Source: Alphaproteobacteria bacterium (lineage in GTDB: Bacteria; Pseudomonadota; Alphaproteobacteria; UBA2966). Taken from it: a stretch of DNA of 63,579 nucleotides. The stretch lies in assembly GCA_030740435.1 (NCBI GenBank), contig JASLXG010000228.1, positions 1-63,579 on the forward strand, written 5' to 3'. How positions within the stretch are numbered: position 1 is the first letter of the stretch; each line of letters opens with the position of its first letter. This document shows, piece by piece, positions 1 to 63,579 of the stretch. The position numbers and the translations under genes are program-made. The notes beneath the pieces are model-generated. The model did not search any database. It was not told the DNA's origin and saw only the letters and a list, made by a program, of their open reading frames with translations.

Positions 1-1725
<1,725 letters not shown>

Positions 1726-1728
1726 GCG

Positions 1729-3060
1729 CTAGTCGCCCCTCTTTCTCGCCCGGAAACGGCTGGCCCAGCCGGCAAGCTCCTTTTGCGGTGCTCGCGTGAC
1801 GGCCAGCGCCTCGGCGTCCACGTCCTTGGTGATGGTGCTGCCGGCCCCGACGATGGCGCCGTCGCCGATCTTGACGGGTGCCACCAGGGCCGAATTCGAG
1901 CCGATGAAGGCGCCGGCGCCGATGTCGGTGAAGGATTTGTCGAAGCCATCGTAATTGCAGGTGATGGTGCCAGCGCCGACGTTGGCGCCTGGGCCCACCC
2001 GGGCGTCGCCGACGTAGGTCAGATGGTTGACCTTGGCGCCGGCTTCGATGCTGGCCTTCTTGATTTCGACGAAGTTGCCGACCCGGGCGCCGGGACCGAC
2101 GTCCGTTTCGGGCCTGAGCCGGGCGAAGGGGCCGATGGTCGCTCCGGCCGCCACGCGGGCGCCCTCGATATGACTGAAGGCTTTGATGGTGACGCCGTCG
2201 CCGATCTCGGTGCCGGGGCCGAAGAAGACCTGGGGCTCGACCACCACGTCGCGGCCGAGACGTGTATCGAAGCTGAAAAAGACGCTGTCGGGATCATAGA
2301 GCGTGGCGCCTTGGGCCATGGCGGCGGCTCTCAGGCGGCGCTGTATCACTGCTTCCGCGAGCGCCAGTTCGGCCCGCGAGTTGACGCCCAGCACTTCCTC
2401 GGGATCACCTTCCAAAAAAGTGCAATCCAAGCCCAGGCTGCGGGCCACGGCGACGATGTCGGTGAGGTAGTATTCCTGTTTGGCGTTCTGCTTGCCGACA
2501 CCGTCCAGGAGTTCGAACAAGCGCCTCCCATCGACCGCCACGACGCCCGAATTGCACAGCTGCAACGCCCGCGTGGCTTGGTCGGCGTCGCGCCATTCGA
2601 CGATTGCTTCGAGGCCGCCCTCAGCCATCGTGACCAGGCGGCCGTACTGGTTCTCGCCTTGGGGCCGGAAGCCCAACACGGCAACCGCTGCCTCGCCCCG
2701 GGCAGCCACCAGGGCGGCCAGTGTCTCACTTCGGAAAAGCGGTGAATCGCCAAAGATCACCAACACGTCGCCGGCAAAGTCCGTCAGTGCTTCATGCGCC
2801 TGCAGCACGGCGTGGCCGGTGCCGAGTTGGGGATCCTGGATCACCACCTGGGCCGGGGCCACGGCCTCGGCCACGTCCTCCATTCCGGGGCCCACCACGG
2901 CCACCATGCGCGCAGGACCCAGTTCCGCCAGGGTGGCCATGACGTGGCCGATCAGCGGCCGGCCGGCCAGCGGATGCAGGACCTTGGGCAGGTCCGATTC
3001 CATCCGCGTTCCCTTGCCCGCTGCGAGAACGATAACGGCGAGGTTGCTGTCCGTTGCCAT
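1729..3060 (-). CDS. glmU: Bifunctional GlcNAc-1-P uridyltransferase / GlcN-1-P acetyltransferase
   Basis: Performs the last two steps to UDP-GlcNAc: acetylation of GlcN-1-P and transfer of UMP. The N-terminal nucleotidyltransferase domain carries the LAAGKGTRM signature near residue 13. The C-terminal half is a left-handed beta-helix of hexapeptide repeats (many G-A-x-V/I-G steps), ending near residue 443. The reading frame extends upstream to 3195, but the methionine at 3060 (MATDSNLAVIV) matches the family start and the extra 45 residues are low-complexity. The length of 443 aa is close to the usual 450-456. It lies directly upstream of glmS. The 192-base gap to gph should hold divergent promoters. 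Confidence 0.97.
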   Translation of the reverse strand: MATDSNLAVIVLAAGKGTRMESDLPKVLHPLAGRPLIGHVMATLAELGPARMVAVVGPGMEDVAEAVAPAQVVIQDPQLGTGHAVLQAHEALTDFAGDVLVIFGDSPLFRSETLAALVAARGEAAVAVLGFRPQGENQYGRLVTMAEGGLEAIVEWRDADQATRALQLCNSGVVAVDGRRLFELLDGVGKQNAKQEYYLTDIVAVARSLGLDCTFLEGDPEEVLGVNSRAELALAEAVIQRRLRAAAMAQGATLYDPDSVFFSFDTRLGRDVVVEPQVFFGPGTEIGDGVTIKAFSHIEGARVAAGATIGPFARLRPETDVGPGARVGNFVEIKKASIEAGAKVNHLTYVGDARVGPGANVGAGTITCNYDGFDKSFTDIGAGAFIGSNSALVAPVKIGDGAIVGAGSTITKDVDAEALAVTRAPQKELAGWASRFRARKRGD

Positions 3061-3252
3061 GCTTTCGCGATCTCCGGGTGCGCCGGCCGGGTTTCCGCCG
3101 CCACGCGGCTCCGCCGCCGCGCGGCCTTTTCGGTTGGCTGCGGTCGGCGGGGCGTCTAAAACAACCCGGGACGGCAGCCGGGCGGACCATGCCACAAAGC
3201 CCGGGGAGGCGCCAAGTAACTAATTCTTACGAATTTTTTCACTGGATCCCGA

Positions 3253-3921
3253 ATGTCGAACCCGGCCATCATCTTCGATCTCGACGGCACCCTGGCGGAA
3301 ACCGCCGGCGACCTTTCCGACGCCGTCAACCACGCCCTGGAGATCATCGGCCGGCCGGCCCTGGCCATGCGCGAACTCAGGGACTTTATCGGCGGCGGCC
3401 TCAGGCAAATGATCGTGCGTGGCCTGGAGCGCACCGGCGGTGCACCTTCCGAGGCCCGCACCGACGAACTCCTGGAACAGGCCTTTACTTTCTACGCCGC
3501 CAATCTCTGTCGCCGCAGCGAAGCCTTCCCCGGGGTGCCGGAAGTGCTCGGCGGTTTGCGCCAGGCCGGACATGCCCTGGCGGTCTGTACCAACAAATCG
3601 ATGCGCTTCACCACGCCGCTCCTGGCCGATCTCGGGCTCGACGGTTTCTTCAGCGTCGTCATGGGCGGTGACAGCCTGGCCGTGCGCAAGCCCGATCCCG
3701 GCCACCTGCTGGCCGTCGTCGCGGCGCTCGGCGGGGTGCCGGAGAACGCCATCATGGTGGGCGACAGCCTGACCGACGTAAGAACGGCAAAAGCCGCCGG
3801 CATTCCCGTGGTGGCGGTGAGCTTCGGCTACAGCGAGGTGCCGCCGGCCGAGCTGGGTGCCGATGCCCTGATCGATCATTTTCACGAATTGCCGGCGGCC
3901 ATCGCCGGGCTTGGGCGATGA
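3253..3921 (+). CDS. gph: HAD-family phosphatase, phosphoglycolate phosphatase-like
   Basis: Probably hydrolyses 2-phosphoglycolate, a by-product of DNA repair and photorespiration, in the cytoplasm. The 222-aa length and HAD motifs fit: motif I DLDGTL at residues 9-14 with the nucleophilic Asp, motif II Thr in CTNKS, motif III Lys in RKPDP, and motif IV GDSLTD with metal-binding Asp. It is divergent from glmU-glmS, a common proteobacterial arrangement. Its stop overlaps the larA start (ATGA at 3918), so larA may be translationally coupled to it. A pyrophosphatase or another small sugar phosphatase of the same subfamily cannot be excluded. Confidence 0.88.
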   Translation: MSNPAIIFDLDGTLAETAGDLSDAVNHALEIIGRPALAMRELRDFIGGGLRQMIVRGLERTGGAPSEARTDELLEQAFTFYAANLCRRSEAFPGVPEVLGGLRQAGHALAVCTNKSMRFTTPLLADLGLDGFFSVVMGGDSLAVRKPDPGHLLAVVAALGGVPENAIMVGDSLTDVRTAKAAGIPVVAVSFGYSEVPPAELGADALIDHFHELPAAIAGLGR

Positions 3922-5213
3922 TCGTCGACCTGGCATTCGGCGAATCGACGCTGGCAGTCAGACTGCCGGAGGGCTGCCGGGCCACGGTGTTGCGCAAACG
4001 GCCGCTGGCGGTACTGCCCGATCCGGCCGCCGCTCTCGCGAGGGCCCTCGATCGGCCCCTCGGTGCGGCTCCCTTGGACGAACTGGCGCGGGGCTGCAAA
4101 TCCGCCTGCATTCTCATTTGCGACATCACCCGGCCGGTGCCCAACGGCCTCTTCCTGGGCCCCATGATCCGGCGCCTGCTGGCCCAGGGTCTGGCCGCCG
4201 AGGCCATTACCGTGCTGGTGGCGACGGGCCTCCATCGCCCCAACGAGGGCGCCGAGCTCGAGGAACTGGTCGGCGACCCCTGGGTCCTGGAGACGGTCGA
4301 GGTGGCCAACCATTTCGCGCGCAACGACGCCGACCACGTCGACCTGGGTCGTACGGCCAAGCGGGGCACGCCGATTCGTCTTGACCGGCGTTTCGTCGAG
4401 GCCGATCTGCGTATCGCCACGGGACTGGTGGAGCCCCATTTCATGGCCGGCTATTCCGGCGGGCGCAAGGTGGTGGCGCCCGGCATCGCCCACGAGGAGA
4501 CCATTCGCACCTTCCACTCGGCCCGTTTCATGGAAGACCCGGCCGCCATCCAGTGCAACCTCGAGGGCAACCCGCTGCACCAGGAACAGCTCGAAATCAT
4601 CGACCTGCTGGCACCGGTTTATGCCCTCAACACGGTGCTCGACGAGGAACGAAATCTGGTCTACGTCAATTTCGGCGATATCGTCGAGAGCCACCTGGCG
4701 GCCGTCGACTTCGTGCGAAGCGCTACCGAAGTGGCGGTGGGGCGACGCTTTGCCACCATCCTCACCTCGGCCGCCGGCTATCCCCTGGACAAGACCTACT
4801 ACCAGACCGTCAAGGGCATGGTGACGCCCTTGGACATCCTCGAGCCCGGCGGCACCATCATCATCGCCTCGGAATGTTCGGAGGGTTTCGGCTCGGTCGA
4901 ATTCGCGGCGGCCCAGCGGCGCCTGGTCGAACAGGGCCCCGAGGCCTTTCTCGAGGGCCTGCTGGCCAAGCGCCTGGCCGACGTCGACGAATGGCAGACC
5001 GAGATGCAGCTCAAGGCCATGCGCCTGGGCGAGGTCAAGTTCTTCACGCCTGGTCTGACGGCGGACGAGCTGCTGCTGACGGGAGTGGAGACGGTGGATT
5101 CGCTCGAGGCCGCCGTGGCCCAAGCCATGGCACGCAGCGGCGACCCCGCTGTGGCCGTGATTCCCGAAGGCCCCTACGTGGTGCCGTTCTTCCGACCCGA
5201 CGGCACTGCATGA
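3918..5213 (+). CDS. larA: Nickel-pincer-nucleotide-dependent lactate racemase family protein
   Basis: LarA-family enzymes interconvert 2-hydroxyacid enantiomers (lactate in the type enzyme) with a nickel-pincer nucleotide bound to a lysine. Visible conserved residues are Asp69 and Arg72 in DITRP, His106 in GLHRP, His174 in VEPH, Lys184 in GGRK and His200. His174, Lys184 and His200 fall at the numbers of the Lactiplantibacillus enzyme, where Lys184 carries the cofactor and His200 ligates nickel. The length of 431 aa is normal. It starts inside the gph stop and converges on larCEB, which build its cofactor. LarA homologues also act on malate and other 2-hydroxyacids, so the substrate is not certain. 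Confidence 0.92.
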   Translation: MIVDLAFGESTLAVRLPEGCRATVLRKRPLAVLPDPAAALARALDRPLGAAPLDELARGCKSACILICDITRPVPNGLFLGPMIRRLLAQGLAAEAITVLVATGLHRPNEGAELEELVGDPWVLETVEVANHFARNDADHVDLGRTAKRGTPIRLDRRFVEADLRIATGLVEPHFMAGYSGGRKVVAPGIAHEETIRTFHSARFMEDPAAIQCNLEGNPLHQEQLEIIDLLAPVYALNTVLDEERNLVYVNFGDIVESHLAAVDFVRSATEVAVGRRFATILTSAAGYPLDKTYYQTVKGMVTPLDILEPGGTIIIASECSEGFGSVEFAAAQRRLVEQGPEAFLEGLLAKRLADVDEWQTEMQLKAMRLGEVKFFTPGLTADELLLTGVETVDSLEAAVAQAMARSGDPAVAVIPEGPYVVPFFRPDGTA

Positions 5214-5223
5214 ACAGAGAGAA

Positions 5224-5278
5224 AAACACCCCCTCCCCACAGGGCGGAAGCTTGGGGGAGGGCAGGGTGGGGGTGTTT
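5224..5278. terminator. Inverted repeat between convergent larA and larB; copy of a G-rich repeat
   Basis: Perfect 10-base arms AAACACCCCC (5224-5233) and GGGGGTGTTT (5269-5278) flank a G-rich interior. Placed between convergent larA and larB, it could act as a bidirectional terminator. The interior at 5254-5273 contains the GGGGGAGGG...GGGTGGGGG core that recurs at about 15975-16012 and 16080-16100, so it is also a member of a dispersed repeat family. The T tract is short. Confidence 0.55.
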
Positions 5279-5307
5279 GGTTTCGCCTTCGGCGAGGGCC
5301 GGGCGAC

Positions 5308-5985
5308 CTATTTTGCGGCCACCATGCGGGCCGCCGTCAGCGCCCTGATGGCGGCGCAGGCGGCGCCGTAGCCGTTGTCGATGTTGCAGACCATAACGCC
5401 CGGCGCGCAACTGGCCAGCGAGGCCGCGAAGGCGGTTTCGCCGTTCAGCGCCACGCCGTAGCCGGTCGAGGTGGGTACCGCGATCAACAGCCCCGGCACC
5501 AGGCCGCCCAGCACCGTCGGCATGGCGGCATCCATGCCGGCCAGCGCAATCACCACGGGGTGGCGCTTGATCTCGTCGACGCGGTCCATCAGGCGCCAGA
5601 TACCGGCCACGCCGACGTCGAAGATGGCGGTCGAGCCCAGGCCGTGGAATTCCAGCGTGCGGATGGCCTCGCGGGCCGGGCCGGCGTCCGAGGTGCCGGC
5701 CGTGACCACGGCGACCTGGGCCGGCGCCAGAGGCCGCAAAGGCCGCATGAAGAAGGCGGTCTCGGAGACCGGGTCGTAGTCGAGCCGGCGCTGCTGTTCC
5801 GGGGCCAGTTCGGCGGCCTTCTCGGCGCCGAGACGGGTGAGCAGCAAGGTCTCGCCGCCGGCCCGGGCCTGGTCGAGAATTTCGCCGATCTGGGCCGGCG
5901 ACTTCTGGGCACAGAGCACGGCCTCACTGATGCCCAGGCGCTGGTGGCGCTGGAAATCGAGTTTGACTTCGGCGCTTTCCATCAT
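5308..5985 (-). CDS. larB: Nickel pincer cofactor biosynthesis protein LarB
   Basis: LarB carboxylates the pyridine ring of nicotinic acid adenine dinucleotide and cleaves the product, giving the mononucleotide that LarE thiolates. The 225-aa protein has the PurE-like C-terminal half typical of LarB: VVTAGTSDAG, then a glycine-rich stretch AGMDAAMPTVLGGL and NIDNGYGAA near the end. It starts at MMESAEV, where the ATG overlaps the larE stop (ATGA at 5982-5985), so translation is coupled. It is the last gene of larC-larE-larB and faces larA across an inverted repeat. Confidence 0.93.
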   Translation of the reverse strand: MMESAEVKLDFQRHQRLGISEAVLCAQKSPAQIGEILDQARAGGETLLLTRLGAEKAAELAPEQQRRLDYDPVSETAFFMRPLRPLAPAQVAVVTAGTSDAGPAREAIRTLEFHGLGSTAIFDVGVAGIWRLMDRVDEIKRHPVVIALAGMDAAMPTVLGGLVPGLLIAVPTSTGYGVALNGETAFAASLASCAPGVMVCNIDNGYGAACAAIRALTAARMVAAK

Positions 5986-6771
5986 TCGGCCGCCTGGCGG
6001 TCGCCGACGAAGGCGCTGCCGCGCTGGTAGGTGGTGAGGCGAAGGGTACGCTCGGCCGGCAAGCGGAAGCGTTGGCGGAGCCTCTCTATCAGACCCTGCC
6101 GGTCGGCCAGAGCAGCGAAGGCCTGGCCATCGAGCTCTATGACCAGGCCCTCGGCACGCACCCGGCAGCGTACCGTTCGCGGCTCGATGGTCCGGCGCAG
6201 CCAGCTTTCCACGCCGTCGACCAGCTCGAGGTCCGGGGCCGTGATGGGGATGCCGGTCTCGATGCGGCTGGCCAGACAGGGCGAGGCCGGCAGGGCGGCA
6301 AGCTCGGGCAGGCCCAGGCGCCGCGCCAGGGCGCGCACCGCTTTCTTGTCGAAGCCGGCTTCGACGTAGGGGTGGCGCACGGCGTTCTCGACGGCCGCCC
6401 GCAGGCCGGGGCGAAAATCGCCGAGATCGTCGCAATTGGTGCCGCTCAGCACCACGCCGGGCGTCATGGTGGCCAGCGTGCGGTAGAGATTGGTCTTGCA
6501 GAAATAGCAGCGGTCGAGGGGATTGGCGCGGTAGCGTTCGTCGCCGAACTCGCCGGCATCGACCAATTCGAGGCGCCAGCCCTCGGCTTGGGCCTGGGTC
6601 TTCACGCGCTCCGTGGCGGCAACGGGAACGGCCGGCGATACTGCGTGAACCATGCTTGCCCGGGCCCCGATGGTGCGCCGGGCGAAGCTCGAAAGCGTCA
6701 TCGAATCGACGCCGCCCGAGACGGCGACGGTGGCCTCGCCGCAACCCTCCAGGATCCCTGCCAGTCTCTGT

Positions 6772-6788
<17 letters not shown>
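5982..6788 (-). CDS. larE: ATP-dependent sulfur transferase LarE (nickel pincer cofactor)
   Basis: LarE adenylates the LarB product and inserts sulfur to make the dithio pincer. The PP-loop SGGVDS sits at residues 24-29. Cysteines are at 94 and 97 (CYFC) and at 171 (SPCLASR). Three cysteines, rather than one, suggest the LarE type that relies on a [4Fe-4S] cluster instead of sacrificing a cysteine; this is inference from family knowledge. The GTG at 6788 (VTERLEQ) is chosen as start because upstream residues are low-complexity and a purine-rich GGAA stretch precedes it. This gives 268 aa and a 17-base overlap with larC. Confidence 0.92.
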
Positions 6789-7989
<1,201 letters not shown>

Positions 7990-8019
7990 TTCGGCCCTAT
8001 CGCCCGATGATGCTGCTTG

Positions 8020-8029
8020 ATTGTACAAT
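8020..8029. promoter_or_regulatory. Perfect 10-bp palindrome ATTGTACAAT between larC and the amidase
   Basis: ATTGTACAAT is a perfect palindrome in the 80-base gap between divergent larC and the amidase gene. The TTGTACAA core resembles operators of GntR-type regulators. No such regulator gene is seen in the window, so the role is a guess. Confidence 0.35.
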
Positions 8030-8069
8030 TACTGGTCTGGATTTCTCATACGCCAAGGGTGGTACCGGC

Positions 8070-9419
8070 ATGCCCAAGCTCAGTCAACTCGCCGCCGACC
8101 TGGCGGCCGGCCAAAGTTCCAGCCGCCAGTTGGTGGAGCAGAGCCTGGCCCGCATCAGTGATTCCGACGGCCAGGGTGCCCGCACCTTCATCACCGTCAA
8201 CGCCGAGGCGGCCCTGGCGGCGGCGGCGGCCATGGACCAGTTGCGCGCCAACGGCCAGGCGCCGTCGCCGCTGGCCGGCATTCCGGTTTCGGCCAAGGAT
8301 CTCTTCGACGTTGCCGGCCAGGTCACTCGGGCCGGATCGAAGGTGCTGGCGCAGCAGCCGCCGGCCACGGCCGATGCCCCCGTCATCGCGCGCCTCAAGG
8401 CGGCCGGCCTGATCATCATCGGGCGCACCAACATGACCGAGTTCGCCTATTCCGCCATCGGCCTCAACCCCCACTTCGGCACCCCGGCCAACCCCTTCGA
8501 TCGCGAGGTCGGGCGTATCCCCGGCGGCTCCTCGTCGGGCGCCGCGGTCTCGGTGACGGACGGCATGGCGGTGGCGGCGCTGGGCACCGACACCGGCGGC
8601 TCGTGTCGCATACCGGCGGCGCTGTCGGGCGTCGTGGGCTACAAGCCGACGGCCAACCGGGTGTCGTTGAACGGCGTGGCACCGCTTTCGCCCTCGCTCG
8701 ATTCGGTGGGACCGCTGGCCGCCAGCGTCGAGTGCTGCGCCATTTTGGACACCATCCTTTCCGGCGACAGGCGGCCACCGCCGTCGGCCTTTGCGCTCAA
8801 TGGCCTGCGCCTCGCAGTGCCCCAGACCCTGGTCCTCGACGATCTCGACGAGGCTGTGGCCAAGGCCTTCGAAGCGGCGCTGTTGCGGCTCTCGGCGGCC
8901 GGCGCCACGATCAACGGCATCGCCTTCGAGCAGCTTGCCGAGCTGCCCGAGATCAACGCCCGTGGCGGTCTGGTGGCGGTCGAGGCCTATGCCTGGCACC
9001 GGCGTCATCTGGAACGGGCGGCGGACGCCTACGATCCCTACGTGCGCTCCCGTATCCTGAAGGGGCGCGACCAGTTGGCCGCCGACTACATCGAACTCAA
9101 GGGCGTTCGCACGGACTTCATCCGCCGCGCCGGCCAGCTCTTCCAGTCCTGCGATGCCCTGGTCATGCCGACGGTGCCGATCATTGCGCCGACCTTGGCC
9201 GAGGTGGAATCGGAGGAGAGCTTCGGCCGGACCAACCTGCTCTTGCTGCGCAATCCCTCGGTGTTCAATTTCCTCGATGGCTGTGCCATTTCGCTGCCCT
9301 GCCACCAGCCCGGCGAGGCACCGGTCGGCCTCACCGTGGCCGGCTGGCACGGCACCGACCGGCGGCTGTTTTCCATCGCCCGCGCCGTCGAGGCGGCGCT
9401 GGGCTCGACTAGCGAGTAA
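8070..9419 (+). CDS. Amidase signature (AS) family hydrolase
   Basis: Hydrolyses an unidentified amide to a carboxylate and ammonia. The Ser-cisSer-Lys triad of the amidase signature family is visible: Lys in SAKDLFDVAG, the glycine/serine-rich loop GGSSSGAAV, and the nucleophilic Ser in DTGGSCRIPAA. The chosen ATG at 8070 (MPKLSQLAADL) has AAGGGTGG seven bases upstream, giving 449 aa, normal for the family. An upstream in-frame ATG at 8007 would add residues unrelated to amidases. It is divergent from larC. It resembles GatA, AtzF and indoleacetamide hydrolases in general layout, but no gatB or gatC neighbour is present, so a catabolic role is likelier. Confidence 0.85.
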   Translation: MPKLSQLAADLAAGQSSSRQLVEQSLARISDSDGQGARTFITVNAEAALAAAAAMDQLRANGQAPSPLAGIPVSAKDLFDVAGQVTRAGSKVLAQQPPATADAPVIARLKAAGLIIIGRTNMTEFAYSAIGLNPHFGTPANPFDREVGRIPGGSSSGAAVSVTDGMAVAALGTDTGGSCRIPAALSGVVGYKPTANRVSLNGVAPLSPSLDSVGPLAASVECCAILDTILSGDRRPPPSAFALNGLRLAVPQTLVLDDLDEAVAKAFEAALLRLSAAGATINGIAFEQLAELPEINARGGLVAVEAYAWHRRHLERAADAYDPYVRSRILKGRDQLAADYIELKGVRTDFIRRAGQLFQSCDALVMPTVPIIAPTLAEVESEESFGRTNLLLLRNPSVFNFLDGCAISLPCHQPGEAPVGLTVAGWHGTDRRLFSIARAVEAALGSTSE

Positions 9420-9422
9420 TCT

Positions 9423-11021
9423 TCACCACTCGTAGCCCTCGATATCCTCGGGCAGGGCCTCGAGGATGCGGCCTTGGCGAAGCTGGGCCGCCACGGCCTC
9501 GATGTAGTCCGTGGTGGGCGTATCGAAATCCAGATACGGCACCTCCTCGCGGACGATCTGGTGCAGCCGGCGGGTGGCGGAACTCAGGGTCTCGGTGCCG
9601 CGGATATCGGCCGCCTGGCAGGCCGAGATCAATTCAAAGGCGAGGATGCAGTAGGCGTTGTCGAGGATGTCGCGGGTGCGCCGTGCCGCCACCAGCCCGA
9701 ACGACACGTGGTCCTGGAAATCCGCCGTCGAGGTCAGCGACTGGATCGACATGGGATGGCACATCTGGCGGATCTCGGCGGTCAGCGAGGTGGCCATGAA
9801 CTGCCCGCCCATCAGGCCAAGGCGTAATCCGGGATCCTCGCGGCAGAGGAAGGGCGGCAGGTCGCCGTTGTGGTCGGGATCCAGCAGCCGGTCGTTGCGC
9901 CGATCCGAGAGGTTGCACATGGTGACCAGGACGATGGCCAGCTGGTCCATGGCGTTGGCGATGTACTGGCCGTGGAAGTTGGCGTTGTGCACCGCGTCGC
10001 CCTCCTCGACGACGATCAGGGGATTGTCGTTCGAGGAATTGAGCTCGGTCTCGACGGTGGCCTCGACAAACAGCGTTGTGTCGACCACCGGACCCAGCAC
10101 CTGCGGCGTGGCGCGGATCGAATAGGCGTCCTCGATCTGCTCGTCCAGCCCCCGGGGCTCGTCCCGGGCCATCTTGTGCAGCCATTGCTCGACCTCATGG
10201 TCTTGCACGATCATGTCGCTGTCGGCCAGCGTGCGATAGATGGCATCGGCCACCAGCACCTGGCCGCGGTGCGGCTTCTGGCGATGGGCCGCGGGATGGA
10301 AAGGCATGATCTTGGCCTTTAGGACCTCCAGGCTGAGGCAGGACACCAGCGTGTAGGACTTGATCAGGCGCTTCGCGTCGGTGGTCAGGCAGGCCGCCAT
10401 GCCGGCCATGCACGATGTGCCGTTGATCAGCGCCAGGCCTTCCTTGTAGTCGAGTTCCATGGGCTCGATGCCGGCGCGCTGCAGGGCCTCGGCCCCGGGC
10501 ATGATCTCGCCCTCGTACTTGGCCCGCCACTGCCCCGTGCCGACCAGTGCGATGCAGGCCAGCGGGCCGAGGTCGCCGCTGGTGCCCAGCGAGCCCTTCT
10601 CGGGAATGCAGGGCAGGATGCCGGCGTTGTACATGGCGACGTATTTGTCGAAGTTGGCCGTGGATAACGCCGAGTTACCGCGCCCCAGCGAATTGATGCG
10701 CGCCAGCATGGCGGCGCGCACGTAGTCGTCGTCGAGGTCCGGCCCGACGTTGGATTGCACGGCCCGCAGGATGTTGTTTTGCACCGTGCTGGCCCGGGCC
10801 GCCGGGACCAGCCAATTGACGAAGCCGCCGACGGAGGTGGTGACGCCGTAGATGATGCGTCCCGAGGCCACGAACTCGTCGAGCAGTTTTCGCGAGGCGG
10901 CAACGCGGCCGCGGATTTCGTCGCTGATCTCCAGGGCCAGCCCGGGGTTGCGGGCAGCAAAGGCGGTGGCCTCGACGCTCAGGCTTTCGCCGTCGGGGAT
11001 GATGCAGTTGGGTTGAAGCAT
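9423..11021 (-). CDS. MIO-dependent aromatic amino acid aminomutase/ammonia-lyase, AdmH/PaPAM-like
   Basis: Belongs to the histidine/phenylalanine ammonia-lyase superfamily, which uses a self-formed MIO group. The MIO triad is Thr147-Ser148-Gly149 (GSLGTSGDLGPLA) rather than the common Ala-Ser-Gly, and catalytic Tyr58 lies in IIYGVTTS. TSG, the SVGGFVNWLVP segment and the 532-aa length recall the Pantoea phenylalanine aminomutase (AdmH), where Thr167-Ser168-Gly169 and Tyr78 have the same 89-residue spacing. Hence it may make beta-phenylalanine or beta-tyrosine, or release cinnamate or coumarate. A histidine ammonia-lyase is less likely, as no hut genes are nearby. It is divergent from an Lrp-type regulator and convergent with the amidase gene, 3 bases from its stop. 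Confidence 0.82.
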   Translation of the reverse strand: MLQPNCIIPDGESLSVEATAFAARNPGLALEISDEIRGRVAASRKLLDEFVASGRIIYGVTTSVGGFVNWLVPAARASTVQNNILRAVQSNVGPDLDDDYVRAAMLARINSLGRGNSALSTANFDKYVAMYNAGILPCIPEKGSLGTSGDLGPLACIALVGTGQWRAKYEGEIMPGAEALQRAGIEPMELDYKEGLALINGTSCMAGMAACLTTDAKRLIKSYTLVSCLSLEVLKAKIMPFHPAAHRQKPHRGQVLVADAIYRTLADSDMIVQDHEVEQWLHKMARDEPRGLDEQIEDAYSIRATPQVLGPVVDTTLFVEATVETELNSSNDNPLIVVEEGDAVHNANFHGQYIANAMDQLAIVLVTMCNLSDRRNDRLLDPDHNGDLPPFLCREDPGLRLGLMGGQFMATSLTAEIRQMCHPMSIQSLTSTADFQDHVSFGLVAARRTRDILDNAYCILAFELISACQAADIRGTETLSSATRRLHQIVREEVPYLDFDTPTTDYIEAVAAQLRQGRILEALPEDIEGYEW

Positions 11022-11170
11022 GGTGGTGCCTTCCGTCCGTCTGGCAGGAGCCGAAACATTCCGAGGCGGGACCGGCTGTCGAATTCGTTCAGTATTATGC
11101 CGCAGTTGTCAGGGAGGAATTGCGCAAATAACAGGGCGGCACTCTCGATATTTGCGGAAAACTTGCGAAT

Positions 11171-11195
11171 GGACATATGATCATGCGTGATGTCC
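11171..11195. promoter_or_regulatory. Inverted repeat GGACAT-N13-ATGTCC, candidate Lrp-type operator
   Basis: Six-base perfect arms GGACAT (11171-11176) and ATGTCC (11190-11195) surround an inner ATGATCAT palindrome. The site ends 17 bases before the Lrp-like start and lies in the 191-base divergent gap. A second palindrome TTGCGCAA is at 11120-11127. Autoregulation and control of the divergent MIO enzyme are inferred from position. Confidence 0.45.
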
Positions 11196-11212
11196 GCAAC
11201 AGGATTTGCACA

Positions 11213-11695
11213 ATGATCAATCTCGATGAATTCGATCGCCAGATCCTCAGCGCCCTGCAGCAGGACGGTCGCTTGACCAGCCAGCAATTGGCCGAAGCGA
11301 CGGCGCTGTCGGCCTCGCAGTGCGGCCGCCGCCGCCAGCGCCTCGAGGAACTGGGCGTCATCAAGGCCTACCGGGCCAACCTCTCGTACCGCAAGGTCGG
11401 CATCGGCATCATGGCTTTCGTCGATGTCACGCTGACCAGCCATAGTCAGGAGGACATTTCATCGTTCATTCGGCTGATCGAGGTGAACAGGAACATTCTC
11501 GAGGCCACCAAACTGACCGGCGGCGTGGATTTCCTGCTCAAGGTCGTGGCCCGGGATTTGGACCAGTTCAATGACCTGATCAGCAACGTGCTGCTGCCCC
11601 ACCCCGCGGTGGCCCGCGTGCAATCGCATATCGTACTGGAATGGCTCAAGGAAGGCGGCGAGCTGCCGATCGTGGAAAGCGATGACGGCGGCTAA
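11213..11695 (+). CDS. Lrp/AsnC-family transcriptional regulator
   Basis: DNA-binding regulator that typically senses an amino acid. The N-terminal winged helix-turn-helix covers about residues 1-60 (LDEFDRQILSALQQDGR, then LSASQCGRRRQRLEELGVI). The C-terminal RAM ligand-binding domain follows (about 70-145). The ATG at 11213 gives 160 aa, normal for Lrp, and is preceded by AGGA. An in-frame ATG at 11177 would add 12 residues. It is divergent from the MIO enzyme, the usual layout for a local Lrp-type regulator sensing the substrate or product of its neighbour, presumably phenylalanine or tyrosine. The corrinoid gene starts 72 bases downstream on the same strand and may be co-regulated. Confidence 0.9.
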   Translation: MINLDEFDRQILSALQQDGRLTSQQLAEATALSASQCGRRRQRLEELGVIKAYRANLSYRKVGIGIMAFVDVTLTSHSQEDISSFIRLIEVNRNILEATKLTGGVDFLLKVVARDLDQFNDLISNVLLPHPAVARVQSHIVLEWLKEGGELPIVESDDGG

Positions 11696-11767
11696 AGGCG
11701 TTTGCCTGGAGGGTGGTTTGTCTGGCTAAATGGGCGGTGGGGGAGGCATAGGGCGGAGGGCACAAGC

Positions 11768-12415
11768 ATGGCGGAGATTTACGAACAAATCGGCGAAGCC
11801 GTTGAGAACGGCGATGCCGAGGCGGTGGCCAGCCTGGTGGGCGAGGCCATGCAGGGTGGCCGGCAGGCCCTGGAGATCCTGGAGAAAGGCCTGGTGCCGG
11901 GCATTCAGGTGATGGGCAAGTTCTTTCAGGAAGGCACCGTCTATTTGCCCGACATTCTGGTTGCCTGCCGCGCCATGAACAGTGGCGTGGCGCTGTTGCA
12001 GCCGGAACTGGGCAAGATCAACATGCCCCACAAGGGCACGGTGGTGATCGGCACCATCGAGGGCGACATGCACGACATCGGCAAGAACCTGGTGAAATTG
12101 ATGCTGGAGAGCAACGGCTTCGAGGTCGAGGATCTGGGCACCGACGTGCTGCCCCAGGACTTCGTCACCGCCGTGCGCGAGTGCAACGCCGACATCCTGG
12201 CCATCTCGTCGCTGCTCACCACCACCATGGTGGGGGTCTCGGATGTCGTCGCGGCGCTGGACGCGGCCGGTCTTCGGGACAAGGTCAAGATCATCATCGG
12301 CGGCGCTCCGGTGACCTCGCAGTTCGCCGACAAGGCCGGGGCCGACGGCTTCGGCGAGGATTTCGTGGCGGCCGTCGACGTCTCGGAGAAGTGGATGCAG
12401 GAGGTGGCCCGATGA
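11768..12415 (+). CDS. Corrinoid-binding methyl-carrier protein (MtaC/MtbC/DmgC-like)
   Basis: Carries a methyl group on cobalamin between two methyltransferases. The N-terminal four-helix cap (residues 1-85) precedes a Rossmann-like B12 domain with the signature GDMHDIGKNLV near residue 100, whose His is the lower cobalt ligand, followed by SSLLTTTM and IIGGAPV. Length is 215 aa, as in the family. A strong GGAGGG site lies seven bases before the chosen ATG. The stop overlaps the start of the UroD-like gene (ATGA at 12412), so the pair is coupled. No reductive activase (RamA or ATP-dependent type) is found nearby, so reactivation would rely on a gene elsewhere. Confidence 0.9.
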   Translation: MAEIYEQIGEAVENGDAEAVASLVGEAMQGGRQALEILEKGLVPGIQVMGKFFQEGTVYLPDILVACRAMNSGVALLQPELGKINMPHKGTVVIGTIEGDMHDIGKNLVKLMLESNGFEVEDLGTDVLPQDFVTAVRECNADILAISSLLTTTMVGVSDVVAALDAAGLRDKVKIIIGGAPVTSQFADKAGADGFGEDFVAAVDVSEKWMQEVAR

Positions 12416-13605
12416 ACGATGCAGCCCCAGCCATGCCCAACCGCGAGCGCTTCAAGGCCATCTGCCGGGGCGAGCGTGATGGCGACGTCTCGCTGATCGA
12501 CTGGTTCCACCGCTCCTGGCTCGAGACCATCGACAACTGGATCGACGAAGGCGCGCCACCCGAGATCAGAAACCAGGACGCCTACAACGAATATTTCGGG
12601 CTCGACCACCTGCACGGCCTGCAGGAGATCATCTCCGAGCACAACCGGGCCGACTTGAAGGAGCTCGACACCCAAAGCCTGCTCTCGGTCCACGTCACGC
12701 CGCCCATCATGCCGGTCTTCCCAATCGAGATCATCAGCGAGGACGAGCGCCACCGCGTCGAGACCACCTATGGCGGCGTCACCGTCGAGGTCAACAAGCA
12801 GCACCCCTGGCGCATGCCCAAGTACGTCGACCGCCCGGTCAAGGACTGGGCCACCTGGAAGGAATACAAAAAGCGCCTCGATCCGGAGACGCCGGAACGC
12901 TACCCGGCCGACTGGCAGGCTTACGTCGAGCGCATGAACGCCACCGACGCGCCCACCATGCTGCTGCTGGAGGGCTATTTCGGGCCCTTGCGCGAATGGA
13001 CCGGCCTGGAGGAGCTGATCTACCTCTTTTACGACGCGCCCGATCTGGTCGAGGACATGATGGACCAGGTGCTGCATCTCAGCCTGGTCATGGCCAAGCG
13101 CGTGCTCAAGGATCTGCGCATCGATTGCGTGCGTTTCTGGGAGGACATGGCGTATCGTTCCGGCCCGCTGATCTCGCCCGAGATGTTCAAGAAGTTCATG
13201 ACACCGCGCTACCAGGTCATCACCGACTACCTGCGCGGCGAGGGCATCGAGATCCTGCATGTCGACAGCGACGGCGACGCTACGGAACTGATCCCGCTGT
13301 GGCTCGAGGTGGGCGTCAATTTCCCCTGGCCGCTGGAAGTGGCGGCCGGCATGGACGCCATCGCACTGCGCAAGGAATACGGCCGCGACTTGGTCCTCAG
13401 CGGCAACATCGACAAGCGCGTCTTCCTCGAGGGCAAGGAGGCCATCCGCCACGAGGTCATGTCCAAGGTGCCGCACCTGCTGGAAACCGGCGCCTACTTC
13501 CCCTGCCTCGACCACGCCGTGCCGCCCGACGTCAAGCTCGACGATTTTCGCTACTACGTCAATTTGCTGCGCGACATCGGCGGCCAGGACCCGCTGCCGG
13601 AGTAG
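12412..13605 (+). CDS. Uroporphyrinogen-decarboxylase-fold methyltransferase, corrinoid partner
   Basis: A 397-aa member of the UroD superfamily, longer than true HemE (about 350), with the HVDSDGDATELIPLWLE segment and a C-terminal DHAVPPDV motif that mark the methyltransferase-like branch (MtaA/MtbA/MtvA relatives). His and Asp in HVDSD and Cys in YFPCLDH could bind zinc or substrate. The gene overlaps the corrinoid-protein gene, so the two probably act together to move a methyl group between an O-, N- or S-methyl compound and a cofactor. The substrate cannot be told. It is unlikely to be haem-biosynthetic, because of the corrinoid coupling and the divergent sequence. Confidence 0.82.
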   Translation: MNDAAPAMPNRERFKAICRGERDGDVSLIDWFHRSWLETIDNWIDEGAPPEIRNQDAYNEYFGLDHLHGLQEIISEHNRADLKELDTQSLLSVHVTPPIMPVFPIEIISEDERHRVETTYGGVTVEVNKQHPWRMPKYVDRPVKDWATWKEYKKRLDPETPERYPADWQAYVERMNATDAPTMLLLEGYFGPLREWTGLEELIYLFYDAPDLVEDMMDQVLHLSLVMAKRVLKDLRIDCVRFWEDMAYRSGPLISPEMFKKFMTPRYQVITDYLRGEGIEILHVDSDGDATELIPLWLEVGVNFPWPLEVAAGMDAIALRKEYGRDLVLSGNIDKRVFLEGKEAIRHEVMSKVPHLLETGAYFPCLDHAVPPDVKLDDFRYYVNLLRDIGGQDPLPE

Positions 13606-13633
13606 GGGGGCTACCCAAGTTCCGAAGTTCCGG

Positions 13634-13666
13634 ACTTGCGTCAATTAAGTATGGTGTCCCGGACCC
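13634..13666. repeat. Left imperfect inverted repeat flanking the EamA transporter gene
   Basis: About 33 bases that match the reverse complement of 14581-14614 at about 28 positions; the shared blocks are CGTCAATT and TATGGTGTCCC. A tandem near-copy of its inner end follows: GTGTCCCGGACCC at 13654-13666 and GTGTCCCCGGACCC at 13667-13680. It looks like the end of a small mobile or REP-like element. Confidence 0.6.
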
Positions 13667-13725
13667 GTGTCCCCGGACCCTGCTGGCTTACCCCTAAAGA
13701 TCCTCATCAAAGTTGATAATTTTTT

Positions 13726-14607
13726 ATGCCGCTTCCCCAGAACAATCTTGCCGTCCTCTATTTGCTGGCGGCGACCGGGCTGATTGCCATCGTTGACACC
13801 ACCTGCAAGTTTTATACGGATGAACTGCATGCGGTGATGCTCGTGTGGGGTTATTTCGTCGGCATCACGGTAATTGTCGCCGGTTACTTCGGCGGCCGTA
13901 GAGAGTTTGCTTTGTTGCAAAGCGGCCGGCCAATAATGCAGCTCGTGCGCCCTGGTTTCCTGGTCCTGTCGATCACCAGCTTGTTTGTCAGCCTGACCTA
14001 TTTGCCGATTGCCGAAGCCACAGCTATCGGCTTCACCGGGCCGTTGTTCATTGTGGCGTTGTCCGTTCCGTTTCTGGGCGAACGCGTAGGCTGGCATCGT
14101 TGGCTCGCCGTTGTCGTCGGCTTGGCCGGTGTGCTGTTGATTGTCCACCCTGGCGGCGCAGTCTGGCACTGGTCAGCGGGCGTGGCGTTATTTGGCGCGG
14201 TTTGCTTTGCCGTCTTTCAACTCATCACACGTCACTTTGCGGGCAAGGAACGGCACGAGACCACACTGCTTTACACGAGCATCGGCGGAACTGCCTGGGC
14301 CAGCCTGATTGTGCCGTTTTTCTGGACCGCGCCAACAGTTAGCCAATGGCTGATGTTCTTGGTAATCGGCGCGATGGGGGCTGGCGCCCATTTTTGTATG
14401 ATTCAGGCGTTTTCGAAGGCGCAGGCATCTTTTCTGGCACCCTTCAATTACAGCAAAATGATCTGGGTAATGATCTTGGGTTACTTGGTGTTTGGTGAAT
14501 TCCCTGATCTGGATACCTTGATCGGCGCCGCCGTCATCGCGGCGGCTGGTCTTTACGTGGTCTATCGCGAAAGTCTCCAGGGTTCCGGGGACACCATATC
14601 CAATTGA
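13726..14607 (+). CDS. EamA/DMT-family membrane transporter
   Basis: A ten-helix drug/metabolite-transporter permease of 293 aa with two EamA repeats (about residues 8-140 and 150-285); typical content is LTYLPIAEATAIGFTGPLF at the end of the first repeat. It likely exports or imports a small metabolite; the substrate is unknown. Base composition is visibly lower in GC than the neighbours and codons end more often in A or T. The last seven residues and stop are encoded by the right inverted repeat, so the 3' end was shaped by the repeat. These signs suggest recent acquisition as a cassette. It starts at ATG 13726 after an AT-rich leader. Confidence 0.88.
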   Translation: MPLPQNNLAVLYLLAATGLIAIVDTTCKFYTDELHAVMLVWGYFVGITVIVAGYFGGRREFALLQSGRPIMQLVRPGFLVLSITSLFVSLTYLPIAEATAIGFTGPLFIVALSVPFLGERVGWHRWLAVVVGLAGVLLIVHPGGAVWHWSAGVALFGAVCFAVFQLITRHFAGKERHETTLLYTSIGGTAWASLIVPFFWTAPTVSQWLMFLVIGAMGAGAHFCMIQAFSKAQASFLAPFNYSKMIWVMILGYLVFGEFPDLDTLIGAAVIAAAGLYVVYRESLQGSGDTISN

Positions 14608-14614
14608 CGGAAGT
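14581..14614. repeat. Right imperfect inverted repeat, overlapping the 3' end of the EamA gene
   Basis: Reverse-complement partner of 13634-13666, with shared blocks GGGACACCATA and AATTGACG. The stop codon of the EamA gene (14605-14607) lies inside it. Together the two repeats delimit a segment of about 980 bases. Confidence 0.6.
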
Positions 14615-14667
14615 AGAGGGGGCACCATTAGGCCCCATTCATGCTGGATATCGCCGGATCGGATCCC

Positions 14668-15396
14668 CTAATCCTCCTCCGCCCCACTATCCCCCCAGGT
14701 CAGGCTGCGGTAATCGAAGCCCGTCTCCAGCGTCGGTTTGACGACCTGGAAGTAGGGCGAGAGGTCGAAATCTCGCGGCACGAACAGGCTGTGGTGACGC
14801 AGGTGCAGGACCTCGTGCTCGCGGCGCGGCAGGATGGGGTAGTGCACCGACTGGAAGGCTTGGGCGATCAGGGTCGAGCAGATGGCGCGGCTGGGATCGC
14901 CGCTCCCTAGCGCCAAGAGGCCGCGCCGCCAGCGCACCGGCACCGGCGGTTTGGGTAGTAGGTAACGCGCCAGATCGATGACGTTGCGCAGGTCGTAGGC
15001 GGTGCCGAGCCCGGCCACCAACGCCTCCACCACGGCGCGGCGGTCGGAATCGCTTAAGCCCACGGCGCGGCAGATGCGCGTGTTGTGCCCTTTGTATTTG
15101 GCCAACGGCACGGCCACCACGCCCTCGGAGAGGTTGGCCTCGATCAGGCACTGGCCGCCTTCGCACTCGGCAGCGTCGCCGACGTAGACGGCGGCGTGGC
15201 TCCAGGTCGACTGGGTCAGGTACTTGATGGCCACCGAGATGCGCTCGTTGCCCTCGACCAGCACGATGTCGCCGGGCTCGAGCACGCGGCCCAGCGTCTC
15301 GGGATCGCTGACGGCGAAGGGCACGTAGTTGCGCGCCGGCTTTTCCAGGTGGTGAACCAGCAGCCGGCCGATGGTGCGGCATAACCGGTTCCACAT
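14668..15396 (-). CDS. YiiX/YebB-like permuted NlpC/P60 cysteine hydrolase
   Basis: A 242-aa papain-like hydrolase of the permuted NlpC/P60 group. In these the His precedes the Cys: here His lies in STWSHAAVYVGD and the putative nucleophile in AICSTLIAQAF. GDIVLVEGNERIS is the typical opening strand. Family members cleave amide or ester bonds in peptidoglycan or lipids; the substrate here is unknown. The N-terminal MWNRLCRTIGRLLVH stretch is amphipathic, with no clear signal peptide. It follows korC by 23 bases on the same strand, so it may be the last gene of that operon, though nothing in its family links it to oxidoreductases. Confidence 0.72.
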   Translation of the reverse strand: MWNRLCRTIGRLLVHHLEKPARNYVPFAVSDPETLGRVLEPGDIVLVEGNERISVAIKYLTQSTWSHAAVYVGDAAECEGGQCLIEANLSEGVVAVPLAKYKGHNTRICRAVGLSDSDRRAVVEALVAGLGTAYDLRNVIDLARYLLPKPPVPVRWRRGLLALGSGDPSRAICSTLIAQAFQSVHYPILPRREHEVLHLRHHSLFVPRDFDLSPYFQVVKPTLETGFDYRSLTWGDSGAEED

Positions 15397-15419
15397 GGCT
15401 CGACAGCAGGCCGTAAGAC

Positions 15420-15950
15420 TCAGGCGGCGCCGAGCTCGTAGCCGGCGTCCAGGGCGGCCAGGTTGGAATCGAGAAAACGCGCCGGGATCTCGTCGCGAAT
15501 CGCCCGTTCCAGGGCCTCGCGGCCGCAGATGCCGTCGAGCGCCGCCACCACGCCCAGCCCGACGATGTTGGCGGCGCGCGGGTTGCCGAGTTCGATGGCG
15601 CGGTCGGTGAGCGGCGAGGCGTGCAGGCGGTAGTCGCCCTCGGGCGGCTGGGGCGCCAGGCGCTCGTCCAGCACCACCAGGGCGCCGGGTTTGAGTTGGG
15701 CCGCCGAGTGATCGAGTCCGACCTGGTCCAGCGCCAGCAACACGTCGATGGCGCTGAGCAGGGGATAGTCGACGTCCGAGTCGCTGACCACTACGTCGGA
15801 GTGGCAAAAGCCGCCGCGGCTGGTGGGCTCGTAGCTCTGCGACTGGGCCGCCTGCTTGCCCTCGAAGCCGACGGCGCGGAACAGCATGCGGGCACCCAGA
15901 ATCAGCCCCTGGCCGCCGCTGCCGGCCAGCCTGATCTCGCGCTCAGTCAT
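15420..15950 (-). CDS. korC: 2-oxoacid:ferredoxin oxidoreductase gamma subunit (KorC-like)
   Basis: Gamma subunit of a CoA-dependent 2-oxoacid:acceptor oxidoreductase, 176 aa, with the characteristic start REIRLAGSGGQGLILGA, the TSRGGFCHSDVVVS segment and AANIVGLGV. It forms a complex with KorA and KorB, probably turning 2-oxoglutarate into succinyl-CoA with reduction of ferredoxin. The ATG at 15950 was chosen because upstream residues come from the G-rich repeat. It is separated from korB by 168 bases holding two repeat copies, so its transcription could be partly uncoupled from the upstream genes. Confidence 0.87.
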   Translation of the reverse strand: MTEREIRLAGSGGQGLILGARMLFRAVGFEGKQAAQSQSYEPTSRGGFCHSDVVVSDSDVDYPLLSAIDVLLALDQVGLDHSAAQLKPGALVVLDERLAPQPPEGDYRLHASPLTDRAIELGNPRAANIVGLGVVAALDGICGREALERAIRDEIPARFLDSNLAALDAGYELGAA

Positions 15951-15974
15951 TTTCGGCCTCGGGCCGGGGTGCGT

Positions 15975-16012
15975 CACCCCCACCCCTCCCTCCCCCATCA
16001 AGGGGGAGGGGG
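15975..16012. repeat. C/G-rich repeat copy between korB and korC
   Basis: A pyrimidine-rich run followed by AAGGGGGAGGGGGA, which can fold as CCCTCCCCC...GGGGGAGGG. It is the reverse-orientation copy of the core seen at 5254-5273 and 16080-16100. Confidence 0.55.
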
Positions 16013-16079
16013 AAGGAAGTGGAAGGCGGTGAAGATTGTGATGGCTGGTGATAGCTCCCGCCCCCACAAAAACGAAACT

Positions 16080-16100
16080 GGGGGAGGGTCGGGGTGGGGG
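16080..16100. repeat. G-rich repeat copy (GGGGGAGGG...GGGTGGGGG)
   Basis: Direct match, apart from the two or three central bases, to 5254-5273. With the copy at 15975-16012 in opposite orientation about 70 bases away, it can form a long-range stem in the korB-korC transcript. Confidence 0.55.
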
Positions 16101-16118
16101 GGATCGCCGCCATGCGCA

Positions 16119-16955
16119 TCACTCCGTTTCCCCCGCCAGCCCCGCCGCATGCCGGCGATAGGTCTCGCCGTATTCGGGGCGCTCGAGGCGCACCAGTACG
16201 CCGGTTTCCATGCTGTTTGGCCGGAAGGGCTGGTCGGCCGTGTTGTGGTAGGCCTCGGGCCGCATGTCGGCTTTTTGGCTGAGAATCATCTCGGCCGATT
16301 CGCCGAGGTCGTTCTTGCGGCCGTAAATCTCGGTGCAGTCGGAGATGATCTCGAGGAAAGCAAAACCGGGATACTCGAGACCATCCTTGATCAGGTTCTT
16401 CAGGGCCGGCGTTTGCAGCGTCACCTCGCGGCCCACCAAGCCGGCCCCGGCGGCCCCGGCGAGCGCGCAGGCGTCGAAAGCCGGCTCGATGTTGCCGCTG
16501 GGCGTGGTGGTGGTCAGACGATCGGGCGAGGTTACCGGCGAGACCTGGCCGCCGGTCATGCCGTAGACCTCGTTATTCAGCATCAGGCAGGTGATGTCGA
16601 GGTTGCGCCTGGCGGCGTGGATCAGGTGGTTGCCGCCGATGGCCAGGCAGTCGCCGTCGCCGGTGATGACGACGAGGCGCAATTCGGGCCGGGCCAGCTT
16701 GAGGCCGGTGGCGAAGGCCAGCGGCCGGCCGTGGGTGACGTGGAAGGTGTTGGCGTCGATATAGGCGCCCACCCGGCCGGAACAGCCGATGCCGGAAACG
16801 ATGGCCAGATCATTTTTGTCGATGCCCAGCTCGTGCACGGCCCACAACAGCGCCCTCAGCGCGATGCCGTGGCCGCAGCCCGGGCACATGAAGTGCGGCA
16901 TCAGCTCGAGCCTGAGGTAGTCGCGGATCTCGAAAGATTGCGCTTGTTCGTTCAT
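16119..16955 (-). CDS. korB: 2-oxoacid:ferredoxin oxidoreductase beta subunit (KorB-like, TPP-binding)
   Basis: Binds thiamine diphosphate in a 2-oxoglutarate:ferredoxin oxidoreductase-type complex. The 278-aa protein has CPGCGHG near residue 30, the TPP motif GDGDCLAIGGNHLIH with downstream NN (LNNEVYGMTGGQ), and further Cys residues (GIGCSG, SDCTEIYG) of the sort that hold a [4Fe-4S] cluster. Its ATG overlaps the korA stop (ATGA at 16952-16955). The gene pair korA-korB with upstream ferredoxin-like domains is the usual Kor arrangement. Pyruvate cannot be excluded as substrate from sequence alone. Confidence 0.9.
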   Translation of the reverse strand: MNEQAQSFEIRDYLRLELMPHFMCPGCGHGIALRALLWAVHELGIDKNDLAIVSGIGCSGRVGAYIDANTFHVTHGRPLAFATGLKLARPELRLVVITGDGDCLAIGGNHLIHAARRNLDITCLMLNNEVYGMTGGQVSPVTSPDRLTTTTPSGNIEPAFDACALAGAAGAGLVGREVTLQTPALKNLIKDGLEYPGFAFLEIISDCTEIYGRKNDLGESAEMILSQKADMRPEAYHNTADQPFRPNSMETGVLVRLERPEYGETYRRHAAGLAGETE

Positions 16956-18085
16956 CTGGCCAACTCGCGTACCCGGGCGGCGATCTCGGCCGGTCCGATG
17001 GGTTCGCCGTCGATGCGGTTGAGGGGCAGCACCTGGGGCCCGGGCAGCAGGCGCTCGATCTCGATGACCAGTTGCCCGGCGTTCATCTCCGGCACCAGCA
17101 CGTGGTCGGCCTGTGCCGCCACCTGGCGCAGCGCTTCCTCGGGGAAGGGCCAAATCGTGATGGGGCGGAAAAGGCCGACTTTCAAGCCTTCCTGGCGCAA
17201 CTCGCGCCGTGCCCGGCGGGCCGCCCGGGCGGTGATGCCGTAGGCCACGATCAATATCTCGGCGTCGTCGCAGTCGAGCGCCTGGTAGCTCTCGATGTCG
17301 GCCCGGTGGCGCTCGAGCTTGCCCAGCAGGCGCTCCATGACCCGCGTCACCACCTCCGGTTCCTGGGTGGGAAAGCCGCTTTCGGCGTGGGTCAGGCCGG
17401 TGGTGTGGACGCGATTGCCGTCGCCCGGCCGGGCCATCGCCGGCACCCCGTCGGAGGTTTCGGCGTAGGGCTGGTAGTCGGGTGCATCGGCCTCGGCCCA
17501 TTTGCGCTCGATACGCACGATATCGGCCTCGGGCGGCGTCTCGAAGGTCTCCAAGAGATGCGCCACGATCTGGTCGAAGGTGACGATCACCGGCACCCGA
17601 TAGGCCTCGGAGAGATTGAAGGCGCGGATGGTCTCGTTGTAGATCTCCTTGACCGAGGCCGGTGTCAGCACGATCAGCGGGTGGTCGCCGTGGCTGCCCC
17701 AGCGGGCCTGCATGATGTCGGACTGGGCCGGCTTGGTGGGCATGCCGGTGGAGGGGCCGCCGCGCATGACGTTGACCACGACGCAGGGCACCTCGGTGGC
17801 GGCGGCAAAGCCGATGTGCTCCTGCTTGAGCGAGAAGCCCGGGCCCGAGGTTGCGGTCATGGCCTTGAGGCCGCCCATCGAGGCGCCCAGCACGGCCGCC
17901 ATCGAGGCCATCTCGTCTTCCATCTGGATGAAGGTGCCGCCCACCCGGGGCAGCTCGCGCGACATGCGCTCGGCGATCTCCGAGGACGGCGTGATGGGGT
18001 AGCCGGCGAAGAAGCGGCAGCCCGCCGCCACGGCGCCCAGCGCACAGGCGTGGTTGCCGTGCAGGTGTTGCAAACCGTTACTCAT
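16952..18085 (-). CDS. korA: 2-oxoacid:ferredoxin oxidoreductase alpha subunit (KorA-like)
   Basis: Alpha subunit, 377 aa, of the Kor-type complex. The pyrimidine-binding domain I is recognisable from AGYPITPSSEIAE near residue 30, QMEDEMASMAAVLGASMGG and SGPGFSLKQEH. Domain II ends with PEMNAGQLVIEIERLL. Its ATG overlaps the stop of the upstream IorB-ferredoxin fusion (TGA at 18085-18087), implying tight co-translation of the fusion with KorA. This supports the idea that the fused ferredoxin module serves as the delta subunit of this complex. Confidence 0.9.
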   Translation of the reverse strand: MSNGLQHLHGNHACALGAVAAGCRFFAGYPITPSSEIAERMSRELPRVGGTFIQMEDEMASMAAVLGASMGGLKAMTATSGPGFSLKQEHIGFAAATEVPCVVVNVMRGGPSTGMPTKPAQSDIMQARWGSHGDHPLIVLTPASVKEIYNETIRAFNLSEAYRVPVIVTFDQIVAHLLETFETPPEADIVRIERKWAEADAPDYQPYAETSDGVPAMARPGDGNRVHTTGLTHAESGFPTQEPEVVTRVMERLLGKLERHRADIESYQALDCDDAEILIVAYGITARAARRARRELRQEGLKVGLFRPITIWPFPEEALRQVAAQADHVLVPEMNAGQLVIEIERLLPGPQVLPLNRIDGEPIGPAEIAARVRELAR

Positions 18086-19011
18086 CAGGCGGCGACCGGC
18101 TCGCGATGCTTCACGGCGATGGCGAAGTCGGGGCAGAGCCACTCGCAGATGCGGCAGCCGGTACAGGCCTCGGGGTCGGTGAGCCGGGCCACCTGCCGGG
18201 CATCCAGCACCAGGCAGCGTTCGGGGCAAAGTTTGACGCAGATGTCGCAGCCCTTGCACCAGGCCTCGGTGATCTCGAGTTCCACTTCCATCGGCTGGCT
18301 CGGGAGGGGCGCTGCCGGCGGCGCCGGATCGGCCGCCGGCTCGGGCTTTGCCCGCGCCTCCTCGATCCAGGTGCGGCCCTGCTCGAAGGCCTCGAGGTTG
18401 ACGTCTTCGGTGCCCTTGGGCACGAACATGGCGATCACCTTGCGCCAGTCCTCGAGCGGGAAGTCGAAGGTCGTCGACAGGGTGCCGAGCAGGATGGTGT
18501 TGGCGGCGCGGCTGTTGCCGATCTCGTCGGCCATGCGGCCGGCCGCCAGGGCATAACCTTCGCCGACGCGCGCGACGATCTCGCCCGGCGTCTCCTTGGC
18601 ATAACCAAGCTCGGCGCCGATGCCTCGGTTGCGGCAGGCAAAGGGCGGCACCACCTGTTGCGTGTCGGAGATGAAGACGCCGTTCTCGGGGCGGAGATAA
18701 GGCAGCCAGCGCAGGCCCTCGGCCCACTCCAGGGCCAACAGCACGTCGGCCTCGCCCAACGGAATGGTCGGCGACCAGACCTGGCCGCCATAGCGCACGT
18801 GGCTGAAAACGGAGCCGCCGCGCTTGGCCATGCCGTGGACTTCGCTCTGCTTTACCGAGTAGCCCTGCATCTGGCAGACCAGGGCCAGCACCTTGGAAAT
18901 CATAATAACGCCCTGGCCGCCGACGCCGACCACCAGCACGTTGCGCGTCACCGCCGTGGCCGGATCGAGGGCGGCGGCTTGATCTTGGCTGAGGAGTTCA
19001 GGCTGGCTCAT
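18085..19011 (-). CDS. iorB: Fusion: indolepyruvate oxidoreductase beta (IorB-type gamma domain) + 2x[4Fe-4S] ferredoxin (KorD-like)
   Basis: 308 aa. Residues about 20-215 form a gamma domain typical of IorB (VVGVGGQGVIMISKVLA, SEVHGMAKRGGSVFSHVRYG, NTILLGTLS), which pairs with IorA to oxidise aryl pyruvates to aryl-acetyl-CoA. A proline/alanine-rich linker (PEPAADPAPPAAPLP) leads to a C-terminal ferredoxin with two cluster motifs, CKGCDICVKLCPERC and CTGCRICEWLCPDF, typical of the KorD delta subunit. Ferredoxin domains are not usual in IorB. The gene lies between iorA and korA, with 7 bases to the first and an overlap with the second. The fusion may therefore belong to both complexes. Confidence 0.85.
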   Translation of the reverse strand: MSQPELLSQDQAAALDPATAVTRNVLVVGVGGQGVIMISKVLALVCQMQGYSVKQSEVHGMAKRGGSVFSHVRYGGQVWSPTIPLGEADVLLALEWAEGLRWLPYLRPENGVFISDTQQVVPPFACRNRGIGAELGYAKETPGEIVARVGEGYALAAGRMADEIGNSRAANTILLGTLSTTFDFPLEDWRKVIAMFVPKGTEDVNLEAFEQGRTWIEEARAKPEPAADPAPPAAPLPSQPMEVELEITEAWCKGCDICVKLCPERCLVLDARQVARLTDPEACTGCRICEWLCPDFAIAVKHREPVAA

Positions 19012-19018
19012 GATTGGC

Positions 19019-20836
19019 TCATGACACGGGCTGGATGCAGTCGCTGGGGCAGATCTGGGCGCACAGCGTGCAGCCGATGCAACTGGCGCCGTCGATGGCC
19101 ACCTTGCGGTGGCCTTCATAGGTCTCGTCGATCCAGCTGATCGAGGGGCAGCCCAGGTTCATGCAGGCCTGGCAGGCGACGCAGCCGGCGGCCTCGACCG
19201 CCAGCGTCGGGCCGCGCAGCTTGACCGGGTCGAGCACGCAGGGCCGGTCGGAGATGACCACCGCGACACCCTTGTACTCGGTGGCCTCGCGCAGCGTCTG
19301 GTAGACCGCGGCGACGTCGTAGCTGTCGACCGTGCGTATCCATTCGACGCCAACGGCGCGGCAGAGAGCTTCGTACTCGATCTTGTGGGTCTCGTCGCCG
19401 CGCAGCGTGCGGCCGGTGCCAGGATGGTCCTGGCCGCCGGTCATGGCCGTGATCTGGTTGTCGAGGATCAGCACGGTGATGTCGGCCTGATTGTAGACGG
19501 CGTCGATCAGCGGCGGGATGCCGGCATGCAGGAAGGTCGAATCGCCCAGCGTCGCGACGATCGGCTTTTGCTCGCTGCCCGACTTGGCGATGCCCACGGC
19601 GTTGCCGATGCTGGCGCCCATGCAGACCGTGGATTCGATGGATTTCAGCGGCTCGACGGCGGACAGCGTGTAGCAGCCGATATCGCCCGCCACCCGGGCA
19701 TCGAGCGCCCTCAGCGCCATGTAGCTGGTGGTGTGGGGGCAGCCCGGACAGAGTACCGGCGGCCTGACCAGCGGCGTCACGCCCCAGTCGTGAACCTCGG
19801 CCGGTGCTTCCATCACGCCCGCCTTGGCCAATCCGGCGCGCACGCCCTCGGGCGAAAGCTCGCCGACGCGGGGAAAGAATTCCTTGCCCTCGGCTGCGAT
19901 GCCCAGTGCCCGCACCTCGGTCTCGATCACCGGCTCCAGTTCCTCGACCACGAAGACGCGGTCGACGGAGGCACAGAACTCCTCGACCACTTTGCTGGGC
20001 AGCGGGTACGAGGCCGCCAGCTTGAGCACGCTGGCCTCGGGCGCCACTTCCTTGACGTAGGGGTAGCAGGTGCCGTGGGTGATGATGCCGAAGCTGGTCT
20101 CGCCTTTTTCCCAGCGCGTGAGGTCGCTCTTTTCGAAATACTCGCGCAAACCTTCTTCGCGTTTGATCAGTTCGGGGTGGCGGATGCGGGCATAGGCCGG
20201 GATCATCACCGTTTTCTGGGAATCGTCGACCCAGCCCTTGGAGGGATGCTCGTGGCGCTCTCCCACCAGCACCGGGCTGCGGGTGTGGGAGAGCCGCGTC
20301 GTGGCGCGCACGATCACGGCGGTGTCGAACTGCTCGCTGATGTCGAAGGCCAGGCGCGTGAAGTCGAGCGCCTCCTGGGCGTCCGAGGGTTCCAGCGCCG
20401 GGATGTTGGCCAGCCGGCAAAAGATCCGGGTGTCTTGTTCATTCTGCGATGAGTGGATGCCGGGATCGTCGCAAACCGCCAGCACCAGGCCGCCGTGGAC
20501 GCCGATGTAGGTCTGCGACATGATCGAATCGGCGGCCACGTTGACGCCCACGTGCTTCATGCTGGCCAGCGCCCGGACGCCCGACAGCGAGGCACCGATG
20601 GCCACGTCCATGGCCACCTTCTCGTTGGTCGACCACTGGGCGTGCAGGTCCTCGGCGTCGTAGGTCGCCAGGCTTTCCATGATCTCGGTACTGGGCGTTC
20701 CCGGATACGAGGCCGCAACCTGCACCCCGGCCTCCCAGGCGCCGCGCGCGATGGCCTCGTTGCCGGTCAGGGGCCGGGGCAGGTTAGGGCGGCGCTCAGC
20801 GTTGCTGGCAGCCTCGGGCTGTGCCTTCATCAACAT
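19019..20836 (-). CDS. iorA: Indolepyruvate:ferredoxin oxidoreductase alpha subunit
   Basis: Large subunit (605 aa) of the enzyme that converts indolepyruvate or phenylpyruvate, the transamination products of aromatic amino acids, to the aryl-acetyl-CoA with reduction of ferredoxin. Domain order: pyrimidine-binding N-terminus (ASYPGTPSTEIMESL), middle domain, TPP domain (GDSTFLHAGIPPLIDA, then LDNQITAMTGGQ), and a C-terminal ferredoxin with CVACQACMNLGCP and CIGCTLCAQICPSDC. It is the first gene of a five-gene operon (iorA, iorB-fd, korA, korB, korC). A strong hairpin lies 37 bases upstream of the start. Confidence 0.93.
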   Translation of the reverse strand: MLMKAQPEAASNAERRPNLPRPLTGNEAIARGAWEAGVQVAASYPGTPSTEIMESLATYDAEDLHAQWSTNEKVAMDVAIGASLSGVRALASMKHVGVNVAADSIMSQTYIGVHGGLVLAVCDDPGIHSSQNEQDTRIFCRLANIPALEPSDAQEALDFTRLAFDISEQFDTAVIVRATTRLSHTRSPVLVGERHEHPSKGWVDDSQKTVMIPAYARIRHPELIKREEGLREYFEKSDLTRWEKGETSFGIITHGTCYPYVKEVAPEASVLKLAASYPLPSKVVEEFCASVDRVFVVEELEPVIETEVRALGIAAEGKEFFPRVGELSPEGVRAGLAKAGVMEAPAEVHDWGVTPLVRPPVLCPGCPHTTSYMALRALDARVAGDIGCYTLSAVEPLKSIESTVCMGASIGNAVGIAKSGSEQKPIVATLGDSTFLHAGIPPLIDAVYNQADITVLILDNQITAMTGGQDHPGTGRTLRGDETHKIEYEALCRAVGVEWIRTVDSYDVAAVYQTLREATEYKGVAVVISDRPCVLDPVKLRGPTLAVEAAGCVACQACMNLGCPSISWIDETYEGHRKVAIDGASCIGCTLCAQICPSDCIQPVS

Positions 20837-20873
20837 CCGGCCGTGACTTTCTTGGCTGAGTTCCCACTAATCG

Positions 20874-20907
20874 TTTACCCGCCGCCGGATGGCCGGCGGC
20901 GGGTAAA
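20874..20907. other. Perfect 15-bp stem, 4-base loop hairpin upstream of iorA
   Basis: TTTACCCGCCGCCGG and its exact complement enclose a loop ATGG. It sits in the 260-base gap between divergent iorA and the molybdenum-carrier-like gene. There is no U tract beyond the A/T ends, so a simple terminator is doubtful, and no gene reads into it. Possible roles are a leader structure for iorA, an operator or a REP-like element. Confidence 0.6.
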
Positions 20908-21096
20908 GCTCGCGAATAATGCCGGAGCTTTCGGATTATTGCATTGATATATATCAAGCGCGATCCCAAAAGCACAAAGAATCAAAGGTTTTTTCCGTTC
21001 CGACCGCCGTGCAGCTTGATCGGGCGTTTTGCCGGCGGAAGGCTCGGCTTCGTCGACCATGGCGGGTAATCTATTTGCGCTAGATGGGGAATTACC

Positions 21097-21615
21097 ATGG
21101 CTCGGAGGGATCTGCGACGTCAGCCCTGGCACCGGCTCGGCCTGGAGGGTCTGGTCAGCGGCGGCCAAACCGGCGTCGACCGGGCCGCCCTCGATCTGGC
21201 GCTGGCCGCCGGCATGCCCTGCGGCGGCTGGTGTCCGAGGGGGCGTTGGGCCGAGGATGGGCCGCTCGATGCGCGCTATCCGTTGCGCCAGACGCCGCTG
21301 GCCCGGGTGGTTCAGCGCACGCTTTGGAACATGCGCGACAGCGACGCCACGCTGGTGCTGGCGCGCCATCGGCCGCAGGGGGGATGGGGCGGCAGCGCCA
21401 TCCTGACCAGCCAGGCCGGTGTCGCCCGGCCGCGCCTGGTGGTCGATCCCACGGCTGACCAGGGGCCGCGCCAGGCCAGCGCCTGGCTTCGCCGCCACCG
21501 GGTGCGGCTCTTGAACGTCGGTGGCCCGCGGGCCAGCGAGGACGAGGACATTTATGACCTGGCGCGCGGCTTTCTCGAAAGGCTGCTGCTGGCGCCCGCT
21601 AACGGCGATCGCTAG
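21097..21615 (+). CDS. Putative molybdenum-carrier-like (YpsA/SLOG-fold) protein
   Basis: A 172-aa Rossmann-like protein with SGGQTGVDRAALDLAL near residue 21, GGWCPRGRWAEDG and NMRDSDATLVL, the hallmark of the putative molybdenum-carrier family related to SLOG nucleotide-binding domains. Family members bind molybdenum cofactor or nucleotides; the role is not settled. A GGGG-rich site precedes the ATG. The MFS permease starts 33 bases downstream on the same strand, so they may be co-transcribed. There are no molybdoenzyme genes in the window to explain it. Confidence 0.75.
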   Translation: MARRDLRRQPWHRLGLEGLVSGGQTGVDRAALDLALAAGMPCGGWCPRGRWAEDGPLDARYPLRQTPLARVVQRTLWNMRDSDATLVLARHRPQGGWGGSAILTSQAGVARPRLVVDPTADQGPRQASAWLRRHRVRLLNVGGPRASEDEDIYDLARGFLERLLLAPANGDR

Positions 21616-21648
21616 TCTCTCGGCTCTTTAGGGGATTTTGAAAAAGCC

Positions 21649-22872
21649 ATGCCACCAGCGCGCGCCCAGGGCACCACGCTTGTCGTGGTGATGTGCCTGA
21701 CCCAGGCCACGGGGCTCTTGGGCATGGGGGTGCTGCCGGCGCTGCTGCCCGGCTTCATCACTGAGTGGTCGCTCTCGGGCACCCAAGCAGGATGGCTCAA
21801 CGGCATCTTTTTCGGTGGCTACATGGTCTCGGTGATCGTGCTGGTCAGCCTCACCGACCGCATCGACGCCCGCTTCGTGGTGCTGGGCTCGACGGCGCTT
21901 TCCTTCCTATCGCTGCTCGCCTTCGGCTTCTTGGCCGAGGGTTTCTGGTCGGCGCTGGCGCTGCGGGCGCTGCACGGCGTTGGCTTCGCCGGCAGCTACA
22001 TGCCCGGGCTCAAGGTGCTGACCGACCGGCTGGAGACCGACGATCCCTCGCGCGGCGTCGCCTTCTATACCGCCAGCTATGCCATCGGGGGCGCGCTGAG
22101 CTTCTATTTCGCCGGTAAGATCGACGCCCTTTGGGGCTGGCCGGTGGCCTTCGGAGTGTCGTCGCTGGGGGGGCTTGTGGCTTTTCTGCTGGTCTGGCTG
22201 GGGACGGCGCCCAAGCCGGTGGTGCGCGACCACGAGGCGCCGCTGCTGCTCGATTTTCGGCCGGTCTTCAGGAATCGCGCCGCCGTCGGCTACATGCTGG
22301 CCTATGCCCTGCATACCGCCGAGATGATGGCCGCCATGTCGTGGACGGTGGCGTTCCTGACCTTCGCTGCCGCGTTGCAGCCGGCGGCGGCGCTGGGCTG
22401 GAGCATCACTCTGATCGGTGCCGTGGCCTCGGTCGTCGGTCTGCCGGCCAGCGTGCTGGGCAATGAAGGGGCGCGGCGTTTCGGGCGGCGGCGTTTTATC
22501 TCGGTGGTGATGGTTGTGTCGGCTCTGTGCGGTGCCGGCATCGGTTTTGCGGCTACCCTGTGGTTTCCGCTGCTGGTCGGCTTCTGCATCCTCTACAGCG
22601 CCGTGATCGCCGCCGATTCGGCCTCGCTGACGGCCGGCACGGTGATGGCGGCCAGGCCCGAACAGCGTGGCGCCACAATGGCCGTGCATTCCTTCGTCGG
22701 CTTCGGCGGTGGCTTCATGGGGCCGCTAGCTTTCGGCGCCATGCTCGACCTGGCCGGCGGTGCCGACGTGGTGGCCTCGTGGGGGATCGCTTTCGCCATC
22801 GTCGCGCTCGCCACCATCGCCGGGCCCTTTTTCCTCGCTCGCTTTTCGGGCGGCGACGAAATTAGGGGCTGA
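21649..22872 (+). CDS. Major facilitator superfamily permease
   Basis: A 407-aa inner-membrane transporter with about 12 hydrophobic helices. The conserved loop-2-like motif is seen as SLTDRIDARFVVLG, with LRALHGVGFAGSYMPGLKVLTDRL near helix 4. The layout resembles small-anion or organic-acid MFS carriers (CynX/NarK-type), but the substrate cannot be inferred. It is co-directional with the molybdenum-carrier-like gene, which could hint at an oxyanion, a weak contextual guess. It converges on the TAXI binding protein across a hairpin. Confidence 0.85.
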   Translation: MPPARAQGTTLVVVMCLTQATGLLGMGVLPALLPGFITEWSLSGTQAGWLNGIFFGGYMVSVIVLVSLTDRIDARFVVLGSTALSFLSLLAFGFLAEGFWSALALRALHGVGFAGSYMPGLKVLTDRLETDDPSRGVAFYTASYAIGGALSFYFAGKIDALWGWPVAFGVSSLGGLVAFLLVWLGTAPKPVVRDHEAPLLLDFRPVFRNRAAVGYMLAYALHTAEMMAAMSWTVAFLTFAAALQPAAALGWSITLIGAVASVVGLPASVLGNEGARRFGRRRFISVVMVVSALCGAGIGFAATLWFPLLVGFCILYSAVIAADSASLTAGTVMAARPEQRGATMAVHSFVGFGGGFMGPLAFGAMLDLAGGADVVASWGIAFAIVALATIAGPFFLARFSGGDEIRG

Positions 22873-22966
22873 CAATTGATGTTGGCTGTTTCGACTTCCG
22901 CCCGCCACCTCGAGAGGCCGGAATGGACCCTATGCGGGCTCCGTGTCGCTTGCTTCGTTAGTAATT

Positions 22967-22994
22967 GGGGGCCGGCACGGATGCGCCGGCCCCC
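22967..22994. terminator. Hairpin between convergent MFS and TAXI genes
   Basis: GGGGGCCGGC (22967-22976) and GCCGGCCCCC (22985-22994) form a perfect 10-bp stem with an 8-base loop, 22 bases past the TAXI gene stop and 95 past the MFS stop. Flanks are AATT on one side and ATGT on the other, so a U tract is lacking. A bidirectional terminator is the simplest reading. Confidence 0.6.
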
Positions 22995-23015
22995 ATGTCT
23001 CGGGGTTGCAACCCG

Positions 23016-24032
23016 CTATTTCCTTGGCTTGAAAACGACCGGTTCCGGAATCGTCCAGCCCTTTTCCTTGTAGTACCTCTCGGCGCCCGGGTGCAGCCGG
23101 CTGGCGACCAGTTCGAGGCCCAGCTCGCGGGTAATCGTCGAGGGCATCCACTGGGCGGTTTCGTGTATCTCCCCGAGGTGCTGCCAAATCGCTTTGGTGA
23201 CCCGATAGACGACGTCGGCGTCGACATGCATACCGGCGGAGAAATTCACCACGGCACCATGTGTTCTGGTCGCCGTGTCGTTGACCTGACTGGAGCCATA
23301 GGCCCCTGGCTGGATTGTATTGACCGTGCCACCGATGGCCTTGTTGATCTTCATCTTGTCGACGTTGACATCGAGGATGCGGATCTTTTTCGTCAGAGCG
23401 AATTGCTGGATGGATGGAGAAGGCACATTGGTGGGCAGCACGATCACGTCGATCTTGTCGTCCTGGAAAGCCTGAATGGCGGCGTCGAAGCCGAAGCTTT
23501 GCACGTCCATGTCCTTGGCCGTGAGACCCACCGTCTGCTTGAGCGCCCGCAACACGACGCCCTTGGCGGCGCCACCGGGAGGACCGGCAAAGACCTTCTT
23601 GCCCTTGAGATCGGCAAGCGTCTTGATCCCGGAATCGGCCCTGGTCACGTAGTGATAGGGGCCGATCTGATACGAGAAGATCATGCCGATGTGCTTTTCC
23701 AGCTCGGGACCGTTGGTGAATTTCTTGTAGGGGCCGAAGTGGTTGACCAGCAGCCAGTTGATGGTCGGCGAGCCAAACAGGAAATCGACCGAACCTTTGG
23801 CCGCGTCGACGAAGTGCTTGGTGGCCGCCCCGGTCGCCCGGACCTGGAAGTCGACCCCGTCGACGTACTTGTTGACGACCTTCGAGATGGCCGTGTTGAC
23901 GACAAAAGGCGACATCCCGGGTGCAATCGAGGTGACTTTGAAGACTTCCGCTACCGCGGCGGTCGTAAGCAAACCCCCGGCCAGAATGCCGGCAGCAGCC
24001 AATCTGAGCGATGTGGTCATGACGTGTTTCAT
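23016..24032 (-). CDS. TAXI-family TRAP transporter solute-binding protein
   Basis: Periplasmic receptor, 338 aa, with a Sec signal peptide (MKHVMTTSLRLAAAGILAGG, then AAVAE as probable cleavage site near residue 28). The mature part has TAXI features: a repeated GxxGA-type binding loop (TGAATKHFVDA), DLKGKKVFAGPPGGA and VNTIQPGAYG. TAXI proteins deliver carboxylates such as 2-oxoglutarate or glutamate to a fused TRAP permease, encoded 16 bases upstream. The cognate MarR regulator and divergent amidohydrolase suggest that the ligand is an amide or a related catabolite. Confidence 0.92.
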   Translation of the reverse strand: MKHVMTTSLRLAAAGILAGGLLTTAAVAEVFKVTSIAPGMSPFVVNTAISKVVNKYVDGVDFQVRATGAATKHFVDAAKGSVDFLFGSPTINWLLVNHFGPYKKFTNGPELEKHIGMIFSYQIGPYHYVTRADSGIKTLADLKGKKVFAGPPGGAAKGVVLRALKQTVGLTAKDMDVQSFGFDAAIQAFQDDKIDVIVLPTNVPSPSIQQFALTKKIRILDVNVDKMKINKAIGGTVNTIQPGAYGSSQVNDTATRTHGAVVNFSAGMHVDADVVYRVTKAIWQHLGEIHETAQWMPSTITRELGLELVASRLHPGAERYYKEKGWTIPEPVVFKPRK

Positions 24033-24048
24033 GGTTTCCTCCCTTCAG

Positions 24049-25977
24049 TTAATTCCGATTGCCGACAAACGACGGCATGAGTCGCGACGAAAAAAGGCCG
24101 ATGACCAGCGCCAACAGAGCCGCTGGCACCCAGAGCACGGCGATGGGGAACATGGCAGCGGAGCCGACGACGAAGCGTAGCGCTCTCTGCCTGAGTCCGA
24201 TTCGACCGAGGATCGGATCCGCACCGCCGAGAGACGTGCCAAACATCCAAGTGGCGGCAAGCAGGCGAATGATGGTGGTGACAAGCTCAGCCCAGCTGAA
24301 CTCGCCGGCCACCAGCAGCAGTGACGGCGAGTAGACGAAGACGTAGGGCACGAGCAAGCCGACAATGGAGATCCTGAGCGCGATGAAAGCCGTTTGCAGC
24401 GGATGGCCGCCGGCGATCGGGGCCGCGACGAAGCAGCCGTAGGCGATGGGCGGCACGATCGAGGAGTAGACGGCGAAGTAGAGCACGAACATGTGCGCCG
24501 CCAAGGGCAATACCCCGGCCTTGATTATGGCCGGCGCAATCATGATGGCGATGATCAGGTAGGCGGGCAGCGTCGGCAGGCCCATTCCCAGGACCAGGGC
24601 CCCGAACATCCCCAGGACAAGGGCAACAATCAGATAATCTTCGCCGAAGACCGAGATCGCTCCGGCGAATCGAATGGCCACGCCGGTCTCGTTCACCACC
24701 GCCAGAACAATCCCGATTACGCCAACGGCCAGCATGATCTGGGCCGCCGATCTGCCGCCCTCGATAAGAGCCCTGACGATACGCATCGGATCGTTGCGGA
24801 AGGCCGAATTGAGCACGAAACCCGTGACGATTGCCGTCAACACACCGACAAGCCCCGCCGTGGCCGGCGATTTGCCCATGATGAAGGTGATCATCAGCAT
24901 CGCTATGGGCAGCACGACCAGCAGGGAGTCCAGCCAATCCCGCGCGCTGAGCTGCGGGATCTGGTCCTCGGGCAGGGTCTTGATGTCAAGCCGGATGGCC
25001 TCGGCATAGACTTGGGCAAAAAGGCCGATGTACTTGAACAGCGCCGGCAGGGCGGCGGCCGCGATGACCAGCGAAAAGGGCATGCCCACGAGGTCGGCCA
25101 TGACGAAGACGGCCGCCGCCATGATCGGCGGCGTCAGCTGACCGCCCGACGAGGCCGCGGTCTCAACCGCCCCGGCGAAGTTGGCCGAGAACCCCTGCCG
25201 CTTGATCATCGGGATGGTAAAGACGCCGGTGCCGGCGATATTCGCCGCCACGCTGCCGCTCATCATGCCGAACACGGCGCTGGCGACGATGGCGGCGTGG
25301 GCGGCGCCGCCCCGGACGCGGGCCATCAGCGCCGTCGAGATATGGATCAGGCTTTCGCCGGCGCCGGTACGTTCGAGGACGGCGCCGAAAATCAGGAAGA
25401 TCAGGACGTTGTCGGCGACCAGCCCGGTGATGCGTCCGAATACGCCATCGAAGGAATACCAGACGATTTGCATGAAATCGCGCATGTTGACGCCGAAATG
25501 CTCGAGAATCCCCGGCAGCCAAGGGCCGGCAAATCCGAAGGCAATGAAAACGAGAGCCATGATCGCCAGCGACCAGCCCCAGGCCCGGATGGTCAACAGC
25601 ACCAGTGCCGTCATGCCGGCCAGGGCCGCGGCAATGTTCATCGGCGTCGACATATAGAAACCGGTCCACAGCTCCTCCTTGACCTGGAAGAACCAGTAGG
25701 CGGAAAAAAGGAAGGCCGCGACGATCAGGGCATCCATGGCCCAGGCGAGAAAACGAACCCTCCAAAAGGCGGGCAGAAGTGCCGCCGGTTGCGTCGTCAG
25801 CACGATGACCGCACTGACGGCAATGGCGCCGAAACGGGCGTTGGCCTCGTCGATGACGAAAAAGGCGATGATGGCGATGATGACGAGCGAGAAAAGGCCG
25901 GCGCAAATTCGCCCGAATCTCTGAATAGGAAGATAGTTTGCCCTATCGGCAGATGAGCCCCAGGCAGTCTCGCTCAT
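24049..25977 (-). CDS. TRAP transporter fused permease (DctQ-DctM fusion)
   Basis: A 642-aa inner-membrane protein combining the small (about 4 helices) and large (12 or more helices) TRAP subunits, as usual for TAXI systems. Typical elements are GSVAANIAGTGVFTIPMIKRQGF and VETAASSGGQLTPPIMAAAAF-like stretches in the DctM part, and GMGLPTLPAYLIIAI. It uses a sodium gradient to drive uptake. The ATG at 25977 (MSETAWGS) overlaps the marR stop as ATGA, which decides the start over one three codons upstream and implies coupled translation. Confidence 0.92.
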   Translation of the reverse strand: MSETAWGSSADRANYLPIQRFGRICAGLFSLVIIAIIAFFVIDEANARFGAIAVSAVIVLTTQPAALLPAFWRVRFLAWAMDALIVAAFLFSAYWFFQVKEELWTGFYMSTPMNIAAALAGMTALVLLTIRAWGWSLAIMALVFIAFGFAGPWLPGILEHFGVNMRDFMQIVWYSFDGVFGRITGLVADNVLIFLIFGAVLERTGAGESLIHISTALMARVRGGAAHAAIVASAVFGMMSGSVAANIAGTGVFTIPMIKRQGFSANFAGAVETAASSGGQLTPPIMAAAVFVMADLVGMPFSLVIAAAALPALFKYIGLFAQVYAEAIRLDIKTLPEDQIPQLSARDWLDSLLVVLPIAMLMITFIMGKSPATAGLVGVLTAIVTGFVLNSAFRNDPMRIVRALIEGGRSAAQIMLAVGVIGIVLAVVNETGVAIRFAGAISVFGEDYLIVALVLGMFGALVLGMGLPTLPAYLIIAIMIAPAIIKAGVLPLAAHMFVLYFAVYSSIVPPIAYGCFVAAPIAGGHPLQTAFIALRISIVGLLVPYVFVYSPSLLLVAGEFSWAELVTTIIRLLAATWMFGTSLGGADPILGRIGLRQRALRFVVGSAAMFPIAVLWVPAALLALVIGLFSSRLMPSFVGNRN

Positions 25978-26483
25978 TTGTCCCACTCGCTCTGGCGCAA
26001 CTGGCTTTCGTTGTGTTCCAGCAGTTTGTCGAGAACGCGCATGAATTCCAGGTATTCTTCCCTGGTCAGAACTTCAACAGCCGCTTCGTTCCTTTGCTTT
26101 GTGAATGGCAGTACTCTGTCATGCAGTTGCCTTCCTGCTTCGGTGGTGTGGATTTCCAGCGAACGGGCATCATCCCTGGCCACCATCGTATCAAGGAATC
26201 CACGCTCCACCAGCGCTTTGACAATGCGGCTCAGTTGCCCCTTGTCCATGATCAGGCGTCCGGCAATCTCACGAAACTGAACGGGTTCCAGGGCCCGGGC
26301 GAGGCCCAAGACGCGCCATTCGTTGAGACGGAGAGCGAACATCTGCTCCGACCAGCGATGACCTGCGCGCTCGTTGATGGCGACCAGCCGGGCCAGCCGG
26401 AAAACCATCAGCTCGGTGATATCCTGGGCTGGAGGATGAACAGCCTCAGCGGCAGGATCGCTCGCGGACGCCTCTATAGTCAT
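25974..26483 (-). CDS. MarR-family transcriptional regulator
   Basis: A 169-aa winged-helix regulator. The DNA-binding part reads LRLNEWRVLGLARALEPVQFREIAGRLIMDKGQLSRIVKALVE-like in order: helix, recognition helix (DKGQLSRIVKAL) and wing (ARDDARSLEIHTTEAG). The ATG at 26483 has AGGGAAC upstream and gives the normal family length; a reading frame open to 26597 would run through the operator region. It heads the marR-permease-receptor operon and is divergent from the amidohydrolase. A perfect palindrome in the shared gap is the likely binding site, relieved by the transported compound or its hydrolysis product. Confidence 0.9.
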   Translation of the reverse strand: MTIEASASDPAAEAVHPPAQDITELMVFRLARLVAINERAGHRWSEQMFALRLNEWRVLGLARALEPVQFREIAGRLIMDKGQLSRIVKALVERGFLDTMVARDDARSLEIHTTEAGRQLHDRVLPFTKQRNEAAVEVLTREEYLEFMRVLDKLLEHNESQLRQSEWDK

Positions 26484-26522
26484 GTTCCCTCTGAATTTCG
26501 GTATGACCAGGGAAATCATTGA

Positions 26523-26539
26523 CATATTCAACGAATATG
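26523..26539. promoter_or_regulatory. Candidate MarR operator CATATTC-AAC-GAATATG
   Basis: Perfect 7-base arms with a 3-base spacer, 17 bp in all, in the 116-base gap between divergent marR and the amidohydrolase. Size and position match MarR-family operators. Regulation of both promoters is inferred. Confidence 0.65.
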
Positions 26540-26599
26540 GTGACTTTGTCAACGAACCTGGGCCAATCTTGAAGAATCCTACTGTTCGGCAGGGCAATC

Positions 26600-28255
26600 A
26601 TGACCACGACACATGCAGATGAGATCTGGATCGCCGAGCGGATCGAAACGCTCAAGCCCAGCGCCCCGCGGGCAAAGGCCATGGCCGTCAAGGAAGGCCG
26701 CATACTGGCCATCGGAGAAGAGGCGGATATCCGGGCCTTGGCGGGACCGGGCACGCGCCTCAACGATCTGGGCGGCGGCTACCTGATGCCGGGGCTGGTC
26801 GACAGCCATACCCATGCCTTGTGGGGGGCGTGCCGGGACCTGTTCGACGTCTATGTCGGCTATCAAGCGAGTTTCGCCGAGCTGATGCAGGCGGTGGCGG
26901 AGCGCACCGCCTCATTGGCAGCTGGAGCATTCGTGCTTGGCGGACCCTGGCGCCCGGATATGCGTGCGCAGATGGGATCGCGGCCGCGGGATGTCCTGGA
27001 CCGGGTCTCTCCGGCCCATCCTGTGGTGCTCAACGACGTGACGCAGCACTCGCTGTGGTGCAATTCGCGGGCCCTGGAGATTGCCGGCCTGACCGCCCAC
27101 AGCCCGGATCTGCCGGGTGGGGTCATGGAACGCGATGCGGCCACCGGGGAGCCCAACGGCATACTCTCGGAAAATGCCTGCCGGCCGATCAAGCGCCATC
27201 TCGAGCGCACGGAGGCACAGCTGGCGAAAGCCGCGCGTCACCTGGTGCGCTATTTCAATGGCTTGGGTGTCACGGCCCTGAAGGATCCCATGGCTTTCGA
27301 GCCCGATCTCCAGGCCTACAAGGCGGCCGACGAGCGGGGTGATTTGACCCTTCACGTGGCCGCCCATCTGACCAAAAGCTCGCCGCTCTCGCCCGACGAG
27401 GTTACCTACGACATGCTGGAGGAATGGCGCAGCGCCTACGCATCCGCCAACCTCAGGACCGGTTATGCCAAGTTGTTCCTGGATGGCGTTGCCCCCAGCC
27501 ACAGCGCTTCATTCATTGATCCCTATCTGGCGGAAAGCGGCTATGACGCCGATTTGCACAACCCTCTAGCCACGCTTTTGATGTCGCCGGCGGAAATGGC
27601 CGAGACGGTTGCCGAGCTCGACCGCCGCGGCTTCGTCACCAAGATCCACGCCGTCGGCGACTTTGCGGTCAGAACCGCCCTGGACGCCATCGCAGCCGCC
27701 CGCCAGGAGAACGGACCCAGCGGTTTGCGTCACGAGATCTCCCATTGCCCGTTCATTCACGACAACGACCTCCCGCGCTTCCGGCAACTGGACGTGGTCG
27801 CCGAGGTATCACCGAAGATCTGGTTTCCCAATCCCGTGACGGCGGGCCAACGCGCCGTTCTGGGAGACGAGCGAACAGAGCGTTGCCACCGCATCGCCAG
27901 CCTGCTGGCGGCCGGGGCCGAACTCACCTACGGCTCGGATTGGCCCGCCGCGGCACCCGACGCCAACCCCTGGATCGGCCTCGCCGGCATGATCAGCCGT
28001 CGCGACCCCACCGGCACCTTCGCCGGCAACGTCGGCGCCGAGCAAGCCATTTCCCTGGCTCAGGCCTTGCCCATCTTCACCCTCAACGGCGCCCGCTCGA
28101 TGGACCTGGAAAGGGAATGCGGCTCGCTCTCGGTCGGGAAATGGGCGGATTTCGTGGTTCTCGAACGCCCATTGGAAGATTTGTCCGCCGAGGAAATTGG
28201 AGCGGTTGAAGTTAAGGAAACCGTCTGGAAAGGGGGATCGGTATTTTCCCGATAA
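26600..28255 (+). CDS. YtcJ-like metal-dependent amidohydrolase
   Basis: A 551-aa amidohydrolase-superfamily enzyme of the YtcJ/AepA type (N-substituted formamide deformylase relatives). The metal-binding HxH is in VDSHTHALWG near residue 73; further ligands likely include His in KIHAVGDFAV, His in HCPFIH, and Asp in YGSDWPAA. The C-terminal beta-sandwich (LSVGKWADFVVLERPLED) is typical. It hydrolyses a C-N bond in an unknown substrate, in the cytoplasm. Being divergent from a MarR-controlled TRAP uptake system, it probably processes the imported compound. Confidence 0.88.
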   Translation: MTTTHADEIWIAERIETLKPSAPRAKAMAVKEGRILAIGEEADIRALAGPGTRLNDLGGGYLMPGLVDSHTHALWGACRDLFDVYVGYQASFAELMQAVAERTASLAAGAFVLGGPWRPDMRAQMGSRPRDVLDRVSPAHPVVLNDVTQHSLWCNSRALEIAGLTAHSPDLPGGVMERDAATGEPNGILSENACRPIKRHLERTEAQLAKAARHLVRYFNGLGVTALKDPMAFEPDLQAYKAADERGDLTLHVAAHLTKSSPLSPDEVTYDMLEEWRSAYASANLRTGYAKLFLDGVAPSHSASFIDPYLAESGYDADLHNPLATLLMSPAEMAETVAELDRRGFVTKIHAVGDFAVRTALDAIAAARQENGPSGLRHEISHCPFIHDNDLPRFRQLDVVAEVSPKIWFPNPVTAGQRAVLGDERTERCHRIASLLAAGAELTYGSDWPAAAPDANPWIGLAGMISRRDPTGTFAGNVGAEQAISLAQALPIFTLNGARSMDLERECGSLSVGKWADFVVLERPLEDLSAEEIGAVEVKETVWKGGSVFSR

Positions 28256-28430
28256 CCGCGCTTGGCGACACGCCGACCTGCATCCTCGTTTCATGACGTG
28301 AGCGGAAAGGTTCTACGAGCGGATGCCAGAGGCATTCTGCTGTGATGATTTGCCGGCTCGCCCGGGCGGCGGCGGCGGGAAACGTCTCTTGGTGATCAAC
28401 CCTTGGGCACGACCGAGCGTCGGCACTTTA

Positions 28431-28646
28431 TCAAATGTCCGTATCTCCGGCCCAGTCGAGCATGGCCTGGCCCCACGCGCGCGCCGTTTCGGCGTCGATG
28501 TCGAGCACCGTGTGGCGCCGGCCTTCGCGCAGCCGCAGGCGCAACAGCCTGAGTTCGCCGGCCGCCAAATCCTCGAGGCGGATCTCGCGGCCGTAAGGGG
28601 CAGCGATGGTGGCTAGCGGCGCGGCGCTTTCGAAGCCCCCGCTCAT
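28431..28646 (-). CDS. Small conserved-looking protein of unknown function, 71 aa
   Basis: Not recognised with certainty. The protein (MSGGFESAAPLATIAAPYGR onward) is rich in Leu and Arg and has a recognisable ordered core, LRLREGRRHTVLDIDAETARAWG, but no signal, membrane segment or cysteine. Its ATG overlaps the stop of the upstream 63-aa gene (ATGA at 28643-28646), strong evidence that both are translated. It lies divergently upstream of dsrA, and such placement hints at a role linked to sulfur oxidation. No function is proposed. Confidence 0.6.
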   Translation of the reverse strand: MSGGFESAAPLATIAAPYGREIRLEDLAAGELRLLRLRLREGRRHTVLDIDAETARAWGQAMLDWAGDTDI

Positions 28647-28834
28647 CGCTCGTGCTCCGTGAAGGCGCTTTCCAGAACGAACTCCCGGTTTTCCGGCGTG
28701 TCGGCGTAGGGCGGGCGTTCGTCCATGGTCAGCAGGATCATGCCCTGGCGGCCCAGCGCCGCGACCACGCCGGCGAGTTCGTCGAAGTGCTCGAGGTCGC
28801 TGTGGGCCTTGACTATATGGCTGAGGTAAAGCAT
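28643..28834 (-). CDS. Small protein of unknown function, 63 aa, divergent from dsrA
   Basis: A 63-aa protein starting MLYLSHIVKAHSDLEHFDEL, with hydrophobic patches (VVAALGRQGMILLTMDERP) and no Cys. It could be a small ferredoxin-like-fold or ligand-binding protein, but this is only an impression. It is coupled to the 71-aa gene by an ATGA overlap. The 112-base gap to dsrA holds an AT-rich inverted repeat that could control both directions. Confidence 0.6.
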   Translation of the reverse strand: MLYLSHIVKAHSDLEHFDELAGVVAALGRQGMILLTMDERPPYADTPENREFVLESAFTEHER

Positions 28835-28900
28835 GGCTTCGTCTCGTGTTGCGGCGCAGGCTAATTAGGAAAATACTGTTATGCCTTGTCGCTTCCCATA

Positions 28901-28920
28901 ATATTAGCATAATGTAATAT
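28901..28920. promoter_or_regulatory. AT-rich inverted repeat ATATTA-N8-TAATAT upstream of dsrA
   Basis: Perfect 6-base arms in a conspicuously AT-rich stretch just before the strong AGGAGGG ribosome site of dsrA. Candidate operator or promoter element for the dsr operon and the divergent small genes. There is no dsr regulator gene in the window to assign to it. Confidence 0.45.
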
Positions 28921-28946
28921 ACAAGGCGCGAGGAGGGAGTTGAAGG

Positions 28947-30203
28947 GTGGCGAAAAAGAAACACGAAACACCGATGCTGGACGTTCTCGAAGACGGTCCC
29001 TGGCCGAGCTTCGTGACCGGACTCAAGCGCCTGGCCGGTGACGAGAAAAATCCCCAGGCCGGCATGATGAACGATCTGCTGGGCCAGCTAGAGCGTTCCT
29101 ACGAGACGCGCAAGGGTTTCTGGAAGGGCGGCACGGTCGGCGTCTACGGCTATGGCGGCGGCGTCATCCCGCGCTTTTCCGAGATCGCCGAGGACTACCC
29201 CGAATCGGCCGAGTTCCACACCCTTCGCATCCAGCCGCCGGCCGGCATGCACTACGACACGGCGACGCTGCGCAAGCTTTGCGACATCTGGGAGAAGCAC
29301 GGCTCAGGCCTGATCGCGCTGCACGGCCAGTCGGGCGACATCATGTTCCAGGGCTGCACCACGGAGAAAGTGCAAGAGGCCTTCGACGAGCTCAACGAGT
29401 TCGGCTTCGACATGGGCGGTGCCGGTCCGGCGCTGCGCACTTCCATGAGCTGCGTCGGCCACGCGCGCTGCGAACAAAGCTGCTACGACGAGGTGCGGGC
29501 GCACCGCAACATCATCAACGGGCTGATCGACGAAATGCACCGCCCGGCGCTGCCCTACAAGTTCAAATTCAAGTTCTCGGGCTGCGCCAACGACTGCGTC
29601 AACGCCATTCAACGCTCCGACTTCGCCGTCATCGGCACCTGGGCCGATGACATGCAGGTCGACCAGGGCGAAATCCAGGCCTACATCGAGAAGGCCGGGC
29701 GCAAGTATTTCATCGACAACGTCATCGCGCGCTGCCCGACCAATGCGCTCAGCCTCAACGACGACGACTCGCTCGACGTCGACAACCGCAGTTGCGTGCG
29801 CTGCATGCACTGCATCAACGTCTGCACCAAGGCCCTCAAGCCAGGATCCAAACGCGGCGTCACCATCCTCATCGGCGGCAAGCGCACCCTCAAGATCGGT
29901 GACCTCATGGGCAGCCTGGTAGTGCCCTTCATGCCACTGGAAACGGACGAGGATTTCGAGCGCCTGCAGGAGATGGCCGAGGAGACCATCGACTTCTTCG
30001 CCGAGAACGCGCTCGAGCACGAACGTATCGGCGAGTGCATCGACCGTATCGGCTTGGTGCCTTTCCTGGACGGCATCGGCCTCGAGGTCGACCCCAACAT
30101 GGTGGTTCATCCGCGCACCAACTCCTACGTCCGCACCGACGACTGGGACGAAGAGGCCGAGAAATGGCAGCAGCGCCGCGGTGGCGCCCAGGCGGCCGAG
30201 TAG
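28947..30203 (+). CDS. dsrA: Reverse-type dissimilatory sulfite reductase alpha subunit
   Basis: With DsrB forms the siroheme enzyme that, in sulfur oxidisers, converts sulfur carried on DsrC to sulfite in the cytoplasm. 418 aa from a GTG start preceded by AGGAGGGAG. The siroheme/[4Fe-4S] cysteines are seen as CVGHARC (C-x5-C) and CANDC (C-x3-C). An inserted ferredoxin domain has CVRCMHCINVC. Next to dsrEFH and dsrL, this belongs to the oxidative (rDsr) branch. First gene of a 13-gene operon. Confidence 0.97.
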   Translation: MAKKKHETPMLDVLEDGPWPSFVTGLKRLAGDEKNPQAGMMNDLLGQLERSYETRKGFWKGGTVGVYGYGGGVIPRFSEIAEDYPESAEFHTLRIQPPAGMHYDTATLRKLCDIWEKHGSGLIALHGQSGDIMFQGCTTEKVQEAFDELNEFGFDMGGAGPALRTSMSCVGHARCEQSCYDEVRAHRNIINGLIDEMHRPALPYKFKFKFSGCANDCVNAIQRSDFAVIGTWADDMQVDQGEIQAYIEKAGRKYFIDNVIARCPTNALSLNDDDSLDVDNRSCVRCMHCINVCTKALKPGSKRGVTILIGGKRTLKIGDLMGSLVVPFMPLETDEDFERLQEMAEETIDFFAENALEHERIGECIDRIGLVPFLDGIGLEVDPNMVVHPRTNSYVRTDDWDEEAEKWQQRRGGAQAAE

Positions 30204-30217
30204 GGGAGGGGAGAGGT

Positions 30218-31291
30218 ATGTCCGAAGCCCCCCGCGAAGCCATCGAAAGCGGCGTTCCCGATCCCTTCCCGCTGATGCACCCGCTGATGCAGAAGAATTA
30301 CGGCGACTGGACCTGGCACGACCGCCCCCGGCCCGGCGTGCTGCACCACGTGGCCCACTCCGGCGACCAGATCTGGACCGTGCGGGCCGGCACGCCGCGC
30401 CAGCTCGACGTCCACCGCATCCGCGAGCTTTGCGATATCGCCGACCAATATGCCGACGGCCACGTGCGCTTCACCTCGCGCAGCAACATCGAGTTCATGC
30501 TGGCCGAGGAAGGCCGCGTGGCGGCCCTGATCGACGAGCTCGAAGGCGCCGGCTATCCCGTCGGCGGCACCGGCAACTCGGTCTCCCAGATCAACCACAC
30601 CCAGGGCTGGCTGCACTGCGACATTCCCGGCACCGACGGCTCGGGTGTGGCCAAGGCGATTATGGACGAGCTCATCGACGAGTTCCGCAACGAGGGGATG
30701 CCCAACCGGGTGCGCCTCACCACCTCGTGCTGCCAGATCAACTGCGGCGGCCAGGGCGACATCGCCCTCAACATCCAGCACACCAAGCCGCCCAAGATCA
30801 ACCACGACCTGATCGCCGGTGTCTGCGAGCGCCCGGCCGTGGTGGCGCGCTGTCCGGTGGCGGCGATCCGTCCGGCCCTGGTCAACGGCAAGCCCTCGCT
30901 GGAGGTCGACGAGAAGAAGTGCATGTGCTGCGGCGCCTGCTATCCGCCCTGTCCGCCCATGCAGATCAACGACCCCGAGCACACCAAGCTGGCGATCTGG
31001 GTCGGTGGCAAGCATTCCAATGCGCGCTCAAAGCCCACCTTCCACAAGCTGGTGGCCGCCGGCATCGTCAACAACCCGCCGCGCTGGCCCGAGGCCGCCG
31101 CCATCGTCAAGCGCATCCTGGCCGCCTACAAGGCCGACGGCCGTGACTGGGAGCGCCTGGGCGAGTGGATCGAACGCATCGGCTGGCCACGCTTTTTCGA
31201 GCTCACCGAGATCCCCTTCACCAAGTACCACATCGACGACTGGCGCGGCGCCCGGGGCAGCCTCAACGCCTCGGCTCATGTCAGGTTCTAG
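30218..31291 (+). CDS. dsrB: Reverse-type dissimilatory sulfite reductase beta subunit
   Basis: Partner of DsrA; binds the catalytically active siroheme in known enzymes. 357 aa, with TTSCCQINCGGQGDIALN, the NIQHTKPPKINHD signature and ARCPVAAIRP, and a ferredoxin insert CMCCGACYPPC. The ATG at 30218 follows GGGGAGGGGAGAGG, an excellent ribosome site, 14 bases after the dsrA stop. The reading frame extends further upstream, but that part overlaps dsrA and is not homologous. Confidence 0.97.
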   Translation: MSEAPREAIESGVPDPFPLMHPLMQKNYGDWTWHDRPRPGVLHHVAHSGDQIWTVRAGTPRQLDVHRIRELCDIADQYADGHVRFTSRSNIEFMLAEEGRVAALIDELEGAGYPVGGTGNSVSQINHTQGWLHCDIPGTDGSGVAKAIMDELIDEFRNEGMPNRVRLTTSCCQINCGGQGDIALNIQHTKPPKINHDLIAGVCERPAVVARCPVAAIRPALVNGKPSLEVDEKKCMCCGACYPPCPPMQINDPEHTKLAIWVGGKHSNARSKPTFHKLVAAGIVNNPPRWPEAAAIVKRILAAYKADGRDWERLGEWIERIGWPRFFELTEIPFTKYHIDDWRGARGSLNASAHVRF

Positions 31292-31304
31292 TTAGGAAAC
31301 CTCC

Positions 31305-31664
31305 ATGGACTTCGGAATCCTCGTCAACGAAGGCCCGTTTACCCACCAGGCTGCCGATACGGCCTACCATTTCGCCAAGGCGGCGCTGGCCAAGGGACAC
31401 AAAGTGAGCCGTGTGTTTTTCTTTCACGACGGCGTCAACACCTCGAACAAGCTGATGGAGCCGCAGGTCGACGACCGCAACCTGATGAAGTTGTGGTCGG
31501 AACTGGCTGCCGAGCACGATCTCGACTTGGTGGTCTGCGTGGCGGCGGCGCTGAGGCGCGGCCTCAAGGAGGAGATCCTGGCCGCCGGCTTCCGCATCTC
31601 GGGCCTGGGCCAGCTCATCGAGACCGGCATCCAGGCCGACCGCCTGGTGGTTTTCGGCGATTGA
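31305..31664 (+). CDS. dsrE: Sulfur-relay protein DsrE
   Basis: Subunit of the DsrE2F2H2 sulfurtransferase that passes sulfane sulfur toward DsrC. 119 aa, with the active-site Cys78 (LVVCVAAALRRG) at the same number as in Allochromatium. DsrEFH is a marker of sulfur-oxidising rather than sulfite-reducing dsr clusters. It sits 13 bases after dsrB. Confidence 0.96.
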   Translation: MDFGILVNEGPFTHQAADTAYHFAKAALAKGHKVSRVFFFHDGVNTSNKLMEPQVDDRNLMKLWSELAAEHDLDLVVCVAAALRRGLKEEILAAGFRISGLGQLIETGIQADRLVVFGD

Positions 31665-31685
31665 CTTGATTTGCGGGAGAGGAAG

Positions 31686-32084
31686 ATGAGCGAAACGGAA
31701 CCTTGGGAGGAAGGCGAAGGCGGTGTCGTCAAGCGCTTCCTCTATGTCAACCGCAAGGCGCCCTACGGCACCATCTATGCCCTGGAATGCCTGGAGATGG
31801 TACTGATCGCGGCTGCCTTCGACCAGGACGTCAGTGTCGTCTTCATGGACGACGGCGTTTACCAGATCAAGAAGGACCAGGACACCGAGGCCATCAACAT
31901 GAAGAACTTCTCGCCCACCTACAGGGCGCTCGATGACTACGACGTGGAAAAGCTCTACGTCTGCCGGCGCTCGATGGAGGAACGCGGGCTTTCGCCCGAC
32001 GACCTGGTGGTGCCGGTCGAGGTCCTTGAGACCGAGGCGCTCAGGGCGCTGATGGCCGAACAGGACGTGGTCCTGAGTTCCTAG
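31686..32084 (+). CDS. dsrF: Sulfur-relay protein DsrF
   Basis: Structural partner in the DsrEFH hexamer, 132 aa, of the same fold (LYVNRKAPYGTIYALECLEM, then VVFMDDGVYQIKKDQDT). Its cysteines (in ALECLEM and LYVCRRS) are not the relay cysteines known from DsrE and DsrH. The ATG at 31686 follows GGGAGAGGAAG, 21 bases after dsrE. The first 13 residues (MSETEPWEEGEGG) are an acidic extension compared with the core fold. Confidence 0.95.
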   Translation: MSETEPWEEGEGGVVKRFLYVNRKAPYGTIYALECLEMVLIAAAFDQDVSVVFMDDGVYQIKKDQDTEAINMKNFSPTYRALDDYDVEKLYVCRRSMEERGLSPDDLVVPVEVLETEALRALMAEQDVVLSS

Positions 32085-32105
32085 GCCAAATGTAGGGATC
32101 AAGAC

Positions 32106-32414
32106 ATGCCAATGCTGCACACCGTCAACAAGTCGCCCTATGAACGCAAGGCACTGGAACGCTGCCTCGAATTCGCCGAAGACGGCGCCGCCGTCTTGCT
32201 CATCGAGGACGGCGTCTATGCCGCCGATGGCGCCGGCGCCGCGGCCGGGCCTCTGGGCCAGGCCATGGGGCGTCTTAAGGTCTATGTGCTGGGTCCCGAC
32301 TTGGCCGCCCGTGGCCTGGCCGAGGATCGCCTGCTCGAGGGCGTCGCCGTGGTCGACTACGGGGGCTTCGTCGATCTGGCGGCGGAGCATTCCGCCGTTC
32401 ATTCATGGTTATAA
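32106..32414 (+). CDS. dsrH: Sulfur-relay protein DsrH
   Basis: Third subunit of DsrEFH, 102 aa. It begins MPMLHTVNKSPYERKALERC, so the conserved Cys20 of DsrH/TusB is present. The partners dsrE, dsrF and dsrC lie immediately on either side, as in Allochromatium. Confidence 0.95.
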   Translation: MPMLHTVNKSPYERKALERCLEFAEDGAAVLLIEDGVYAADGAGAAAGPLGQAMGRLKVYVLGPDLAARGLAEDRLLEGVAVVDYGGFVDLAAEHSAVHSWL

Positions 32415-32444
32415 TGGGCAATCTAAGAAGGAGGTAAGGGGAAC

Positions 32445-32777
32445 ATGGCTTACGAACTCAACGGCGCCACCGTCGAGGCTGACGAGGAGGGCTACCTGCA
32501 GGACATCGGCCTCTGGAACGAGGAATTGGCGGGCCTGATCGCCGAGGACGAAAAGATCGAAATGTCCGAGGATCACTGGCAGGTCGTCAATTTCCTGCGC
32601 GATTATTACGATGAATACCAGATCGCGCCGGCGGTCAGGGTGCTGACCAAGGCCATCGGCAAGAAGCTGGGCAAGGACAAAGGGAACAGCAAGTACCTCT
32701 ATGCCCTCTTCCCCTACGGCCCGGCCAAACAGGCCTGCAAGATCGCCGGCCTGCCCAAGCCCACCGGCTGCATCTAG
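32445..32777 (+). CDS. dsrC: Sulfur carrier DsrC (TusE family)
   Basis: Small soluble carrier that holds sulfur on its C-terminal arm between DsrEFH, DsrAB and DsrMKJOP. 110 aa, with both redox cysteines present: Cys98 and the penultimate Cys109 in CKIAGLPKPTGCI. Two cysteines define true DsrC, as opposed to TusE with only one. AAGGAGG precedes the ATG. The gap of 71 bases to dsrM is the longest in the operon and could hold an internal promoter or processing site, since DsrC is usually needed in excess. Confidence 0.97.
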   Translation: MAYELNGATVEADEEGYLQDIGLWNEELAGLIAEDEKIEMSEDHWQVVNFLRDYYDEYQIAPAVRVLTKAIGKKLGKDKGNSKYLYALFPYGPAKQACKIAGLPKPTGCI

Positions 32778-32848
32778 CCAGCCAGCTCGCTGGCCTTTTG
32801 TTGTTGCTGGGTGCCGCCGTTAGAGGCGGTTCCGGTTGAGGGCGTGCG

Positions 32849-33565
32849 ATGACGGTACTTGGGGTTATTTTCGCACTTCTGCTGTATGCCGCCACCTTGA
32901 TTTTGCTGGCCGGGCTGGGGCGCAAGATCGTGGCCTACTGGCGGGCGCCGGCGCCGCTCAAGATCCCCACCATGCCGGCGCCGCTGGGGCGCTCGGGGGT
33001 GGTGCTCAGGCTGGGTCGCGAAGTGGTGCTCTTTGAGAGCCTGTTCAAATCCAACAAATGGCTGTGGATCTTCGGCTGGGCCTTCCATGCGGCGCTGCTG
33101 CTGGCGCTTTTGCGCCATGGCCGCTATTTCGTCGAGCCGGTGGGGTTTTTGTTGACCAGGCTGCAGCCTTTCGGTGAATACGCCGGCTTCGCCATGGTGC
33201 TGGCGCTGCTCGGCCTCTTGGCCCGGCGCCTGGTACTGGCCCGGGTGCGTTTCATCAGCGCGCCATCGGATTACCTGATGCTGCTGCTGATCATCGCCAT
33301 TGGCGTGAGCGGGCTTTTCATGCGCTACGTGGCACGCACCGACATCGTGGCGCTGAAGGCCTTCACGCTGGGCCTGGTGCGCTTCGACTGGCAGCCGCTG
33401 CCGGCCGATCCGGTGCTGCTGGTGCATCTTTTCCTGGTGGCGCTGCTGATGGCCGTGTTGCCCTTTTCCAAGCTATTGCACATTCCCGGCCTGTTTTTCA
33501 GCCCCAGTCGCAACCAGGCCGACGATGCCCGCGAGCGGCGCCATGCCCCGGAGGCGGTCCGATGA
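32849..33565 (+). CDS. dsrM: DsrM, membrane cytochrome b subunit of DsrMKJOP
   Basis: NarI-like integral membrane subunit, 238 aa, with about five to six helices starting MTVLGVIFALLLYAATLILL and several His that can bind two b hemes (WAFHAALLLALLRHGRYF, VHLFLVALL, LLHIPGLFF). Passes electrons between the quinone pool and DsrK. The stop overlaps the dsrK start (ATGA at 33562). Confidence 0.95.
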   Translation: MTVLGVIFALLLYAATLILLAGLGRKIVAYWRAPAPLKIPTMPAPLGRSGVVLRLGREVVLFESLFKSNKWLWIFGWAFHAALLLALLRHGRYFVEPVGFLLTRLQPFGEYAGFAMVLALLGLLARRLVLARVRFISAPSDYLMLLLIIAIGVSGLFMRYVARTDIVALKAFTLGLVRFDWQPLPADPVLLVHLFLVALLMAVLPFSKLLHIPGLFFSPSRNQADDARERRHAPEAVR

Positions 33566-35052
33566 ACGACTTCGTGACGCCCGAAGTGGGCGAATTCATC
33601 GAGACCCCGGAAATCGAGTCCGGTGCCATGGCCCACAGCCAGCCCTTCGTGGCGGCGGCCGAGCACCAGGAGGCCCTGGGCTTTCCCGGCGAGCTGGTCG
33701 AGGACTGGCAGCAGAAGGCCATCGTCCGCCTGGGCGAGTTGCTTAAGGAAAACCGCGGCCTCGGGGTCTTTCTCGATAGTTGCGTGAAATGCGGCGCCTG
33801 CACCGACAAGTGCCACTATTTCCTCGGCACCGGCGATCCCCTGAACATGCCGGTGGCGCGCCAGGACCTGTTGCGCCAGGTCTATCGCCGCCATTTCACC
33901 GTTGCCGGCAAGCTGTTGCCCGGGCTGGTGGGAGCGGCCGAGCTGACGCGCGAACGGCTGGACGACTGGTACCGTTACTTCCACCAGTGCTCGCAGTGCC
34001 GGCGCTGCTCCGTCTTTTGCCCCTACGGCATCGACACGGCCGAAATCTCCATGGCGGCTCGCGAGATCATGGATTGCATTGGCCTGGGCCAGAAATATTC
34101 CAACGAGATCATCGCCAAGGTGCACAAGATCGGCAACAACCTGGGCCTTCCGCAACCGGCGCTGGTCGACACGCTGGAGGGCCTGGAAGAGGACATCGAG
34201 GACGAAACCGGCGTTGCCGTGCGCATCCCGGTGGACGAGAAAGGCGCCGACGTGCTGGTGATCACGCCCAGCGCCGATTTCTTCTCCGAGCCCCACGTTG
34301 ATGGCCTAATGGGTTACGCCAAGGTCTTCCACCAGGCCGGCATCAGCTGGACGCTGAGCTCGGCTGCTTCCGAGGCCGCCAATTTTGCTCTGTTCATCGG
34401 CTCGCAGCGCCAGATGCAAGAGGTCGCCATGCGCATCCGCGATGCCGCCCTCGAGCTCGGCGTCAAGCGCCTGGTGGTGGGAGAGTGCGGCCATGCCTGG
34501 CGCGTCGCCTACAGTTTCTGGAACACCCTGGTCGGGCCTTTCGATTTCCTCGATCGTGATTTTCCCGCGCCGCAGCACATCTGCGAGATGACTTATGACC
34601 TTATCGAACGCGGTGCGCTGAAGCTCGACCCCGAGGCCAACGACGACAAGGTCGTGACCTTTCACGATTCCTGCAACGTGGCGAGAGCCTCGCGCATGGG
34701 CGGCTGGCCCGGTGGGCAATTCCATATCCCTCGGGCCATCCTGCGCGCCTCGGTCAACAATTTCGTCGACATGGCCGAAGAGACCATCGGCGAGGCCACG
34801 TACTGCTGCGGCGGCGGCGGCGGCCTCTTGACCGACGACCTGACCGAGCTGCGCGTCAAGGGCGCCTACCCCCGCATGCAGGCCCTGCAGCGCGTCATCG
34901 AAGACCACGGCGTCACCCACTTGGCCGCCATTTGCGCCATCTGCAAGAGCCAGTTCAGCAAGGTGCTGCCCTACTACGGCCATGACATGGACATGATCGT
35001 CGGCGTGCATCAGCTGCTCTCGAACGCCATCCAGCTTGGTGGCGAACAGTAG
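33562..35052 (+). CDS. dsrK: DsrK, HdrD-like iron-sulfur subunit of DsrMKJOP
   Basis: Cytoplasmic catalytic subunit, 496 aa, related to heterodisulfide reductase HdrD; thought to act on the DsrC disulfide or trisulfide. Two cubane motifs are CVKCGACTDKC (from residue 74) and CSQCRRCSVFC. CCG-type motifs for the special catalytic cluster appear as YCCGGGGG and in the DSCN segment. It is coupled to dsrM by a 4-base overlap. Confidence 0.96.
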   Translation: MNDFVTPEVGEFIETPEIESGAMAHSQPFVAAAEHQEALGFPGELVEDWQQKAIVRLGELLKENRGLGVFLDSCVKCGACTDKCHYFLGTGDPLNMPVARQDLLRQVYRRHFTVAGKLLPGLVGAAELTRERLDDWYRYFHQCSQCRRCSVFCPYGIDTAEISMAAREIMDCIGLGQKYSNEIIAKVHKIGNNLGLPQPALVDTLEGLEEDIEDETGVAVRIPVDEKGADVLVITPSADFFSEPHVDGLMGYAKVFHQAGISWTLSSAASEAANFALFIGSQRQMQEVAMRIRDAALELGVKRLVVGECGHAWRVAYSFWNTLVGPFDFLDRDFPAPQHICEMTYDLIERGALKLDPEANDDKVVTFHDSCNVARASRMGGWPGGQFHIPRAILRASVNNFVDMAEETIGEATYCCGGGGGLLTDDLTELRVKGAYPRMQALQRVIEDHGVTHLAAICAICKSQFSKVLPYYGHDMDMIVGVHQLLSNAIQLGGEQ

Positions 35053-35073
35053 TCACGAGATTCGAGGAAAGAC

Positions 35074-37035
35074 ATGGACGACAAGGTCGATACGGAACTC
35101 GCCGCCCGCACGGCACGGCGCTACCAGGACGGCGACGACGCGCCGGGGCCGCTGGACGAGCAGATCTTCATTGCCGACTATTCCCACAAGTGCCCCGTCT
35201 ACGTCCACCGCACGCCGCCCTGCCAGGGCAGTTGCCCGGCCGGCGAGGACATCCGCGGCTGGCTGCAGATCGTGCGCGGTATCGAAAAATCGGGCGCCGA
35301 ATCAGATGACGACAGCGATTGGCAGGAATACGCCTTCCGCCGCCTGACCGCATCCAATCCCTTTCCCGCCATCATGGGCCGGGTCTGCCCGGCGCCCTGC
35401 GAGGACGGCTGCAACCGCAACGAGGTCGAGGAACAGGTCGGCATCAATGCGGTCGAGCACTTCATCGGCGACAGCGGCATCGAGCGCGGATTTGGGCTCG
35501 GTGAGGCGGGCGCCGATACGGGCAAGAAAGTCGCCATCATCGGCGGCGGACCGGCCGGCCTGGCGGCGGCCTACCAGTTGCGCCGCCGCGGCCACGGCTG
35601 CACCGTCTTCGACGACCACGCCGACCTGGGCGGCATGATGCGCTATGGCATCCCCGGCTACCGCACGCCGCGCGACGTCATCGATGCCGAGATCAAGCGC
35701 ATCACCGATATGGGCGTCGAGATCCGTCTCCAAACCCGGGTCGGCGTCGACGTCACGCTGGAGACCATCGAGAACGACTATGACGCCATCCTGGTGGCCA
35801 TCGGCGCCCAGGCCGGCACGGCGCTGCCGGTGCCGGGCGGCGAGGCGCCCAACGTCATCTCCGGGATCTCGTTCCTTGCCGCCTTCAACGAGAACCGCCT
35901 GATGCACGCCGCCCAGCGGGTGCTGGTGATCGGCGGCGGCGACACCGCCATGGACGTGGCGGCGGTGGCGCGCCGCATCGGCCACATCGAAAACGTGGCC
36001 GAGAAAGACCGCGTCGAGCACGTCATCATGGGCCACACGGCCCACGACGTGGCCACCGTGGCCAAGCGCCAGGGCGCCGAGGTCACCATCGTTTACCGCC
36101 GCCCCATTGAGCGCGCCCCGGCGGCCAAGATGGAGATCGAGCACGTGCGCCAGGAAGGCGTCGAGATCCGCACCTGCCTGGCCCCGGTCGAGGCGGTGCT
36201 GGGCCCCGACGGCCGGGCCACGGCGCTGCGCGTCATCGAAGTGGAGTGGGAAGACAATAAGAAAATGACGGCCAAGGAGGGCTCCGAGTTCGACATCCCC
36301 TGCGATCTGATCGTGCCGGCGCTGGGCCAGGTCGGCGACTTTCGCGGCATGGAGGGTCTGGCCAACGAGCGCGGCCTGGTCGATGCCGACAAGAACTTCC
36401 AGGTGCCCGATAAGCCCGGTTACTTCGTCGCCGGCGACATCGTCAATCCCCACCTTTTGACCACCGCCGTGGGCCAGGCCACGGTGGCCGTCGAGAGCAT
36501 CGAGCGCTACTTGCAAGGCGAAGAAGTGGGGCGCCGGCCCAAGGTCGAGGTGCGGCACTTCGATCTTTTGCAGAAACTGCACGAGGGCCAGCTCGAGCCC
36601 GAGGCTTTCGAGCCCGGCGAGGTGCGCGGTACCGACGCCGCCAATTTCGCCGTGCACAATTACGAGAACCGCTCGTTCCAGGAGATCATCCCGGCCGACC
36701 AGCTCTTTCTCGGCCACTGGGACACGGTGCCGCGCAACCGGCGTAGCGAGATCGAGATCGGCACCGAGGCCGTTCTCGGCCATTTCTCCGAACGCATCAG
36801 CGGCCTTGACGAAGCCGCCGTCAAGGCCGAGGCCGAGCGCTGCATGAGCTGCGGCATGTGCTTCGAATGCGACAACTGCGTCGTCTTCTGCCCCCAGGTC
36901 GCGGTCAAGCGCTCGAAGCGCGGCGAGAGCACCATGGGGCGCTACGTCTACACCGACTATTCGCGCTGCATCGGCTGCCACATCTGCGCCGACGTCTGCC
37001 CCTCGGGTTACATTCAGATGGGGCTGGGGGAGTAA
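35074..37035 (+). CDS. dsrL: DsrL, NAD(P)H:acceptor iron-sulfur flavoprotein
   Basis: GltD-like flavoprotein, 653 aa, essential for sulfur oxidation in Allochromatium, where it partners DsrAB and links it to NAD(P)+. Domains in order: N-terminal Fe-S region (CQGSCPAGEDIRGW, CPAPCEDGC), FAD site IIGGGPAGLAAAYQ near residue 151, NAD(P)H site VIGGGDTAMDVAA, then a C-terminal ferredoxin with CMSCGMCFECDNC and CIGCHICADVCPSG. It marks the cluster as oxidative. It starts 21 bases after dsrK. Confidence 0.96.
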   Translation: MDDKVDTELAARTARRYQDGDDAPGPLDEQIFIADYSHKCPVYVHRTPPCQGSCPAGEDIRGWLQIVRGIEKSGAESDDDSDWQEYAFRRLTASNPFPAIMGRVCPAPCEDGCNRNEVEEQVGINAVEHFIGDSGIERGFGLGEAGADTGKKVAIIGGGPAGLAAAYQLRRRGHGCTVFDDHADLGGMMRYGIPGYRTPRDVIDAEIKRITDMGVEIRLQTRVGVDVTLETIENDYDAILVAIGAQAGTALPVPGGEAPNVISGISFLAAFNENRLMHAAQRVLVIGGGDTAMDVAAVARRIGHIENVAEKDRVEHVIMGHTAHDVATVAKRQGAEVTIVYRRPIERAPAAKMEIEHVRQEGVEIRTCLAPVEAVLGPDGRATALRVIEVEWEDNKKMTAKEGSEFDIPCDLIVPALGQVGDFRGMEGLANERGLVDADKNFQVPDKPGYFVAGDIVNPHLLTTAVGQATVAVESIERYLQGEEVGRRPKVEVRHFDLLQKLHEGQLEPEAFEPGEVRGTDAANFAVHNYENRSFQEIIPADQLFLGHWDTVPRNRRSEIEIGTEAVLGHFSERISGLDEAAVKAEAERCMSCGMCFECDNCVVFCPQVAVKRSKRGESTMGRYVYTDYSRCIGCHICADVCPSGYIQMGLGE

Positions 37036-37037
37036 TC

Positions 37038-37418
37038 ATGCCGCTGCGGCTCGGCGCCTGGCTTTTCGTGCTGCTGCTGGTCCTGCCGGCAGCGGCCGGC
37101 GAAAGGGTGCCGCGGCCCGAGCCGCCGCGCGGCCGGGGCGAGGCCTGTGTCGCCGAGGTGGATTACATGCGCCGCTTCCACGGCGACGAGCTTAGGCGCC
37201 AGCGCGACCAGACCCTGCGTCTGGGCATCCGAGGCGGCAAGTATAGCCTGGCCGGCTGTCTCGACTGCCACGCCGTCAAGGACGCCCATGCCCAGCCCGT
37301 GGGCTACGACGACCCGCGGCATTTCTGCCAGTCCTGCCACGGCTATGCCGCCGTGCGCATCGATTGCTTCGATTGCCATTCGGCCAAGCCGGATCAGCGG
37401 GCGGGGAGGGCACAGTGA
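37038..37418 (+). CDS. dsrJ: DsrJ, triheme cytochrome c of DsrMKJOP
   Basis: Periplasmic triheme cytochrome c, 126 aa, with an N-terminal signal or anchor helix (LGAWLFVLLLVLPAAAGE). Three CxxCH sites are CLDCH, CQSCH and CFDCH. Known DsrJ has unusual mixed heme ligation; an upstream Cys in GEACVAEVD could be the distal ligand, an inference. ATG 37038 follows dsrL by 2 bases. Confidence 0.95.
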   Translation: MPLRLGAWLFVLLLVLPAAAGERVPRPEPPRGRGEACVAEVDYMRRFHGDELRRQRDQTLRLGIRGGKYSLAGCLDCHAVKDAHAQPVGYDDPRHFCQSCHGYAAVRIDCFDCHSAKPDQRAGRAQ

Positions 37419-38137
37419 AGACCCGGCGGACCCTACTCAAGGGCGGTGCGGCCTTCGCCACCTTGGCGCTGGCGCCCGGCCTGACGCTGTTGGCCCAGGC
37501 CAGGCCGGCTGGCGTCGCGGCCTCGGCGGCGGTGCGCTGGGGGCTGTTGATCGATGTTGCCAAGTGCGCCGACGACTGCCAGGCCTGCGTCGCCGCCTGT
37601 GCCGAGGAGAACGGCCTTGGTGGATCAGGCCCCCGGGACCGCCCGGCCACCGACGCCCAGTGGATCCGCAAGGTCAAGGTCACAGGTGGCGCCTCGGACG
37701 GCAGCTTTTCGCTGCCGCTCATGTGCCAGCACTGCGCCAACCCACCCTGCGTCGACGTCTGCCCCACCGGCGCCTCGTTTCGCCGTGCCGACGGCATCGT
37801 GCTGGTCGACAAGCACATCTGCATCGGTTGCCGCTATTGCATGATGGCCTGCCCCTACAAGGCGCGCTCGTTCGTGCACCAGCCGGTGCGGGGCCAAAAG
37901 TCCTTTGCCCCGCGCGGCATGGGCACGGTGGAAAGCTGCACCTTCTGCGTCCACCGCGTCGACCGGGCCGGCACGCCGGCCTGCGTCGAGGCCTGCGCCG
38001 AGACCCACGGGGCCATGCTATTCGGCGACCTCATGGACCCCGCGAGCCAAATCTCGCGCCGGCTCACGGCCCGCGCCGGCCGCCGCATCCGGGCCGACCT
38101 GGGGTTGGATCCGGGCGTCGTCTACAGGGGGATCTGA
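37415..38137 (+). CDS. dsrO: DsrO, periplasmic ferredoxin-like subunit with Tat signal
   Basis: Iron-sulfur subunit of DsrMKJOP, 240 aa, exported by Tat: the N-terminus VKTRRTLLKGGAAFATLAL has the twin-arginine motif. Cluster motifs include CADDCQACVAAC, CQHCANPPCVDVCP, CIGCRYCMMACP and CTFCVHRVDRAGTPAC, enough for three to four [4Fe-4S] centres. The GTG at 37415 overlaps the dsrJ stop (GTGA) and has GGGGAGGG upstream, which decides this start over an in-frame ATG at 37364. Confidence 0.95.
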   Translation: MKTRRTLLKGGAAFATLALAPGLTLLAQARPAGVAASAAVRWGLLIDVAKCADDCQACVAACAEENGLGGSGPRDRPATDAQWIRKVKVTGGASDGSFSLPLMCQHCANPPCVDVCPTGASFRRADGIVLVDKHICIGCRYCMMACPYKARSFVHQPVRGQKSFAPRGMGTVESCTFCVHRVDRAGTPACVEACAETHGAMLFGDLMDPASQISRRLTARAGRRIRADLGLDPGVVYRGI

Positions 38138-38140
38138 GCG

Positions 38141-39385
38141 GTGCCCGGCATCACCTTCAAAACACTGCCCGCCAGCCGCGGTTTCTGGATCGTCTTCCTG
38201 GCGTTGGGCGCGCTGCTGTTGGTCGGCTTGGTCTGTGCCTTGGTGATGGAAACCGCCGGCCATGTGGTCACCGGCATGAACAACCAGATCGTCTGGGGCA
38301 TGCCGCACGTCTTCGCCGTTTTCCTCATCGTGGCCGCCTCGGGCGCCCTCAACGTGGCCTCCATCGCTTCGGTTTTTCAGCGTGCGCCTTACAAACCTTT
38401 GGCGCCCTTGTCGGCGCTGCTGGCCATCGGCCTGCTGGTCGGCGGTCTGGCCGTATTGGTGCTCGATCTGGGCCGCCCCGACCGCCTGCTGGTGGCCATG
38501 ACGAGCTATAATTTCAGGTCGATCTTCGCTTGGAATATTTTTCTCTATGTCGGTTTCCTCGGCATCGCCGGGTTCTATCTCTGGTTCCTGCTGGAGCCCC
38601 GCCTCGCCCGCGTCGCCAAGCCGGCCGGGCTGGTGGCCTTTCTCTGGCGCCTCGTGCTGACCACCGGTACGGGCTCGATCTTCGGCTTTCTGGTGGCCCG
38701 TCAGGCCTACGACGCGGCCATCATGGCGCCGCTTTTCATCGTCATGTCGTTCTCCTTCGGCCTGGCCATCTTCGTGCTGGTGCTGCTGGTCGCCTGTGCC
38801 GCCGACGGCCGGCCGCTGGGTGAGGCGCTGCTGGCCCGGCTGGGCCGCTTGCTGGCGATCTTCGTGGCGCTGGTGCTCTATTTCACGACCGTGCAGCACC
38901 TGACCAACCTCTATGCCGCCGAACACGCCGGCATCGAACGTTTTATCTTGCTCGAGGGCGGCGTCTTTGCGCTGCTCTTTTGGCTGGGCCAAGTGCTGAT
39001 CGGCGGCGTGCTGCCGCTGCTGATCCTGCTCAACGATCGTCTGGGCACCTGGTCCGGGCGCTTGCTGGCGGCCGCTCCGATGGTGGTCATCGGCGGGCTG
39101 GCGCAGGTCTACGTCATCATCATCGGCGGCCAGGCGTTTCCGCTGCTGCTGTTTCCCGGACGCCAAGTGACGAGCTCGTTTTTCGATGGCGTGGTTTCGG
39201 GCTACGCGCCCAGCGGCCTGGAGATCGGCCTGGGCATCGGCGGTCTGGCGCTGGCGCTGTTGATCGTGCAGCTCGGCCTCGGGCTCCTGCGCCTATTGCC
39301 CGAAAGCCTGGCCGACAGCGCGCCCGAGCCCGAGCCCGACCCCGAACCCGAGACCGAGCCGGAGGCCGCGACGGCCGAGCCATGA
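38141..39385 (+). CDS. dsrP: DsrP, NrfD-like membrane subunit of DsrMKJOP
   Basis: Polytopic NrfD/PsrC-family quinone-interacting protein, 414 aa, with about ten helices (for example VFLALGALLLVGLVCALVM and IFLYVGFLGIAGFYLWFLL). The start is GTG, 3 bases after dsrO. The last 20 or so residues form a hydrophilic acidic tail of Pro-Glu/Asp repeats (PEPEPDPEPETEPE), not a usual part of DsrP. The stop overlaps the dsrN start (ATGA at 39382). Confidence 0.94.
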   Translation: MPGITFKTLPASRGFWIVFLALGALLLVGLVCALVMETAGHVVTGMNNQIVWGMPHVFAVFLIVAASGALNVASIASVFQRAPYKPLAPLSALLAIGLLVGGLAVLVLDLGRPDRLLVAMTSYNFRSIFAWNIFLYVGFLGIAGFYLWFLLEPRLARVAKPAGLVAFLWRLVLTTGTGSIFGFLVARQAYDAAIMAPLFIVMSFSFGLAIFVLVLLVACAADGRPLGEALLARLGRLLAIFVALVLYFTTVQHLTNLYAAEHAGIERFILLEGGVFALLFWLGQVLIGGVLPLLILLNDRLGTWSGRLLAAAPMVVIGGLAQVYVIIIGGQAFPLLLFPGRQVTSSFFDGVVSGYAPSGLEIGLGIGGLALALLIVQLGLGLLRLLPESLADSAPEPEPDPEPETEPEAATAEP

Positions 39386-40764
39386 TCGCTTTTCTGGTCT
39401 CGGCGGCGCACAAGTCCTCGGGAAAGACGACCATCGCCACGGGCCTGGCGGCGACGCTGACGGGCCGCGACTTGGCTGTCCAGAGCTTCAAGAAGGGCCC
39501 CGACTACATCGATCCCATGTGGCTCGGCCGGGCCGCCGGCCGGCCCTGCCGCAATCTCGATTTCTGGACCCAAGGTGCGGCCGAGATCGAAGCTCATTTC
39601 CAGCGCTTTGCCGGGGCTGCCGAGGTTGCCATCGTCGAGGGCAGCAAGGGGCTTTACGACGGCATCGACCCGGCCGGCGGCGACAGCACGGCGGCGCTCG
39701 CCCGCTTGCTCGGCCTGCCCGTGGTGCTGGTCATCGACTGCCAGGGCATCACCCGTGGCGTGGCGCCGCTGATTCTCGGCTACCAGGCTTTCGAGCCCGA
39801 TCTGGCCATCGCCGGCGTGATCCTGAACAAAGTCGGCGGCGAGCGCCACGAGGGCAAGCTGCACGCCGCCGTCAACCACTACACCGACCTGCCCGTGCTG
39901 GGCGCCGTGCAGCGCAACCGCGAGCTCGAGATTGTCGAGCGCCACATCGGCCTGGTGCCGACCAACGAAGCCGACGGCCCCGACCGCCGCATCGAGGTCA
40001 TCGCCGAGCACGTCTCCGAGCACGTCGATATCGATCTTTTGCTGCGCCGTGTGGGCAGTGTGGAAGTTCCGGCGCTGGCGCTGGCGGCGACGAGTCGGAG
40101 TCCCGACGTACGCCTGGCCGTGGCCCGCGATGCCGCCTTCGGATTTTACTACCCGGGCGATCTGGAGGCGCTGCAGGCGGCGGGGGCCGAGATCGTCGCC
40201 TTCGATACGCTCTCGGACCCGGTGCTGCCGGACTGCGACGGGCTATTTATCTCGGGCGGCTTTCCCGAAACTCAGATGGCGGCGCTGGAAGCCAACGCGG
40301 ATTTGCGCCAAGCGATCCGCCAGGCCCTGGCGGCCGGCCTGCCGGCCTATGCCGAATGCGGCGGCCTGATGTACCTGGCGCGCTCCATCGCCTGGCAGGG
40401 AGAACGCCGCCAGATGGTCGGCGCCGTGCCGGCCGATGTGGTTATGACGCCCAGGCCCGTGGGCCGGGGCTACGTAAGATTGCGCGAAACCGGCGCCGGG
40501 CTTTGGCCGCTACAAGGAAAAGCAGGCGAAAGCCTGCCGGCTCATGAGTTTCATTATTCGCGGCTCGAGAACCTCGACCCCGAGATCCCCTTCGCCTACC
40601 AGGTGCTGCGCGGCCACGGCTTCGACGGCCAGCACGACGGCCTGGTGGTGGGTAACCTTCTGGCCGGCTACGTCCACTTGCGGCACGTCGGGGGGAACCC
40701 CTGGGCCGACCGATTCGTTGACTTCGTGCGTCACTGTCGAAAAAAAGGGGGTGGGTACATCTAG
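39382..40764 (+). CDS. dsrN: DsrN, siroheme amidase (cobyrinate a,c-diamide synthase family)
   Basis: CobB/CbiA-type glutamine-dependent amidase, 460 aa, that converts siroheme to siroamide for DsrAB. The N-terminal ATP-binding domain has the P-loop HKSSGKTTIATGLAA near residue 10. The C-terminal class I glutamine amidotransferase-like domain has the nucleophile in YAECGGLMYLA. It is the last dsr gene; dsrR and dsrS, which follow dsrN in Allochromatium, are absent here. The position in the dsr operon favours siroheme over cobyrinate as substrate. Confidence 0.93.
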   Translation: MIAFLVSAAHKSSGKTTIATGLAATLTGRDLAVQSFKKGPDYIDPMWLGRAAGRPCRNLDFWTQGAAEIEAHFQRFAGAAEVAIVEGSKGLYDGIDPAGGDSTAALARLLGLPVVLVIDCQGITRGVAPLILGYQAFEPDLAIAGVILNKVGGERHEGKLHAAVNHYTDLPVLGAVQRNRELEIVERHIGLVPTNEADGPDRRIEVIAEHVSEHVDIDLLLRRVGSVEVPALALAATSRSPDVRLAVARDAAFGFYYPGDLEALQAAGAEIVAFDTLSDPVLPDCDGLFISGGFPETQMAALEANADLRQAIRQALAAGLPAYAECGGLMYLARSIAWQGERRQMVGAVPADVVMTPRPVGRGYVRLRETGAGLWPLQGKAGESLPAHEFHYSRLENLDPEIPFAYQVLRGHGFDGQHDGLVVGNLLAGYVHLRHVGGNPWADRFVDFVRHCRKKGGGYI

Positions 40765-41119
40765 GCCAAAATACACTTGTCAGACTATCCACATCCGAAT
40801 ACCACAGGATGACCACTAACTTTCCCTCTGAAATTGGGTTATTATTAAAAAGGGAAAAATGAGGACAGGTAGCTTTAAGGCCTTATGTGCTTCTCCCAAT
40901 TTCTCTTCTGTCCGAATAGCAATGGTAGATAGCATAATGAACTTGTCAGCAGCTATTGCTTGAATGAAAGAGTATTTCGCACCCTTCGCTGAAATGCAAG
41001 GATATTGCTAGAAAGTTGAAAAAAAACTAGCAAAAATAGTAATATACTCTAATTATTACTAGAAAAAGTGGTACTTACTGAGTCTTTCGCTTCGTGGATT
41101 TTGTGCGCCGCTTGCGGAA
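40765..41119. other. AT-rich intergenic region between dsrN and the acyl-CoA dehydrogenase
   Basis: About 355 bases with no convincing gene and a composition far richer in A/T than its surroundings. It contains two small inverted repeats: TTGCTAG (41005-41011) with CTAGCAA (41027-41033), and AGTAATA (41038-41044) with TATTACT (41054-41060). A GAAAAAGTGGT stretch at 41062-41072 echoes the repeat pair beyond the next gene. It could hold the dsr operon terminator. No RNA gene was recognised. Confidence 0.6.
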
Positions 41120-42357
41120 CTAAAGCTCCAAGTCGCCGCCCAACATCCGATGCACGATGGTGCGGCGCAGGATCTCGTTGGTGCCGTCGGCGACGTTGAT
41201 GACGCGAACGGTTTTGTAGGCCTCCGAGAGGCCCAATTCGTTGGTGAAGCCCATGGCGCCAAAGGTCTGGATGGGGCCCGGTCGATGGCCCGGACACCGA
41301 CCTCGACGGAGTAGGCCTTGGCCATCGAGAGCTCCTTGATGGCCGGCTCGCCACGGTCGAGAAGGGCGGCGGCGTTGAGGCCCATGAGATGGGCGGCGTG
41401 CACTTCCATGGCCGCTTCGGCGAGCGGAAAGGTGACGCCCTGGTAGTCGGAAATGGTCTTGCCGAAGGCTTCGCGGGTCTTGGCGTAATCCAGCGCCAAC
41501 TCCAGCGACCAGCGCGCCAGGCCGGTGGCCCGGGCAGAATTGTAGATGCGCCCCAATGATACGCCCAGCAGCGCCGTGGCGAAGCCCTGGTGGAGATCGC
41601 CGACCAGCTGGTAGGGCTCGACGCGCACATCTTCCAGCACCAGCTCCGCTTCGTCGCCGCCCACCGAGCCGTGCATGCGGATGATGCGTTCGATCTCGAA
41701 GCCGGCCGCGCTGGTGGGCACCAGGAAGGCACTGATGCCGCCCCGCCGGGCCGCGGCCTTGTCGGCATCGCTGATGGCGAAGACGATGCAATAGTCCGCA
41801 ATGGGCGAATTGGTGGTCCAGATCTTTCGTCCGCTCAGGCGCCAGCCCTCGCCGTCGGCAACGGCCCGGGTGCGAAGCCCGGCGGCGTCGGAGCCGGCGC
41901 CCGGTTCCGAGAGCCCAAAGCACATGGAGGTGCGTCCGGCCAGCATGTCGGCCAGGATTTCCTCGCGCGCCTGGGGCGTGACTTTGGCCAGCACCGGGCT
42001 CGGCCCGAAGGCCCAGTGGCTGATGGCGTAGACGGTCAGCCAGTTCAGCGGGCCACAGTGGTGAAAGGCATGATGCCAGCAGACGTAGTAGGCGAGCTTG
42101 CCCAGCCCGGCGCCGCCCAAGTCCTCGGGCACGCACATGTTGTAGTAACCGGCCTCGGCGGCGGCCATGCGCACCTCGCGGATCAGCGCCACCACTTCCG
42201 GCACATAGCGCCCGTCCTCGCCATAGGTATGGCGCGGGTTCGACAAGAGCTCGTGGTGTTTCTCGTGCCGGCCAATGACCTCGGCGTCGAGAAATCCCGT
42301 CAGCCCGTCTTTTACGGCTTCGATTTCGTCGGGAATGTCGAATGCGATGGCGCTCAT
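41120..42357 (-). pseudogene. Acyl-CoA dehydrogenase, frameshifted near residue 360
   Basis: Oxidises acyl-CoA with FAD. The first 360 residues read normally: CFGLSEPGAGSDAA (FAD loop), KIWTTNS, and DYAKTREAFGKTISDYQGV. At about 41273-41279 (a GGGGCCC run on the plus strand) the frame breaks. The true C-terminus IQTFGAMGFTNELGLSEAYK, then VADGTNEILRRTIVHRMLGG, continues in another frame to a stop at 41120. Removing two bases or adding one would restore about 412 aa. Either a recent mutation or a sequence error. If error, this is an intact gene. The substrate is not predictable. The unshifted frame runs on to 41059 with unrelated residues. Confidence 0.85.
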
Positions 42358-42369
42358 ACGCTTTTCCTA

Positions 42370-42395
42370 AAAAAAGTGGTCCCTGTCCCTACTTT
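42370..42395. repeat. 26-bp direct repeat, copy 1
   Basis: Identical over 26 bases to 42447-42472. Ends are AAAAAAGT and ACTTTTTT (42391-42398), which make a perfect 8-bp stem around GGTCCCTGTCCCT. It lies just upstream of the acyl-CoA dehydrogenase start. It resembles short palindromic elements linked to REP-type transposases; that link is inference. Confidence 0.7.
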
Positions 42396-42446
42396 TTTCA
42401 GCTTAACCTTTTGAAGCAGAACAGTTTTTCGATTTCGCAGGCGGCG

Positions 42447-42472
42447 AAAAAAGTGGTCCCTGTCCCTACTTT
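42447..42472. repeat. 26-bp direct repeat, copy 2
   Basis: Second copy, 77 bases from the first in the same orientation, ending before the stop of the metallo-hydrolase gene. The outer stem is shorter here because the T run ends after ACTTT. Confidence 0.7.
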
Positions 42473-42488
42473 CCTGTCCTCAAAACTA

Positions 42489-43568
42489 CTATTTCGAGGC
42501 CCCTAGGGCCCGGGTTTCGCCGATCTTCATGACCCAGGTGTGGTCGTCGTCGAAGCCGGCGGCCCGGGCTGCGGCGCGGAAGCGCTCTGGTGGCTCGAAG
42601 GGGGGCTCGTCCGAGAGCACCACCGTGCCCCAGTGGTGGGCCAGCAGCGTCCGCGCCCCGAGGTCGTGACTCACTTGCACCGCCTCCTCGGGGTTGGTGT
42701 GCGAGGTCTTCATCAGCCACACCGGGAGATAAGCGCCGATCGGCACCAGCGCCAGGTCGAAGGGGCCGTAGCGTCGGCCGAGCTCGGTGAACACCGGGCC
42801 ATAGCCGGTGTCGCCGGAGAAATAGACACGCCGGCCGTCGCCCTCCAGCATGGCCCCCATCCATAAGGTCTGGTTGATGTCGTTGAGGCTGCGGCGCGAC
42901 CAATGCACGGCCGGCAGCGCCGTCACCACGAGCTCGCCGAATTCGACTTTGTCGTGCCAATCGACATCCCGCACGTCGGTGTAGCCGCGTTCACGGAAGA
43001 AATCGCCCAAGCGCAGCGGTGCCAGCACGGTGATACGATCTTTCCCGGGCAGCGCCTCAATGGTGACCGCGTCGAGGTGGTCGTAGTGGTTGTGCGAAAC
43101 GATAACCACGTCGATGGGCGGCAGCTCCGCCACTTCCAGGCCGGGGCCAGCGTAGCGGGCCGGGCCCAGCGGCCCCAGCGGCGAGGCGTATTTCTTGAGG
43201 TAGGGATCGGTCAGCACCGTCTTGCCACCCATGCGGATGAGGAAGGCGGCGTGGCCCAGCCAGGTGATGGTGGGGTTGGCGGTGTGCGCCGCCAGCTCGG
43301 CCAGCGCTTGGCGGCGCGGCAGCACGTGGTCTGCCGGCGGCTTGGGCGTCTGGCGCTGCATGATGATGCGCCGCCAGAGGAAACCCCAGCGGTCGCTGAA
43401 GCCGTGCCTGGTGGCGCGCCGCGGGCTGCCCTCGGCGTTGCGAAAGCCGGTGGGCGTGTGATGGTAGGGTTTGTCGCTCACGTCACGAGGTTCCGGGCTG
43501 GGGGCACAGGCTGTCAAGAGGGCGAGGAGCAGCGGCAGGAGAAAGCGCAAACCACGAATCCGCATCAT
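42489..43568 (-). CDS. MBL-fold metal-dependent hydrolase, lipoprotein-like (UlaG/NAPE-PLD-type)
   Basis: Metallo-beta-lactamase-fold hydrolase, about 359 aa. The metal-binding motif is SHNHYDHLD (HxHxDH), followed by a His in [11 protein letters not shown], Asp in YFSGDTGY and a final His in LLAHHWGT. The N-terminus [20 protein letters not shown] ending in a Cys is a lipoprotein signal (lipobox LTAC), so the enzyme is probably anchored in the periplasm. Relatives act on N-acyl-phosphatidylethanolamine or cyclic phosphate and lactone substrates. ATG at 43568 or 43565 fits the signal better than 43610. Confidence 0.85.
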
Positions 43569-43706
43569 TTTCCCCGGGCGAAGGTGGCGGCCGGCACGAA
43601 TGCCGTGCATTCGGTATCCAGCGTACCATATTCAAGGTCTGGACTTGGCCCGGTCGGCAATGTGCTAGGCTTGCAGCCGAATTTTTCGTGCCGGAGCAGG
43701 GACGCC

Positions 43707-43883
43707 ATGAAGCTCACCGACAAGAACCTTTTTCGCCAGCAGTGCTACGTCCACACGGGCCTCATCTCGACCGAGGTGGCGCCCTTTGGCGGCATGAAGG
43801 AATCGGGTATCGGCCGCGAGGGCTCGAAGTACGGCATCGGCGAATTTCTCGAGATCAAATACCTCTGCATGGGCGGGATTTGA
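43707..43883 (+). pseudogene. In-frame internal-deletion remnant of succinate-semialdehyde dehydrogenase
   Basis: A 58-aa frame. Residues 1-15 ([15 protein letters not shown]) match the usual N-terminus of GabD-type succinate-semialdehyde dehydrogenase. From residue 16 ([20 protein letters not shown]) to the end ([17 protein letters not shown]) it matches that enzyme's last 43 residues. About 420 middle residues, including the catalytic Cys and Glu, are missing, with the frame kept. The stop overlaps the glutathione reductase start (TGATG). It cannot be an active dehydrogenase. A plausible promoter TTGGCC...TAGGCT lies at 43645-43671. Confidence 0.8.
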
Positions 43884-45256
43884 TGACGGATTTCGACTTC
43901 GACCTCTTCGTCATCGGCGCCGGCTCGGGCGGCGTCTCGGCCAGCCGGCGCGCCGCCGCGCATGGTGCCAGGGCCGGCATCTGTGAGGAATACCGCGTCG
44001 GCGGTACCTGCGTCATCCGCGGCTGCGTGCCCAAGAAGCTGCTGACCTACGCCGCCCACTTCGCCGAGGACGCCGAAGACGCCGCCGGCTATGGCTGGAG
44101 CGTAGCGCCGCCAAGCTTCGACTGGGCCACCCTGATCGCCAACAAGGATCGCGAGATCGACCGCCTCAACGGCATCTATCTGGGCATGCTCGAGGGCGCC
44201 GGCGTCAGCCTGATCGAAGGCCGGGCCGAGCTCAAGGACCGCCACACATTGGACATCGGCGGACGCCAGGTGAGGGCCGAGACCATCCTCATCGCCACCG
44301 GGGCCCGGCCCTGGACGCCCGAGGTGCCCGGCATCGAACACGCCATCAGCTCCAACGAAGCCTTCCATCTCGAGACCCTGCCGGACCTCGTGGTGGTGGT
44401 CGGTGGAGGCTACATCGCCGTCGAATTCGCCGGCATCTTCCACGGCCTGGGCAGCCGGGTGAGCCAGCTTTACCGCGGCGAGCAGATCCTGCGCGGCTTC
44501 GACCGCGATGTCCGCGACGCCTTGGCCGGCGAGATGCTGGGCCGTGGCATCGACCTGCGCCTCGACTGCCAAGTCGCCCGCATCGGCCATCAAGATGGCC
44601 ATTTCGTTGTCACTACCGTCCAGGACGACGTCATCGAAACCGACCTCGTCATGTATGCCACCGGGCGCCGGCCCAACGTCCAGGGCCTGGGCCTCGAGGC
44701 GCTGGGTGTGGACACCGGCGAGGGCGGGGCCATCGTCGTCGATGACTTCGGCCGCACCTCGGTCGACAACATCTACGCCATCGGCGACGTCACCGATCGC
44801 ATGAACCTCACCCCGGTGGCCATCAACCAGGGCCGGGCCTTTGCCGACACGGTCTATGGCGGCGCGCCGCGAACGATTGACTACCGCTTCGTGCCCTCGG
44901 CCGTCTTTTCCAACCCCAGCGTCGGCAGCGCCGGCTTGACCGAGGAAGAGGCGCGGGCAAGCTTCGACGTCGATATTTACAAATCCAGCTTCCGGCCCAT
45001 GAAGGCCACGCTTTCCGGGCGCCAGGAAAGAACCATGATGAAGCTGATCGTCGACGCCAAGTCCGATCGCGTGCTGGGCGCCCACATGGTCGGCCCCGAT
45101 GCCGCCGAGATCATCCAGGGCATCGGCGTGGCGTTGACTTGCGGTGCCACCAAGGCGCAGTTCGACGCCACCGTCGGCGTCCATCCCTCGGCGGCCGAGG
45201 AATTCGTCACCATGCGCGAGAAGTACGTGGCTGAGGAGGCCAAGGCCGCCGAATAG
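43883..45256 (+). CDS. gor: Glutathione-disulfide reductase
   Basis: NADPH-dependent flavoenzyme, 457 aa, that keeps glutathione reduced in the cytoplasm. FAD-binding [15 protein letters not shown] near residue 11, redox-active disulfide [13 protein letters not shown] (C-x4-C), NADPH-binding [26 protein letters not shown], and C-terminal [13 protein letters not shown] with the catalytic His-Glu pair. The ATG at 43883 overlaps the stop of the dehydrogenase remnant, suggesting that the remnant has replaced an earlier full gene while preserving downstream translation. Confidence 0.95.
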
Positions 45257-45279
45257 GGCGTTTTGCGCCCGCAGAAAGC

Positions 45280-45308
45280 TTGGCAAGGGGGGGCTTCCGG
45301 CGTATAGG
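45280..45308 (+). promoter_or_regulatory. Candidate sigma-70-type promoter for the DAHP synthase gene
   Basis: TTGGCA (45280-45285), a 17-base spacer and TATAGG (45303-45308), 28 bases before the ATG. Spacing and position fit a vegetative promoter; the sequence is only moderately close to consensus. Confidence 0.4.
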
Positions 45309-45336
45309 CTGGGGCCGATTTCACAAGGAGCAGGTT

Positions 45337-46734
45337 ATGGGCGGCAAATGGAGCCCCGATAGCTGGCGCGGCCTGCCCGTCGCGCACCAGCCCGAATATC
45401 CCGATGCGGCGGCCCTGGCCGCCGTCGAGAAGCAGCTTGGGCGCTATCCGCCGCTGGTCTTTGCCGGTGAGGCGCGGCAGTTGCAGACGCTGTTGGCCGA
45501 GGTCGCCGAAGGGCGGGCCTTTTTGCTGCAGGGCGGCGATTGTGCCGAGAGTTTCGCCGAATTCAATGCCGACAACATCCGCGACACCTTCCGCGTGCTG
45601 ATGCAGATGGCGGTGGTGATGACCTTCGCCGCGGCCTGCCCGGTGGTCAAGGTGGGACGCATGGCCGGCCAGTTCGCCAAGCCCCGCTCCGAGCCCATTG
45701 AGGTCCGCGACGGCCAAACGCTGCCGAGCTACCTGGGCGACTGCATCAACGGCATGGATTTTTCCCCCGAGGCCCGCAGGCCGGACCCCGACCGCTTGCT
45801 GCAGGCCTACAGCCAGGCGGCCGCGACGCTCAATCTCCTGCGCGCTTTCGCCCAGGGCGGCTATGCCGACCTGCACCGCGTGCACCGCTGGAACATGGGC
45901 TTCGTGGCCGACACGCCAGAGGGTGAGCGCTACGAGGACCTGGCCGACCGCATCGCCGAGGCGCTGGCCTTCATGGGCGCCTGCGGCCTCACCGCCGACG
46001 AGGTGCCGGAGGTCTACCAGACCGATTTCTACACCTCCCACGAGGCGCTGCTGCTGGGCGCCGAGGAGGCCATGACACGGGTCGATTCGACCAGCGGCGA
46101 CTGGTACGACACCTCGGCGCATTTGCTTTGGATCGGCGACCGTACCCGCCAGCCCGACGGCGGCCACGTCGAGTTCATGCGCGGTATCTCGAATCCCATC
46201 GCCCTCAAGGCCGGGCCCAGCCTGGGGACCGACGAGCTCCTTAGGCTGGTCGATATCCTCAACCCGGCCAACCAGCCGGGCCGCCTGACGGTGATTTCCC
46301 GCCAGGGCGCCGACGGCGTGGAAAAAGGCCTGGTGCCGCTGGTGCGGGCCATCCAGCGCGAGGGCCGCTCGGTGGTCTGGGCCTGCGACCCGATGCACGG
46401 CAACACCATCAAATCGGCCACCGGCTACAAGACCCGGCCCTTCGATCAGGTGCTGAGCGAGGTCGAGCGCACCTTCGCCGTGCACCAGGCCGAGGGCAGC
46501 CACGCCGGCGGCATCCACATCGAGATGACCGGCCAGGACGTCACCGAATGCCTGGGCGGCGCCCAGGAGATCACCGAGCACGGCCTGGCCCATCGCTATC
46601 ACACGCACTGCGACCCCCGGCTCAATGCCACGCAAAGCCTCGAGCTCGCGTTTCTCATTGCCGATAGCCTGAAGCAGCGGCGCGCCGGCAGCGCTGACGC
46701 CGCCGGGGCCGCGGCTATCGTCGAGGCGTTCTGA
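45337..46734 (+). CDS. aroG: Class II 3-deoxy-7-phosphoheptulonate synthase
   Basis: First step of the shikimate pathway: condenses PEP and erythrose-4-phosphate to DAHP. 465 aa, class II (plant-like), with [14 protein letters not shown] holding the metal-binding Cys, [16 protein letters not shown], and [10 protein letters not shown] and [18 protein letters not shown] near the C-terminus. ATG 45337 follows AAGGAGCAGG. The neighbouring gor gene on one side is common in alphaproteobacteria. Confidence 0.96.
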
Positions 46735-46736
46735 CC

Positions 46737-47861
46737 GTGTCGAAGATGCAGGACGACGAGATCGGGCGCCTCACCGACAAATATTTCTGGCGCACCAAGG
46801 AGACCGTCGGCCGCTTCGGCGACCGCCGTGTCACCTATGCCGTGTTCATGCGCCGCCCGGTGCTGTTCACGCCGCGCCTGATGGTGGATTGGCTGGCCGA
46901 GGTGGCGGCCGAGCGCGGCGTCGAGTTCGATCTCAAGCTCTGCTTCGAGGAGGGCGACCGGGTCGGCGCCGGCGAGCCGCTCTTATATATCTCGGGCTCC
47001 TTCTACCACCTGGTCGATCTCGAGACCCTTTACCTCCAGCTTCTGGGCGCGCCCTGCGTGGCGGCCTACAACGCCTATGTCATGTGCTGCGATCTGCCCA
47101 AGACCGCCTTCGTCGCCTTCGATGCCCGCCACTGCGCCGGCGCCAAGATGGCCGAGCTGATGGCCTATGCCGCCAGTGTGGGCTCCAAGGCGGCGCAGCA
47201 GCACGCCGGTGCCGTGGGTTTCATCGGCAATGCCACCGATGCCACGGCGCATTTTTTCGGCGCCGACAAGGGGCTCGGCACCATGCCGCACGCGCTGATC
47301 GGCTACGCCGGCTCGACGCTGAGGGCGGCCGAGATGTTCCACGAAACCTTCCCCGACGAGAACTTAACCGTGCTGGTCGATTATTACGGCCAGGAGGTGA
47401 GCGATACCTTGGCCGTCTGCCGGCGCTTTCCCGAGTTGGCGGCCGAGGGCCGGCTCGGCGTACGTGTCGACACCCATGGCGGCCGCTTCGTCGAAGGCCT
47501 CGACACGCAAGCTTCCTACGAGGTGCTGGAACGCCACTCGCCGCTGGCCGTCAAGCAGTACCGCACCGAACAGGAGCTCAAATGCCTGGTCGGCACCGGC
47601 GTCTCGGCGGCGGCCATCTTCCACATGCGTGAGCAGTTGGATGCGGCCGGTTTCGACAAGGTGAAGATCGTTGCTTCCTCGGGCTTCGGAATCACCAAGT
47701 GCGCGGTCATGGCTAGCGTCGGGGCACCCATCGACGTCGTCGGCACGGGGTCCTACCTCCCCGAGAACTGGGCCGAGACCTACGCCACCGCCGACATCGT
47801 GGCCTATGACGACGAGCCGGTGGTCAAGGTTGGCCGCGAGTTCCTGCTGGAGCGGCCGTAG
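46737..47861 (+). CDS. Nicotinate phosphoribosyltransferase-family protein
   Basis: Uses PRPP to turn nicotinate into its mononucleotide for NAD salvage. 374 aa, starting at a GTG 2 bases after the aroG stop. The family's alpha/beta barrel is visible: KAAQQHAGAVGFIGNATDATA, GTMPHALIGYAGS, VRVDTHGGRFVEGLD and IVASSGFG. It is somewhat short compared with PncB (about 400 aa). The PRPP-binding part GTGSYLPENWAETYATADIV lies near the end. It may supply NAD or NaMN; NaAD is also the precursor for LarB. Its 3' end overlaps the opposite TM2-domain gene by 58 bases. Confidence 0.85.
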   Translation: MSKMQDDEIGRLTDKYFWRTKETVGRFGDRRVTYAVFMRRPVLFTPRLMVDWLAEVAAERGVEFDLKLCFEEGDRVGAGEPLLYISGSFYHLVDLETLYLQLLGAPCVAAYNAYVMCCDLPKTAFVAFDARHCAGAKMAELMAYAASVGSKAAQQHAGAVGFIGNATDATAHFFGADKGLGTMPHALIGYAGSTLRAAEMFHETFPDENLTVLVDYYGQEVSDTLAVCRRFPELAAEGRLGVRVDTHGGRFVEGLDTQASYEVLERHSPLAVKQYRTEQELKCLVGTGVSAAAIFHMREQLDAAGFDKVKIVASSGFGITKCAVMASVGAPIDVVGTGSYLPENWAETYATADIVAYDDEPVVKVGREFLLERP

Positions 47862-48283
47862 CGACGGATTCGACCTCGCCGGCGATGCGCCTCGCCAGCC
47901 GTGATGTTGTGCCCTGTCACGATGCGCTGTGACCAAAACAAACTGTGCACGAAATCGACCACGTTGTAGGCCAGGCAAAACATACTGAGCCAGAACGAGA
48001 GGAACTCGCCGCTCCATAGCCAGACGATGAGGTTGGCGTAGAAGAACACCGAGGTCAGGAAATCGAGCGCGAACCTGAGATAGCGCCCGAGATAGAAGTG
48101 CTGTAGCCCAAACCCCAAACTGTAAACCAGCACGGCATATGTGTCGGGATCGCGCAGCGCCTGCTTGTAGGCTTGGTAGTAGGTTTTGCGCTGGCTGTCG
48201 GCGAGGCGGCTGAGGCGCTGGCGCAGCGCCTCCTCGCGTTGCTTCAGGGGCCCGTCCTCGGCGGCGACGTCGAACCAACTCAC
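47804..48283 (-). CDS. TM2-domain-containing membrane protein
   Basis: A 159-aa protein with a TM2-type pair of helices: GFGLQHFYLGRYLRFALDFL, then VFFYANLIVWLWSGEFLSFW, preceded by a charged coiled-coil-like stretch (LKQREEALRQRLSRLADSQR). Function unknown; TM2 proteins are small inner-membrane proteins. The GTG start at 48283 overlaps the yidD stop (GTGA). The basic C-terminus (RRRGRIRRYGRSSRNSR) runs 58 bases into the end of the opposite nicotinate phosphoribosyltransferase gene, so the last residues may be poorly conserved. Confidence 0.75.
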   Translation of the reverse strand: MSWFDVAAEDGPLKQREEALRQRLSRLADSQRKTYYQAYKQALRDPDTYAVLVYSLGFGLQHFYLGRYLRFALDFLTSVFFYANLIVWLWSGEFLSFWLSMFCLAYNVVDFVHSLFWSQRIVTGHNITAGEAHRRRGRIRRYGRSSRNSRPTLTTGSSS

Positions 48284-48498
48284 GGCACCGGATCCGCCAG
48301 ACGGCCCACCTGATCACGGTTGCGGCAGCGCCGCAGCCGGGCAAGTGCCAGCCCGAGCCCCTTCCAGGCGCCATGGCGTTCGATGGCCTCGGCGGCGTAG
48401 CGCGAACAGGTGGGCGTGAAATTGCAGTCCACCCCGATGGCCACACCGCCGCCTCGGCGCCGGTACCAGCCGATCAGCCGGAGCAGCAGCGACCGCAT
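48280..48498 (-). CDS. yidD: Membrane protein insertion efficiency factor YidD
   Basis: Small 72-aa protein that assists YidC-dependent membrane protein insertion. Amphipathic N-terminus (MRSLLLRLIGWYRR) and the conserved core CNFTPTCSRYAAEAIERHG are diagnostic. Not next to rpmH, rnpA or yidC as usual; instead it overlaps a TM2-domain gene and follows a DUF4177-like gene by 13 bases. Confidence 0.93.
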   Translation of the reverse strand: MRSLLLRLIGWYRRRGGGVAIGVDCNFTPTCSRYAAEAIERHGAWKGLGLALARLRRCRNRDQVGRLADPVP

Positions 48499-48511
48499 GG
48501 CGTTTCCCGAA

Positions 48512-48730
48512 CTACCGCCCCAGCGTCACCAGCACCGCTTCGCGGGTCCAGAACAGCATGAAGCGCTTGCTCTCGATGACCTGGAAGACGACCTGCCAGC
48601 CCTCCGCCGCCAGCTCGTTCAACTCCGCTTCCAGCTTCTGGATGGGGATGCCCGAGGCCCCCAGGAAGACGGTGCCGCAGCCTCCCTCGACGATGTGGAT
48701 GACCTTGTACTCGCTGAATCTCTCCGCCAT
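48512..48730 (-). CDS. Small DUF4177-like protein, 72 aa
   Basis: Begins MAERFSEYKVIHIVEGG and contains KLEAELNELAAEGWQVVFQV, the ELNxLAxEGW core typical of DUF4177-type small proteins. Function unknown; no membrane segment. Lies 9 bases after the curA-like gene and 13 before yidD, so probably in one operon curA-like, DUF4177-like, yidD, TM2. Confidence 0.75.
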   Translation of the reverse strand: MAERFSEYKVIHIVEGGCGTVFLGASGIPIQKLEAELNELAAEGWQVVFQVIESKRFMLFWTREAVLVTLGR

Positions 48731-48739
48731 GGCGTTTTC

Positions 48740-49750
48740 CTATTCGTTGACGATGCGGATCAATTTCTTGCCGAAGTTCTCGCCCTGCAACAGCCCGATG
48801 AGCCCCGCCGGCGCGTTCTCCAGGCCGTCGCTGATGTCTTCCAGGATCTTCAGGCTGCCTTCCTGGTACCAGCGCGTGAGGCGCTTGCGGGCCTCGCCGT
48901 AGCGCGCCATGAAATCGAAGACGATGAAGCCGCGAATATTGATCCGGTTGACCAGGGAAAAGCGCAAATTCCGGGGGCCCAGGTCTTCTTGCGTCAGGTT
49001 GTACTGCGAGATCTGGCCGCAGACCGCCACCCGGCCCCACATGTTCATGCGCTCGAAAACGGCGTCCGTGATGGCACCGCCGACGTTGTCGAAGTAGACG
49101 TCGATGCCGTCGGGGCAGGCGGTGTCGATGGCTGCTCCCAGATCGGCGGTTTTGTAGTTGATGGCGGCGTCGAAGCCGAGCTCGTCGAGAACGTAGGCCA
49201 CCTTGGCGTCGGAGCCGGCGCTGCCCACCGTGCGGCAGCCGCACATCTTGGCGATCTGGCCCACCACGGCACCCACGGCACCGGAAGCGGCCGAGACGAA
49301 GACGGTGTCGCCGGGCTTGGGCTGGCCCAGATCCAGCAAACCGAAATAGGCCGTCATGCCGGGCATGCCCAGCGCCCCCAGCCCGGTCGAGATGGGAGCG
49401 GCTTCTGCGTCGAGCTTGAGGGCCTCGGCGGCGCTGGCGACGGAATAGTCCTGCCAGCCGCCGGGCACCATGACGAAGTCGCCGACCGCCAGGCCCGGGG
49501 CGTTGGATTGCGTCACCTCGCCCGCCGTGGCGCCGACCATGGTTTCGCCGATCTGTACCGGTGGCACGTAGGATTTGACGTCGTTCATGCGGCCGCGCAT
49601 GTAGGGATCGAGCGAAAGGTAGTGGTTGCGCACCAGCACCTGGCCCGGGCCGGGCTCGGGGATGGGATCTTCCACGAGGGCGAAATCGCTCGGTTTGGGA
49701 AAGCCCGTGGGGCGGGCAGCCAGGGTGACACGGCGGTTGGTGTTGCGCAT
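48740..49750 (-). CDS. NADP-dependent oxidoreductase, CurA/PTGR-like MDR family
   Basis: Zinc-independent medium-chain reductase, 336 aa, reducing activated double bonds such as enones with NADPH. It has GPGQVLVRNHYLSLDPYMRGRM at the start, the Rossmann loop VSAASGAVGAVVGQIAK, DVYFDNVGG, and CGQISQYN, all typical of CurA/prostaglandin reductase relatives. ATG 49750 starts MRNTNRRVTLAARP, the family N-terminus. Divergent from nadE with a 108-base gap. Confidence 0.88.
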   Translation of the reverse strand: MRNTNRRVTLAARPTGFPKPSDFALVEDPIPEPGPGQVLVRNHYLSLDPYMRGRMNDVKSYVPPVQIGETMVGATAGEVTQSNAPGLAVGDFVMVPGGWQDYSVASAAEALKLDAEAAPISTGLGALGMPGMTAYFGLLDLGQPKPGDTVFVSAASGAVGAVVGQIAKMCGCRTVGSAGSDAKVAYVLDELGFDAAINYKTADLGAAIDTACPDGIDVYFDNVGGAITDAVFERMNMWGRVAVCGQISQYNLTQEDLGPRNLRFSLVNRINIRGFIVFDFMARYGEARKRLTRWYQEGSLKILEDISDGLENAPAGLIGLLQGENFGKKLIRIVNE

Positions 49751-49858
49751 CGGATCCTCGCGTAGATGGGTTGGGGTGATTTCCCAAGTTATAGCAGATC
49801 GCCGGGCTTGGCTGGCCCGGCGATTCCTATCGATCCCGAAATGCGCTAAACAGGCTCC

Positions 49859-51520
49859 ATGACCGAGGCACTGACCATCGCGCTGGCCCAGCTCAATCCC
49901 ACCGTCGGGGATCTCGAGGGCAATGTCGAGCTGGTGCGGGCGGCACGGCAAGCGGCCGCCGCCGAGGGCGCCGACCTGGTCGTGGCGCCCGAACTGGTGG
50001 TCAGCGGCTACCCGCCCGAGGACCTGGTGCTGAAGCCCGCCTTCCAGGACCGTATCGAGGCCCTGGTCGGGGATCTGGCGGCGGAAACCGGCGACGGCGG
50101 CCCGGCGCTGCTGCTGGGCACGCCGTGGCGCCGGGAAGGGCGCTTGTACAATGCCGCGGTGCTGCTGGACGGCGGCAAGGTTGCGGCGCTCAGCCTCAAG
50201 ACCGACCTGCCCAACTACGGCGTCTTCGACGAGAAACGGGTCTTTTCCGTGGGGCCCCAGCCGCAACCGGTCGCCTTTCGCGGCGTCTCGCTGGGCGTGC
50301 TGATCTGCGAGGACGTCTGGACCCAGGCGCCGGTCGACGCGCTCACCGCCGCCGGGGCCGAGATCTTGGTGGTGCTCAACGGCTCGCCCTTCGAAGCCGC
50401 CAAGTTCAGCGAACGCGTCGGGCTCATGGCCGAGCGTATCCAGGGCAATGGCCGGCCGCTGATCTACGTCAACCAGGTCGGCGGCCAGGACGAATTGGTC
50501 TTCGACGGCGCCTCGTTCGTGCTCAATGGCGACGGTGCGCGCGCCGTGCAGGCGCCGGCCTGGCAAAGCACGGTGGTCGCCACCGCCTGGCAGCGCGGCC
50601 AAGGGGGCTGGCATTGCGCCGAAGGCGCCATCGAGGAGCCGCCCGAGGGCCTCGAATCCGTCTACCAGGCCATGGTTGCGGGGCTTCGGGACTACGTCGA
50701 CAAGAACGGCTTTCCCGGCGTCGTGCTGGGGCTTTCGGGCGGTATCGATTCGGCTCTCTCGGCGGCGGTGGCTGCCGATGCGCTCGGCCCCGGGCGCGTG
50801 CGCTGCATCATGCTGCCGTCCGTTTATACCTCCGAGGAAAGCTTGATCGACGCCGCCGAGTGCGCCCGGCTTATGGGCGCGCGCCTGGAAGAGATTCCCA
50901 TCGTGCCCGGCGTGGCGGCACTCCATGACATGCTGACCGCCGCCTTCGCCGGGCGGGCGCCCGACATTACCGAAGAAAACATCCAGGCTCGCCTCCGTGG
51001 CCTGGTGCTGATGGCGCTTTCCAACAAGTTCGGCGACATGGTGCTGACCACGGGCAACAAGTCGGAGATGTCGGTGGGCTACGCCACCCTTTATGGCGAC
51101 ATGTGCGGCGGCTATTCGGTGCTGAAAGACGTCTACAAAACCATGGTGTTCGCGCTCTCGCGCTGGCGCAACCAGCACCATCCGGCCGGTGGCCTGGGCC
51201 CCCAGGGCCGCGTTATCCCCGAACGCATCATCACCAAGCCGCCCAGCGCCGAGCTGCGCCCCGACCAGACCGACCAGGATTCGCTCCCCGAATACGAGGC
51301 GCTCGACGATATCCTGGGTTGCCTCATCGAGGCCGAAATGGCGCTGCCCGAGATCGTCGCCCGGGGCCACGACGAGGCCACCGTACGCCGCATCGAGCAT
51401 TTGCTTTACATCGCCGAATACAAACGCCGCCAGTCCCCCCCCGGCGTCAAGATCACGCGGCGCAACTTCGGCCGCGACCGGCGCTATCCGATTACCAACC
51501 GGTTTCGTGATAGGGGGTAA
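49859..51520 (+). CDS. nadE: Glutamine-dependent NAD+ synthetase
   Basis: Last step of NAD synthesis: amidates NaAD using glutamine. 553 aa. The N-terminal nitrilase-like glutaminase has Glu in APELVVSGYPPEDL, Lys in SLKTDLPNYGVFDE and Cys in LICEDVW. The C-terminal synthetase has the PP-loop LSGGIDSALSAAVA and TTGNKSEMSVGYATLYGD. Complete and of usual length. Its substrate NaAD is shared with LarB, so the Lar pathway draws on the same pool. Confidence 0.96.
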   Translation: MTEALTIALAQLNPTVGDLEGNVELVRAARQAAAAEGADLVVAPELVVSGYPPEDLVLKPAFQDRIEALVGDLAAETGDGGPALLLGTPWRREGRLYNAAVLLDGGKVAALSLKTDLPNYGVFDEKRVFSVGPQPQPVAFRGVSLGVLICEDVWTQAPVDALTAAGAEILVVLNGSPFEAAKFSERVGLMAERIQGNGRPLIYVNQVGGQDELVFDGASFVLNGDGARAVQAPAWQSTVVATAWQRGQGGWHCAEGAIEEPPEGLESVYQAMVAGLRDYVDKNGFPGVVLGLSGGIDSALSAAVAADALGPGRVRCIMLPSVYTSEESLIDAAECARLMGARLEEIPIVPGVAALHDMLTAAFAGRAPDITEENIQARLRGLVLMALSNKFGDMVLTTGNKSEMSVGYATLYGDMCGGYSVLKDVYKTMVFALSRWRNQHHPAGGLGPQGRVIPERIITKPPSAELRPDQTDQDSLPEYEALDDILGCLIEAEMALPEIVARGHDEATVRRIEHLLYIAEYKRRQSPPGVKITRRNFGRDRRYPITNRFRDRG

Positions 51521-51760
51521 GGTGGCCGGGGGCTCCGGAGGCTCCCAGAGGCCCCAGAGGCCATGACCCGGTGAGAAATGCGGGCTAACTTGCTTCAGGA
51601 GCCTCGGATCTCGTCGCTATGAGGCAGCGTCCACCATAGGGGCGTCCTGTGTCAGGGGTATTTCGATGCTGCGCCAATATGTCAGCAAATAAGGGGTTTT
51701 GTGACGCAATTGTTTCGCAAAAACCCATGACGCGAACACGATCAGCGCGTCAAGTTTTTG

Positions 51761-52693
51761 CTAAGGGATTTGCTGGCCAGCCGGTCCCTCTGCTCCCTGT
51801 GCTCCCTGTGCTCCCTGTGCCCACCTCGCCAGTCTCTCGAGGGGAACGCTGTCGGCCTCTTCGGCCGGTTGGGAGAGAAAGAACTCGGCGTAGTAACGAT
51901 CGGTCGTGAGCTCCGTTTCGGGGTCGAGTTCGAGTTGCTGGATGGCCTCGGATGCTGCTTCGCGCTCCTCGATGCTGGCGAAGCGGCGCTGCGCAAACAG
52001 CGCGCCCTCGAGCTTTCGGGTGACGTACCCGGCGTCGGACAGCACTTCGGCGATGGGTTCGTAGCGAAACATGCGCAGCACGAAGTTGGCGAACCAGGGC
52101 CGAGGGCGATCGTTCAATCTCGACAACAACTGACGGAATGTGCGGTCGGTGACGTAGCCGACACAGCCCGTCGAGGTGACGAGATCGCAGCCTTTGATTT
52201 TCTCGGCGTCTCCGTTGCCCAGCGGCGAGGTTTCGAGATTGGCGGCGACGCCATCGTCGAGCAGGCCCGTGGCAATGCCGTAGTCGACGGCGCGGTCGGC
52301 CTCGTCCAGGCCGATGACGTTCAGTTCCTGGTCCCCGTCCTGGCGGCCGAAATAGTGCCGGTCCTGCTGCACGGCCTCGTCGAAGGGGCGTTCCTCGCCG
52401 CGGTCGTAATAGTCGTAAAGCCCCTCCATGGTGAAATCGTATTTGAGCATGGCGGCGTTGACACCGTATGAGCAGCCGAGATCGAGAACCTTTAGGCCAC
52501 CGTCGCCGCCACCGTTGCGCCTTGCCCTGAGATCGCCGAGCAGCCCCCTGAAGATCGGTTTGGCGACCTCGGGTATGGCGTAATCGACCCGCTTCAGGGT
52601 CTGGAAATAGGTGCGGGCATCGGGCCGATTGTAGATCCCGGCGAAATCCTGTTTGCCCTCGTTGGTCGACGCGTAGCTCTCTAGACTTGGCAT
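51761..52693 (-). CDS. Class I SAM-dependent methyltransferase with a short tandem-repeat tail
   Basis: A 310-aa protein with SAM-binding motif VLDLGCSYGVNAAML near residue 68 and an aromatic/acidic segment GLYDYYDRGEERPFDE. The target is unknown. The C-terminal end AQGAQGAQGAEGPAGQQIP comes from three tandem copies of a nonamer (TGCTCCCTG on the plus strand, 51791-51817), a likely slippage tract. Preceded by AT-poor, and followed by a noncoding, 240-base gap without recognised features. Confidence 0.78.
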   Translation of the reverse strand: MPSLESYASTNEGKQDFAGIYNRPDARTYFQTLKRVDYAIPEVAKPIFRGLLGDLRARRNGGGDGGLKVLDLGCSYGVNAAMLKYDFTMEGLYDYYDRGEERPFDEAVQQDRHYFGRQDGDQELNVIGLDEADRAVDYGIATGLLDDGVAANLETSPLGNGDAEKIKGCDLVTSTGCVGYVTDRTFRQLLSRLNDRPRPWFANFVLRMFRYEPIAEVLSDAGYVTRKLEGALFAQRRFASIEEREAASEAIQQLELDPETELTTDRYYAEFFLSQPAEEADSVPLERLARWAQGAQGAQGAEGPAGQQIP

Positions 52694-52830
52694 ATTACTG
52701 TCCTCGCATTTTTTTCAAACCACCCGCGCGGCGGTATAAAGGTCGTGGGCGCGGCGGCGCCTGGCACCGGTTTGGCTAGCGATATTCATTTGCTCCGCGC
52801 GGCCGGAGAGTCGGCCCGCGGGTCAGGCTG

Positions 52831-53124
52831 TTACCAGCTGGTCCGCCTCTCGCGGTAGGCCTTGACGGCCTCCAACATGGCTGCCGGCGAAGGCTCGCCG
52901 GTCGTGGGCCGCGGCACTGGCGGGCCGCTTCGCAGCCAGATCTGCGCGCTGCCGAAACCGGGGTGTAGCACCCGGGCCAGGCGCTTGATCTGAAAGGGGC
53001 CGGGCTGATCCGTGCCGTGCTCCCAGTCGGCCACCACCTGGGTGGGAACGCCGAGACGACGGGCCAACTGTGCCTTGGAAAGCTCGGCCGTGCGCCGCGC
53101 CCGGGCAATGCGATAGCGCAACAT
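52831..53124 (-). CDS. XRE-family helix-turn-helix regulator, 97 aa
   Basis: Cro/C1-type DNA-binding protein: MLRYRIARARRTAELSKAQL, then ARRLGVPTQVVADWEHG, is a full HTH of about 55 residues, with a proline-rich link and a basic end (KAYRERRTSW). An earlier ATG at 53172 would add 16 basic residues; neither start has a clear ribosome site, so the start is uncertain. No partner toxin lies next to it on the same strand. Confidence 0.75.
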   Translation of the reverse strand: MLRYRIARARRTAELSKAQLARRLGVPTQVVADWEHGTDQPGPFQIKRLARVLHPGFGSAQIWLRSGPPVPRPTTGEPSPAAMLEAVKAYRERRTSW

Positions 53125-53431
53125 GGGTATCACGCCTCGCCCCCCACCGCGCCGTTTTTCCGCCTTGATCATCTTGTTTCTCAGTCTTCCAGGTCGTTGG
53201 AAGTAGGCCCCACAGGGCCCCCCAACCAGGAGCCCCATTGTGGCCCGCTGATGGGCGAAAAGCAATCATAAATTCAATCGATCGATCGGAAATTTCGATT
53301 TAAGGTCTCCACTCGATCACCATCCCAAGGGATATCAGTTGAAAACCTGACGTTTCGTGGATTTCCTCATGAATCTCGAAAATAACCAATAATGATCTTG
53401 AAGCCATATGGTCTGAACTGCATAATTAGTA
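53125..53431. other. Gap with AT-rich half and CGATCGATCG palindrome
   Basis: About 307 bases between divergent XRE and the toxin remnant. The first 140 bases are GC-rich and could include the XRE N-terminus if an earlier start is used. From about 53265 the sequence becomes AT-rich, with a CGATCGATCG palindrome at 53279-53288. It probably holds the promoter for the toxin-antitoxin pair. No RNA gene recognised. Confidence 0.5.
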
Positions 53432-53620
53432 ATGGTGTGGGACGTTGAAATCGCCGAAGCGTTTGTGCCGGAGATCCTGGATCTGTCCCGAGCGGTCCGC
53501 GTCGAAATCGCTTCTTTGGCGGGATTGCTGAAGGTGTTTGGTCCGCAACTGGCCCGGCCTCATGCCGATGGGCGGTTCGCCGACCATTTGGAGAACTCCG
53601 GTAGCAAAGGGGGCCGATAA
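53432..53620 (+). pseudogene. Truncated RelE/HigB (Gp49)-like toxin, 62 aa
   Basis: N-terminal half of a Gp49-like HigB toxin: MVWDVEIAEAFVPEILDLSR, then LAGLLKVFGPQLARPHADGRFADHL is the family pattern. Family proteins are about 110-120 aa; here the frame stops at residue 62, directly before the antitoxin start (TAATG at 53618-53622). The catalytic C-terminal strand region is absent, so the toxin is probably inactive. Deletion kept the overlap with the antitoxin. Confidence 0.7.
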
Positions 53621-53958
53621 TGGCGAAATCGTTGGAGCAGGTGCTGGAATCGTTACCGCCGGACGAGCGCGAGGCCATCGCGGCACGCACTGGGGTATTG
53701 CTGACCAAGGAGTCGACGCTACGCGATTTGCGCAAGGCGCTCGATCAGACTCAGGTCAGTGTGGCGCAGAAGCTGCGCATCGGTCAGGACAGCGTGTCTC
53801 GCCTGGAGAGCCGCAGCGACCTGCTGCTCTCGACGCTGCGCGGCTACATCGAGGCCATGGGCGGCAGTCTGGAACTAACGGCACGCTTTCCTGATCGCCC
53901 GCCGGTGCGGCTCGCGGGTTTGGGCGATCTCGAGGAGCGGAAGAAACAGCGTCGCTGA
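53620..53958 (+). CDS. HigA-like XRE antitoxin
   Basis: A 112-aa antitoxin with a C-terminal-shifted HTH: LRDLRKALDQTQVSVAQKLR, then IGQDSVSRLESRSDLLLSTL and GYIEAMGGSLELTARFPDRP, typical of partners to Gp49-like toxins. It binds and neutralises the toxin and represses its own promoter. Here the toxin is truncated, so this is an orphan or domesticated repressor. It begins in the toxin stop codon. Confidence 0.85.
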   Translation: MAKSLEQVLESLPPDEREAIAARTGVLLTKESTLRDLRKALDQTQVSVAQKLRIGQDSVSRLESRSDLLLSTLRGYIEAMGGSLELTARFPDRPPVRLAGLGDLEERKKQRR

Positions 53959-54077
53959 CGCGAGCGCCTCCCCCGGCGTGGACCTGGGGGCGGGAATCTG
54001 CTACGCCTGTGCGGCTCAAACCAGTCGCTCTGGTGTTCGGTCGGAAAACTTTTGTCTTTCAATAGGTTAACGGTCCC

Positions 54078-55396
<1,319 letters not shown>

Positions 55397-55400
<4 letters not shown>

Positions 55401-57025
55401 CAGCTCGAGAACGCCTCTACCTCTTCGACACCACGCTCCGGGACGGCAACCAGACCCAGGGCGTCGACTTTTCCGTCGAGGACAAGCGCCTCATCGCCGA
55501 GGCCCTGGATGGGCTGGGGCTGGATTACGTCGAGGGTGGCTGGCCCGGTGCCAACCCCACGGATACCGCCTTCTTCGGCGATCCGCCGAAGCTCGCCCGG
55601 GCCAGCTTCACGGCCTTCGGCATGACGCGCAGGCCGGGCCGCTCGGCCCAGAACGACCCCGGCCTGATGGACGTGCTCAATGCGGGTACGCCGGCCGTTT
55701 GCCTGGTGGGCAAGACCTGGGACTACCATGTCGAGGTGGCGCTGGGCATCGAGCAAGCCGAAGCCATCAACCTGATCGCCGATTCGATCGCGCTGACGGC
55801 CCAACGCGCCGAGGCCTTGTTTGACGCCGAGCACTTTTTCGACGGCTACAAGGCCAATCCCGAATTCACCCTCAAGTGCGTCGAGGCGGCCTATGAGGCC
55901 GGCGCCCGCTGGGTGGTGCTGTGTGACACCAACGGCGGCACGCTGCCGTCCGAGGTCGAGGCCATCGTCGCCGAGGTGGCCAAGCGCATCCCCGGCGAGC
56001 GCCTGGCCATGCACGCCCAGAACGACACCGAAAACGCCGTGGCCAATTCGTTGGCCGCGCTCAAGGCCGGGGTGCGCCAGATCCAGGGCACGCTCAACGG
56101 CTTGGGCGAGCGCTGCGGCAACGCCAACCTGGTCTCACTGATCCCCAGCCTGCTGCTCAAGCCGGAGCTCGCCGAGCGCTTCGAAACCGGCATCGTCAGC
56201 GATGGCCTCAAGAACCTCACCCACGTCTCGCGGCTTTTGGATGAGCGTCTCAACCGGGCGCCGGCCGCCAATGCGCCCTACGTTGGCTCATCGGCCTTTG
56301 CCCACAAGGGCGGGCTGCACGGCTCGGCCGTGCTCAAGGATCCCCGCACCTACGAGCACGTGCCGCCCGAGGCGGTGGGCAACCGCCGCCACGTGCTGGT
56401 TTCGGACCAGGCCGGGCGGGCCAACGTGATCCTGCGGCTGCAGGAATTTGGCCTCGAGGTCGAGCCCTCGGACCCGCGCATCGGCGAGCTTGTGAACCAG
56501 GTCAAGGAGCGCGAATTTCAGGGCTATGCCTACGACGACGCCGAGACCAGCTTCGAATTGATGGCGCTGCGGGCGCTGGGCAAACTGCCGCAGTATTTCG
56601 TGGTCGAGAGCTTCCGCGTGCTGGTCGAGCGGCGCTACAACGCGCGTGGCGAGCTGATCACGGTCTCCGAGGCCACGGTCAAGGTCAACGTCGACGGCGA
56701 GCGCCATCTCAGCATGGGCGAGGGCAACGGCCCGGTGAACGCGCTTGACTACGCGCTCAGGAAGGACCTGGGCAAGTATTCCGACTACATCGAGGATTTG
56801 GTGCTGGTCGACTACAAGGTGCGGATCCTGACCTCGGGCACCGAGGCGGTGACCCGGGTGATGATCGAATCGGCAGATGCCGCAGGCCGGCGCTGGTCCA
56901 CCGTCGGCGTCTCGCCCAACATCGTCGATGCCTCGTTCCAGGCCCTCAACGATTCCATCGTCTACAAGCTCTACCGCGACGGCGCCCCGGCCGGCGACCC
57001 CGGCGACTCGGGCGCCGCCCGGTAA
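55397..57025 (+). CDS. cimA: Citramalate synthase
   Basis: Condenses acetyl-CoA and pyruvate to citramalate, the threonine-independent route to isoleucine. 542 aa, LeuA-like TIM barrel: FDTTLRDGNQTQGVDFS at residue 10, HAQNDTENAVANSL (metal ligands), GTLNGLGERCGNANL; a C-terminal regulatory domain follows. Length above 500 and GGWPGANP distinguish CimA of this type from 2-isopropylmalate synthase. The ATG at 55397 in the cysS stop was preferred to 55385. Confidence 0.92.
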
Positions 57026-57033
57026 TTTTTGCC

Positions 57034-57798
57034 ATGGCCGGCACCGACCGCAGCCGCGAGGCCAGGCTGGGCGGGCCCGCCATCGTGCTGGTCGAGCCGC
57101 AGCTCGGTGAGAACATCGGCACCGCGGCCCGGGCCATGCTGAATTTTGGCCTCACGGATTTGCGCCTGGTGCGGCCGCGCGACGACTGGCCCAACGATCA
57201 CGCCGTGAAGGCCGCTTCGGGCGCGACGCCAGTGCTTGAAGGGGCAAGGGTGTTTGCCTCGACGGCCGAGGCCATTGCCGATCTGCACCACGTTTTTGCC
57301 ACCACGGCCCGACCCCGCGACATGCTCAAGGCGACGCTGACGCCGGCCCAGCTCGCGGCCACCATTGGCGATCTCGAGCCGGGCCGTGCCGGCGTGCTCT
57401 TCGGGCCCGAACGCGCCGGCCTCGACAACGACGACGTGGCCCTGGCCGAGGCCCTGGTGGAGGTGCCGGTCAACCCGGCCTTTGCTTCGCTCAACCTGGC
57501 CCAGGCGGTGTTGCTGGTGGCCTACGAATGCGCCCGGGCGGGCCGGGCCGAGGCCGCACCCGCGGTGCCGCCGGGCCGCACGCGGCCGGCCAATCGCGAG
57601 GAATTGATCGGCTTCTTCGAGCACCTGGAAGGCGAGCTCGATGCCAGCGGTTTCCTATACCCTAAGGAAAAACGCCCGACCATGGTGCGCAACATCCGCA
57701 ACCTCTTTCAGCGCGCCGAGCTGATGGAGCAGGAAGTGCGCACCTTACGCGGTATCGTCGCGGCGCTGGCCGGCCGGCGCCGGCGCTCGGACAATTGA
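57034..57798 (+). CDS. trmJ: tRNA (Cm32/Um32) 2'-O-methyltransferase TrmJ
   Basis: SPOUT-family methyltransferase modifying position 32 of tRNAs. 254 aa, with [19 protein letters not shown] at the start, and knot motifs [14 protein letters not shown] and [13 protein letters not shown]. The C-terminal helical region ([11 protein letters not shown], then [21 protein letters not shown]) matches TrmJ. It starts 8 bases after cimA. Confidence 0.93.
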
Positions 57799-57914
57799 CA
57801 AGCGCCCGGCGTTGGGCTACACCCGCGCCCGGTAGGCGGCCCCTAGACAACCCTGGGGTCGCCTTGATTTGTTGTCCCGGCAACGGCCCCGAAATACGCG
57901 AGCAAACGAGCCTC

Positions 57915-58532
57915 ATGAGCAAACGCCAGAAGTCCAAGTACAAGATCGACCGCCGCATGGGCGAGAACCTCTGGGGCCGGCCCAAAAGCCCGGTCAACGT
58001 GCGCGCCTACGGCCCCGGCCAGCACGGCCAGGCGCGGCGGCGCAAGCTCTCGGATTTCGGCATCCACTTGCGCGCCAAACAGAAGCTCAAGGGCTATTAC
58101 GGCAACATCACCGAACGCCAGTTCCGTAATTTGTATGCCCGGGCTTCGCGGCTGCGCGGCGACACCTCGGAAAACCTCATCGGCCTCCTGGAATGCCGGC
58201 TCGACGCCGTGGTCTACCGCATGAAGTTCGTGCCCACCGTCTTTGCCGCCCGCCAGTTCGTCAACCACGGCCACGTCCTGGTCAACGGCCGCCGCGTCAA
58301 TATCCCGAGCTACCGGGTCAAGGAAGGCGACGCCATCGAGGTACGCGACAAATCGAAGCAGATGGCCCTGGTCATGGAAGCCATGGATTCGCCCGAACGC
58401 GATCTCCCCGACTACATCGAGGTCGACCACAAGAAGGTCAAGGGCACGTTTTTGCGCATCCCCCGCTTCGAGGAAGTGCCCTATGCCGTGCAGATGGAGC
58501 CCAACCTGGTGATCGAGTACTACTCGCGCTAG
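57915..58532 (+). CDS. rpsD: 30S ribosomal protein S4
   Basis: Primary 16S rRNA-binding protein and assembly factor, 205 aa, starting [20 protein letters not shown] and with the S4 RNA-binding domain [20 protein letters not shown] to about residue 155. It lacks the N-terminal zinc cysteines, as in many proteobacterial S4. It stands alone here rather than in the alpha operon, as known in alphaproteobacteria. Followed by a clear terminator. Confidence 0.97.
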
Positions 58533-58556
58533 GCGCTCTCACCAGCGAACAGCGAA

Positions 58557-58585
58557 AACGCCGCGTCCTGAGCGGCGTTTTTTTT
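58557..58585 (+). terminator. Rho-independent terminator of rpsD
   Basis: AACGCCGC (58557-58564), loop GTCCTGA, GCGGCGTT (58572-58579), then an unbroken T run to 58585. Perfect 8-bp stem with U tract, 24 bases after the rpsD stop. Confidence 0.92.
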
Positions 58586-58619
58586 GGGGGGCACGCACTT
58601 CGCCCAAAATCTCCTTGAT

Positions 58620-58654
58620 ATCACCTTTGGTGATGTATACATATTTTGCATACA
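58620..58654. promoter_or_regulatory. Operator-like inverted repeats upstream of the DUF1778-GNAT module
   Basis: ATCACC-TTT-GGTGAT (58620-58634) and TGTAT-N11-ATACA (58634-58654) sit about 60 bases before the antitoxin start in an AT-rich stretch. Such modules repress their own promoter through the RHH antitoxin, so these are good candidate sites. Confidence 0.55.
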
Positions 58655-58713
58655 AAACACAGTAAATGCAGCCCGATGACAGAGATAGCCAAAGCAAAAC
58701 GGAGGCAGCCGTC

Positions 58714-59007
58714 ATGACGACCGCGTCCAGTCAGAAAATCCAGCCGCCGACGTCGCCCGTGCAGCTTCGCGTGCCTCATGCCCAGAAGGCAATCATTGAT
58801 CGGGCAGCGGCTGTTGCGGGGCAGTCCCGCACCGAATTCATGGTCCAGTCGTCCGTCACGGCGGCCGAGGACGTGCTGTTCGATCAGCGTCTATTTGTGC
58901 TCGACGACGAAGCGTTCACGAAGTTCATGGCGTTTCTCGACGAGTCTGCTCAGCCCAACGAGCGGCTGCGCCGGTTTATGTCTCGAACGCCCATCTGGGA
59001 GAAATAG
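58714..59007 (+). CDS. DUF1778 (TacA-like) ribbon-helix-helix antitoxin
   Basis: A 97-aa antitoxin: VQLRVPHAQKAIIDRAAAVA, then GQSRTEFMVQSSVTAAEDVL is the DUF1778 RHH domain; the C-terminal tail (FLDESAQPNERLRRFMSRTP) wraps the toxin. GGAGG lies eight bases before ATG 58714; a start at 58666 lacks such a site. The toxin gene follows 11 bases downstream. Confidence 0.92.
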   Translation: MTTASSQKIQPPTSPVQLRVPHAQKAIIDRAAAVAGQSRTEFMVQSSVTAAEDVLFDQRLFVLDDEAFTKFMAFLDESAQPNERLRRFMSRTPIWEK

Positions 59008-59018
59008 CCGGGGGGGAG

Positions 59019-59549
59019 GTGTATCTTTCTCCCGTGCCGCTGACGGCGGTCCACGATCTGAGCGAATTCGATTGTGGCAATTCGGCAATCAATACTTGGC
59101 TGCGTAAGCGTGCCCTCAAGAACGAGGAAAGCGGAGCCACCCGAACCTTCGTCGTCTGCGAGAAAGACAGCAACCGTGTCGTGGCTTTCGTTGGCCTAAC
59201 GGTCGGCGGCATTAGCCGCAAGGAAGTGACCGTCAAGCTCAAGCGCAACATGCCCGATAGCGTTCCGGTGGCGATCATCGGCCGGCTTGGGGTGGACCTG
59301 AACCACAGCGGCCAGGGCATCGGCCAGGACATGGTGTTCGAGGGCCTGAGGCAGGCCATGGCCGCCTCGGTGCACGCCGGCATGGCGGCCGTGTTGGTGA
59401 TAGCCAAAAACCCGCGAGCGGCGGCCTGGTACGAGGAGATCGGCTTCACGCCGCTAGCCGATGATCCCCTGCGGCTGGTTATCCGGCTCGAGGACGCCAA
59501 GGCGACGTTCCCCGAGTTGGAGGGCTTGGGGGAATACCTCGAATTGTGA
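59019..59549 (+). CDS. GNAT toxin (TacT/AtaT-like)
   Basis: Acetyltransferase toxin, 176 aa, that acetylates the amino group of charged tRNAs in studied members. FDCGNSAINTWLRKRALKNE near residue 18 and the acetyl-CoA loop RLGVDLNHSGQGIGQDMV are typical; the Tyr in AAWYEEIGF is the probable catalytic residue. GTG start at 59019 after GGGGGGAG. The partner antitoxin is directly upstream. Confidence 0.92.
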   Translation: MYLSPVPLTAVHDLSEFDCGNSAINTWLRKRALKNEESGATRTFVVCEKDSNRVVAFVGLTVGGISRKEVTVKLKRNMPDSVPVAIIGRLGVDLNHSGQGIGQDMVFEGLRQAMAASVHAGMAAVLVIAKNPRAAAWYEEIGFTPLADDPLRLVIRLEDAKATFPELEGLGEYLEL

Positions 59550-59621
59550 TTTATGTTCGCCGTGAGAATCCAATAAAATGCTTTAATATTAGATACTTAT
59601 TGTGATATTGCATCGAGGCTG

Positions 59622-59647
59622 TATTTCCGGTATTATTTCCGGAAATA
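59622..59647. promoter_or_regulatory. 14-bp perfect palindrome plus half-site upstream of the PIN toxin-antitoxin pair
   Basis: TATTTCCGGAAATA (59634-59647) is perfectly palindromic, and an extra TATTTCCGG half-site is at 59622-59630, with a spacer of 3 bases to it. It ends 15 bases before the antitoxin GTG start. A likely autoregulatory operator. Confidence 0.7.
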
Positions 59648-59662
59648 TATTCGAGGCCTGAT

Positions 59663-59947
59663 GTGACAAATAGCCAAAAAACTGCACTCGCCGATTATCG
59701 TCGGCGCCTGAAACGCCGCGGCTTGGTCCGTGTCGAAGTCAACGTGCGCAAGGAAGACGCGGCACTGGTGCGCAGCATTGCCCAGGCGCTCACCGATCCG
59801 GAACACGATGTGGAGGCGCGGGCGATCCTGCGCCAGAATTTCACTGAACCCCGGGCCAAAGGTCTCAAGGCACTTCTTGCGGCGGCGCCGTTGCAGGGTA
59901 TCGACCTCGAACGGAGCGGGGATACCGGAAGAACGGTTGAGCTTTGA
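59663..59947 (+). CDS. Antitoxin of a PIN-domain toxin (VapB-like)
   Basis: 94 aa, basic N-terminal half (YRRRLKRRGLVRVEVNVRKE) able to form a ribbon-helix-helix, and an acidic/neutral C-terminus that should bind the toxin. GTG start at 59663 is preceded by no strong site. The stop overlaps the toxin start (TTGA at 59944-59947). Confidence 0.82.
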   Translation: MTNSQKTALADYRRRLKRRGLVRVEVNVRKEDAALVRSIAQALTDPEHDVEARAILRQNFTEPRAKGLKALLAAAPLQGIDLERSGDTGRTVEL

Positions 59948-60357
59948 GTTTCCTGATCGATACCAACATCGTCTCCGAGGTTGGCAAGGGCGCTCGCTGC
60001 AACGCCAACGTCGCGTCTTGGTACGCTTCGATCGATGACGGCGATCTTTATCTCAGCGTCATGGTGCTCGGCGAGATCCGCAAGGGCATCGAATTGGCCC
60101 GACGGCGCGACCCGGCCAAAGCGGAGGCTTTGGAAGCCTGGACGCGTGAAGTCGACGCCGCTTTCGGTGATCGGGTACTGCCGATCGATGGCGCCGTGGC
60201 GGATGAATGGGGCCGCATGAGTGCGCTGCGTCCCATCCCGGTGATCGATGGCTTGCTGGCGGCGACCGCCAAGGCCCACCGCATGACGCTGGTAACCCGC
60301 AACGAAGCCGATGTGGCGGGGCTTGGTGCCAAGGTTCTCAACCCGTTTAGGGGTTAA
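59944..60357 (+). CDS. PIN-domain ribonuclease toxin (FitB/VapC-like)
   Basis: 137-aa toxin that cleaves RNA with Mg2+. Acidic residues of the PIN site: Asp in LIDTNIVSE at the start, Glu in LGEIRKGIEL, Asp in PVIDGLLAATAK, and Asn/Asp in TRNEAD. Starts with TTG inside the antitoxin stop codon, which couples toxin translation to antitoxin. Complete; active-site residues are present. Confidence 0.9.
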   Translation: MSFLIDTNIVSEVGKGARCNANVASWYASIDDGDLYLSVMVLGEIRKGIELARRRDPAKAEALEAWTREVDAAFGDRVLPIDGAVADEWGRMSALRPIPVIDGLLAATAKAHRMTLVTRNEADVAGLGAKVLNPFRG

Positions 60358-60377
60358 GGAAACGCCTCCAATCACTC

Positions 60378-61535
60378 CTACCCACACACCTGCTCAAACA
60401 CCCGTAGATAATTTCCACCCAAGATCCCACTGACCTGTTCGTCGCCATAGCCGCGCTTCACCAAACCGCGGCTGAAGTTGACGTATTCGCCGTAATCGTC
60501 GAAGCCGACGAAGTTTTGCGTGGGCTTGAGGTTGTGTTCGGGCCGGAATCCCAAGAGCTCCACGGTCTTGGCGTCGAAGACGTCGGCCAGCACGGCCTTG
60601 GGGGCGACGTGGGGGAAGTCGCTGCCGATCCCCACGTGCTGCCAGCCCACGAGATTGGCGATGTGGTCGATGTGGTCGAGGAGTAGGTCTATTCCCACCT
60701 CGGGCTCGAGGCTCATGAAGAAGGGGATGGCGAAGACGCCGACAATGCCGCCGGTGTCGGCGATGGCGCGGATCTCGTCGTCGGATTTGAGGCGCGGGTG
60801 GTCGAAGAGCGCCTGGGCGCCGGTGTGGTTGGCGCTGACCGGGTGTTTCGAGACACGGCAGGCCTCGATCGTGGTGGCCCGGCCGCAATGCGAGAGATCG
60901 ACGACAACGCCGAGATCGTTCAGCAGCGCCATGAGCTCCAGGCCGAAGTCCGTGAGGCCGTGGTCCAGCCGCTCCGTGCAGCCGCAGGCGATGACGTTGG
61001 TCTTGTTGTAGGTCAGCATGAAGCTGCGCAAGCCGGCCTCGTAGGCCCGCTCGAAGGCCCCGAGGTCCCGCGCCACCGTGCCCACGGGCTGGCAAAAAAG
61101 CATCAACCCGTGCTCGTCGGCGGCCTTGACCTCGAGAATGTCGGCGGCGTTTCGCACCAGGCGCAGCCAGGGCACCATATCGATGATCTCGACGTTGACC
61201 TGGGGCTCATTGACGTCGGTCATGTTGTAATATGCGTCCACCAGCCCCACCGTCACCCCCGACTGAGCCCAGAGCTCGCGCATCAGGTCCAGGTCGCATT
61301 CGTAGGGAAATTTGAAGGCCAACTTCTCGAGGAGTTCGAGCCCGGAATATTTCCCCACCATGTGGAGATACCCCGACTTGAAGGGCTCGCGCTCGAAGAC
61401 GCGGTAGCCGCCGGGATGCTGGAAGGCGAAGTCGATGACGATGGCCGCGTCGTAAAGCCGCCGGGCGCGTTCTTCCTGCGCATCCGAGAGCCCGAAGTCG
61501 TAGGCACCGAGCGGGGGGAAATCTGCTGCGTTCAT
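60378..61535 (-). CDS. Membrane dipeptidase (peptidase M19)-like protein with altered metal site
   Basis: 385-aa M19-fold protein. Conserved parts: LSHCGRATTIEA and PVSANHTGAQAL (two His ligands), and HVGIGSDFPHV. The N-terminal metal pair HxD normally seen as DGHNDL is replaced by VIDFAFQHPGG, so at least one metal ligand is changed; activity on dipeptides is uncertain. No signal peptide is evident. The start at 61535 (MNAADFPPLG) was chosen over 61616, since the upstream part overlaps the cupin promoter. Divergent from the cupin gene. Confidence 0.8.
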   Translation of the reverse strand: MNAADFPPLGAYDFGLSDAQEERARRLYDAAIVIDFAFQHPGGYRVFEREPFKSGYLHMVGKYSGLELLEKLAFKFPYECDLDLMRELWAQSGVTVGLVDAYYNMTDVNEPQVNVEIIDMVPWLRLVRNAADILEVKAADEHGLMLFCQPVGTVARDLGAFERAYEAGLRSFMLTYNKTNVIACGCTERLDHGLTDFGLELMALLNDLGVVVDLSHCGRATTIEACRVSKHPVSANHTGAQALFDHPRLKSDDEIRAIADTGGIVGVFAIPFFMSLEPEVGIDLLLDHIDHIANLVGWQHVGIGSDFPHVAPKAVLADVFDAKTVELLGFRPEHNLKPTQNFVGFDDYGEYVNFSRGLVKRGYGDEQVSGILGGNYLRVFEQVCG

Positions 61536-61608
61536 GAGCTTGGCCTCGTCGTGGCGGGTTGCCTTTGAGGGTACTAGACTGCCCCCGGCAGCGAAAAGGG
61601 AGGAATCC

Positions 61609-61989
61609 ATGGCCAATCAGACCAATGCCCAGCACGTGCACTGGGACGACCGCGAGTGGGAGCAGTTGGGGCCCATCATGAAACGCCGCTTCGTTTACGG
61701 CGAGCACCTGATGGTGGTGCAGATCGAGATGTTTGCCGGCGGCCATGTGCCCCGGCACCAGCACCATAACGAGCAGATCACCAACGTGCTCGAGGGCCGC
61801 CTCGAGTTCCGCTTCGGCGCCGACGGTGCTGACGTGCGCATCGTGGCCACGGGCGAAAGCGTGGTCATTCCCGCCAACCTGCCCCACGAGGTCGAGGTGC
61901 TCGAGGACACCAAGGTGATCGAGCTTTTCTCGCCGCCGCGCCAGGACTGGATCGAGGGCACGGACGCTTATCTGCGCGAAAACGAGTAG
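61609..61989 (+). CDS. Small cupin-domain protein
   Basis: 126-aa single-domain cupin. Metal-binding motif 1 is GGHVPRHQHHNEQITNVLEG (His, His, Glu) and motif 2 is IPANLPHEVEVLED (His). A GGGAGG site lies six bases before the ATG. Function not predictable; it may be a decarboxylase, isomerase or binding protein. It is followed by the citryl-CoA-lyase-like gene after 10 bases, so both belong to one operon with the alpha/beta hydrolase. Confidence 0.88.
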   Translation: MANQTNAQHVHWDDREWEQLGPIMKRRFVYGEHLMVVQIEMFAGGHVPRHQHHNEQITNVLEGRLEFRFGADGADVRIVATGESVVIPANLPHEVEVLEDTKVIELFSPPRQDWIEGTDAYLRENE

Positions 61990-61999
61990 GAGAAAACTC

Positions 62000-62773
62000 A
62001 TGTGGAAGGGAGCTAAACCGACCACCGCCATCTGCACCAGCACTACCGACAGCATCACGGTACGCGGCCACGACCTGGTCGAGGATCTGGTGGGGCAAAC
62101 CAGCTTCACCGAGATGATGTTCCTCTGCGTCATGGGGCGCCGCCCCACGACGGCCGAGACCGCCATCGTCGATGCCGTCATGGTGATCCTGATGGAGCAC
62201 GGCCTGACGCCCAGCGCGCTGGCCACCCGCCTCGTCTATGCCTCCTCGCCCGAGGCCATGCAGGCCGGCGTGGCCGCGGGATTGCTGGCCGTGGGCAACA
62301 ACTTCGTCGGCACCATGGAGGGCGCGGCCCTGCTGCTCGAGGAAATGGTGGCGGACGAGGCGGGAATCGAGGCGGCGGCGCGGCGCCTGGCCGAAGCATA
62401 CCGGGCGGCCAAAAAACCGCTGCCCGGCTTCGGCCACCCCATCCACCGGCCCGACGATCCGCGCACGCCGAAACTTTTGGCCGTGGCCGGGAGCCACGGC
62501 GTGCCGGGCAAGCACATCGCCGCGCTTTGGAGCCTGAGCAGCGCCGTCGACGAGGTCTACGGCCGCCACATCACCATCAACGCCACCGGCGCCATCGGCG
62601 CCGTGCTTTGCGAGATCGGCGTGCCGGCCAAGATCATGCGCGGCTTCGCCGTGGTCACTCGGGCCGCCGGCCTGGTCGGCCACATCCGCGAGGAACAGGA
62701 AACTCCGGCGGGGTTGTTTCTGTGCGGCGAGGCCGAGCATCTGATCCCCTATGAGGGCGAGGCGGCGTCATGA
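62000..62773 (+). CDS. Citryl-CoA lyase-like (short citrate synthase family)
   Basis: 257 aa, far shorter than citrate synthase (about 430), matching the single-domain citryl-CoA lyases. Conserved GFGHPIHRPDDPR near residue 145 is the citrate-synthase-type catalytic loop; GTMEGAALLLEEMV and IGAVLCEIGVPAKIMRGFAV follow the family. It may cleave citryl-CoA or a related 3-hydroxyacyl-CoA into acetyl-CoA and an oxoacid. The physiological substrate is not clear, since no citryl-CoA synthetase is nearby. The stop overlaps the next gene start (ATGA at 62770). Confidence 0.82.
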   Translation: MWKGAKPTTAICTSTTDSITVRGHDLVEDLVGQTSFTEMMFLCVMGRRPTTAETAIVDAVMVILMEHGLTPSALATRLVYASSPEAMQAGVAAGLLAVGNNFVGTMEGAALLLEEMVADEAGIEAAARRLAEAYRAAKKPLPGFGHPIHRPDDPRTPKLLAVAGSHGVPGKHIAALWSLSSAVDEVYGRHITINATGAIGAVLCEIGVPAKIMRGFAVVTRAAGLVGHIREEQETPAGLFLCGEAEHLIPYEGEAAS

Positions 62774-63579
62774 GCGAGGCGTACCTTCACGAGCTGGAAA
62801 GCGCTCGAACCCCGGGCCAGCGCTTGCATTTGCGTGAACGCCTGCCGCCAGGAAAAACGCCCAAGGCGGTCGAGCGCGCCGTCATTTGCATGCACGGGGC
62901 GACCATGGCCGGTGGCCTTTTCGATCTGCCGGTGGCGGGATATTCCCTGCTCCAGCGGCTGGCCGGAGCGGGCTTTGCCGCTTATGCCCTGGACGCCCGG
63001 GGCTACGGGCGTTCGGGCCGGCCGCCAGAGATGGCCGAGCCGGCGGCCGACAATCCCCCCTTCGCCCGCGCCGCCGAGGTCATCGAGGACCTGGCCGAGG
63101 CGGTCGATTTCGTGCGCGGCCGGACCGGCCTCGAGACGCTCTCGCTGATCGGTTATTCCTGGGGCACCGTGATCTCGGGGCTTTTCGTCACCAGCTATCC
63201 CGGTTCGGTCGACCGCTTGGTGCTGGCGGCGCCGGTCCATAGCGGGCGCAACGAGCCCTGGCTGAAAGTCGTCACCGACCCGGACGACGCCGAACGTTTC
63301 AATCCGGCGCTGGGCGCCTATCGCATGGTCACGGAAGCTGACACCATCAAGCGCTGGGACGCGGCCAGATCGTGCCGGCCGATCGCAGCGAATGGCGCGA
63401 ACCGGCCATGCTCGACGCCCTGGTGGCTGATTTCATGGCCGCCGACCCCGAGGCCGGCAAACTCAATCCGCCGGCCGTGCGGGTGCCCAACGGCGTGCTG
63501 CGCGACGTCTTCGAGATCTTCAACGAACGCCCGATCTACCAGGCCGCCGAGATCACGTTGCCCACCCTGGTCATCCGCG
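62770..63579 (+). pseudogene. Alpha/beta hydrolase, frameshifted and cut by the window edge
   Basis: Serine hydrolase of the alpha/beta fold: oxyanion region VICMHGATMAGG, nucleophile elbow LIGYSWGTVI (GxSxG). From 62770 to about 63360 the frame is good (to DTIKRWD). Then the sensible protein continues in another frame (GQIVPADRSEWREPAMLDAL, and later PIYQAAEITLPTLVIR) to the edge. The junction reads GACGCGGCC; removing one GC pair restores the frame. The gene is therefore mutated or the sequence has an error there. The C-terminal Asp-His is outside the window. Co-translated with the citryl-CoA-lyase-like gene. Confidence 0.82.

Follow-up and report, generated by a model that had tools for sequence, protein, structure and literature searches.

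An IorB-type gamma subunit joined to a KorD-type ferredoxin as a candidate shared subunit of two 2-oxoacid oxidoreductases

A five-gene run with a fused subunit

The window analyzed here, positions 1 to 63,579 of contig JASLXG010000228.1 of an alphaproteobacterial assembly, carries iorA, a fusion gene, korA, korB and korC as one tight run on its minus strand. The genes, and the parts of the fusion protein, are as follows.

20836-19019, minus strand: iorA, 605 aa, indolepyruvate (aryl-pyruvate) oxidoreductase alpha subunit
19011-18085, minus strand: iorB::korD fusion (iorB::ferredoxin), 308 aa
18363..18942, minus strand: IorB-type gamma (POR) domain, fusion residues about 24-216
18291..18363, minus strand: Ala/Pro-rich linker, fusion residues about 217-240
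18088..18291, minus strand: KorD/OorD-type two-[4Fe-4S] ferredoxin domain, fusion residues about 241-308
18085-16952, minus strand: korA, 377 aa, 2-oxoacid:acceptor oxidoreductase alpha subunit
16955-16119, minus strand: korB, 278 aa, 2-oxoacid oxidoreductase beta subunit (TPP)
15953-15420, minus strand: korC, 177 aa, 2-oxoacid oxidoreductase gamma subunit

Only 7 nt separate iorA from the fusion gene, the fusion stop codon and the korA ATG have one base in common (TGATG, position 18085), and korA overlaps korB by 4 nt. The original prediction had described a two-domain reading frame in which an IorB domain is followed by a Pro/Ala linker and a two-cluster ferredoxin, and had placed this gene between iorA and korA, overlapping the latter. 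The reading frame, Pfam domains and motifs bear out the first description, and the coordinates and the TGATG junction agree with the second. Pfam places a POR domain at residues 31-213 of the 308-aa fusion and Fer4 (4Fe-4S) motifs at about 247-298. It also assigns a POR domain to KorC, a gamma subunit separate from and additional to IorB. No separate korD is found in the window operon.

Elsewhere in the window, the operon has as its opposite-strand neighbor a gene (21097-21615, plus strand) for a circularly permuted YpsA of the SLOG family. At 11702-13605 (plus strand), genes for a B12-binding corrinoid protein and, after it, a member of the uroporphyrinogen-decarboxylase family have the layout of a corrinoid methyltransferase system, and an NMT1/TAXI-type solute-binding protein lies with a DctM-type TRAP permease at 23016-25986 (minus strand).

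Family assignment of the fusion and its neighbors

IorA passes the IOR_alpha model TIGR03336 (704 bits, cut-off 651), contains POR_N, TPP_enzyme_C and Fer4 domains by Pfam, and carries its own C-terminal two-cluster ferredoxin domain at residues about 547-602. The gamma half of the fusion, judged by its nearest models, is of the IorB type: its best NCBIfam matches are the IorB models NF005325 and NF005322, at about 180 bits, a score that misses all IorB cut-offs (230-237 bits), and it reaches 44 bits against the 2-oxoacid gamma model PRK08537. Foldseek matches this half to the OorC-type subunits 8ys5_B and 3g2e. With an IorA above the IOR_alpha cut-off, a gamma subunit nearest to IorB and iorA directly before it, the locus resembles the indolepyruvate:ferredoxin oxidoreductase IorAB. 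IorB, however, normally ends after the POR domain, at about 200 aa, whereas the window protein has an added KorD and, with its extra linker and ferredoxin, fails the single-domain criterion of IorB.

The ferredoxin half (CKGCDICVKLCP...CTGCRICEWLCP) contains two complete [4Fe-4S] motifs with all eight cysteines, and the cysteines of its two CxxCxxCxxxCP motifs are invariant in 44 sequences. When the whole protein served as query, the best PDB match was 8ys5_D (4e-11, over residues 238-304), part of a 2-oxoglutarate:acceptor oxidoreductase described as Helicobacter pylori OorDABC. When only the ferredoxin was used, a polyferredoxin subunit outscored 8ys5_D; this candidate was rejected because its score is the sum of many weak repeats, and over the best single stretch it reaches 18 bits, against 48.5 for 8ys5_D.

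The possibility that the ferredoxin aligns only to IorA, raised with the original prediction, was not borne out; the domain groups with KorD. In a ferredoxin-domain tree built on about 60 aligned residues, fused and stand-alone KorD domains together form an exact split from all IorA ferredoxins (support 0.98). The signature C..C..CE..CP[DE]FAI is present in 75 of the 86 fusions but missing from all 86 IorA proteins, and among 24 conserved non-cysteine positions, 9-14 are common to KorDs and 3-6 to IorA ferredoxins. By these residue comparisons, the ferredoxin half is of the KorD/OorD type and not of the IorA C-terminal ferredoxin type. Against the OorD model NF007205 it scores 48 bits, below the curated cut-off of 93, which we count against the shared-subunit reading developed below. 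This cut-off is likewise missed by the stand-alone KorD that the same genome encodes (49 bits), and an OorD family search in the class returned mostly unrelated ferredoxins.

The original prediction took the downstream enzyme to be a 2-oxoglutarate oxidoreductase. Membership in the 2-oxoacid family stands, KorA passing the generic model PRK08659 (565 bits, cut-off 411), but the 2-oxoglutarate label is less secure: KorA falls below the cut-off of the 2-oxoglutarate synthase model. The best match of KorB is the 2-oxoglutarate beta model PRK09628 (279 bits, below the cut-off of 364), and KorC scores 125 bits against PRK08537, below the cut-off of 235. The substrate of KorABC is probably 2-oxoglutarate, though this is less firmly assigned than aryl-pyruvate for IorAB. 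The two-subunit KorAB of Magnetococcus and Thauera (PDB 6n2n) belongs to the same 2-oxoacid oxidoreductase superfamily as the window KorABC, but there the gamma domain is fused to alpha, whereas the window korC is separate. Gamma-fused alpha subunits in the phylum are about 40% identical to the window KorA, and the loci that were read show no iorAB next to them.

In 15 of the fetched loci, the fused operon is bordered by a gene resembling those for phenylacetate-CoA ligase, which lies downstream in 11 and upstream in four. Two of these genes were checked against the PaaK cut-off of 646 bits; one passes (688) and one lies just below (614). No paaK is adjacent to the operon in the window itself. 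The adjoining ligase-like genes fit the oxidation of aryl-pyruvates to aryl-acetyl-CoA. IorAB of Aromatoleum aromaticum is reported to convert phenylpyruvate directly to phenylacetyl-CoA (PMC9765128). In about 10-14 loci, the stretch upstream of the operon contains genes that resemble those of branched-chain amino acid ABC transporters.

Conservation of the fusion and its gene order

A pattern scan of 84,980 genomes turned up at least 584 relatives. The best 80 of them were retrieved and, together with the window locus and five loci from genome samples, form a set of 86. The fusion is intact in 86 of 86 loci and in 4 of 4 further loci from class and order samples (90/90), which span Alpha-, Beta- and Gammaproteobacteria. 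In all 90, iorA precedes the fusion. korA follows directly in 83 of the 86 and in all four of the others, making 87; the remaining three loci (L071, L090 and L095) end at a contig edge, and L095 shows the first korA residues. The concern that such fusions might be common without an adjacent korA was therefore not borne out, as korA is present in 87 of 87 loci where the contig continues. At L028 (5920-6374) and L046 (3191-3435), the fusion and korA are separated by a gap of about 210-420 nt, with no overlap.

Because taking the 80 best favors full-length matches, the genome samples carry more weight. These samples cover Pseudomonadota, and other phyla were reached only through the pattern scan and the plasmid collection. 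Ten sampled genomes besides the window's own encode the fusion, each with iorA before it and korA after it. Across 44 aligned homologues of 57-91% identity, none of the eight cysteines is lost and the two-domain layout persists. These counts are of non-independent events, and the fused clade may derive from a single fusion.

Unfused IorB proteins (31-47% identity) differ in both surroundings and domain make-up: in 18 of 18 loci no korA was found in the fetched flank, mostly about 1.5 kb, and no ferredoxin was present on the IorB. Across 399 genomes of the phylum, a KorA more than 60% identical to that of the window occurs only beside the fusion. No match in the plasmid collection covered a fusion, only the IorB part being matched, and a protein search of plasmids for KorD gave no match. 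In five other fusion genomes, no second KorD-like match was better than 6.6e-8.

Separate versions of the two enzymes occur in the same genome. Contig 5 (10000-22000) carries a stand-alone korD-korA-korB-korC operon, and contig 68 (8000-21000) carries a second, unfused iorAB pair whose products are about 41% (IorA) and about 38% (IorB) identical to the window proteins and which has no korABC beside it. Because korDABC and iorAB exist as separate loci, the window operon has the appearance of an iorA-iorB pair fused in frame to a korD-korA-korB-korC operon. Ilyobacter likewise has a stand-alone korD-korA-korB-korC operon, with a 1-nt korD/korA overlap like that between the fusion and korA; Sulfurovum has the same korDABC layout and overlap, with the beta gene absent from an incomplete plasmid annotation. 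The fused ferredoxin occupies the place of the stand-alone korD in such operons. OorDABC/KorDABC, known from Helicobacter pylori (PDB 8ys5), matches the window in having the delta gene directly before alpha, beta and gamma and in its KorD-type ferredoxin residues, but its delta subunit is free, whereas that of the window is the C-terminus of IorB.

On contig 5, an HdrA-like protein of 651 aa with FeS motifs follows korDABC, and a succinate-dehydrogenase-type FeS protein is encoded near it, both named from sequence. In this setting, a 2-oxoacid oxidoreductase may have a separate route for its electrons.

A predicted shared gamma/delta subunit

AlphaFold2, run on 44 sequences, predicted the gamma domain with confidence, the ferredoxin fairly confidently, and the N-terminus and linker with low confidence. 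In Foldseek, the fusion model aligned over most of its length to a Moorella oxalate oxidoreductase chain of about 310 aa, and also to PFOR (PDB 5c4i and 6cin), proteins that, like the fusion, hold gamma-type and two-cluster ferredoxin domains in one chain. The oxalate oxidoreductase chain (5c4i B/E) is of the gamma-delta type. These alignments speak for a plain gamma-delta fusion serving a single enzyme, as in oxalate or pyruvate oxidoreductase. The full-length alignments, however, have an rmsd of 12-16 A with poor relative placement, so the placement of the domains is not common to both. Further, the two domains of the Moorella enzyme and PFOR belong to one enzyme, whereas those of the window derive from two, the gamma half being of the IorB type and the delta half of the KorD type, and KorABC keeps its separate gamma subunit, KorC, whereas an enzyme of the oxalate oxidoreductase type would have no second gamma. 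We consider a plain gamma-delta fusion very improbable.

The linker bears on a different alternative. The conserved Trp at the end of the gamma domain and the first Cys lie 30-48 aa apart (median 37, n=77), the linker sequence is not conserved, and pLDDT falls below 50 at residues 230-235. Because such a linker is flexible, the fusion could serve co-assembly only. It would then be a dosage tether that holds the components at a 1:1 ratio and makes co-assembly faster, or whose linker is cleaved, and the two enzymes would work independently without exchanging electrons. The variable, low-confidence linker of the Ala/Pro type speaks for such a tether, and so does the complete set of clusters that each of the two enzymes possesses, IorA with its own two-cluster ferredoxin. 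On the other hand, the fusion is retained in Alpha-, Beta- and Gammaproteobacteria, and none of the 90 loci has a split version, which suggests more than dosage; we regard a tether of this kind as unlikely.

We also compared evolutionary distances across 61 operons. In this weak test, the partial distance correlation of the ferredoxin was 0.32 with IorA, 0.20 with KorC and about -0.02 with KorA and KorB. Taken by itself, this leans slightly against KorA/KorB as exclusive partners. The highest residual correlation, that with IorA, would agree with a KorD-derived domain recruited as a second wire for IorA, leaving KorABC to use a soluble ferredoxin. However, no other chain is as long as IorA or reflects the shared tree as well, which may inflate its own correlation. 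Moreover, IorA already has a ferredoxin, the domain retains KorD-type residues and its place before korA, and the fusion and korA are never apart in the sample. Recruitment to IorA therefore seems quite improbable.

Three observations, that the fusion is never found without korA where the contig continues, that the 18 unfused IorB loci lack korA, and that the ferredoxin groups with KorD, make a polypeptide common to both enzymes the best reading. The korDABC operons elsewhere with a 1-nt overlap, and the separate korDABC and iorAB loci in the same genome, also count in its favor. We consider it moderately probable, from sequence comparison, that IorB::KorD serves as gamma in an aryl-pyruvate oxidoreductase and as delta in a 2-oxoacid oxidoreductase and thereby holds the two together physically. 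Because the fusion was kept in all 90 loci examined, the data suggest that both enzymes are put together as a single assembly. To this extent the shared polypeptide of the original prediction survives; its further proposal, that the fusion could wire the enzymes into a supercomplex, drew no support from the distance correlation for a KorA/KorB partner.

Under the shared-subunit reading, the N-terminal half would provide the aryl-pyruvate oxidoreductase IorAB with its gamma-type subunit, which is called beta in IOR, and the C-terminal half would be the delta (ferredoxin) subunit of the neighboring KorABC, whose operon has no other korD. Assembly of both enzymes would then yield a tethered IorA / IorB-KorD / KorABC complex, in which electrons from each active site would pass to [4Fe-4S] clusters on the same scaffold and from there to an external low-potential carrier. 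We infer that each half would bind at its ancestral site, that the resulting complex would be stable, and that electrons could be exchanged between the halves. A stronger version, in which IorAB and KorABC form an obligate two-substrate supercomplex on one cluster-bearing scaffold, with electrons from aryl-pyruvate and from 2-oxoglutarate (or another 2-oxoacid) pooled, or with one reaction driving the other in reverse, is tentative and on balance doubtful.

In this superfamily, the oxidoreductases known so far are single enzymes, with domains separated or combined in various arrangements. A literature search of open-licence papers found none on an IorB::KorD fusion. A fused KorD is easily missed in annotation, which can make the KorABC of these genomes seem incomplete. 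If the shared-subunit reading is true, one polypeptide would serve as gamma for one enzyme and delta for another, a new way of joining two enzymes, and the pooling of electrons from aromatic amino acid breakdown with those from central 2-oxoacid metabolism would become directly testable.
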